Assembly (NCBI GenBank): GCA_937973945.1
Contig: CALJIY010000135.1
Span: 1-41,349, forward strand
Reading direction: 5' to 3'
Source: an uncultured Saprospiraceae bacterium
GTDB taxonomy: Bacteria > Bacteroidota > Bacteroidia > Chitinophagales > Saprospiraceae
Length of the DNA stretch: 41,349 bases
Made by a program: the position numbers and the translations under genes. A model generated the notes under the pieces. That model ran no database searches. It saw only the letters and a list, made by a program, of their open reading frames with translations, and was not told the origin of the DNA. This document shows, piece after piece, positions 1 to 41,349 of this stretch (its first letter is position 1; each line of letters begins with the position of its first letter).

Positions 1-114
1 ATAATTAGTTTTATCAATACAGATAAAACATATGTACTAATGAGCAATGGAGAACAATTAGCTGTATCAAAAGCTCGGAAAGAATCCTTATTGAAAAGAT
101 TTAGAATGATATAA
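1..114 (+). CDS. C-terminal fragment of a LytTR-type DNA-binding domain protein (5' end outside window)
   Basis: Frame 1 is open from base 1 to TAA at 112-114: IISFINTDKTYVLMSNGEQLAVSKARKESLLKRFRMI*, resembling the LytTR C-terminus (…G..l.vSR.rk..ll..l). Confidence 0.6.
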   Translation: MISFINTDKTYVLMSNGEQLAVSKARKESLLKRFRMI

Positions 115-285
115 TAATATTTAAAACCAAAACATAAAACAAAATATCAAATGAATGTAACAATACAACTCCACAAATAAAACATATACTAAAAAAGCTA
201 TGTCAGTTGCTCCAACCTCCGTTTTCAGGAGGTTTAGAATCTACTGTTAGCTTTCTGTTAATCTCAATAAATTCTATTCTGAAAA

Positions 286-315
286 ATAGATAGATCATTT
301 TCTATCTATATTTTT
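286..315 (+). terminator. Putative Rho-independent terminator downstream of the LytTR fragment
   Basis: Perfect 9-bp stem ATAGATAGA (286-294) / TCTATCTAT (301-309), 6-nt loop, followed by A then TTTTT. Confidence 0.5.
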
Positions 316-378
316 CCTATTACACGATCCAACTTAACAATAGGTTTACCTATAAAAGGACCATTGTTTTGTTAACAA

Positions 379-403
379 ATTATGCCTTATCGAAAGGCAT
401 AAT
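379..403. other. Stem-loop in the leader of the EPS locus
   Basis: Perfect 10-bp inverted repeat ATTATGCCTT (379-388) / AAGGCATAAT (394-403), 5-nt loop. Confidence 0.5.
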
Positions 404-571
404 CATTCTCGTGGAATACTTCAATAAAACGTTTTACTTAAATAACTTAGGTAGAACAGATGGGTTATTGCCTAAAGAGATGTTTCCGACTTTTCATTAG
501 CGAAGCTATGCCATCTCTGAACAAGATTTTAACCTTTACTTACTTTGGTAAAACACCTATAAATACATTTA

Positions 572-1294
572 ATGATTTCGTTTTTTAAGTTCAATAAGCC
601 GATAAGACCACCAGCAACTAATTTAGTTGATACACACGCCCATTTATTGCCAGGAATAGATGATGGAGCGAATAGCATGGCGGAGTCAATACATATGATA
701 GAGCAAATGCATTTGATGGGGTATACCAATATAACGGCAACTCCACATGTGTTCTACGATTTTTACCCTAATAAAAAAGAGGATATAGTAAGATGCGCCC
801 AAGACGTACAAGCAGAGATAGAACGAAATAACATTCCAATCTCTTTACATGTGGCTGCAGAGTACTTTTTGGATGATCACTTCAAAGAATTACTACAAGA
901 AGGATCTCTACTAACACTTTTCGATAATAAAGTATTAATAGAAATGTCAATGTTTAGTGCGAGTCCTATCGTAGATGAATTAATATGGCAAATTACAGCT
1001 AAGGGGTATTGTCCAGTACTGGCACATCCTGAAAGGTATCTATATTTGACAGATGAAGATTATACTAGATATTTAGCTTATGGTTGTAAATTTCAAATCA
1101 ATTTATTGTCCCTAAAAGGATACTATGGACGTCAGGTGGAAAGAAGAGTTTACAGAATACTTAAAAACAATTTGGCGACTTTTGTTGGGACCGACCTACA
1201 TAAACCAGCACAGTTGAATTTAATAAAGTCTGTCATCCAATCTTCTTTTTTTTCAAAGCTTCCTCTTAACCGAACAATATTGACCTCGCAATAA
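572..1294 (+). CDS. CpsB/CapC/YwqE-type PHP-fold tyrosine-protein phosphatase
   Basis: DTHAHLLPGIDDGANSMAESIHMIEQMHLMGYTNITATPHV; later LAHPERY and GTDLHK motifs; located at the head of an EPS locus. Confidence 0.9.
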   Translation: MISFFKFNKPIRPPATNLVDTHAHLLPGIDDGANSMAESIHMIEQMHLMGYTNITATPHVFYDFYPNKKEDIVRCAQDVQAEIERNNIPISLHVAAEYFLDDHFKELLQEGSLLTLFDNKVLIEMSMFSASPIVDELIWQITAKGYCPVLAHPERYLYLTDEDYTRYLAYGCKFQINLLSLKGYYGRQVERRVYRILKNNLATFVGTDLHKPAQLNLIKSVIQSSFFSKLPLNRTILTSQ

Positions 1295-1439
1295 TCTGAG
1301 CTTAATCAATTAGCATTAGCAGGTACTTATGACTGCGTGCTAGAGAAAAGGCATACTATGGACGATCCACCGATTATTAATCTACACAAATGATTTAGTC
1401 TACTTTATAATTCATTAAAGTATTTTACAAAAACACAGA

Positions 1440-2123
1440 ATGGACAAACTTGATAGTTTTGAAGCTTTTTTAGCTTCTCAGAGTGTAAATATTTCTGTTT
1501 TTGGCTTTCTTATTAATTTGACATTAGCAGCTTTGCTCACCTTTTTGCTTGGATTGATTTACCAACGATATGCAAAAACACTTTCTAACAGAAAACGTTT
1601 CAGTCAAAATTTTCTATTAATCGGGCTTACGACAATGATGATTATTACTATAGTAAAATCTTCTTTAGCTCTTTCTTTAGGTTTAGTAGGTGCCTTATCT
1701 ATAGTACGTTTTAGAGTAGCAATTAAAGAGCCTGAAGAGTTAGCTTATATATTTTTAACTATTTGTATTGGATTAGGTTTTGGGGCAGATCAAAGACTTA
1801 TTACGATAGTAGGTTTTTTATTTATGACAGCAACCATCGTGACTACAGGTTTCTTTACGACTAAAATACAGAAACAAAATCTATTTTTATCTATAAGTAG
1901 TCCGAATGATTCTGACTTTATATTAGAGGGAATTGTTAAAATTCTTGAAGAGTTCTGCGATGCTGTAACACTCACTCGTATGGATGAAAATGGATCAGTT
2001 ATGGAAGCTGCATTTTGGGTAGAGTTTAAGGATTTTGGCACCTTTTCAAAAGCAAAAACAGCACTACAAACTATGAATCCATCCTTTAATATTAGTTTAT
2101 TAGAGCAAAGGGGAATTTCTTAG
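1440..2123 (+). CDS. DUF4956 domain-containing membrane protein
   Basis: Several TM segments and VGALSIVRFRVAIKEPEELAYIFLTICIGLGFGADQ, typical of DUF4956; next to CotH and VTC genes. Confidence 0.85.
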   Translation: MDKLDSFEAFLASQSVNISVFGFLINLTLAALLTFLLGLIYQRYAKTLSNRKRFSQNFLLIGLTTMMIITIVKSSLALSLGLVGALSIVRFRVAIKEPEELAYIFLTICIGLGFGADQRLITIVGFLFMTATIVTTGFFTTKIQKQNLFLSISSPNDSDFILEGIVKILEEFCDAVTLTRMDENGSVMEAAFWVEFKDFGTFSKAKTALQTMNPSFNISLLEQRGIS

Positions 2124-2151
2124 AGGCAAAGAATAAACAAAATAAAGTAAC

Positions 2152-4044
2152 TTGGAAATTAAGAAAAATTCTAGTGAATATAGTCAATCAGTTGATCTAA
2201 TTCTTAATAGTTTAAAAAAGTATAAATGGAATCTTTTCAAGACTATAGGAATGGTAATGATAGGAATCACGCTCTTTATTGGGGGATTCTATCTAAGAGA
2301 TAATATGAGTGAACATGTCATAGAAAAAAACAAGCTATATATTGGTAATGTATTAAATAACCCTATAGGAATTATACAAAACTATTTAAATTTCAATCCT
2401 AACCTTCCTCAAATCCGACTAGATATTAAGCATAAACACTTACAAAAACTAGTCTATACAAATTTGAAAGTACTTGAAGAAAATGATGGAAATTTGATTA
2501 CTACGGGTATTGTAGAAGATTTATTAATTCCTATTCACATTTCTTATAAGGATAAAACGATTAAAGCAAAAGCAAGGAACAAAGGATTTGATTCTAGCCA
2601 TCGAAGTAATATAAAGTTTTCTTTACAAATAGAATTAAAAGGAGACAATACATTAATGGGCATGAATAAATTTTCTTTATACGATCCAAAAGTAAAATCT
2701 TATATAGGAGAATGGCTTTTTCATCAGTTTTTAAGAAAGGAAGATTTCATTGCGATTGACTATGAATTAGTAGAAGTAATTATTAATGGAAAAAGTCGAG
2801 GTGTTCATGCAATAGAAGCACATTTCGACAGGTACCTATTAAAAAATAATGGATATAATGAGGGCGTTATTTTAGGATTTGATTACGAACAAGCTCCTTC
2901 TAGAAATGAGCATAGACTAACATCCTACCCAGTTACTCCCATAATTTCTTTTGATTGGGTACAAATCCGTGAAGATTCATTACTAAGGAATCAATTCTTA
3001 CAAGGTAAAAATTTATTGGAAGCTTTTCGCCAAGGAGACCTTCCGACATCTGCTGTATTTGATATAAACTCATTAGCCAAATTATTTGCTTTAAGCGATA
3101 TTTTGGGCGAACATCAAAATCTTCAAATAGATAATATTAAATTTTATTATAATCCGACCACTTCAAAATTACAACCAATTGGATATAACCAAACGCATTC
3201 CCCAAAACCTATTTCCAATTTGGTTGGAGCATTTAAAAGTGTGAATAAAGAGCCTTTTATCCAACACTGGCAAAATTCTTTTTTTAAAGATACCCTTTTT
3301 TTCAAGGCTTATGTTCAGGCTTTGGAAGAGGTATCCTCTGAAAAGTACCAACATGCTTTTTGGTCGTCCATTGATGGAGCCTACCATCAGAAACTTGAAC
3401 AGATCCGTCTTGATTTCCCTTTTTATAAAGAGGATAGTCGGCATCTCTTGTCTGAAAACAGTAAATATATCAAAAAAACACTTGAGTCTAAAAAACATAT
3501 AGAAGGATACCATTGTCAACAAACAAGTCTTACTTTTCAAAAAGAATTAGAACTAGACATCACTGGAGTGCACTCCTTTCCCATTGAGCTTACAGGACTT
3601 TATTATAAGGGGAAGAAAATTAGTCAAAATCAAAGACCAACACTATTGCTTACAAGGAATTCCCAAACTCCAATGGAATTAGAAACTATTTCTTTTTCTT
3701 TAATCAAGAATGTTCAAGAAGATACTATCAATTGGGATTCGTTAGAAATTGGTAGTTCGTTGATTGGTTTAGACAAAGAAATAAAGAGCACCATTCACGA
3801 TTGGATTTGGTATGACCCCACATTTATTAAAGATGACAATTTTCAAAGCGAGTCCACTCTTGAAAAATTTCATGTAGGGAATAGATCGAAAAACAAAAAG
3901 TATATTTCGCATAGGCCAAGTAAGCCGTTGTTACAAGAAATTGAAAAAGATTTAAAAAAGGAAAATATGGACAAATCGAATAAAAGAGATCTATTTACAG
4001 CAGGCGCAATAATTTATAGTACAACAGATGGAAAAAATAGATAG
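2152..4044 (+). CDS. CotH kinase-like protein (N-terminal TM), possibly catalytically degenerate
   Basis: TTG start; single N-terminal TM; NKFSLYDPKVKSYIGEWLFHQFLR…VEVIINGKSRGVHAIEAHFDRYLL…NIKFYYNPTTSKLQPIGYNQ resembles the CotH fold, but the usual Asp-containing motif reads GYNQ. Confidence 0.75.
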   Translation: MEIKKNSSEYSQSVDLILNSLKKYKWNLFKTIGMVMIGITLFIGGFYLRDNMSEHVIEKNKLYIGNVLNNPIGIIQNYLNFNPNLPQIRLDIKHKHLQKLVYTNLKVLEENDGNLITTGIVEDLLIPIHISYKDKTIKAKARNKGFDSSHRSNIKFSLQIELKGDNTLMGMNKFSLYDPKVKSYIGEWLFHQFLRKEDFIAIDYELVEVIINGKSRGVHAIEAHFDRYLLKNNGYNEGVILGFDYEQAPSRNEHRLTSYPVTPIISFDWVQIREDSLLRNQFLQGKNLLEAFRQGDLPTSAVFDINSLAKLFALSDILGEHQNLQIDNIKFYYNPTTSKLQPIGYNQTHSPKPISNLVGAFKSVNKEPFIQHWQNSFFKDTLFFKAYVQALEEVSSEKYQHAFWSSIDGAYHQKLEQIRLDFPFYKEDSRHLLSENSKYIKKTLESKKHIEGYHCQQTSLTFQKELELDITGVHSFPIELTGLYYKGKKISQNQRPTLLLTRNSQTPMELETISFSLIKNVQEDTINWDSLEIGSSLIGLDKEIKSTIHDWIWYDPTFIKDDNFQSESTLEKFHVGNRSKNKKYISHRPSKPLLQEIEKDLKKENMDKSNKRDLFTAGAIIYSTTDGKNR

Positions 4045-4726
4045 TAAAAGATTTACCAAAAGATTTGAACGAAAGTTTGCCATTGAAGGACTTTCTCCTA
4101 CCAAAGTAAAATCAATAATTAAGCTACATCCAGCCTTTTTCCGGGAGATATACGAACCTAGGCAAATTAATAATATTTACTTAGATACTGTTAGGCTGAG
4201 TTCATATTTTGATAATACAGATGGTAATAGCAATCGAAAGAAAGTCCGTATTCGTTGGTATGGACAAACTTTTGGGACAATTAGAAAACCAGTATTAGAA
4301 TATAAGAAAAAAACAGGCTTATTAGGAAGTAAGCCTTCTTGGAATCTTACTACATTCTGTTTGAATACTCAATTTGATCAAATAGATCTACAAGAAATTT
4401 TCGCCAATTCTGAACTCCCAAAACGCGTACAAACCGAATTGCAATCAATGTACCCAAAGTTATTGAATACCTACAAAAGAACTTATTACCAATCTTTCGA
4501 TAAAAAATTTCGAATAACAGTAGATGAAGGACTTACCTACTTTTCAATAAATTCTTACAATAATTGTTTTCTTAAAAAGACTAATCAACAAAACCAGGTT
4601 ATACTCGAACTTAAATATACAAGGGATAAGGATGATGAGGTGGATCAGATTACACAATATTTTCCATTTCGATTAACAAAAAGTTCTAAATATGTTAATG
4701 GAATAAATTTTAATCGCCCATTATAG
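4028..4726 (+). CDS. VTC domain-containing protein (polyphosphate polymerase / triphosphate tunnel fold)
   Basis: KRFERKFAIEG, NNIYLDT, KKVRIRWYG, VLEYKKK, VILELKY, KSSKYVNGI: charged tunnel-strand motifs of VTC domains. Overlaps the preceding ORF by 17 bp. Confidence 0.85.
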   Translation: MEKIDSKRFTKRFERKFAIEGLSPTKVKSIIKLHPAFFREIYEPRQINNIYLDTVRLSSYFDNTDGNSNRKKVRIRWYGQTFGTIRKPVLEYKKKTGLLGSKPSWNLTTFCLNTQFDQIDLQEIFANSELPKRVQTELQSMYPKLLNTYKRTYYQSFDKKFRITVDEGLTYFSINSYNNCFLKKTNQQNQVILELKYTRDKDDEVDQITQYFPFRLTKSSKYVNGINFNRPL

Positions 4727-4773
4727 TTTTTTAATTAAACTCAAGTACTTTAATAGTTAGCTCTTTCGATTTT

Positions 4774-6378
4774 ATGAACATGGACAAACATATAGGTGCT
4801 ATTCTTTACATTACTATCTTTCTTGTAATCTTTAGCCAAATTAAATTATATGGACAATTAGATTCTACTCGACTGCCTTTAGTAATCATTAACACAATAT
4901 CATCTCCTCATATTCCAGATGAACCTAAAATTCAAGCTAAGCTTAAAATTATCTATAATGAAAATAATTATAATTATCCAAGTGACAAAGCAAACATTTA
5001 TAATGGATACATTGGCATAGAAACAAGAGGAGCTTTTTCTAGGAATTTTCCACAAAAATCTTATAGCTTCGAAACACAGGATAGCCTTGGAGAGAACCTA
5101 AATGTACCAATGTTCCATATGCCCAAAGAAAACGACTGGATTTTACAAACGACTTATAATGATAGATCTTTTTTGCGCAACACCTTGGCTTATGACTTAT
5201 TTAGTAAAATGGGACATTATGCTCCAAGGACAAAATTTTGCGAAGTCATATTGAATAATTCGTATCGAGGCATTTATATTTTTACAGAAAAAATTAAAAG
5301 AGACGATAACAGAGTTAATATTTCAAAATTAAATCCTGACGAAAATGTAGGCGATGATTTAACTGGTGGATATATTTTTAAAATAGACGGAGATAAAACA
5401 AAATGGAACAACTTGAATACTTATTTTATCGAATACGAAGAGAATTGGAAAAGCAGTTATGCCGCTGCAAATCGTCCTAAGCGCAATGCTCCATTTGATT
5501 TTACTTATTCAAATTTTAAGTCAGAATTAAAGAATTTATTTAGAGCAAGAAGTATTTATTTTACCTATACCTATCCAAAGGCAAAAGACATAACAGAAAC
5601 TCAAAAACTGTATATTCAATCATTTGTCAAAGAATTTGAGTCCTCCTTACATTCAGCAAAAAACGATGAATATCTCCAAGCAGTTTCAAACTATATTGAT
5701 GAGGATTCTTTTATAGATTACTTCCTTGTCAATGAATTTTCTCGCAATATGGATGGTTTTTCTAGAAGTCGGTATTTCTATAAAGATAAGGCTAGTAAAG
5801 GTGGTAAGTTATATGCAGGTCCAGTCTGGGACTTTGATTGGGGATGGAAAAACGTTGACAAACCATGCATTTTTGGGGCTATGGACGGTTCAGGCTGGGC
5901 TCATCAAGCGCAAATTTGCATTCAACGAAACGCCATACCTGTTTGGATGGTTTTTCTTTTAAAAGATCCTGAATTTACACAGCGATTGAAAAATCGTTAT
6001 AAAGAGTTGAGAAGCAGCTTCCTTAGTGAGACCTATCTTTTTAACTATATAGACTCTGTTGCGACCCATTTGGAAGAATCCCAAAGTAGGCATCATGAAA
6101 AGTGGCAGAGATTAGGTTGCAATCCTACTTTTCTTCCAGAGGTCGATCCCATACCTACTACCTATGCTGGAGAGATTAGAAAAATTAAATTATGGGTTGA
6201 AAAAAGATTGTGTTGGTTAGATGCTAATATTCCGGTCTTAGGCAATAGCACTGAAATTACTTATAGTGGAAATAAGCAAGAGGAATCTTGGAAGAAAAAA
6301 ACTACTGAAGGTAATTTCTTTTTTGACTTTTGGAAAGATGCAAAAAAAATCCTTATATCTAAATTGAATCCATACTAA
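4774..6378 (+). CDS. CotH kinase family protein (secreted or membrane-anchored)
   Basis: N-terminal signal/TM; YIGIETRGAFSRNFPQKSYSFET, NDWILQTTYNDRSFLRNTLAYDL, YRGIYIFTEKIKRDDNRVNI, YAGPVWDFDWGW: canonical CotH motifs. Confidence 0.92.
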   Translation: MNMDKHIGAILYITIFLVIFSQIKLYGQLDSTRLPLVIINTISSPHIPDEPKIQAKLKIIYNENNYNYPSDKANIYNGYIGIETRGAFSRNFPQKSYSFETQDSLGENLNVPMFHMPKENDWILQTTYNDRSFLRNTLAYDLFSKMGHYAPRTKFCEVILNNSYRGIYIFTEKIKRDDNRVNISKLNPDENVGDDLTGGYIFKIDGDKTKWNNLNTYFIEYEENWKSSYAAANRPKRNAPFDFTYSNFKSELKNLFRARSIYFTYTYPKAKDITETQKLYIQSFVKEFESSLHSAKNDEYLQAVSNYIDEDSFIDYFLVNEFSRNMDGFSRSRYFYKDKASKGGKLYAGPVWDFDWGWKNVDKPCIFGAMDGSGWAHQAQICIQRNAIPVWMVFLLKDPEFTQRLKNRYKELRSSFLSETYLFNYIDSVATHLEESQSRHHEKWQRLGCNPTFLPEVDPIPTTYAGEIRKIKLWVEKRLCWLDANIPVLGNSTEITYSGNKQEESWKKKTTEGNFFFDFWKDAKKILISKLNPY

Positions 6379-6457
6379 CTTGTTATGAGTTAGAGCAAGA
6401 ATTATAAACATACTAAATTTTAGACTTAATTTTTTTCTAATAAATTTTAAACTACCA

Positions 6458-7234
6458 ATGTTAAAAAAATATATTCCATACCTGTGGTTTACTATCCCTT
6501 TTTTCTTGTTTTCTTGTGCTTCCCATCCCGAATTTTTATACTTACAAAATTTGGAGAAAGAAATTCCAATAAATTCAACAAATATAGATGCTAAAGAATT
6601 TGCAAAAATCCAAGTGTTTGATTTTTTGCATATTTCTGTATATAGTATAGACCCAGTAGCTGCTCTTCCTTTTAATCCTCAAATTAGTTCAGGAGGCGGT
6701 GGAAACTCCCAACCAGAAGTGCTGGGGTATAAAATTGGAGAAGATGGTTTTCTTGAATTTCCAGTATTAGGTTCAATTAAGATGGTAGGCTTATCTCTTA
6801 AAGAAGCAGAATTAAAGTTGAAAAAAGAGATAGAGGTTTATTTAAAGGAACCTGTTGTAAATATAAAATTTCTAAATCTAAAAGTAACTGTCATTGGTGA
6901 AGTAAACAAGCCCGGTACTTTTGATCTACCTGTAGAAAACATGACTATATTACAAGCTATAGGTTTAGCCAGTGATGTCACAATCTATGGAGATAGAACA
7001 AACATTATAGTGGTTAGAGAAAAAAATGGAGAGCGAATAATTGGTAGATTAAACCTATTAAATACAGAGATTTTCAATTCTCCTTTTTATTATTTACAAC
7101 AGAATGATGTGATTATTGCTCAACCTTCTGCTTTAAAAGATACGCAGGTGAACACGCTCAATGCCAGAGAAATATTACCATGGGTGTCAGCAGGTGTTTC
7201 TTTCGTATCCTTGCTGATTGCTGTACTTAGATAA
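6458..7234 (+). CDS. Polysaccharide biosynthesis/export lipoprotein (Wza-like, SLBB)
   Basis: Lipobox FFLFSC; LGYKIGEDGFLEFPVLGSIKMVGLSLKEAELKLKKEI; VTVIGEVNKPGTFDLPVENMTILQAIGLA; C-terminal TM. Confidence 0.93.
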   Translation: MLKKYIPYLWFTIPFFLFSCASHPEFLYLQNLEKEIPINSTNIDAKEFAKIQVFDFLHISVYSIDPVAALPFNPQISSGGGGNSQPEVLGYKIGEDGFLEFPVLGSIKMVGLSLKEAELKLKKEIEVYLKEPVVNIKFLNLKVTVIGEVNKPGTFDLPVENMTILQAIGLASDVTIYGDRTNIIVVREKNGERIIGRLNLLNTEIFNSPFYYLQQNDVIIAQPSALKDTQVNTLNAREILPWVSAGVSFVSLLIAVLR

Positions 7235-7247
7235 AAAACCTTAGCAA

Positions 7248-9662
7248 ATGATTAATAAAATTAATGGTTACGATGAACCTAATGGATATAATTTCAATAG
7301 AAATATCGTAAGTAATGAAGCCATAGAAGAAACCGTTGATTTAAAACCATTTTTATATCGGTTACTCCGAAATTGGTTTTGGGTTGCGTTGAGCTTGGCA
7401 AGTTCTGTGGGTTTAGGATTTTTATATTTAAATCAAACCCAAGAAGTCTATAAAGTAGAAGGTTCTCTATTAATTCAAAGTGAAGAAAGTTCAGGAATTA
7501 GTCAAGAGGACATGCTATTCGGGGACCTAGGATTAGGAGGAAATAGTAATCTAGAAAATGAACAACAAATTTTAAAATCCTTTCCAATTATCAATAATGT
7601 GTTAGACACATTGAATCTAGATATATCGTATTTTCTCACTAAAGGCATAAAAACTATAGAACTTTATGAAGAAGCACCTATAAGTGTACAAATAAATAAG
7701 GATTCACAAATTTTGCCGTCCAAGTTTGTTGAAAAAAAAATCTATCAAATTCATTATATTGATCCTGATAACTTCAAATTAACTAATGGAGAAGATACAA
7801 CACTTGCCCGATTTAATATACCTTTTGAATTAGATGGTAATCAATTACTTATTGAACAATTATTACCCTTTGAAAAAGGAGAGATATATTTTAAAATTAA
7901 TGATCGAAAAGAATTAATAAAAAAATATATAGACAAGATAAACATAGAGCAAATTGCAGAGTCTGATATTTTGAGAATTTCCTTAGAGGATGTAGTTCCT
8001 CAAAGGTCAATAGAGTTTGTAGAGCACTTGATAGAAACTTACAATAAATATACTGTTCAAGAAAAGAAGCGCGTCTCAGAAAACACCCTCCAATTCATTG
8101 AAGAGAGATTACAATTCATACAAAAGGAATTGTATAATGTTGAAAAGAAAGCGGAATCTTATAAAAATCAAAATCAAATAGCTGTTGAATCAACTACTAG
8201 TGCTGGATACTATTTAGATGAAATTTCGACTTCAGATAAGGCCATTGTTGAACTTGATTTCCAAAAAAGTTTTGTTGAAAACTTAAGAAATTATCTTTTG
8301 AAACCAGAGAATCTCTATAGTTTTTTGTCTTCTATACCAGATATTGGAGAAGGAACTGGTTTTTCTGCTTCTATACAGCGTTATAATGACTTACTTGCCA
8401 CTCGGGAAAAATTGTTAATTGCTGCCAACGCCGCTAATCCTCAAGTCCAATTGCTTGAGGAGCAAATTTCAGCACTAAGAAAAAGTGTTATTGCAAATCT
8501 CAGTCAAATTGATGCTGATTTGACGAATCGAATTAATCAATTAAAAGATAAAGTCAAACCTATTGTAAGAAAAATGAATAATATTCCTCGTAACCAAAGG
8601 GAATTATTACAGATAATGCGTCAACAACAAATAAAGCAATCTTTATTTCTTTTTCTGTTGGAAAAAAGAGAAGAAACAGGATTAACATTGGCATCTAAAG
8701 TAGCTGATACTAGAACCATTAATCCGCCTATTACATTAGAAAAAGTGGCACCGAATGATAAAACTGTTCTCATGAGTAGTGCACTTGTTGGATTATTCAT
8801 TCCTATTTTCATTTTCTACATACTGGAATTTTTCAGATTTACAATTCGCGCAGAGGAAGACATTAAACGAGTAACGAATACTCCTATGTTAGGCTTCATA
8901 GAAGAAAGTAAAAACAAACAAGATATTGTAGTTCAAGAAGGTAAAAGATCAGCTATAGCCGAAATGTTTAACTTACTACGTACCAATATCCATTTTATGT
9001 TACCAATTTTAGCAAAAGAAAGAACTAAAGTATTATTGGTTACATCGAGTCAAAGTGGAGAAGGGAAAACATTTGTAGCACTTAATTTAGCGGCAAGTCT
9101 TGCACTTTCCGGAGCAGACACTTTATTAATGGGGTTTGATTTGAGGAAACCAAGACTTAGCAAAATTTTAAAACTAAAAGATGAGAATAAAGGGATCTCC
9201 AATTATTTAGCAGGAATGGAAGAAAATCCATTTGATTTAATAAGGAAAGTTGAAGGTTTTGATCATTTATCTTGTCTAGGAAGTGGTTTTGTACCTCCCA
9301 ATCCTGCTCATATGATTTTACGAGATAGAACGGATGAGTTATTTAAGCAATTAAATAATAAATTCAAATATATTATCATTGACACACCGCCTGTTGGATT
9401 AGTCACTGATGCACTTTTATTAGGTAAATATGCAGACTTATCATTATATGTTGCTAGACAGGGTATGACAAAGACAGGGCAATTAAAAATAATCGATGAT
9501 ATTTATAAAAAACATAAATTGCCACAACCATCTATAATATTAAATGGCGTTAACAAAAAATATGGCTACGGGTATGGTTATGGGTATGGCTACTATGAGG
9601 AGGATGAAATAACAACACAGCCATCTATAATTAAAAAACCTACGAGTGTCATAAATTCTTAA
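7248..9662 (+). CDS. Wzc-like polysaccharide co-polymerase / BY-kinase
   Basis: Wzz-type N-terminus, coiled coil, Walker A SSQSGEGKT, Walker A'-like LLMGFDLRKPR, Walker B IIIDTPPVG, Tyr-rich tail YGYGYGYGYGYY. Confidence 0.95.
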   Translation: MINKINGYDEPNGYNFNRNIVSNEAIEETVDLKPFLYRLLRNWFWVALSLASSVGLGFLYLNQTQEVYKVEGSLLIQSEESSGISQEDMLFGDLGLGGNSNLENEQQILKSFPIINNVLDTLNLDISYFLTKGIKTIELYEEAPISVQINKDSQILPSKFVEKKIYQIHYIDPDNFKLTNGEDTTLARFNIPFELDGNQLLIEQLLPFEKGEIYFKINDRKELIKKYIDKINIEQIAESDILRISLEDVVPQRSIEFVEHLIETYNKYTVQEKKRVSENTLQFIEERLQFIQKELYNVEKKAESYKNQNQIAVESTTSAGYYLDEISTSDKAIVELDFQKSFVENLRNYLLKPENLYSFLSSIPDIGEGTGFSASIQRYNDLLATREKLLIAANAANPQVQLLEEQISALRKSVIANLSQIDADLTNRINQLKDKVKPIVRKMNNIPRNQRELLQIMRQQQIKQSLFLFLLEKREETGLTLASKVADTRTINPPITLEKVAPNDKTVLMSSALVGLFIPIFIFYILEFFRFTIRAEEDIKRVTNTPMLGFIEESKNKQDIVVQEGKRSAIAEMFNLLRTNIHFMLPILAKERTKVLLVTSSQSGEGKTFVALNLAASLALSGADTLLMGFDLRKPRLSKILKLKDENKGISNYLAGMEENPFDLIRKVEGFDHLSCLGSGFVPPNPAHMILRDRTDELFKQLNNKFKYIIIDTPPVGLVTDALLLGKYADLSLYVARQGMTKTGQLKIIDDIYKKHKLPQPSIILNGVNKKYGYGYGYGYGYYEEDEITTQPSIIKKPTSVINS

Positions 9663-9715
9663 ACAACTTCATAAATAATTTATCGAAAACATGGAACAAT
9701 TAATTATTAAATCAA

Positions 9716-11101
9716 TTGGTAAAACGTAATATATTTAAGAATCTCCTTGCTTCAGGCATCCGAAAGTTTCTTCTTATTGGAGAACATCTGTTTCTAGTTC
9801 CATTTTTTCTGACAGTTTGGGGTGCAGCTTATTATGGAGAATGGTTAACGCTTATTGCTTTTCCAAGTATTATTAGTTTGAGTAATGTAGGAGTGGGGAC
9901 AGCAGCGGCAAACTCATTTGTATTAAAGTACGCAAATGGAAACTATCAAGAGGCTAAGAATACTTATTATAATGGATTATATTTAGTTTCTTATGCCATT
10001 ATCGGAGGCACTCTTTTAGGTAGTATTTTAATGCTAACACTACATGCTCAAGGTTTATTTGATAATTTATTAGTTTCATCGGTTTATGCAATAAAAGTCG
10101 TTTCTATTTTAATGATAGCCAGATTAATTAACTTTTATTCGCAATTAATTGAGGCAAAATTTCTAGCGGTACGATTAGCGTCATTTTATTTAAATATTAG
10201 AAATTTTTTTATTTTATTTAAACTATTACTTTTTATAGTTTTTTTGTTTTTTGGTGCCAAAATGTTGTCCCTTGCCATAATAGATTTATTATTGACAATA
10301 GCTGGTAATCTTACAGCCTATATATATTCAAGAAATAAGTTGGACCATTTTAAGGGGATTAAAACAAAATTCATTTTTTCCGAATGTAAAGAAATAATTT
10401 CAAAGGGAATTTATTATATGTTAAACCCATTATCACGTGCAATGTTCTTTCAAGGAAGTACAATAATGGTTAGAACTTTCTTAGGACCAGAAGCTGTTGC
10501 AATTTTTAATACAGTTAGAACACTGACAAGATCTATCAACCAAGTTTTTGGTATAATCAATACTTCCATCTTTCCTGAAATACAATTTGAATATGGGAAT
10601 GGAAATTTAGAACTCGTTAGAAAAATATTTCGATTAGGTTTTTCTATAGTAACTGTATTAAGTATTATAGGTATTGTAGTTTTAGGATTTTTCGGCTTAA
10701 ATATTTATGAATATTGGACTATGGGGAAATTAAAGGTTCCGATGGACTTATGGTGTCTATTTTTATTAGGGGCATTATTCAACACCCAATGGTCGACTGT
10801 TAGTATTCTTTTTAGAGCAGCAAATCAACCAAGGGTTCTAACTCTAACAGCTATTCTTGGAGCGGGTGTAACACTCCTATTTTGCTGGATATTAATTCCA
10901 ATATTTGGACTTTTAGGAGCAGCCTTTTCACTACTTTTGATGGAGTTGATTATGTCTATTATATTATTAATAAAAGGATGTAAGATAATTAATCAACCTT
11001 TAATTTCTCTATATACAAAAGGCTTTATGGAATTTTGGGCACTTGTATATAATTATAAATCTTTGCTACAACACAAACTAAATAAAGTCCATTTGAAATA
11101 A
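9716..11101 (+). CDS. Wzx-like oligosaccharide flippase family protein
   Basis: About 12 predicted TM segments, MATE/PST-like layout, TTG start; located between Wzc-like and Wzy-like genes. Confidence 0.85.
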   Translation: MVKRNIFKNLLASGIRKFLLIGEHLFLVPFFLTVWGAAYYGEWLTLIAFPSIISLSNVGVGTAAANSFVLKYANGNYQEAKNTYYNGLYLVSYAIIGGTLLGSILMLTLHAQGLFDNLLVSSVYAIKVVSILMIARLINFYSQLIEAKFLAVRLASFYLNIRNFFILFKLLLFIVFLFFGAKMLSLAIIDLLLTIAGNLTAYIYSRNKLDHFKGIKTKFIFSECKEIISKGIYYMLNPLSRAMFFQGSTIMVRTFLGPEAVAIFNTVRTLTRSINQVFGIINTSIFPEIQFEYGNGNLELVRKIFRLGFSIVTVLSIIGIVVLGFFGLNIYEYWTMGKLKVPMDLWCLFLLGALFNTQWSTVSILFRAANQPRVLTLTAILGAGVTLLFCWILIPIFGLLGAAFSLLLMELIMSIILLIKGCKIINQPLISLYTKGFMEFWALVYNYKSLLQHKLNKVHLK

Positions 11102-11113
11102 GTATATCATGGT

Positions 11114-11908
11114 ATTTTCATTAAAAAAAAATTTATTTTTATTCGTGGCATAAAAACAGGCAGTAGCAGTATGCAACTACTGCTTAAGCCATATATTCGT
11201 AGCCTGGAACAAACAATCTTATTTAAAATAATAAGACAACAACCCTATTTAGCACAGCGTTATCCATTTTTTGATTTCTACAATCACCCCCATTTAAGTA
11301 TAGCTCAAGCAAAATCAATCTTACCCGAAACAATTTTTGATAATCAAGTAAAATTTGGTGTCGTTAGACATCCTGTTGATTGGATTATTTCGGTTTTTAA
11401 ACATTGGCAAAGAATTTATCATTTAGACCCTAACAAAACAAAGACATATCGTGCGGTAAAGACCTTAGAAGATTTCGTTTTGTTTAGATTAGATCATTAC
11501 GTACCAATACAAGCTTTGCAATTTATTGATAAGGCAGGTGTACTACAACTTGATCATGTTGGGAATTTTGCCCACTTGAACCTATTTGCTGAATCAATGA
11601 CTTCCATACTAAATATAGAAGGATCTTTGCAAAGAATAAATGTTGCTCCCTCTAAGCAAAAGTATATACCCTCCAAAAAAGATATTTCTTTGATTGAAAA
11701 AGCATGTAGATTAGATTTTGAATTGTTTGATTTTGATCAAGCACAAGGATCTGGTTTCATCAGCGTGAAAAAAAATAAAGGAATTGAAGTAGACTTAGCT
11801 ACTGAACTTGAAAAAGCAGGAGGAAATTATTTTGACCCTTGGATATTTGCACCATCTATGAGCAAAGATGGCTTCCTTGTCCCAAATGAAAGACTAAGTA
11901 AACAATAA
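11114..11908 (+). CDS. Sulfotransferase family protein with 5' end disrupted or recoded at an A9 tract
   Basis: First in-frame ATG is 11171, but the open frame upstream encodes KKKFIFIRGIKTGSSSM, matching the PAPS 5'-PSB motif; FGVVRHPVDWIISVFKHW matches the 3'-PB motif. Start shown is the first plausible upstream in-frame codon (ATT), not a proven start. Confidence 0.7.
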   Translation: MFIKKKFIFIRGIKTGSSSMQLLLKPYIRSLEQTILFKIIRQQPYLAQRYPFFDFYNHPHLSIAQAKSILPETIFDNQVKFGVVRHPVDWIISVFKHWQRIYHLDPNKTKTYRAVKTLEDFVLFRLDHYVPIQALQFIDKAGVLQLDHVGNFAHLNLFAESMTSILNIEGSLQRINVAPSKQKYIPSKKDISLIEKACRLDFELFDFDQAQGSGFISVKKNKGIEVDLATELEKAGGNYFDPWIFAPSMSKDGFLVPNERLSKQ

Positions 11909-11922
11909 AATTTCTAGAATTA

Positions 11923-13509
11923 ATGCAAAAAAAATACCAGTGGTTGCACTCATTAAAGCGAACAGCTTGGATCATGCTTACTGTGGCTGCTATTTTGCAA
12001 ATTTATATTGAAGGTAGCAGATCCAATTCGATTGGAATTTTAGTCGCTTTATTAACTTGGTTTGTAACTGATTCCTTTTTGCTAAAAGAGCACATATTAA
12101 AGAAATATACCATTTCGTTAATACCTATAATAGGTTTTATTTTAACTCAGGTTTATTTCCCCTTAATATTCATGACTTTTGAATGGAAACCGATAACCTT
12201 TAATTTAGAGATGCCCGAATGGGTATTCTTCCATAATGCAGGCTTTTCTATAATTTTTATTGGTATACATAAATTGTATCAACAAACAAAAAAAACTGGA
12301 TTTGTAAGATTGTCTTGGATTAATAAAATTTATAACAAATGTGGTATTTATCAACCAGCGGGTGTGACTTTTGTTTGGTTTTTAGGATTCGTTGGATTAT
12401 TATCTACTACCTATGTTTATTTTGTTCTGGGGGATTATAATGGAGGGGTAGATGGTGTAGGAAGGAAGCTTCTCGATGGATTGAAACCATTAATATATGC
12501 TCCTTTTTTTCTACCTATAAGTAATTTATTTTCTACTGAAAAAAAAGATAATTTATTTTTTCTATTACTCTTATATTTTATCCCCATTTTGGGTTTAGGT
12601 ATAGGTGCTAATAGTAGAGGACTAATTGTTGTTGGAGTAATGAGTTTAGTAATTGCCTACTTTATTGATTTAGCCTTAAATGGTTCCAAAAAAACCATTT
12701 TTTCAATTAAGAATTGTCTTTTAGTTTTAAGTCTCTCTTTCATAGTGTTCGGACCATTAACTGATTTGGCCTTAGCGATGGTGATTGTTAGAAATCAACG
12801 CTATAATCTATCAGCAAGCAAATTATTTAAAAAGACTTATCAAATAGCTCAGAAAAAGGAAGTTTTGCAGAAGTATTATAAAAAATCAACCTTAAAAAAA
12901 TCAAGTAAGAAATGGGATGAATCCTATTTAAATAATTTGTTTCTAGCAAGATTTTGTAATATAAAATTTACAGACTTAACTCTTAATAATGCTAAAAAAT
13001 TAACCCCAAAAGGGAGTGAAAAATTTAGGGCTATTTTATGGAAAAGATTATTGGGCGCTTTTCCATCTCCATTACTTGACTTTTTTAACATTCGTGCCGA
13101 TAAAAGTAAAATAATGTCCGCTTCGCCTGGGGATTGGCTTTATTACCTGGCTGGAGGACCTAATCATGTTATTGGAGGTTTTAGGGTTAGTCAAGCTCCA
13201 GCAAATGCAATCGCAGCATATGGGTATGAACTAGCAATTCTGCTATATATGCTAAGTTTGTTCTTACTTTTCTATATTCTTGACGCCTTTATTTACAAAG
13301 GTATTAATATCACTCAGGTTTCTTTTATCCTCCTTCTAGAATCATACAATATATTTAAATTATTAATACAAGGTAGTCCATTTGATTTAGCGGTAGTTAT
13401 GATTCGAACTATACCAGAATTAATTTTTCTTTACGTTTCACTACATTTTATCTTTCAATTTTTAAGAAAAACTATACAAAGTGTTCGCTCCGTAGTCGCT
13501 GGAGTTTAG
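11923..13509 (+). CDS. Wzy-like O-antigen/EPS polymerase (multi-spanning membrane protein)
   Basis: Many TM segments with large extracytoplasmic loops; GLGIGANSRGLIVVGVMS; position in the EPS locus. Confidence 0.65.
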   Translation: MQKKYQWLHSLKRTAWIMLTVAAILQIYIEGSRSNSIGILVALLTWFVTDSFLLKEHILKKYTISLIPIIGFILTQVYFPLIFMTFEWKPITFNLEMPEWVFFHNAGFSIIFIGIHKLYQQTKKTGFVRLSWINKIYNKCGIYQPAGVTFVWFLGFVGLLSTTYVYFVLGDYNGGVDGVGRKLLDGLKPLIYAPFFLPISNLFSTEKKDNLFFLLLLYFIPILGLGIGANSRGLIVVGVMSLVIAYFIDLALNGSKKTIFSIKNCLLVLSLSFIVFGPLTDLALAMVIVRNQRYNLSASKLFKKTYQIAQKKEVLQKYYKKSTLKKSSKKWDESYLNNLFLARFCNIKFTDLTLNNAKKLTPKGSEKFRAILWKRLLGAFPSPLLDFFNIRADKSKIMSASPGDWLYYLAGGPNHVIGGFRVSQAPANAIAAYGYELAILLYMLSLFLLFYILDAFIYKGINITQVSFILLLESYNIFKLLIQGSPFDLAVVMIRTIPELIFLYVSLHFIFQFLRKTIQSVRSVVAGV

Positions 13510-13532
13510 TCATATTTTCAAATAATTATTTG

Positions 13533-14591
13533 ATGAAAATCTTATATATAGGCAATTCAGAATTTGGTACAACTTCTTTGCATCGAGCGATCGCACTTGA
13601 GAGATTAAGTCATTCTGTTGTTCTGTTGGATCCCTATAAAGCAATGGGTTCTCGTCTTAAAGGATTCACAGGGAAAATAAATTATCATTCGGGGTATAGA
13701 TTTCTTCAAAAGATTGTACTAAAATGGCTACGTTCTTCAATAAAACATTTGGAAGATATTCAACTAATATGGATAAATAGTGGAGAACTTTTAGGGAGTC
13801 GTTCACTTAAATTTCTGAAAGAGTTAGGAATTCCGATTGTCTTATATAATAATGACGACCCAACTGGTACTCGAGACAAAAGAAGGTTTGATATGCTTTT
13901 ATCAGCTATTCCATATTATGACTTATGTGTTGTGCGGAGAGAACCTAATATTGAAGAATACAAAGCAAAAGGAGCTCAAAAAGTATTACATGTATACATG
14001 TCCTACGATGAAATAGCACATAGTCCATTAGAAGTTATCCCGATAAAATTTCATTCTGAAGTTGCTTTTATAGGTACTTGGATGAGAAACGAAAAGAGAG
14101 ATGTTTTCTTATTAAAATTAATTAATGCAGGTATTAGTGTTAGTATATGGGGAGGGCGATGGCAGAAAAGTCCGTATTTTGAATTACTTAAACCTTATTA
14201 CAAAGGCCCATTTTTAAAAGGTAAAGATTATGTAGCTGCTATGCAAGGGGCTAAAATATGCTTAGGTTTTTTATCAAAAGGCAATAGAGACTTGCATACT
14301 CGGCGATCTGTAGAAATACCATACGCCGGTGGCTTATTATGTGCAGAACGTACTTCTGAACATCAAAAAATGTTTGAAGAAGGAAAAGAAGCAATTTTCT
14401 GGTATGATGCAGATGAATGTATTGAACTATGTAAAAAGTTTCTAAAAGATGATGAAAAAAGAGAAGCCATTCGTTTAGCTGGTATGAAAAAAGTTAGAAA
14501 TCTCAAAGTAGGTAATGAAGATACATGTCAATCTATACTAAGATCTTTAGAGGAACACGTTATGAAAAATGAATTGCTAATCAGAAGGTAA
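13533..14591 (+). CDS. CgeB-like glycosyltransferase
   Basis: MKILYIGNSEFGTTSLHRAIALERLSHSV; RRSVEIPYAGGLLCAERTSEHQKMFEEGKEAIFWYDADE. ATG at 13533 preferred to TTG 13530. Confidence 0.8.
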   Translation: MKILYIGNSEFGTTSLHRAIALERLSHSVVLLDPYKAMGSRLKGFTGKINYHSGYRFLQKIVLKWLRSSIKHLEDIQLIWINSGELLGSRSLKFLKELGIPIVLYNNDDPTGTRDKRRFDMLLSAIPYYDLCVVRREPNIEEYKAKGAQKVLHVYMSYDEIAHSPLEVIPIKFHSEVAFIGTWMRNEKRDVFLLKLINAGISVSIWGGRWQKSPYFELLKPYYKGPFLKGKDYVAAMQGAKICLGFLSKGNRDLHTRRSVEIPYAGGLLCAERTSEHQKMFEEGKEAIFWYDADECIELCKKFLKDDEKREAIRLAGMKKVRNLKVGNEDTCQSILRSLEEHVMKNELLIRR

Positions 14592-14737
14592 GAGAAGATA
14601 TTTGATAGTGCTACGTCCTTAGTATTATTGAAAAAATAAATTTACTAGAAGAATTTTGAATTGGTAAATTTAATTTTTCATAGCTCCTTATATATTTTGA
14701 CTATTCATTTAACCTCTAAATTATTTATAATAACTCA

Positions 14738-15742
14738 ATGCTTAAAGTTACCTTTTTTTATAGAAAAAAATATCCAAGTGCATTTAGCATAGAACAATTA
14801 TTTAAAGGTATAGAACAACAGTTAAGTCATAATAAAAGTAATATAGAAATAGGTAATTATGAGTTGGCTTATTATAATAACAAACTTAAAAATGTCCTAA
14901 AAAATATTTTCCAAGCTAAAAATCATGAAGGAAATATTAATCATATTACAGGTGATGTTTATTCTATTATTTTTGGGTTTCGCCATCCTACAATAATTAC
15001 AATACACGATTGTAACCCATTACTTCGTTACTCGAAATGGCATCCAAGATACTGGTTTTATAGATGGATTATTTATGAGTGGCCTATACAAAAAGCTCAA
15101 GCAATAACTGTTATTTCTAATAAAACCAAGCAAGAATTATCGGATTTAGTGTCTATTGATCTGAAGAAAATACATGTAATTCCAAACTATTTGAATCCAG
15201 AATTTAAGTTTACGCCTTTTAAATTTAACCATAAAAATCCACGTATATTACAAGTTGGTGTAAAGAAGAATAAAAACATCAAACGTTTGGCGATTGCTTT
15301 AAATGGAATACAATGTCATTTAGATATAATTGGGAAGCCCGATGATTCTGACATATATGAATTAAACAAAAACAAGATATCTTTTTCCTTTGAAACTCAA
15401 TTAACTTCATTGGAGGTAATCGAAAAATATAAAAATTGTGATTTAGTAGTTTTTGCCTCAACTTATGAAGGCTTTGGATTACCCATCCTAGAAGCTCAAG
15501 CAATAGGAAGACCAGTGATTACAAGTAATATTTCACCAATGAAAGAGGTAGCTGGGAAAGGAGCTGTATTGGTGGATCCTTATAAATCTGAATCCATCCG
15601 GTTGGGCATAAAAGAAATTTGTATGAATGAGAACCTAAGGAACCAACTTATAATGGATGGTTGTGAGAATATTAAAAATTATTCCATTGTAAAGATCACT
15701 CAAAAATTCCATAATTTATATTCTTCAATTGCGACTGAATAA
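14738..15742 (+). CDS. GT4-family glycosyltransferase
   Basis: TIHDCNPL, QAITVISNKTKQEL, PRILQVGVKKNKN, DLVVFASTYEGFGLPILEAQAIGRPVITSN. Confidence 0.92.
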   Translation: MLKVTFFYRKKYPSAFSIEQLFKGIEQQLSHNKSNIEIGNYELAYYNNKLKNVLKNIFQAKNHEGNINHITGDVYSIIFGFRHPTIITIHDCNPLLRYSKWHPRYWFYRWIIYEWPIQKAQAITVISNKTKQELSDLVSIDLKKIHVIPNYLNPEFKFTPFKFNHKNPRILQVGVKKNKNIKRLAIALNGIQCHLDIIGKPDDSDIYELNKNKISFSFETQLTSLEVIEKYKNCDLVVFASTYEGFGLPILEAQAIGRPVITSNISPMKEVAGKGAVLVDPYKSESIRLGIKEICMNENLRNQLIMDGCENIKNYSIVKITQKFHNLYSSIATE

Positions 15743-15941
15743 TTAAGCCCTATCATTTCTCTGGATACCTTGGAAGGGGAAACTAGAGAAAAAATAATCT
15801 CATTTATGTCCATATACTTGCCGAACTAAAAAAAAAATAACTTCGCAAAATCCCATACCCCCATACTTTAAGTAATGACTTTCGAATTTAAACTATAACA
15901 AAAATTTGTCTGTAGGTCATTCTTGGGTAACTATAAAAAAA

Positions 15942-17072
15942 ATGAAAATACTTTTCCCCGTAGGTAGTTTTTATCCAGCTCAAACCGGAGGTCCAGATAA
16001 CACTGTTTATTGGATAACTAAAGCCTTGAAAAAACGACAGCAAGATCCAATAGTCGTATCTACTAATAAAGGGTTAAAACCTAATATTCTAACTGAAAAA
16101 TGGTTAGAGAAAGAATATGCGAAAGTAAATTACACAAAAAATAAAATTCATTACTTCCCAATTCCTCTAATTAAGATCGCTTATAATCAGCTAAAAAATG
16201 CAGACATATTACATTTGACCATGATCTTTTATCCAGCTTCTTTTATCATGGCTATTTTAAATAGGTTCTTTTATAAACGCCCTATTATTTGGTCAGTTCG
16301 TGGAGACTTAGATCCTCATATGTTAGAGCGAAGTTCATGGAAAAAAAAACCTATTCTATTTTTAATAAAGAATTTCCTAAGAAGCAATGTTACTTTTCAT
16401 ACTACTTGTAATGCAGAAACAGCGTATTTAAAAAACAAAATTGGGGAAGACATAGAGGTAATTCAATTGGCGAATTATATGGAATTGCCAGAGAAGCTAG
16501 GAATAGTTAAGCAAAAATACTTGCTATATCTTGGTAGAATTGATTCCAAAAAAGCTATCGAAAACTTAATTGAGGGAATAAATCAATCTCAAAAATTCTT
16601 AGATTCAGATTACGTCCTCAAAATTGCAGGAGATTATAAAAACCCATATGGTTTAGGATTAGTGAAATTAGTTGAACAATATAATTTAAAGCATAAGATT
16701 CAATTTCTTGGACATGTTGAAGGACTCGAAAAACAAAAAATATTGGCAGCTGCCTATTTCTTAATCATGCCCTCTCATACGGAAAATTTTGGTATTGTAG
16801 TAGCGGAGGCTTTAAGCCAAGGAACACCTGCCGTAGCTTCTACAGGTACGCCATGGCAATTATTAGTAGATTATAAGTGTGGCTTTTGGATTGACAACAC
16901 GCCAGAAAAAATTTCAACTACTGTTGATCTTATTTTGGAAATGGACACGACTCAATATCAAGAATATGCCACTAACGGAAGACGTCTGGTCGAGAATGAA
17001 TTAGATATTTACCATAATATTGAAAAATGGATTCTTACCTATAAACAGTTACTTAAATCTAGAAGTACTTAA
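15942..17072 (+). CDS. GT4-family glycosyltransferase
   Basis: MKILFPVGSFYPAQTGGPDNTVYW; YLLYLGRIDSKKAIENLI; IMPSHTENFGIVVAEALSQGTPAVAST. ATG 15942 preferred to TTG 15906. Confidence 0.92.
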   Translation: MKILFPVGSFYPAQTGGPDNTVYWITKALKKRQQDPIVVSTNKGLKPNILTEKWLEKEYAKVNYTKNKIHYFPIPLIKIAYNQLKNADILHLTMIFYPASFIMAILNRFFYKRPIIWSVRGDLDPHMLERSSWKKKPILFLIKNFLRSNVTFHTTCNAETAYLKNKIGEDIEVIQLANYMELPEKLGIVKQKYLLYLGRIDSKKAIENLIEGINQSQKFLDSDYVLKIAGDYKNPYGLGLVKLVEQYNLKHKIQFLGHVEGLEKQKILAAAYFLIMPSHTENFGIVVAEALSQGTPAVASTGTPWQLLVDYKCGFWIDNTPEKISTTVDLILEMDTTQYQEYATNGRRLVENELDIYHNIEKWILTYKQLLKSRST

Positions 17073-17193
17073 TCCAGTCATTTGTTTTACTAGACCTACT
17101 CCTAAATTCACGAACAATGATTTTCAACGCATAAAATCAAAAAAGATAAACCATTAACAAAAGTACCTTGGACACCTCCACCGAATCTAAATT

Positions 17194-18144
17194 ATGAACC
17201 TAAAGCAACACCTCACAGTTATTATTCTAACATACAACGAAGAAAATAACATTTTGGCATGTTTAGATTCCATGGATGGAATCGAAGCAAATTATTTTGT
17301 AGTTGATTCTTTTTCGACAGATAAAACTTTATCACTTCTTAAAGAAAGAGGTATCACCTACGCACAGAACAAGTTTATCAATTATTCTAACCAAAGAAAC
17401 TGGGCGCAGCGTAATAATCCTTTTCAAACAGAATGGGTTTTACAAGTAGATGCTGGAGAGCGTATTTCTTCTAATATGGTTGAATGGATTGTTAATGAAT
17501 TTAATCCAATAAACAAAAATTTTAATGGATATATGTTTGCTCGGAAAGCCATATTTATGGGTAAATGGATTCGCTATGGTGGCTATCATCCTATTTATCA
17601 TCTTAGGTTATTTCGCAAGGATAAGGGCAAATGTGAAGATAAAGTATATGACCAACATTTTGTGGTGGATGGAAATGTAAAAACTTGTAAGGACAACATT
17701 TCATTTGAGGATACAGTAGCCGATAATCTAAAAGAATTCACCATTAAGCACATAAAATGGGCAGTATTTGAAGCAACAGAAACTATTCTTAATGAACAAA
17801 ACAGAGGCGAGGTAAAAGAAAATTTGTTGGGTAATCCTATAGAAAGAAGAAGGTGGCTCAAGAATAATATTTTCCAAAAAATGCCTTTATTCATGAGGTC
17901 CTTTTTCTATTTTTTTTATAGATATTTTTTCAAATTAGGATTTTTGGATGGAGCGATTGGATTAATTTTTCATGTCTTACAAGGGTTCTGGTTTAGGTTT
18001 CTTGTTGATGCAATTATTCTAGAAATACGGACTGCTATTGAAACTAAAAGTCTGGAAGAAGTTTTAGAAGAAAATTATCAAATAAAAGCAGATTTACTTA
18101 TTCAGAATAGATCAGAAACAGGACTAGTCGTAGTTGGTAATTAG
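17194..18144 (+). CDS. GT2-family glycosyltransferase
   Basis: LTVIILTYNEENNILACLDSMDGI; VDSFSTDKT; WVLQVDAGERI; KWIRYGGYHPIYHLRLFRK. Confidence 0.92.
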   Translation: MNLKQHLTVIILTYNEENNILACLDSMDGIEANYFVVDSFSTDKTLSLLKERGITYAQNKFINYSNQRNWAQRNNPFQTEWVLQVDAGERISSNMVEWIVNEFNPINKNFNGYMFARKAIFMGKWIRYGGYHPIYHLRLFRKDKGKCEDKVYDQHFVVDGNVKTCKDNISFEDTVADNLKEFTIKHIKWAVFEATETILNEQNRGEVKENLLGNPIERRRWLKNNIFQKMPLFMRSFFYFFYRYFFKLGFLDGAIGLIFHVLQGFWFRFLVDAIILEIRTAIETKSLEEVLEENYQIKADLLIQNRSETGLVVVGN

Positions 18145-18157
18145 AATATAAATTTAG

Positions 18158-18697
18158 ATGTATCAGGATTTAAAAACCTTCCAGCTTCCCGACAACTTCC
18201 GTGGTCGCTCAGGTTGGTATACTCAACTATGGTGGATCATTCAAGGTCTATTGTTCAAAACTTCCCCTCAATTTATGTATGCTTGGCGTAGATGGCTTTT
18301 AAGGTGCTTTGGCGCAAAAATTGGAAATGGAGTCATTATTAGACCAAGCGCTCATATTCAGTTCCCTTGGAAGTTGACAATAGGAGATTATTCTTGGATA
18401 GGAGATGAAGTCGTTTTATACAGCCTAGGAGAAATAAATATCGGGAATAATGTGGTTGTCTCACAACGTTCTTACATCTGTACAGGATCACATGATTACA
18501 ATGATTCTACCTTCTCAATTTATCAAAAAACGGTCACTATTGAAGACGAATGTTGGCTTGCTACAAATGTTTATGTTGCCCCAGGTATAACAATTGGCAA
18601 AGGAACTGTAGTAGGTGCCAGATCTTCTGTTTATAAAAATTTGCCTTCCGGAAAAATATGCTTAGGAAATCCTGCCAAAGTATTTAAAGATAGATAA
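18158..18697 (+). CDS. WcaF-like left-handed beta-helix acetyltransferase
   Basis: Hexapeptide repeats; CTGSHDYNDSTFSIYQKTVTIEDECWLATNVYVAPGITIGKGTVVGARSSV. Confidence 0.9.
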   Translation: MYQDLKTFQLPDNFRGRSGWYTQLWWIIQGLLFKTSPQFMYAWRRWLLRCFGAKIGNGVIIRPSAHIQFPWKLTIGDYSWIGDEVVLYSLGEINIGNNVVVSQRSYICTGSHDYNDSTFSIYQKTVTIEDECWLATNVYVAPGITIGKGTVVGARSSVYKNLPSGKICLGNPAKVFKDR

Positions 18698-18917
18698 TTA
18701 TCTAGTGAAGTAGGAGTTGAATGTAATTTAGCGGCGCCAATTTGCAACTGCTCTAAGGAAATGAATGATCTTTTCAAGTTCTTAGCATACAAGTTTGCAA
18801 ATCCTAAATACATTCCAAATCACTTTATTATAATGTTTATTCTAAACTGTACAGTACCCAATTATTCATGTACGATGATAATAAATACATGGATTTAACC
18901 AATGACAAAATATTAAA

Positions 18918-20138
18918 ATGAAAATAATAATTTCTTCAATGACCTTCTATCCAAGCCATAGTGGAATTTCCCTTTACTCTTCTGATTTTGCTTTTTATGC
19001 AGCAGAAAAAGGACATAATGTAAAGGTTATTACTGGGTTCCCCTTTTACCCAAATTGGAAAAAAAGAGCGGAAGATAAAAGAGTATTATTTCGTAAAGAA
19101 TCCATTGAGGGAGTTGATGTCTATCGTGGTTATCTTTATGTGCCGAGCATCCCTAATACATTTAGAAGAATGATACAAGAAGTTACCTTTTTGATATCCA
19201 CTTTTATAAATTTTATCCGAGTTGGAAAACCTGATGTGATTGTTACATTTACAACACCTGTTTCATTAGGATTTATAGGTGCTCTATTTAAAATGCTTTA
19301 CGGGTGTAAGTTAGTGATTAATGTACAAGATTTTCAAATTGAAGCTGCTAGTTCATTAGAAATGACTAATGGCTTAGTATTAAATGGCATTTCAAAACTA
19401 GAAGCATTTAGTTATAAAAAAGCGGATATAGTGTCTTCTATATCACAGAGTATGAAAAATCTTTTAATTAAGAAAAAAAAAATATCGGAACGGAAAGCCT
19501 TACTATGGCCTAATTGGATAGATCTAAACGAATTTAAAGAACCAGATGGAGAAAATATATTTAGATTAAAACACGGTTTCTCAAAAGATATTACTCTAAT
19601 TGGGTATGCTGGGAACATCGGGGAAAAGCAAGGATTGAAAGTATTAATAGACCTTGCAAAACGTTTGGAACACATTTCAAACTTACATTTCTTAATAATT
19701 GGAGAGGGCAGCGATTTAGTGAATTTGAAAAATTACCATAAATCTAAATCTATAGTTAATTTATCCTTTCTTCCTTTTCTTAATCCTGAAGCATATAAAT
19801 ATTTTCTCAAGGATGTAGATGCCATATTCATTTCTCAGAAAAAAACGAAGAAAGATGTGTATTTCCCTTCTAAACTTTTGGGCATCATGGCCTTGTCTAA
19901 AATGCTGCTTATTTCAGCAGACAGCAATTCAGAACTTTATAAAACTATGAATGATAATAAATTGGCATTGGTTAGCGAGTTTGGCGATATAAGTAGTTTA
20001 GAACAACATGTAAAATACGTATGCAGTAATAGTAGAAATTCAAAGACCAAATATCAGAAAAATGCTTTCGAATTTGTACAAAAATTTGATAAAAAAAACC
20101 TTTTAGAAAACATAATAAAAAAAATTACCCGTGAATAA
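18918..20138 (+). CDS. WcaI-like GT4 glycosyltransferase
   Basis: [76 protein letters not shown]. Confidence 0.88.
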
Positions 20139-21222
20139 AAAAATAATAGTTACAGGTTCGAGTGGATTAATCGGTAGTGAAGTTGTAAAAAGATATTGTG
20201 AGAATGGATGGACGGTTTATGGCTTCGATAATAATATGCGAAGAGATTTTTTTGGACCGAATGGAGATACCCGTTGGAATCAAAATAGGCTGTTATCTAA
20301 TTATAGTAATTTCAACCACTATGAATTAGATATCCGAGATAGAAAGAGCGTAGAGGAAACAATTGCTTCAATTGCGCCAAATGTAATTGTGCATACTGCT
20401 GCTCAACCAAGCCATGATCTTGCAGCCAGTAGACCTTTTGATGACTTTGATGTAAATGCTGTTGGAACTTTAAATCTTTTAGAAGCCACACGCAAACACT
20501 CTACGGATACAGTTTTTGTTCATATGTCAACAAATAAAGTATATGGAGATGCACCTAATAATTTGAATTTAAAAGAACTAGATAGTAGATATGATTTTGA
20601 GGACCAAGAGTATTTTTCTGGTATAAAGGAAACGTTTACTATAGATCAATCAAAACATTCCTTGTTTGGGGCATCAAAAGTTGCAGCTGATGTTATGGTT
20701 CAAGAATATGGAAGGTATTTTCAAATGCCCACATGTTGTTTACGAGGAGGTTGCTTGACAGGTCCTAATCATACAGGTGTAAAATTACATGGGTTTTTAA
20801 GTTATTTAATTCGTTGTAATCTTGAAGAAAAGAAATATACCATATTTGGTTATAAGGGTAAACAAGTTCGGGATAATATTCATTCACATGATGTAGTAAA
20901 TTTTATGGAACAATTTATCAAGTCTCCAAGAATAGGCGAAGTTTATAATATAGGAGGGGGTAGAGAAAATTCCATTTCTATACTTGAAGCTTTTAAATTA
21001 ATTGAATCTATATCTGGCAAACCAATGGTTTATGATTACTCTGATAAAAATAGAGAAGGAGATCATATTTGCTATGTATCTAATCTGGACAAAATGAAAG
21101 ATCACTATCCTGAATGGGAAATAACAAAAAACCTACAAACTACCTTCGAAGAAATTTATTCTTCTTGGAAAAAACGAGGAGAAAAATTCGAATTTTCTAA
21201 GTTCGAAAAAATGAAAGTCTAA
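20131..21222 (+). CDS. NAD-dependent epimerase/dehydratase, CDP-paratose 2-epimerase-like
   Basis: GTG start, 8-bp overlap with previous gene; [11 protein letters not shown] Rossmann motif; [49 protein letters not shown]. Confidence 0.85.
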
Positions 21223-21399
21223 AGTATTCGGAATAAACTAAAGTACCTTATGTTAGTGAATTATACAGTACAACACTAATAGGTACATTCTTCCTTAAAT
21301 CATTCCTTAATAAGTACTTGGACATAATTAAATTTAGAAATAGAATGAGGTTATTTATTCGATAGTTTTTCTTAAAATTTTCTTTAATAGCCTTAGCTA

Positions 21400-21633
21400 T
21401 TGAATAAAATTCTAAGGAAAAATAGCAAGAAGAAGTGTAAGCTTCTGAACCGCCAAAGCGAATGGGAGGCTAGAAACCATTATAGGCTAAAGATAATTGT
21501 GTCCACGTACTTGAAGGAAATTAGATATAAAGTAAACAATGAAGCTATATTAGACCAATTAAGTGAAGGTTCTTATGAATTTGATCCTTCCTTATTCCAA
21601 AATTCAAAAAACCAATCCTATGCTCCCGAATGA
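21400..21633 (+). CDS. Small (77 aa) protein of unknown function, overlapping the start of the WcaJ-like gene
   Basis: TTG-started ORF in the intergenic gap; stop at 21631-21633 overlaps the candidate WcaJ ATG at 21620 by 14 nt. No family recognised. Confidence 0.4.
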   Translation: MNKILRKNSKKKCKLLNRQSEWEARNHYRLKIIVSTYLKEIRYKVNNEAILDQLSEGSYEFDPSLFQNSKNQSYAPE

Positions 21634-23062
21634 ATCTATTTACCATAACCTAGACAAAACCTCTTTTACATTTGAGAATTTAGAAAGAAACACATTTTTA
21701 GAAAGTTTTCAATTAATTACTCTTTTTGTAGATTTATTGCTTCTCAACTTAATTTTAGGAATATGCATAAATTTCTATTCATTAGATATAACATTTAAAA
21801 CCAATACTGGTAGCTGGCTTATTTCTTTTTTAGTCCTAGCTAATTCCATCTGGTTGGCAGTTGCACTCTACAATGATATTTATAAATGGTATGAATTAAT
21901 TCGACCTGCAAAAAAAGTAAAAACTTTGACAAATATCATAAGTATTTATTTTGCAATTTTGACAACTGTTTATTATTATATATTCTTTCCAGTTTTAAAT
22001 ACCAACTTTCTAATTCCAGTTTTTATTAGTTTTTTATTCGCGAGTATTATAGCACATTTATTTTTTAGAAAATTCTATAAAAAACTAATGCCCCCTTTTC
22101 AATATATCATTGTAGGAGGGAAGCCTAGTCATCTACCTTATATTAGTGATGTACTAGATGATAGTTATGGAGAGAAAAGTGATTGTGTTGGTTGGTTTGG
22201 GAATAGTTCTTTTGATAATGTTAAATGGTTAGGTACCTATTCCAAACTCAAACAATATGTGAAACATAATTCTTTTGATAAGCTTTTTTATATTTCTAGT
22301 GATTTACCTAAATCTGAAGTAAGAGGCATTATGGACTTATGTGAAAGTCGTTTGATAGACTTTGAGTTAATACCTCGAGAATTGGATATGTTTAAAGGAG
22401 CGACTACTGTGGTCTTAAATGATAAATTGACCATATTGGCACCGATAAAAGAGCCATTACAAAGACTAAGGAATAAATTAATAAAGCGGACATTTGATAT
22501 ATTTTTTTCATTATTCGTTATTTTAACTATCCTTCCTTGGTTATTTCCAATCATTGCTTTCTTTATAAGATTAGAATCTAATGGTCCAATATTTTTTCTA
22601 CAGAAAAGAACAGGCTATTGGAATAAGCCATTCCAATTTATTAAGTTTCGATCTATGGCTATCAATAAAGAATCAAATAGTAAACAAGCTGTCAGAAACG
22701 ATATGCGAGTAACCAAAGTAGGTGCTTTTTTGAGAAAAACAAGCCTAGATGAATTACCTCAATTCTTCAATGTGTTAAAAGGAGAGATGTCAGTAGTAGG
22801 TCCAAGGCCCCACATGTTAAAGCACACGGAGGAGTATTCAGAATTAATAGAAACATATATGGTGCGACATAAAGTTAAACCAGGTATCACTGGTTGGGCA
22901 CAAATAAATGGTTATAGAGGACCTACAGAAACGCTGGATAAGATGCAAAATCGAGTGAAATACGACGTCCATTATATGAAAAATTGGACGCTTTTAATGG
23001 ATATCCGTTGTGTTATTTTTACTGTTATTAATATGATTAGAGGAGAAGATAATGCTTGTTGA
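21620..23062 (+). CDS. WcaJ-like polyprenyl-phosphate sugar-1-phosphate transferase (initiating enzyme)
   Basis: N-terminal TMs; RTFDIFFSLFVIL, LESNGPIFFLQKRTGYWNKPFQFIKFRSM, RKTSLDELPQFFNVLKGEMSVVGPRPHM. ORF track begins at 21563. Confidence 0.93.
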   Translation: MLPNESIYHNLDKTSFTFENLERNTFLESFQLITLFVDLLLLNLILGICINFYSLDITFKTNTGSWLISFLVLANSIWLAVALYNDIYKWYELIRPAKKVKTLTNIISIYFAILTTVYYYIFFPVLNTNFLIPVFISFLFASIIAHLFFRKFYKKLMPPFQYIIVGGKPSHLPYISDVLDDSYGEKSDCVGWFGNSSFDNVKWLGTYSKLKQYVKHNSFDKLFYISSDLPKSEVRGIMDLCESRLIDFELIPRELDMFKGATTVVLNDKLTILAPIKEPLQRLRNKLIKRTFDIFFSLFVILTILPWLFPIIAFFIRLESNGPIFFLQKRTGYWNKPFQFIKFRSMAINKESNSKQAVRNDMRVTKVGAFLRKTSLDELPQFFNVLKGEMSVVGPRPHMLKHTEEYSELIETYMVRHKVKPGITGWAQINGYRGPTETLDKMQNRVKYDVHYMKNWTLLMDIRCVIFTVINMIRGEDNAC

Positions 23063-23134
23063 TACAGCCTATGTTGAGTTTTCGATAGTGCTGCTTATAA
23101 GCTTTATATTCTTTCTTACTAAAACATACACATA

Positions 23135-24283
23135 ATGGTAATTATCTCCTGTCCAAAAAAATTTCATGCATTTAATCTTGCAGAACAGATGCATAGGCAT
23201 AAAATGTTATCCAATCTTTATACAACTTATTCTTCCATAAAGAATCCTTATCTTAGAATAGCTGCAGGTAGAATTGATAAAGAAAATATTCCCACCGGGA
23301 AAATAGATACAAATATTTTTTTAGCAATGAGACTGAAATTGGCAAAAAATCAATCAGAGGAAGTCAAAATTGGTTATAAATATGAAGAATGGGTGGCCTC
23401 TAAACTTAAAAAATCAGATTATAAAATTTTTATTGGTTGGAGTGCAACATCTTATGATGCTATTCAACAAGCTAAAGAAGATGGACGAATGACTATTTTA
23501 GAAAGAGGCTCTTCTCATATAGAGTATCAAAGAAAAATTCTTGTAGAGGAATATGAAAAGTTTAATAAAGTTGAGAAAACCACAGATGAAAGAGTCCAAC
23601 AGGAATTGAAAGAGTATGAGATTGCTGATTATATTATGGTTCCTTCTAATTTTGTTAGAAATACTTTTTTGGAGAAAGGATTTGATAAAAATAAAATAAT
23701 TACAAATCCATATGGTAGTAGTTCATATTTTACTCCTAAAAAAAAGAAAGATAATAAATTTAGAATTCTATATTTAGGGACAATTAGCATTCGTAAAGGA
23801 TTAATTTATCTGTTTCAAGCTCTACAGGCACTAAATATTCCAGAATCTGAATTCGAGGTTTATTTTATTGGTAAGCTAAATGAGGAAATGAGAAGTACCT
23901 TCGATAAATATAAACAAGCCAATTGGATATTTCATGGATTTATTAATCATTATGAACTAAGTCAATATATCTCAAATTGTGATGTCTTCGTTCATCCTTC
24001 AATTGAAGAAGGATTATCTATGGTCATTCCACAAACACTAGCCTGTGGCATTCCTGTAATAGCTACAACAAATACAGGAGGAGCTATGGTCATTGAAGAT
24101 GGACAAAATGGTTTCATTATTCCTATACGTAATCCTGACGCTATACAAGAAAAACTAGAATACCTTTTCCATAATCCGAAGGTTCTACAAAAATTGAAAA
24201 CCAACTGTTTAAAATCAAAACAGTCTCGAACTTGGGATGACTATGGAGATCGATATGCCAACTTTATAAAGTCAATAATATGA
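23135..24283 (+). CDS. GT4-family glycosyltransferase
   Basis: FRILYLGTISIRKGLIYLFQAL; CDVFVHPSIEEGLSMVIPQTLACGIPVIATTNTGG. Confidence 0.92.
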   Translation: MVIISCPKKFHAFNLAEQMHRHKMLSNLYTTYSSIKNPYLRIAAGRIDKENIPTGKIDTNIFLAMRLKLAKNQSEEVKIGYKYEEWVASKLKKSDYKIFIGWSATSYDAIQQAKEDGRMTILERGSSHIEYQRKILVEEYEKFNKVEKTTDERVQQELKEYEIADYIMVPSNFVRNTFLEKGFDKNKIITNPYGSSSYFTPKKKKDNKFRILYLGTISIRKGLIYLFQALQALNIPESEFEVYFIGKLNEEMRSTFDKYKQANWIFHGFINHYELSQYISNCDVFVHPSIEEGLSMVIPQTLACGIPVIATTNTGGAMVIEDGQNGFIIPIRNPDAIQEKLEYLFHNPKVLQKLKTNCLKSKQSRTWDDYGDRYANFIKSII

Positions 24284-24486
24284 TAGAATAGAGGGTGTAA
24301 AGTTCTCGACCCTAACAATATCTACACCAGTTTTGTGATAATCGAATTTACATTAGCCTTTCACGCAAACCAAAAGTGTCCAAGTCTAGAAGGATACCCG
24401 ACTTAAACAAGGTACTTAATAAACCCCAGATTTCTCCAACAAAGCTATTATTGGTTTTGTAATTTATTAGTTTTAAAACGACTAGT

Positions 24487-25245
24487 ATGTTTACAAACCA
24501 ATTACCTACAAAGCCTTTGAAAATGAAAATGAAAAAACTTTCAATAATTATTCCAGCTTATAATGAAGCTAATACAATCCATTTAATTTTGAACAAAATT
24601 AGAGATGTTCAATTAATGAATGATATAAAGAAAGAAATAATAATTGTCAATGATTGCTCTAAGGATAATACCGAGGGGGAAATAAAAAATTATATATCAA
24701 ATAATAAATCGTTAGATATTAAATATTTCGAGCATTCCATTAACAAAGGAAAAGGAGCGGCACTTAATACTGGAATTAGTAATGCTACTGGCGATTATTT
24801 AATAATTCAGGATGCTGATTTAGAGTATGATCCAGCAGAATATAATGCGCTACTAAATCCTATCTTGTCTGGTCATGCAGATGTTGTTTATGGTTCAAGG
24901 TTTAAGGGGAATAACCCTCATCGGATTCTCTTTTTCTGGCACACCATAGGAAATGGCTTGCTCACATTCATGTCAAATATGTTCACCAACTTGAATTTGA
25001 CAGATATGGAGACCTGCTACAAATTGTTCCGAACAGAACTTATTAAAAGTATAGATTTAAAAGAAAGTCGATTTGGATTTGAGCCAGAAATAACTGCTAA
25101 AATTTCAAGAATTCCAAGAATTAGAATTTATGAAGTTGGAATTTCTTACTATGGAAGGACCTATGAAGAAGGAAAAAAAATTGGATGGAAGGACGGAGTT
25201 CGAGCAATTTATTCAATTTTAAAATATGGACTATTTAGACTATGA
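24487..25245 (+). CDS. GT2-family glycosyltransferase (DPM1/polyprenyl-phosphate type)
   Basis: LSIIIPAYNEANTIHLIL; IVNDCSKDNT; GKGAALNTGISNATGDYLIIQDADLEYDPAEY; VVYGSRF. Confidence 0.92.
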   Translation: MFTNQLPTKPLKMKMKKLSIIIPAYNEANTIHLILNKIRDVQLMNDIKKEIIIVNDCSKDNTEGEIKNYISNNKSLDIKYFEHSINKGKGAALNTGISNATGDYLIIQDADLEYDPAEYNALLNPILSGHADVVYGSRFKGNNPHRILFFWHTIGNGLLTFMSNMFTNLNLTDMETCYKLFRTELIKSIDLKESRFGFEPEITAKISRIPRIRIYEVGISYYGRTYEEGKKIGWKDGVRAIYSILKYGLFRL

Positions 25246-26735
25246 AAACAAATTTATCTCGTCTAGAATTTGGGTTAATTGTTTTTATTGGAATTGGTGT
25301 GCTTCTTGCTTTTAAAAATTTTTTATTCGTTAGAAGTTTATGGTATGATGAAGCGATGTTGGCCTTGAATATAGTTAACAGGTCAGCATTAGAACTCTTG
25401 ACTCCTCTGGATATGTGTCAAGCTGCACCAATTGGATTCCTACTACTGGAGAAAATTTCCACTACTATTTTTGGTAATCATGATTGGGCGCTACGAATAT
25501 TACCTTTTATTTTTTACTTACTTGCCATTCCAATTTTCTATTTAACCACTTTTAAAATATTTCAAGATAAAATATTTTCTCTTTTTTCTAGTGCATTATT
25601 CAGCATGTCGCCCTCTATGATTTATTTTTCTTCAGAGGTGAAGCAATATATGTCTGATGTCTTAATTGGATTAATAATCATTTTATACACTTATATTTTT
25701 CTGAGCACCAAAGATCCTAAACAAAAATATGTATATGCTGGAATAGGAGCAGCTGCAATATGTTTTTCCAACGTCTCAATAATCATTCTTTGTGCCATGT
25801 GCACCTATGCTATTTACAAGATATCTGAGACCAAAAGGAATTTATCCGATTTAGCTATTCCAATATTAACCTGGACTATCACCTTCTTAATATATTATAT
25901 CAATTTTATACATGGTCACCCCTCTAAAGATTATATGCAAGAGTATTGGTCAGCTGCATTTTTGCCTAGGGATATATTAAGCAAAGGCTTTCTAATTTCA
26001 TTGGCCACAAAATTGAAAGGCCTTATTGATGTGATGGGATTTAAAGGGTACTTTAATATTATCGTATTTCCAGTTTTGATAGGTATATTCTTTTTAGCTA
26101 GAAAAAATATAGAATTTTTATTCATCACTATATTAACAATTTCAATTTCTTTAGGTCTTTCTTACTTTAAATTATATCCATTTTTCTTTAGGCTAATACT
26201 TTATTTAAGTCCATTCATAATAATTTTATTTGCTTTGGGAATTTACCACCCCTTAGAATATCTAATTGCAAAAATCAAATGGTTACCTAATTTCATTCTT
26301 TTTCTCCCCTTACTTATTTTAGGTTTGGCTTTGTCTTTAAATCTCCCAATCCAGAAACAAGAAATCAAACATTCTTTGGATTACTTAAATAACAAAATTT
26401 CTTCAAAGGATAACCTCTTGATCTATAGAGACGGTCATCCAGCGTTTTCCTTTTATAAAAAGAATTATAAAAATTTTGAAAAAGTAAACACAATTGTAAC
26501 ACCAATGCTATACGAAAGTAATTGGGAAGAACATGAAAATCAAATAAGACAGCTAAGTGGAATAAATTGGATAGTTTTTTCACATCAACCACTTCCCAGT
26601 AAGAAGCAGAAGGATTTGGAGAAACGATTTATTCTACGCTCTTTTGCTCAAAGTGGATATCAAATAATAAATGAAAAACACTTTGTTGGGTCCTCTATAT
26701 ATAAGGTAAAACCATCACCAAATATTAAACAATAG
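25242..26735 (+). CDS. GT39/ArnT-like multi-spanning membrane glycosyltransferase
   Basis: Overlaps previous gene by 4 bp; SLWYDEAMLALNIVNRS resembles the GT-C first-loop acidic motif; NHDWALRILPF; many TMs; partner of a DPM1-like GT2. Confidence 0.75.
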   Translation: MKTNLSRLEFGLIVFIGIGVLLAFKNFLFVRSLWYDEAMLALNIVNRSALELLTPLDMCQAAPIGFLLLEKISTTIFGNHDWALRILPFIFYLLAIPIFYLTTFKIFQDKIFSLFSSALFSMSPSMIYFSSEVKQYMSDVLIGLIIILYTYIFLSTKDPKQKYVYAGIGAAAICFSNVSIIILCAMCTYAIYKISETKRNLSDLAIPILTWTITFLIYYINFIHGHPSKDYMQEYWSAAFLPRDILSKGFLISLATKLKGLIDVMGFKGYFNIIVFPVLIGIFFLARKNIEFLFITILTISISLGLSYFKLYPFFFRLILYLSPFIIILFALGIYHPLEYLIAKIKWLPNFILFLPLLILGLALSLNLPIQKQEIKHSLDYLNNKISSKDNLLIYRDGHPAFSFYKKNYKNFEKVNTIVTPMLYESNWEEHENQIRQLSGINWIVFSHQPLPSKKQKDLEKRFILRSFAQSGYQIINEKHFVGSSIYKVKPSPNIKQ

Positions 26736-26790
26736 AATTGTATTATTTCGAGTAGCCCTAAGAATAATTTCTTTAATGAATTAAAAAAAA

Positions 26791-27612
26791 ATGCTCATCA
26801 CTAATAAATTAATTTATATAGAATTACATAAAACAGGATGCACACACACAAGAACGATATTAGCTGATATGTTTAAAGAATCTCATAGAATAATTGGAAA
26901 GCACAATAACTATGAATCTGTTCCGAGTAATTTGATGGGGGATTTTAATAACAAAATAAAGATCGGTAATATTAGAAATCCATGGGATTGGTATGTATCG
27001 CTTTGGGCATACGGATGTCAAAAGCAAGGCGGACTTTATGGTAGATTAACAAAAGATGATTCGCTTTTAAGTAAAGATAATTTAAAGCATATACTCAAAA
27101 GATACATGAATAGAGGATATCCCAGATTGAATCCCACAATCTGGCGGCAACTTTATTCGGATCCAAACAATTATGCAAATTTTAACTCTTGGTTGCACTT
27201 AATTCTTTCTATTGATAAACATGATATTGGGGAGGACTATAAAATCAACACATTATCAGAATTTTCTGGTCTGCTAACATTTAGATACCTAAGACTTTAT
27301 ACCTATAGGAAAAACTTTAAAAATATTGATTCTAGGGTTAAATTAAAAGAATATGATATTAATGAAAACTTCATGGATTTTACAATTAAGAATGAAAGGA
27401 TAAATGAAGACCTAATTACACTCGCTAAGAAAATTCATTTCGAAGAAAAAAAATTAATTAGCATCTTAAAAAATTATACTGGAAGAATTAATAAATCCTC
27501 TAGGGAAAGAGATTATAGAAAATATTATAATGATAAATCTATCTCATTAGTAGAAAAATATGAGCAATTCATAGTAGATAAATATAATTATCAATTTGAA
27601 GATAGGTTATAA
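26791..27612 (+). CDS. Sulfotransferase family protein
   Basis: KLIYIELHKTGCTHTRTIL (5'-PSB-like) and IGNIRNPWDWYVSLWAYG (3'-PB-like). Confidence 0.75.
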   Translation: MLITNKLIYIELHKTGCTHTRTILADMFKESHRIIGKHNNYESVPSNLMGDFNNKIKIGNIRNPWDWYVSLWAYGCQKQGGLYGRLTKDDSLLSKDNLKHILKRYMNRGYPRLNPTIWRQLYSDPNNYANFNSWLHLILSIDKHDIGEDYKINTLSEFSGLLTFRYLRLYTYRKNFKNIDSRVKLKEYDINENFMDFTIKNERINEDLITLAKKIHFEEKKLISILKNYTGRINKSSRERDYRKYYNDKSISLVEKYEQFIVDKYNYQFEDRL

Positions 27613-27966
27613 TTTAAAGAAAATCAGGCAGTCTTCTTAGGTGAGAGTTGTAAGATTTGAAAAGAATTTTTTTTTACTCTTTTATCCAAAGTATATAGCA
27701 AGTAATAAAACCTTGGTTTCTCATTTAGATACAAGATGAAAATATCCATCAATAGAGTGGACTAAGATTATATTATTTTGAATCTTCTCGAATCAATATA
27801 ATCTCAATCAAGCAAAAACCGATTATGAAATCTCCACATTAAACTAATGTTAATTTTGAATGAATAGCAATACTTTTTAGTATGCAATTTTAATATTCAG
27901 AATTCGACACATTTTTAATCTAATAAGAATATTTTAATTGTTTAAAGCCACAAATATTGCTACATT

Positions 27967-30900
27967 ATGAAAAAAATATTTTTACTTTTATTATTATCCT
28001 ATTTTTACAACCCCTCTGTTTCCTTTGCACAAGCAACAATTAAAATATCTAAGTTTGCGAGGGCTTTTGCAGACTTATCATTGATTGGTGAACAAATAAA
28101 TAAACCGACCAGTCTCCAATTTGGCCCCGATGGACGGTTGTACGTATCTCAGCAAAATGGACTTATTCATGCTTATACTATTGAACACGATAAAATTGGA
28201 GAATACGAAGTGGTTGACACAGAATTTATAACTGATATACAAGAAATACAAAATCACAATGATGATGGAACATTGAATGAATTAACTATTCGTCAGGTTA
28301 CAGGACTTTTAGTTACAGGAACTGCTGATAATGTAATTATTTATGCAAGTTCAAGTGATTCAAGAATTGGTGGTGGTGGCAGTAGTGCTGATGTAAATCT
28401 CGATACCAATTCTAGTATGATCTCTCGCCTTACTCAAAATGGGAATGACTGGGATCGTGTAGATCTTGTACGTGGATTACCTCGCTCTGAAGAAAATCAT
28501 GCTGCAAATGGCATGCAACTAAAGGATAACATACTGTATATAGCGCAAGGAGGAAATACCAATGCTGGGGCCCCTTCTAATAATTTTGCTTTTTTAACAG
28601 AATATGCTTTATCTGCTGCTATTTTAACTGTTGATCTAACAGCAATTGATGCTATGCCTATCAAAACGCATACAGATGATAGCAAATACATATATGATAT
28701 ACCAACCTTAGATGATCCGACAAGAGAGAATGTAAATGGACAAGATATCAATGATCCTTTTGGAGGCAACGATGGACTCAATCAAGCAAAATTAGTAGAA
28801 GGTGGGCCTATACAAGTTTTCGCAAGTGGTTTTAGAAATATCTATGATTTAGTAATCACAGAAGATGATCATGTTTATACTTGGGATAATGGAGCGAATG
28901 GAGGTTGGGGCGGACATCCTGATAACGAAGGTGGAGGATCTGTTACTAACAATTGGGTCGCTGGTGAGCCTGGTTCTAACGGACCAGGTCCTAATGACGA
29001 TAAGGTAAATAATTTGGATGGACTTCATTTTGTGAATTCAACCAATTATTATGGTGGTCATCCCACTCCCATTCGAGCCAATCCAACGGGAGCTGGTTTA
29101 TATACGAATGATGGTACTACCGGAGTTTGGCGAACCTCTACAACAGGAGATAATCCATTACCTATAGATTGGCCTCCAGTACCTCCTTCATTAGCTAATC
29201 CTATAGAGGGTGATTTTCAAAATGCAGGCGTTGATGATATGTCAATATTTACCGTTCCACAATCAACAAATGGAATAGTAGAATATACAGCTTCTATTTT
29301 CAACACTGGTTTGAAAGGAAATCTCTTGGCAGTCTCCTTTTCAGGAAACTTATATAGTATCGAACGCAATTCAAGTGGTGGGATAGACAATGATGATGCG
29401 GTAACAATATTAGCACAGAATTTTGGGGAAACGCCTTTAGATATAACGGCACAAGGAGACGATGATATTTTTCCTGGAACTATTTGGGTAGCAAATTTAG
29501 GTGGAAATTCCATCTCCATTTTCGAACCACAAGACTTAGATGATTGTATAGGTGCGAATGAGTTTATAGATGAGGATGGAGATTTATATACCAACAGCGA
29601 TGAATTAGACAATGGTACGGATCCATGCAATGCAGCTAGTACACCAATGGATTTTGACAAAACTCTAATCAATGGGTTTCTCGTATCCAATTTAAACGAT
29701 ACAGATGATGATGATGACGGTATATTAGATACCATGGATCCATTTGCTTGGGATGCCACTAATGGTGCTAACACCAATATACCCGTAGATTATCCATTAT
29801 TGAACACAGATCCAGGAACTGGCTTTTTTGGACTTGGTTTCACAGGACTAATGAGTAATGGGACTTCAGATTATTTAGATTTAATTTTAGATGAAAATAA
29901 CAGTAGTACAGAAATTATTGCTGGAGGTGCCGTTGGTCTATTGACTTTTAATGATATACCCAACGGTGATCCCTATACCAATCTTAATTCCCAGCAAAAC
30001 GGGTTTCAATTTGGCATAAATGTAGATCAAAATACTGCACCATTCTATTATGAGGGGAAATTATTAGGACCCGTATTTTCTATTACTCCAAAGCCAAATC
30101 AATCTGCTGGAATTTATATTGGTACAGGAGATCAATCGAATTATTTAAAAGTAGTTATCAATGGAAACGAAAACACCACAGGACTACAAATTTTGTATGA
30201 AGAAGATGACGCTATTATAAATAATCAACAGATTGATATAAGTAATATTGGTTTTGAAAGTGAATTAAGTTTATTCCTTTTTATTAATCCCTCAACGGGG
30301 GAAGTGCACGTCAAATACGCTATAGGTAATAGCACTCCGGTAGATGTAGGGCAAGTCGTTCAACTACAAAATAATGTCTTAGCTACTTTACAAAGTAATA
30401 CCAATTTAGCGGTTGGTATACTATCTACGTCAAACGGAACTTCTTCCACTTTTAATGCGACATGGGATTATTTAAAACTTCAATTTTCAGAAGAATCTAA
30501 TAATATTGGAAATTGGATAGCTATAGATGATGGAGAAAATTGCAATGCTCATGGTCAGGCTGGTAGTTGTGCACAAGGAAGACACGAGTGTGCTTATGTA
30601 CAGGTAGGAGATAAATTTTACTTGATTGGTGGAAAAGAACAAAACAGTAATGTTAATATTTATGACCCTGCCACAGACATTTGGACTATTGGTGCAGATG
30701 CTCCATATCCTGTTAATCATGCACAAGGGGTAAGTTATGATGGATTAATTTATTTAGTGGGATCTTTCAAAACAGATGATTTCCCAAATGAGCAACCAAA
30801 TCCTCGTATTCTAATTTATGATCCATTAGCTGACCAATGGATAGAAGGTCCTATGATGCCTCAAGGTCGCTTGAGGGCTTCTGCTGGGGTTGTTGTATAT

Positions 30901-32331
30901 GAAAACAAAATATATATTGTAAATGGTATTCAGAATGGACACAGCAGTGGTTGGGTAAATTGGTTTGATGTATTCGATCCAATTACTAATACTTGGGAAC
31001 AACTACCTAATTCACCCAGAACCAGGGATCATTTTCATGCCATAATAGATAACAATAAACTTTATGTTGTAGGAGGTAGAAATACTGGCCAGTCAACAAC
31101 TCAAACTCCTACGATAGGAGAAGTCGATGTCTACGATTTCCAGACCGAAAGTTGGTCAACTCTAATAAATGATCTTCCCACTGAAAGAGCGGGATGTACA
31201 GTAGGAATTTTAGAAAACAAGTTAATCGTAATTGGTGGCGAAAGAAATTCTGGTAATGCCAATAATGATGTAGAAGCACTTGATCTGACGAGCTATACTT
31301 GGCGATCATTAGCTCCCTTATTAGAGGGACGTCATGGAACACAAGCTATAACAAATAATGGTGGTATTTATATTGCTAGTGGTAGCCCTATTCGTGGAGG
31401 TGGAATAACTCAAACCCAGGAGGCTTTTTTCTTTGGAGAACAAACAACTCCAACAGGTCAAGCTATTCTGGCCTCCTCTCTTGAGCTTTCTGAAACAGAC
31501 TTATTATTCGATGAAAATCAAAATATTAAGTCAATAACGCTCACGAATGTAGATGGTACCCAAGGTATAATCTTGCAAGAATTAAATCTAAGCAATACCA
31601 ATTTCGTAGCCAATATTACCCAAGGCTTACCCTTGCATATACCGCCAGGAGGATCTGTAAGCGTACAGGTACTTTTTACAGCTGGAAACGAAGAGGAACT
31701 GATGGGTCAATTAGAAGTGGTGCATACTGGGCTAAATGGTTCCAATACAACAATTACACTAGATGCTTCCTGCAAGGAAGACAATCTAATTATAGATGAT
31801 GATCCAATTGATCCTAATACTTATGCAGCCTTATCCACTATAGAATCTGCGGGGACGGTAATAGAGAATACAAGCGTAAGTTTCAAAGCCGGCGTATCTA
31901 TTACATTGAATCCTGGATTCCTTGCCGAATCGAATAGTACATTCACTGCTACTATTGAAGCTATAGAAGATTGTATTGACGCTCAAGATATAGTTGGGAA
32001 TACTCAAGCGAAAGTCGCTCTTACAGAACCAATCATTGAGAATGATTCAGCGCATCTTTTAGACACAGCCACGCCATCAATAAGTATTATGCCCAATCCC
32101 TTTAGGAAGCAAACAAGAATAAACATTAGCTTACCATTTGATACAAAAGCGACCTTGCAATTATTCAATATTAATGGGCAGTTAATAAATAGTCTTGCAG
32201 CTGAAAAGAAATGGAAAAATGGCATTCATTCCATTGAATTATCAAGTGAACAGATGGAACCTGGATCGTATATTTTATCTTTAATAGGATCGAAATTTAC
32301 CATTTATCGGAAATTAATTTTAATCGAATAG
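27967..32331 (+). CDS. Large secreted multi-domain protein: N-terminal beta-propeller (sorbosone dehydrogenase-like), Ca-binding segment, kelch repeats, coathanger-like segment, T9SS type A sorting domain
   Basis: Signal peptide; PTSLQFGPDGRLYVSQQNGLIHAY; EDGDLYTNSDELDNGTDP and DTDDDDDGILDTMDP; repeated kelch motifs; VSFKAGVSITLNPGFLAESNSTFTATIE; C-terminal SIMPNPFRKQTRINISLP…GSYILSL…YRKLILIE. Confidence 0.85.
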   Translation: MKKIFLLLLLSYFYNPSVSFAQATIKISKFARAFADLSLIGEQINKPTSLQFGPDGRLYVSQQNGLIHAYTIEHDKIGEYEVVDTEFITDIQEIQNHNDDGTLNELTIRQVTGLLVTGTADNVIIYASSSDSRIGGGGSSADVNLDTNSSMISRLTQNGNDWDRVDLVRGLPRSEENHAANGMQLKDNILYIAQGGNTNAGAPSNNFAFLTEYALSAAILTVDLTAIDAMPIKTHTDDSKYIYDIPTLDDPTRENVNGQDINDPFGGNDGLNQAKLVEGGPIQVFASGFRNIYDLVITEDDHVYTWDNGANGGWGGHPDNEGGGSVTNNWVAGEPGSNGPGPNDDKVNNLDGLHFVNSTNYYGGHPTPIRANPTGAGLYTNDGTTGVWRTSTTGDNPLPIDWPPVPPSLANPIEGDFQNAGVDDMSIFTVPQSTNGIVEYTASIFNTGLKGNLLAVSFSGNLYSIERNSSGGIDNDDAVTILAQNFGETPLDITAQGDDDIFPGTIWVANLGGNSISIFEPQDLDDCIGANEFIDEDGDLYTNSDELDNGTDPCNAASTPMDFDKTLINGFLVSNLNDTDDDDDGILDTMDPFAWDATNGANTNIPVDYPLLNTDPGTGFFGLGFTGLMSNGTSDYLDLILDENNSSTEIIAGGAVGLLTFNDIPNGDPYTNLNSQQNGFQFGINVDQNTAPFYYEGKLLGPVFSITPKPNQSAGIYIGTGDQSNYLKVVINGNENTTGLQILYEEDDAIINNQQIDISNIGFESELSLFLFINPSTGEVHVKYAIGNSTPVDVGQVVQLQNNVLATLQSNTNLAVGILSTSNGTSSTFNATWDYLKLQFSEESNNIGNWIAIDDGENCNAHGQAGSCAQGRHECAYVQVGDKFYLIGGKEQNSNVNIYDPATDIWTIGADAPYPVNHAQGVSYDGLIYLVGSFKTDDFPNEQPNPRILIYDPLADQWIEGPMMPQGRLRASAGVVVYENKIYIVNGIQNGHSSGWVNWFDVFDPITNTWEQLPNSPRTRDHFHAIIDNNKLYVVGGRNTGQSTTQTPTIGEVDVYDFQTESWSTLINDLPTERAGCTVGILENKLIVIGGERNSGNANNDVEALDLTSYTWRSLAPLLEGRHGTQAITNNGGIYIASGSPIRGGGITQTQEAFFFGEQTTPTGQAILASSLELSETDLLFDENQNIKSITLTNVDGTQGIILQELNLSNTNFVANITQGLPLHIPPGGSVSVQVLFTAGNEEELMGQLEVVHTGLNGSNTTITLDASCKEDNLIIDDDPIDPNTYAALSTIESAGTVIENTSVSFKAGVSITLNPGFLAESNSTFTATIEAIEDCIDAQDIVGNTQAKVALTEPIIENDSAHLLDTATPSISIMPNPFRKQTRINISLPFDTKATLQLFNINGQLINSLAAEKKWKNGIHSIELSSEQMEPGSYILSLIGSKFTIYRKLILIE

Positions 32332-32361
32332 CTTATTAAAAAATGGAATGATTTCAAGTCA

Positions 32362-32395
32362 CTTGATTCTATTACATTGGTGTGATAGGATCAAG
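32362..32395. other. Stem-loop (possible terminator or structured RNA)
   Basis: CTTGATTCTATTACA (32362-32376) pairs with TGTGATAGGATCAAG (32381-32395) over 15 positions with two G-U wobbles; TTGG loop. Confidence 0.5.
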
Positions 32396-32403
32396 GGGCC
32401 ATT

Positions 32404-32433
32404 TCCTCCGAACATTTCGAAGTGTTCGGAGGA
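32404..32433. other. Stem-loop
   Basis: Perfect 11-bp inverted repeat TCCTCCGAACA (32404-32414) / TGTTCGGAGGA (32423-32433), 8-nt loop. Confidence 0.6.
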
Positions 32434-32478
32434 ATTAATCTTCCATTCCAAGTTAAATACACACTCCAATACTATAAG

Positions 32479-33195
32479 ATGAAACTATACTATCTACTAA
32501 TTGCATGCCTCTCCTTTCCTACCCTACTCTTAAGCCAATCGAATGATCTTGTATCAGCATCTAATAATATATCCTTTTTAGGTTATTCAGGCTTAGTATA
32601 TACCCCTTCTGCCTATACAGCTAAATGGGGAGCATTGCATACTAGTTATACACATTACGATAAAAACGCAGCTTTTACCTTTGAGGCAGGCGAAAGCAAC
32701 GAACGCTCATTTGTTACGAATATTGGGTTTTTACCATTTGCAGAATTTTCCATTCGACTAACAAAACCTTATAATTCTAGTGATAAAAATTACGGCATAG
32801 GTGATCGATCAATCACTGGAAGAATTCAAATTTTAAAAGAGAGAAAATATAGGCCAGCAATATTGATAGGCACCAATGATTTCGCAGCAGTCAGTTCTTT
32901 TTTCAATGCTACTTATTTTGTTGCCTCTAAAAGTGCAATTATTAAAGGCATTCACTTAAATGGTAATCTAGGGTATGGTTTTAAATTCAATGATGCCAGA
33001 AGAGACTATCTACAAGGCGTCTTCGGAGGAGCTCAGATGTCTTATAAGACTATAAATCTGATGGCAGAGTATGACGCAGAGAGATGGAATATTGGTCTTG
33101 GTTATCAATATAAACAATTTCTTTTTTTAAAAACCGCATTAATCGACTTACAATATGTAAGCTTCAATATAGGGCTCCAATTCCAACTTCATTAG
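32479..33195 (+). CDS. YjbH-like outer-membrane protein, N-terminal barrel portion
   Basis: MKLYYLLIACLSFPTLLLSQ signal; FLGYSGLVYTPSAYTAKWGALHTSYTHYD; PFAEFSIRLT; FFNATYFVASKS; aromatic-terminated beta strands. ATG 32479 preferred to GTG 32422, which lies in a hairpin. Confidence 0.8.
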   Translation: MKLYYLLIACLSFPTLLLSQSNDLVSASNNISFLGYSGLVYTPSAYTAKWGALHTSYTHYDKNAAFTFEAGESNERSFVTNIGFLPFAEFSIRLTKPYNSSDKNYGIGDRSITGRIQILKERKYRPAILIGTNDFAAVSSFFNATYFVASKSAIIKGIHLNGNLGYGFKFNDARRDYLQGVFGGAQMSYKTINLMAEYDAERWNIGLGYQYKQFLFLKTALIDLQYVSFNIGLQFQLH

Positions 33196-33244
33196 GAATC
33201 CCATTTATTTCTGATGTCCTAGCTCTATAGCTCAATTCCTAACT

Positions 33245-34498
33245 ATGAGATTACCACATATTATTTTATCACTCCTAATGATAGTAGGCGTACAGGGGAA
33301 CATCCTGTCTCAGGAAGTAACCAACCTTTTACAAACTAACAACATGAGCTCGGCATTAGTCCAGCATGGATTTCAAGGAGTAACGGAACATACTGTTGAT
33401 AGTACTTTAATTATCTCTTTTGAAAATCGGCTTTATCGTTTGGAAGCGAATGCAATATATAATATCCTAGAAATTATAAACAAAGACTTAGGAAATCAAT
33501 ACAACAAGCTAATTTTAATTTCTAAAAAACAAGATATACCCTTGATAGCATGTGAACTAAATCTAAACGATTTCCAAGCACTAAAAGTAGGAGAAATTAG
33601 TATACAACAATTTAAACAAAAGCTAGTTGTCAGCAATAGCTCCTCCTATTTCAACTCCATTAATAAGACTTCTATAAATTCAGGTAACTATAAAATTGAA
33701 ATTGTTGTAGAGCCAACCCTTGGATTAGCCCTCGGAGGCTTCCCAGATCCAGTTCTTCATCAAATAAACTTAAATCCCATTCTTAATATTTTCCTTTGGA
33801 AAGGTGCCACCGTAAAATTACAAGGCATCTTTCCATTATCAAATGAAATAGAAGTACCAGAGGAAAAATATATTCGTCCAGGTATATTGTCCTTCAATCA
33901 ACAAATCAGATTACCAAAAGATATTTTCGTAAATGCAGGTATAGGTTATTTTACCAGTAATAGATATGGTGGAAATTTAAGTGCCAAAAAATTCTTTATC
34001 AATGGAAACTTAATGCTTCAAGGATCACTGGGTTATACGGGAAATGCATCCTACCCACAAATAATTGGGGAAGATCAACATCTAAAGAAATGGCAATATT
34101 CAAACTTAAATTATTTGGATTATGCAGTAGGTGCCAATTACTGGCTTGCTAAATATAACCTTAGAATCGGCATTTCTTATGGAAAGTTTTTAAATGAAAA
34201 AAGAGCAATTAGGGCAGAACTTTTTCAGAATTTCAAAGAAACTAGAATAGGCTTTTTTGCTTTAAAAACAGAAGGCGGAAATAATTATGGAATGCAAATT
34301 GCCGTCCCTTTCTTTCCAAAAAAATATTGGAAACCAAAGATTATTTCTGTCCGTCCTCCTACTCATTTTAGGTATACCTACCATAGTAAACAGTCTTATA
34401 TAAAAGACTATTGGACAGGTAACAATAACTTTGAACAAACAATGAATCCCAGCTTAGTAAAATACCAATTACTTGGATTACTACAAAAGCAGAACTAA
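33245..34498 (+). CDS. Outer-membrane beta-barrel protein resembling the C-terminal part of YjbH
   Basis: Signal peptide; periplasmic-like N-terminal region; VEPTLGLALGGFPDPVLHQINLNP; NQQIRLPKDIFVNAGIGYFTSNRYGG; LNYLDYAVGANYWLA; final amphipathic strands. Confidence 0.6.
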   Translation: MRLPHIILSLLMIVGVQGNILSQEVTNLLQTNNMSSALVQHGFQGVTEHTVDSTLIISFENRLYRLEANAIYNILEIINKDLGNQYNKLILISKKQDIPLIACELNLNDFQALKVGEISIQQFKQKLVVSNSSSYFNSINKTSINSGNYKIEIVVEPTLGLALGGFPDPVLHQINLNPILNIFLWKGATVKLQGIFPLSNEIEVPEEKYIRPGILSFNQQIRLPKDIFVNAGIGYFTSNRYGGNLSAKKFFINGNLMLQGSLGYTGNASYPQIIGEDQHLKKWQYSNLNYLDYAVGANYWLAKYNLRIGISYGKFLNEKRAIRAELFQNFKETRIGFFALKTEGGNNYGMQIAVPFFPKKYWKPKIISVRPPTHFRYTYHSKQSYIKDYWTGNNNFEQTMNPSLVKYQLLGLLQKQN

Positions 34499-34499
34499 G

Positions 34500-34652
34500 A
34501 GCTTGTCTAAATTTCTAACGGCTGAAAACCAATATTTTACGAACCTGACATTGAAAAAATGAGCTTATTTAGCTCGCTAAACGCACTAATTTTTTCTGTG
34601 CCAGAACCACAAACTATTGATTTTCAACTCGAAATAAATTTTAGACAAGATT
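34500..34652. repeat. MITE-like imperfect palindromic element with terminal inverted repeats
   Basis: CTTGTCTAAATTT at the left end vs AAATTTTAGACAAG at the right; the inverted similarity continues inward (CTGAAAACCAATA vs TATTGATTTTCAA; AAAAAA vs TTTTTT; TTTAGC-TC-GCTAAA at the centre). Possible 4-bp duplication TAAG at 34496-34499 and 34653-34656. Confidence 0.5.
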
Positions 34653-34975
34653 TAAGCGGATACACTAGCTTACCTATTTTTCACTGCTCTATATTTTGAG
34701 ATTTTTATTGATTTGTATTTTGAGACCGCCTTTTATGTAATATCGAAATAATATACCCCTCACATTTCTATTAGTTTACTTTCTGACCATGTCATTAAAC
34801 TTGTTTTTAATTCTTCTTAAAATTATTTTATAGCAATACTATGGAAGTTAATTTTAATGGCAGAATAAAGCAAACCTAAATGGTCGCAATCTATTGTAGA
34901 AAAGATAGAATCAATCAAATAGTGAAGGTATTTTTTTCCATTACAAGGGCAATTAATTAATTAAATTTTTATATT

Positions 34976-36319
34976 ATGAAGACCTATTCTGACTTTAAGG
35001 ATATTCTCTTTGGAGTGATTTTAGTTCTGTTTTTGTGTGTCAGTTGTGAAATTGAAAGGATTGAGAATGACATCGGTTCCACTGACTTAAGAGCAAGTGC
35101 TCGTACTACAGAACAAGTATTTACTTTCAAAGGGAATGTCTATGAAGCTTTAGATTATGGTAGTTGTTCAGACTATCGTGATAAAGTACCAATAACAAAA
35201 GCTCGGGTGGAATTAGCTGATTTTGACTTATTAGTCATCACTAATACACATGGAGAATTTACATTAAAACTACCCATGAGTAAGTTAATAGAAACTTATG
35301 GACAAGAAGCACTTACTGGATCACACCAGTTTCGCTTTAATGTAAAAAAAGAAGGATATATTGAAAGTATCCTGACTTACGATTACGATTCCTTTTATGA
35401 AGGAGCATCAGAGACGGGATATGCCTCTAATTTTATGGCGGTTGATTTCCCCTTAACTCCTAGATCCGAACATCAAACCGTAACAGCAGATGGTGGTGTT
35501 TTTAGGTTTGGAAATATCGTAGCTACTGTTCCTGCTGGTGCAGTATCGGAAGACACCCCATTTTCGGTTACGAAAATTGCAAGAGATGAATTCAAAGGAA
35601 ATAGTAATAAGCGCTTACACTACGGCGTACGGGAAACCGAATTAGAAAGAATAGAGGTATATCCTATGACGCTTGAATTTAACGAGCCCATTACCATTAC
35701 TTTTGAGACAAGCGGGCTCATCAAAGATGATCGCTTAGAAGTTACCGTGTTAAATGAGCAAGAGAATATTTGGATGGATGAAGCAATTAACTTCCAACGA
35801 TCAAATAACTCCATGAGTTTTTCAACACAAATGGGAGGTACTTGTAAATGTTCGGTATACTTAGCTAATCATAACTGTGAGATTATTTCAGATGAAATGA
35901 TGATCGATTCTCGAGAACGTTCTTCGGCTTCAAATTGTGCTTGTTCAAGCGCTATGCCTATTCGTGTAAGTTCCAGTAAATTATTACGGGAAGAGATTGA
36001 ATTTGGTCGTGAAATCAGTGATGAATTAGCGCGAGAAATAGTATATCAAGTTCGTAGATCAGGTAACATTCCTAGTGCTAACACCAGTTGCAATTTTGAT
36101 GGGAAGCGATTATACTATTACAATGTTTCTTGTCCTGTAGAAATGACCTTAGATCAATGTCAAACAGTAGATATGGATTTTGATCAGCGGACGAGAGTAT
36201 TAAAAGGAAATGTGTATGGTGTAGATATTGTTTATCGTTTTTCTTATACCTATGATGTTGCAAATACCTTAGGAAAATGTGCTACTACTACTGCCTGTCA
36301 CCAAGGGTGTCATGGTTAA
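34976..36319 (+). CDS. Secreted lipoprotein with carboxypeptidase-regulatory-like and ZU5-like regions, Cys-rich C-terminal half
   Basis: Lipobox LFLCVSC; KVPITKARVELADFDLLVITNTHGEFTLKLP; VTADGGVFRFGNIVATVPAGAVSEDTPFSVT. Confidence 0.7.
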   Translation: MKTYSDFKDILFGVILVLFLCVSCEIERIENDIGSTDLRASARTTEQVFTFKGNVYEALDYGSCSDYRDKVPITKARVELADFDLLVITNTHGEFTLKLPMSKLIETYGQEALTGSHQFRFNVKKEGYIESILTYDYDSFYEGASETGYASNFMAVDFPLTPRSEHQTVTADGGVFRFGNIVATVPAGAVSEDTPFSVTKIARDEFKGNSNKRLHYGVRETELERIEVYPMTLEFNEPITITFETSGLIKDDRLEVTVLNEQENIWMDEAINFQRSNNSMSFSTQMGGTCKCSVYLANHNCEIISDEMMIDSRERSSASNCACSSAMPIRVSSSKLLREEIEFGREISDELAREIVYQVRRSGNIPSANTSCNFDGKRLYYYNVSCPVEMTLDQCQTVDMDFDQRTRVLKGNVYGVDIVYRFSYTYDVANTLGKCATTTACHQGCHG

Positions 36320-36410
36320 CTACTAGATTAGAAAGACCAGAGCAAATTTGCTCTATTAATTACTGTACTATAGAGTAAAAAATTAGGAACATTTTTTAAT
36401 AAAGTCTATA

Positions 36411-36447
36411 ATAGCCAACTATCAATAAATGATAGTTGGCTATTTTT
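36411..36447 (+). terminator. Rho-independent terminator
   Basis: Perfect 14-bp stem ATAGCCAACTATCA (36411-36424) / TGATAGTTGGCTAT (36430-36443), 5-nt loop, followed by TTTTGTTT. Confidence 0.85.
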
Positions 36448-36487
36448 GTTTAAGCACTTATCAAAAAAAGTCTATTTATTTATTATT

Positions 36488-36991
36488 TTAAAAAGCAGCA
36501 TTTTCTCTAGAAAAATATAATAGATCCGTACTCGGCACCTCCTTCTTCAACCCCAATTGTCTCGCTAGGGTAATCAACTGACCTCGATGATAAGTGGAAT
36601 GGTTCGTACAGTGTTGTATCATTACCTTTGGAGTCATTTTCCATGAAGTACCATCCCAAGTGTGATAAGATAAAGTTTGATTAAAAAAGTCCTCCTCTTG
36701 TTGATCTACAAATGTTATAAACTGCTTAGAGGTATGCAACAAGCTATTAAGCAACTCCTGCGTGCTTGGAAAATCATCCTCTACCTTTTTATTATTAGCA
36801 GGATTCTGTGAGAGTCTTGCCAACCAGCTTTTCTCTGCGCTATGGATGTGTAATAAGGTCTTTCGAATAGAGGGAAAACTATTCTCTATATGAGCGCTTA
36901 ATATGTCTTCTGACTTATCAGATAAAAAGAGCGCTATTTTTGTATTTGCCCAAAAATTATATTGGCAATAGTAAGTTAAAGTGTCTTTCAT
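36488..36991 (-). CDS. DinB family protein
   Basis: MKDTLTYYCQYNFWANTKIALFL; LLHIHSAEKSWLARL; MIQHCTNHSTYHRGQLITLARQLGL (His triad pattern). Start taken at the internal Met of the 179-aa ORF. Confidence 0.85.
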   Translation of the reverse strand: MKDTLTYYCQYNFWANTKIALFLSDKSEDILSAHIENSFPSIRKTLLHIHSAEKSWLARLSQNPANNKKVEDDFPSTQELLNSLLHTSKQFITFVDQQEEDFFNQTLSYHTWDGTSWKMTPKVMIQHCTNHSTYHRGQLITLARQLGLKKEVPSTDLLYFSRENAAF

Positions 36992-37237
36992 TTTGTATGC
37001 AATTAGGTTATAAAGCGAAGTTAGCAAAAATATTGAAGCCTAGTAATAGCGTTTCTAAATTCACTAAGAACGAGCTTATTTAGACCTGTTAAAAATTAGA
37101 TTTTAAATAGAACACATTACTAAAATTAATTGTTTGAATAGCTTGGTTGAGATAGCTTTGCTTACTAGACTATATGCCATAGCTCCTTAACTTAAATAAT
37201 ATACTCCCGATTCAAATCTTAAAACAACGTACGCAGC

Positions 37238-38374
37238 ATGATTAGAAAAATACTATTGGCTATATTAGGATTGTTATTCGTATTTGGTGCGGTAACCATT
37301 GCCAAACGAACAATAGCCAATAAAAAAGAATGGAAACCCAAAAAGGAAAAGAAATTAGCGACGGGTGCTTTTGTAGAAATTGTCAAAAATACTAGTACGC
37401 CTATTAACATTACCACATCTGGTAATCTGACCGCTAAGAATCGGGTAGATTTGTTTGCCGAGGTACAAGGTATTTTTAATAATAGTGCCCGCGCTTTCAA
37501 AGCTGGTACCTGGTACAAGAAAGGAGATGTATTACTAGAATTAGATAAGAAAGAAGAATTGATTGCTTTAAAAGCACAGAAAAGTAGCTTTTACAATCAA
37601 TTGGTTTTATTAATTCCGGACTTACGCTTAGATTATCCAGCAGCTATTACAAAATGGGATGCCTATGTCCGAGACTTCGATGTCAACAGATCCTTGAAAA
37701 GCTTACCTGAACCAGAGAGTGAAAAAGAGAAATTATTCTTAGCTGGCAGAAATATTTACACGGCATTTTATAATGTCCAAAATTTAGAGACGCAACTACA
37801 AAACTATACGATACGTGCGCCTTTCTCTGGTGTATTGACCGAAGCCTTGGTGAATCCTGGCGCATTGATCCGACCTGGACAAAAGCTAGGGGAGTTTATA
37901 GATCAAAGTGTATACGAATTAGAGGTAGCTGTTAATACGGCTTATGGGGAACTCTTAGGAATTGGTAAAAAAGTAGAGCTACACAATGTCGAGAAAACCA
38001 AAAAATGGACAGGTAAAGTCGTGCGAGTGAATAGTTTAGTGGACCCAGCTTCTCAGACCATTCCGACTTTCATTCAAGTAGCCGGCAAGACCTTAAAAGA
38101 AGGCATGTATTTAGAGGCAGAAATTACTGCTAAAGAGGAGCAAAACACCTATGAAATTAATCGAAAGTTATTAGTAGAGAATGATAAAGTCTTCATTGTC
38201 AGAGATTCTATTTTAGATTTAGTGACGGTCGATCCAATTTTCTTTAAAGAAAGCACAGCCGTTGTTAAAGGCTTGGAAGATGGTATGCAGATTTTATCGA
38301 AAGCCATTCCTAGTGCATATATAGGTATGAAAGTGAAGATTTTTTCAGAGGAGCAAACTGCTTTGAGTAATTAA
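37238..38374 (+). CDS. RND efflux periplasmic adaptor subunit (membrane fusion protein)
   Basis: N-terminal TM; TTSGNLTAKNRVDLFAEVQGIF; TWYKKGDVLLELDKKE; YTIRAPFSGVLTEALVNPGALIRPGQKLGEF. Confidence 0.93.
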   Translation: MIRKILLAILGLLFVFGAVTIAKRTIANKKEWKPKKEKKLATGAFVEIVKNTSTPINITTSGNLTAKNRVDLFAEVQGIFNNSARAFKAGTWYKKGDVLLELDKKEELIALKAQKSSFYNQLVLLIPDLRLDYPAAITKWDAYVRDFDVNRSLKSLPEPESEKEKLFLAGRNIYTAFYNVQNLETQLQNYTIRAPFSGVLTEALVNPGALIRPGQKLGEFIDQSVYELEVAVNTAYGELLGIGKKVELHNVEKTKKWTGKVVRVNSLVDPASQTIPTFIQVAGKTLKEGMYLEAEITAKEEQNTYEINRKLLVENDKVFIVRDSILDLVTVDPIFFKESTAVVKGLEDGMQILSKAIPSAYIGMKVKIFSEEQTALSN

Positions 38375-38476
38375 AAATTACTGGTCCAAAAACATGGCTC
38401 ATCAACGTCATAAGTCTGACTTCTGACAGTCTGCCGTAAGGCAGGAAAACGGTCTGACTTTTTAAAGAATGAATTT

Positions 38477-41349
38477 ATGAGAAATATAATAGCCTATTTT
38501 ATAAAATTTCCAGTAGCAGTTAATGTTATTTTAGTCGCCATATTCATCTTCGGCTTGGGTGGCCTATCTAGGATGAATTTTTCCTTATATCCACAATTCC
38601 CAAATAAGGTTATTACGATTAACATTGCCTACCCCGGAGCTTCTCCAACAGAAATGGAAGAAGGAATTGTTTTAAGGATAGAAGATAATTTAAAAGGCAT
38701 TGTTGGGATAGATCGAGTGGTCTCTAAATCCTCTGAAAATTCCGCCTTGATTACCATTGAGACTTTTGAGGAGTATGATATTAATGACATGTTGCAGGAG
38801 GTGAAAAATGCGGTCGATCGAGTCCCTTCTTTTCCAGTGGATATGGAACCCCCTATTATATCCAAACGAGAAAATTTAAATGAAGTCATTAGTTTGGCAT
38901 TGAGTGGGACAGATGTGCCTTTACAAACTTTAAAGCAGATTTCTTATGAGGTAGAAGATGATATTCGAAATATGGAAGGGATTTCCCAAGTAGCTATTAC
39001 TGGTTTTCCACAGGAAGAAATAGAAATTGCGGTCAGAGAAAATGATTTACGTTCTAAAAACCTAACCTTTACAGAGGTAGCGACTGCGGTAGCTCGAGCT
39101 AATATATTAGCGACGGGTGGTAATATCAAAACAAAGGAGGAAGACTATTTGATTCGTGCCACCAATCGCGCTTACTATGCGGATGAATTGGATTATATAG
39201 TGGTGCGGGCAGAACAGGGCGGCAATATGATTCGATTAAAAGATGTAGCAACGGTTCGAGATAAATGGTCAGAAAATCCAGATAGAATTTATTTTAATGG
39301 AGAACCCGCTGTACAAGTTAGGGTGCAAACCACCAATGATGAAGAGTATCTTGGGGCCTCCACTACTATGAAGGAATATGTACAGAAATTCAATGCGCAA
39401 AGAGATAATGTTCAACTAAATATTACTTCTGATCGATCAATCGATTTACGAGATCGGACTAGAATTTTAAGTGAAAACGGCTTGTTTGGAATTTTTCTAG
39501 TTTTGATTTTATTGTCAATTTTCCTCAAGCCTAGTTTGGCTTTTTGGGTAGCATTCGGATTGCCCGTTTCTTTCTTAGGAATGTTTATTCTGGTCCCTGG
39601 TTTAGTTACCCTCAACTTTATGTCCCTCTTTGGGATGATCGTTGTGATTGGTATTTTGGTAGATGATGGTATCGTAATTGGAGAAAATATTTATGCGCAT
39701 TACGAGATGGGGAAAACGCCGACGCAGGCAGCTATTGATGGAACTTTGGAAGTTTCCACCGCCATTATTTCCGCCATTTTAACAACGGTTGTTGCCTTTT
39801 CCACCTTCTTTTTTTTAGAAGGGCGTTTTGGTGATTTCTATTATGAGGTAGCGGTAGTCGTAGTGGTGACCCTACTCTTCTCTCTTTTTGAAGCACTTGT
39901 TATTTTACCTGCCCATATTTCTCATTCTAGGGCGTTAAAAAAAGGATCACAAAACTTTTTGCTCAACAAATGGGCTGATAAAGGGATCAATTGGGTCCGA
40001 GATCGTTTATACTCTCCTGTCCTTCGTTTCTTTTTAACTTATCGAATTTTTGCTTTTTGTATTCCACTAGGTTTATTGATTATGACTTTTGGTGCTATTG
40101 GTGGAGGAGTCATTGGTGTCTCGTTTTTTCCACCTTTTTCTAGCGATAGGGTCACGATCAAATTAAGTATGCCAGAAGGAACGAGTGAAGATATTACGGT
40201 ATCTATTATGGAGCGAATTGAGCAAGCTGCCTTAGCTGTAAACGAAGAATATAAAGACAAGCAGTCAGGTGGAAAATCGGTTATCCAAAACATGGTTAGA
40301 CGAATTGGCCCAGGTATTTCTAATGCTACTTTAGAATTAAATTTATTACCAGGCCAGCAACGAGATTTCCCTTCCAATGTAATCGCCAATGCAGTAGAGG
40401 AACAAGCAGGCCCTATCTATGGGGCAGAGCAATTAACCTTTGGCGCAGGCAGAAATTTTGGTGGACAACCTGTTTCTATCTCTCTAACAGGTAGTAATAT
40501 CCAAGAATTAAAAGGCGCCAAAGATGCCTTAAAAGAAGCTTTTAAAGAGAATCCAAGATTAAAAGATATTACGGATAATGATCCTGCTGGCATCAAAGAA
40601 ATCGAATTAAAATTAAAAGAAAATGCCTACTTATTAGGGCTGAATTTAAATAGTGTGATGTCTCAAGTACGGGCAGGATTTTTCGGACAAGCCGTACAAC
40701 GTTTTCAGAGAGGAAGAGATGAAATACGGGTATGGGTTCGGTATGACAGATCGGAGCGAGCCTCTATTAAAAACTTGGATGATATGTGGATCGTGACCCC
40801 TACAAGAGAACGGGTTCCCTTATCAGAAATCGCAGAATATTCCATTGAACGGGGGGAGGTATCCATCAATCATTTGAATGGTATCCGAGAAATAAAAGTG
40901 GAGTCAGACTTAAAGGATTCGGACGATAGTTCGGTAGAAATTATGGCGATGGTACAAAATGAAATCATGCCTGAAATTTTGGCGCGCTACCCTACCGTCA
41001 AACCCTTATACGAAGGACAAAGTAGAGAAACGGCAAAAATTGGTCGTTCCTTCCGATCTATTTTACCCGTCGTATTTTTCTTAATGTATGCGATTATTGC
41101 TTTTTCTTTTCGCTCCTATAGTCAACCCTTATTACTATTTTTATTATTGCCTTTTAGTTTGGTAGGTGTTGCTTGGGGACATTGGCTACATGGCTTTCCA
41201 CTGAGTATGTTGTCTACCTTAGGCGTCATTGCTTTAATTGGTATCTTAGTCAATGATGGGCTGGTCTTAGTGAGTAAATTTAATGTATTTCTAAAGCAAG
41301 GCTTACCCTTTAAGGATGCCTTGTATGAAGCGGGACGTTCTCGTTTTCG
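38477..41349 (+). CDS. RND family efflux transporter permease (3' end outside window)
   Basis: ATG 38477: MRNIIAYFIKFPVAVNVILVAIFIFGLGGLSRMNFSLYPQFPNKVITINIAYPGASPTEMEEGIVLRIEDNLKGIVGIDRV…; no stop found by spot translation up to the window end; not in ORF track because it runs off the edge. Confidence 0.93.
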   Translation, partial: MRNIIAYFIKFPVAVNVILVAIFIFGLGGLSRMNFSLYPQFPNKVITINIAYPGASPTEMEEGIVLRIEDNLKGIVGIDRVVSKSSENSALITIETFEEYDINDMLQEVKNAVDRVPSFPVDMEPPIISKRENLNEVISLALSGTDVPLQTLKQISYEVEDDIRNMEGISQVAITGFPQEEIEIAVRENDLRSKNLTFTEVATAVARANILATGGNIKTKEEDYLIRATNRAYYADELDYIVVRAEQGGNMIRLKDVATVRDKWSENPDRIYFNGEPAVQVRVQTTNDEEYLGASTTMKEYVQKFNAQRDNVQLNITSDRSIDLRDRTRILSENGLFGIFLVLILLSIFLKPSLAFWVAFGLPVSFLGMFILVPGLVTLNFMSLFGMIVVIGILVDDGIVIGENIYAHYEMGKTPTQAAIDGTLEVSTAIISAILTTVVAFSTFFFLEGRFGDFYYEVAVVVVVTLLFSLFEALVILPAHISHSRALKKGSQNFLLNKWADKGINWVRDRLYSPVLRFFLTYRIFAFCIPLGLLIMTFGAIGGGVIGVSFFPPFSSDRVTIKLSMPEGTSEDITVSIMERIEQAALAVNEEYKDKQSGGKSVIQNMVRRIGPGISNATLELNLLPGQQRDFPSNVIANAVEEQAGPIYGAEQLTFGAGRNFGGQPVSISLTGSNIQELKGAKDALKEAFKENPRLKDITDNDPAGIKEIELKLKENAYLLGLNLNSVMSQVRAGFFGQAVQRFQRGRDEIRVWVRYDRSERASIKNLDDMWIVTPTRERVPLSEIAEYSIERGEVSINHLNGIREIKVESDLKDSDDSSVEIMAMVQNEIMPEILARYPTVKPLYEGQSRETAKIGRSFRSILPVVFFLMYAIIAFSFRSYSQPLLLFLLLPFSLVGVAWGHWLHGFPLSMLSTLGVIALIGILVNDGLVLVSKFNVFLKQGLPFKDALYEAGRSRF

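Follow-up and report, generated by a model that had tools for sequence, protein, structure and literature searches.

A DUF4956-CotH-VTC-CotH gene module in an exopolysaccharide locus of an uncultured Saprospiraceae bacterium: a candidate phosphoryl-transfer system of the cell envelope

Organization of the locus

The stretch of DNA analyzed here (the window) comprises 41,349 nt of the forward strand of contig CALJIY010000135.1, from an uncultured Saprospiraceae bacterium. Four consecutive genes encode a DUF4956 membrane protein, a weak CotH homolog (CotH1), a VTC-domain protein and a clear CotH homolog (CotH2), bordered by a CpsB-type phosphatase on one side and the Wza and Wzc export proteins on the other (Table 1). 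These assignments, as well as the position and strand of the genes, had been proposed in the original prediction and agree with the open reading frames, Pfam profiles and AlphaFold2/Foldseek comparisons; the 17-bp overlap that it described between CotH1 and VTC is real (4028-4044). The surroundings are those of a Wza/Wzc-type exopolysaccharide (EPS) locus, with CpsB, Wza, Wzc, a flippase, glycosyltransferases and a PGT all detected in the window by Pfam/NCBIfam. The edges of the module are not marked by a step in GC content, so that a recent foreign insertion, as judged by composition, was rejected. No terminator-like site was found on the + strand between the co-oriented genes in a scan of the locus, the promoter and terminator scans being at chance level.

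Table 1. Genes of the module and of the surrounding EPS cluster in the window.
Gene product	Position	Strand	Length	Evidence
CpsB-type PHP phosphatase (left border)	572..1294	+		Pfam PF19567, 1.3e-42
DUF4956 membrane protein	1440..2123	+	227 aa	Pfam PF16316, 2.7e-15
CotH1 (weak CotH), membrane-anchored	2152..4044	+	630 aa, TTG start	Foldseek to 5jd9
VTC-domain protein	4028..4726	+	232 aa	Pfam PF09359, 2.4e-26
CotH2 (clear CotH), secreted	4774..6378	+	534 aa	Pfam PF08757, 1.9e-60
Wza-type polysaccharide export protein (right border)	6458..7234	+		Poly_export 5.5e-11, SLBB 1.8e-8
Wzc-type chain-length/tyrosine autokinase	7248..9662	+		NCBIfam Wzc 8.7e-47, eps_fam 1.1e-37
Remaining EPS cluster: Wzx-type flippase, glycosyltransferases, epimerase, Bac_transf PGT, YjbH-like pair	9716..34498	+		Pfam

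The VTC and DUF4956 proteins

The VTC family profile matched only VTC chains in the PDB, the best being yeast Vtc4 (3g3q, E 4.2e-17). All the Vtc4 tunnel and metal residues that were tested are kept in the window protein, in columns invariant in 70 sequences: R74, R76, and E194 correspond to Vtc4 R264, R266, and E426, on which the offset of the Vtc4 numbering was verified, and K16, K93, K102, R151, and R162 correspond to K200, K281, K294, R361, and R373. The position of the catalytic K458 of Vtc4 is apparently retained as the invariant K221. The protein, in which no TM segment is predicted, can be described from its sequence as a predicted cytosolic polyphosphate (polyP) polymerase. PPK1 was also found in the genome to which the window belongs and in 11 others, which means that VTC does not just serve as the polyP enzyme for housekeeping.

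Many TTM folds are hydrolases, and the VTC protein might be a triphosphate hydrolase of this superfamily, making the module unrelated to polyphosphate. The family retains an acidic residue of the hydrolase acidic patch, E14 of the RxExK motif, and the fourth position of this patch could not be aligned. However, R12 and K196 share the basic character of their Vtc4 counterparts, whereas TTM hydrolases have Glu at the matching positions (PMC4641920), and this evidence, together with PDB matches confined to VTC proteins and the apparent conservation of the catalytic Lys, makes a hydrolase very improbable.

The AlphaFold2 model of the DUF4956 protein (mean pLDDT 88) displays helices at residues 20-44, 51-72, 75-93, 98-115, and 119-139 followed by a beta-alpha-beta-beta-alpha-beta arrangement, and an N-terminal helix, five TM helices and a C-terminal ferredoxin-like domain of the ACT/PII/CutA type are predicted for it. 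The best PDB matches of the model were ferredoxin folds of these types (E about 2e-3 to 1e-2), and the family profile had no match in the PDB. Similarity to MgtC is weak at the sequence level: an MgtC model scored 1e-4 to 8e-4 against DUF4956 proteins, below the cut-off and with none of these proteins in the genome of the window, and hhalign gave a probability of 27% with an MgtC alignment of only three sequences. A second DUF4956 gene in the same genome is located before an HlyD-type gene and a TolC-like gene.

The CotH proteins

The Pfam score of CotH1 (0.0052) is under the cut-off, and its AlphaFold2 model matched the Bacillus cereus CotH structure 5jd9 in Foldseek (E 8.3e-15); its family profile matched 5jd9 as well (7.7e-5). 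Thus, the earlier description of the protein as CotH-like holds for the fold, but its catalytically dead appearance had been overlooked: the position of E223 is occupied by Ala (Glu in 96/102 of the family, alignment column 594) and that of D346 by Asn (Asp in 89/101, column 839), so that both near-invariant residues are gone. Loss of the Asp is not unique to the window, as the loci L123, L156, and L147 (the latter in a Lewinellaceae MAG) also deviate at this column; what sets CotH1 apart is that Glu and Asp are lost together. CotH1 carries a TM segment at residues 28-46, is shorter than the homologs in 25 relatives (832-1007 aa) and lacks the C-terminal beta-helix usual in its family, which was confirmed in the relatives by Pfam.

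CotH2 exceeds the Pfam cut-off widely (205.5 vs 23.8 bits), has both the Glu and the Asp intact at columns 594 and 839, possesses a hydrophobic N-terminal segment (residues 7-25) and is also devoid of a beta-helix. Its closest CotH homologs are those of L052 and L051, on a branch other than that of CotH1. Judging from their sequences, CotH1 is probably a dead kinase (pseudokinase) paired with the intact, secreted CotH2, and the N-terminal TM or signal segments suggest that both proteins are probably located outside the membrane, in a space poor in ATP.

Conservation of the module and exchange of partners

DUF4956 was encoded within four genes of VTC, on the same strand, in 127 of 151 VTC loci, and among 14 control genomes the two families occurred in the identical three; this association is therefore more than chance. 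CotH was additionally present in 78 VTC-DUF4956 loci, in agreement with the notion that DUF4956, VTC and CotH constitute a recurrent bacterial neighborhood. Other partners were a DUF2490 barrel/lipoprotein (18 loci, plus three with both DUF2490 and CotH) and an HlyD-type adaptor immediately before VTC (six loci), and 25 VTC-DUF4956 loci had no CotH, barrel or adaptor nearby. The VTC-DUF4956 core thus exchanges its outward-facing partners. Adjacent core genes overlap or are separated by ≤30 bp in 151 of 205 pairs. The triad is distributed in Bacteroidota, Chlorobiota, other phyla and methanogens, with the MAG assignments taken as given.

Linkage to polysaccharide genes

Of 80 broad loci, 34 had glycan genes close to the module, prominently Wzy_C, MBOAT and AlgX, and on the VTC tree this linkage implies at least four and up to 12 label changes, indicating that it arose repeatedly. 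The surface-polysaccharide link that had been suggested from gene position is supported by the glycosyltransferase, Wzy and MBOAT/AlgX neighbors in part of the loci, as well as by the Pel phenotypes of Streptococcus mutants (PMC12345266).

Conversely, placement between CpsB and Wza/Wzc is rare. Adjacency to Wza/Wzc was detected in one of about 150 other VTC loci (L147, with the same DUF4956-CotH-VTC-CotH order), Wza lies within 20 kb of the module in one of 20 glycan-type genomes, and the module is absent from the homologous CpsB-Wza-Wzc loci and junctions of relatives, so the EPS position does not represent a conserved locus type. Of two findings that the original prediction had jointly considered contrary to it, EPS loci lacking the module do exist, and a lack of recurrent synteny was not observed, since the module itself recurs. 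The modules of the window and L147 are not sisters on the VTC tree, where support is low around the window, and a shared EPS-linked ancestor is unsupported.

Based on these data, it is conceivable that the module functions in storing phosphate or in some other surface process, and that it reached the EPS locus of this lineage by rearrangement, with no functional tie to the polysaccharide made there. Besides the scarcity of Wza linkage and the module-free junctions, this possibility is favored by four congeners (G002, G004, G006, and G007) in which DUF4956-CotH1-VTC adjoins leuS, away from the EPS genes. Nevertheless, the co-orientation of the genes without an intervening terminator-like site, the arrangement in the non-sister L147, the repeated linkage to other glycan genes and the genetics of the Pel-linked homologs make such a passenger role unlikely.

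Comparison with known systems

Gram-positive Pel loci carry cotH-PPP-DUF4956 accessory genes (PMC7112168; SIR_1592-1594 in PMC12345266), and the three families are likewise contiguous in the window. They were deleted in Streptococcus intermedius in a 2025 study: loss of the DUF4956-type gene increased Pel and loss of cotH decreased it, either deletion reduced aggregation in sputum medium by more than half, no phenotype was reported for the VTC-type gene (SIR_1593), and Pel was still produced in the absence of any of the three (PMC12345266). The statement that the function is not established is therefore slightly outdated, as effects on Pel level and aggregation are on record for two of the three genes. 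Both sets combine a membrane protein with putative MgtC/ACT-type parts, a predicted polyP polymerase domain and a secreted CotH with a tie to exopolysaccharide; however, the window module is not contiguous with pelDEADAFG, belongs to a Wza/Wzc-type rather than a synthase-dependent locus, includes two CotH proteins, one of them predicted to be dead, and had no DUF4832 match among its four genes. According to the same study, the synteny is not seen outside Pel loci (PMC12345266); this does not hold, since PelG was not found in the genome of the window (91% complete) or in 49 others and nearly all of these 50 carry the triad.

The opposite effects of the two S. intermedius deletions and the persistence of Pel without any of the genes could also reflect a regulatory module, in which the ACT/ferredoxin-like domain of DUF4956 would sense a small molecule, VTC would handle a phosphate signal and CotH would phosphorylate the export machinery, so that the polysaccharide is tuned in amount and not decorated. 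The ACT/PII-like domain of the model and the faint resemblance to MgtC, a regulator in Salmonella (PMC12345266), are consistent with this scheme. On the other hand, the secreted beta-helix usual in CotH proteins points to polysaccharide binding rather than regulation and the replacement of CotH by a barrel or HlyD adaptor suits export better; a regulatory role is considered doubtful.

The yeast VTC complex (Vtc4/Vtc3/Vtc1) shares with the module a TTM domain, a predicted polymerase in the module, that faces the cytosol and keeps the tunnel residues and, if the DUF4956 protein does translocate the product, a membrane partner carrying it across, but the bacterial VTC lacks an SPX domain and a TM domain of its own. 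Both window CotH proteins share the fold or profile of the CotH spore-coat kinase of B. cereus (5jd9/5jda); in contrast to it, they are predicted to be extracytoplasmic, have no sporulation context, include one member without the two near-invariant residues and have relatives that mostly bear a beta-helix. In Clostridium perfringens NELoc-2, two VTC genes, CotH and a chitin-synthase-type glycosyltransferase occur together, so that VTC and CotH likewise adjoin a polysaccharide synthase, although the organism is Gram-positive and the interleaved membrane genes are annotated as tubulin/FtsZ (PMC2879425).

Proposed function and relevance

The reading that we favor, with a probability of roughly 0.4, is that the four genes constitute one envelope-spanning phosphoryl-transfer module recruited into the EPS locus. 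VTC would make polyphosphate from ATP at the inner face of the membrane, and DUF4956 would dock VTC and pass or gate either the polyphosphate itself or its phosphoryl groups to the outside. There, an extracytoplasmic CotH would draw on them to phosphorylate an assembly protein or the growing exopolysaccharide, and so change the amount or properties of the polymer exported by Wzc/Wza. In this scheme, the active kinase would be CotH2, with CotH1 as a catalytically dead subunit that serves for docking and is anchored in the membrane. An action of the module on surface polysaccharide is somewhat better than an even bet, whereas the full polyphosphate-donor mechanism is rather unlikely.

The evidence for this reading includes the tight gene spacing, VTC-DUF4956 co-occurrence, the Vtc4 tunnel residues and polymerase-type R12/K196, partner exchange, the second DUF4956 beside HlyD/TolC-like genes, the glycan neighbors and their repeated linkage, the Pel and aggregation phenotypes of S. 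intermedius and the co-presence of PPK1. Against it stand E14 of VTC, the 25 loci devoid of an outward partner, the leuS-linked modules of the congeners, the canonical Asp missing from both CotH proteins of L147 and the fact that no demonstration of polyP synthesis by a bacterial VTC of this type was found in the literature consulted. Moreover, the silent SIR_1593 deletion is not predicted by a donor role for CotH unless another source of polyP is available.

Previously described as a Gram-positive Pel accessory and said to be absent in such synteny elsewhere, the triad is widespread without Pel in several envelope contexts. Its occurrence across phyla suggests that its function is not Pel-specific and points to a module of general use in the envelope, in which the cytosol/membrane pair is fixed and the outward partners change. 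This raises the testable question of what powers phosphorylation outside the membrane, and the window offers a natural variant, with one of two CotH proteins seemingly dead, that helps to separate docking from catalysis. More speculatively, and with a low likelihood, VTC-DUF4956 may be a general machine of bacteria and archaea for making polyP in the cytosol and moving it through the inner membrane to exchangeable partners: CotH kinases would use it as an ATP-free donor to phosphorylate glycans of the surface, and a barrel or an HlyD adaptor would pass it on. If true, this machine would be to prokaryotes what the VTC complex is to yeast.

Organization of the module and its cluster

ORF calls, Pfam matches and, for CotH1, structure comparison confirmed the four co-oriented genes DUF4956, CotH1, VTC and CotH2 of the original prediction, flanked by a CpsB-type phosphatase and Wza/Wzc, and the claimed 17 bp overlap of the CotH1 and VTC ORFs is real. 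The exopolysaccharide (EPS) cluster fills the remaining window to ~34.5 kb, comprising a flippase, several glycosyltransferases, an epimerase, a Bac_transf sugar transferase and a YjbH-like pair that may represent a two-gene form rather than a frameshift. The sulfotransferase-like protein encoded in this cluster suggests a sulfated polysaccharide. The window is one entire contig of an assembly of 632 contigs; in the genome, 91% complete, VTC is matched once, DUF4956 twice and CotH eight times.

Coordinates of the module and of other features observed in the window and in related loci
Feature	Source	Position	Strand	Remarks
Module	window	1440-6378	+	four genes
DUF4956	window	1440-2123	+	
CotH1	window	2152-4044	+	630 aa
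CotH1/VTC overlap	window	4028-4044	+	17 bp
VTC	window	4028-4726	+	
CotH2	window	4774-6378	+	
Sulfotransferase-like	window	11171-11908		245 aa; Pfam 9e-4, under cut-off
Kelch-repeat protein	window	27967-32331		1454 aa; type IX secretion sorting domain; within EPS cluster
YjbH-like pair	window	32422-34498		adjoining ORFs matching N-terminal and middle portions of Pfam model; signal-like start on second
Three tandem CotH1-type proteins	L079	4814-14338		with beta-helices, around single VTC
Purple-acid-phosphatase-like/metallophosphatase protein	L147	13459-16422		Ig and TSP3 repeats; beside Wza/Wzc-linked module
Stretch with second DUF4956 of own genome	L216 (contig C434)	5311-8368		followed by HlyD-type, then TolC-like gene (read by eye; Pfam silent)

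Recurrence and outward partners

The predicted recurrence of the DUF4956/VTC/CotH neighbourhood was upheld, as a same-strand DUF4956 lies within four genes of VTC in 127 of 151 VTC loci. Adjacent core genes overlap or are separated by at most 30 bp in 151 of 205 pairs, and VTC and DUF4956 co-occur in the same three of 14 control genomes. The commonest orders are DUF4956-CotH-VTC (34), VTC-DUF4956 (30) and DUF4956-VTC (27). The best 80 of 470 wide-scan matches included MAGs labelled Bacteroidota, Chlorobiota, KSB1, Planctomycetota, Omnitrophota, Poribacteria and Chloroflexi, single rows of which may reflect binning errors, and isolates of Adhaeribacter, Rufibacter, Agaribacillus, Puteibacter, Methanosarcina and Methanogenium. 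L036, L056, L059, L061, L099, L101 and L102 make up a separate group of VTC genes that lack DUF4956 and have GT2 and GT4 glycosyltransferases and a ribB-like gene nearby.

VTC and DUF4956 form a fixed cytosolic/inner-membrane pair, and the outward partner of this pair varies: CotH in 78 of the 127 loci (three also with DUF2490 or lipoprotein), a DUF2490 barrel and/or small lipoprotein in 18, and, immediately upstream in six relatives, an HlyD-type membrane fusion protein (gaps of -4 to 82 bp). This arrangement fits a device handing something outward. In other families of the order (L034, L045, L046, L081 and others), a small lipoprotein and a DUF2490 outer-membrane-type protein flank the pair. 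The HlyD-type proteins of L072-L078 measure 351-362 aa, and CotH was not found near their genes. VTC was absent from the stretch of contig C434 read around the second DUF4956.

Association with polysaccharide loci

The CpsB-Wza junction is not a conserved position of the module. Once Wza and CpsB homologues of relatives had been located and the gene content of their loci read, CpsB was found adjoining Wza in L185, L187, L191, L192, L201 and L203, none carrying the module; in L190, also lacking it, an epimerase-type gene intervenes. Congener G006 has a module-free CpsB-Wza-Wzc locus (L191), its two modules lying at other sites (L039, L048), and leuS adjoins the module in congeners G002, G004, G006 and G007. 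Among 72 family/order VTC loci and the best 80 of 470 wide-scan matches, Wza and Wzc recur beside the module only in L147 (Lewinellaceae isolate Ww617; Wza-Wzc-Wzy-Wzx-DUF4956-CotH-VTC-CotH), such linkage counts being lower bounds because loci span about 8-10 kb each side and many contigs stop sooner. Only the window and L147, among the VTC loci examined, show DUF4956-CotH-VTC-CotH without additional CotH, and a check of 20 genomes whose loci are of glycan or similar type placed Wza within 20 kb of VTC only in that of L147.

In the wide set, 10.6% of the 738 ORFs outside the core match the glycan profiles vs 3.8% in the family/order set, an indicative enrichment, as locus sets were compared with each other and not with matched random loci; at least one glycan gene occurs in 34 of the 80 wide loci (best 80 of 470). 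The Pfam tally of 135 further neighbours is headed by MBOAT (11), Wzy_C (7) and AlgX (7), that is, exopolysaccharide polymerisation/ligation and O-acetylation. DUF4956-VTC-CotH lies inside glycan clusters in L109, L120, L135, L158, L159 and L167; another CotH lies further along in five of these loci. On the VTC tree (149 rows), the 18 rows with at least two nearby glycan genes require 12 label changes, of which well-supported branches force at least four, and L147 does not come out as sister to the window, around which support is low; thus, the module seems to have been recruited into glycan loci several times.

Encoded proteins

The VTC family profile found yeast Vtc4 at 4.2e-17, and Vtc4 K200, R264, R266, K281, K294, R361, R373 and E426 are retained in the alignment. 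VTC R12 and K196, basic also in Vtc4, are Glu in TTM hydrolases (PMC4641920), but E14 is still acidic; polyphosphate polymerase activity is therefore likely, with some uncertainty. VTC would not be the sole polyphosphate enzyme, since PPK1 is present in this genome and 11 others. No TM segment is predicted in VTC or in 150 of 151 relatives. In the AF2 model of DUF4956 (pLDDT 88), five TM helices precede a tail with a ferredoxin-like fold similar to CutA/PII/ACT domains. The weak MgtC similarity of DUF4956 was obtained independently of the published interpretation of SIR_1592 from Streptococcus intermedius and agrees with it.

Structure comparison of the predicted model confirmed the CotH1 fold. 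CotH1 lacks a beta-helix; 25 relatives (832-1007 aa) carry one C-terminally. It has A where E stands in 96/102 family members and N where D stands in 89/101, and is altered at family-invariant D149, R159, H322 and R330. With an uninterrupted ORF whose overlap with VTC persists, CotH1 looks like a retained pseudokinase rather than a decaying gene. CotH2, from a different CotH branch, is a clear CotH with E and D retained and a signal-like N-terminal segment.

Relation to Pel and possible function

In streptococci and clostridia, cotH, a polyphosphate polymerase gene, DUF4956 and DUF4832 adjoin pelDEADAFG, as described by Whitfield and colleagues (PMC7112168). According to the S. intermedius study (PMC12345266), this synteny was not seen apart from Pel loci. 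PelG was absent from 50 genomes of the loci set, nearly all triad-bearing and including that of the window, with Thermotoga maritima as positive control; hence, the triad is common outside Pel. Divergent gene order and sequence may explain why such triads were overlooked.

Composition, order, predicted topology, residue conservation and recurrence of the module are shown here, to which a mechanism may be added in which VTC would synthesise polyphosphate, DUF4956 would pass or control it and CotH would use it outside. In S. intermedius, deletion of SIR_1592 (MgtC-type TM plus ACT domain) or SIR_1594 (CotH) more than halved aggregation in sputum medium, and Pel was raised by loss of the former and lowered by loss of the latter (PMC12345266). 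No phenotype was described for deletion of the polyphosphate polymerase SIR_1593 (PMC12345266), which argues against a strict donor role and keeps a regulatory function of the module, or its status as a passenger in the EPS locus, as serious rivals.

The module is widespread and under-described, and its embedding in an EPS locus is a rare variant at the level of a lineage; its wider distribution and its exchange of partners are what deserve follow-up.
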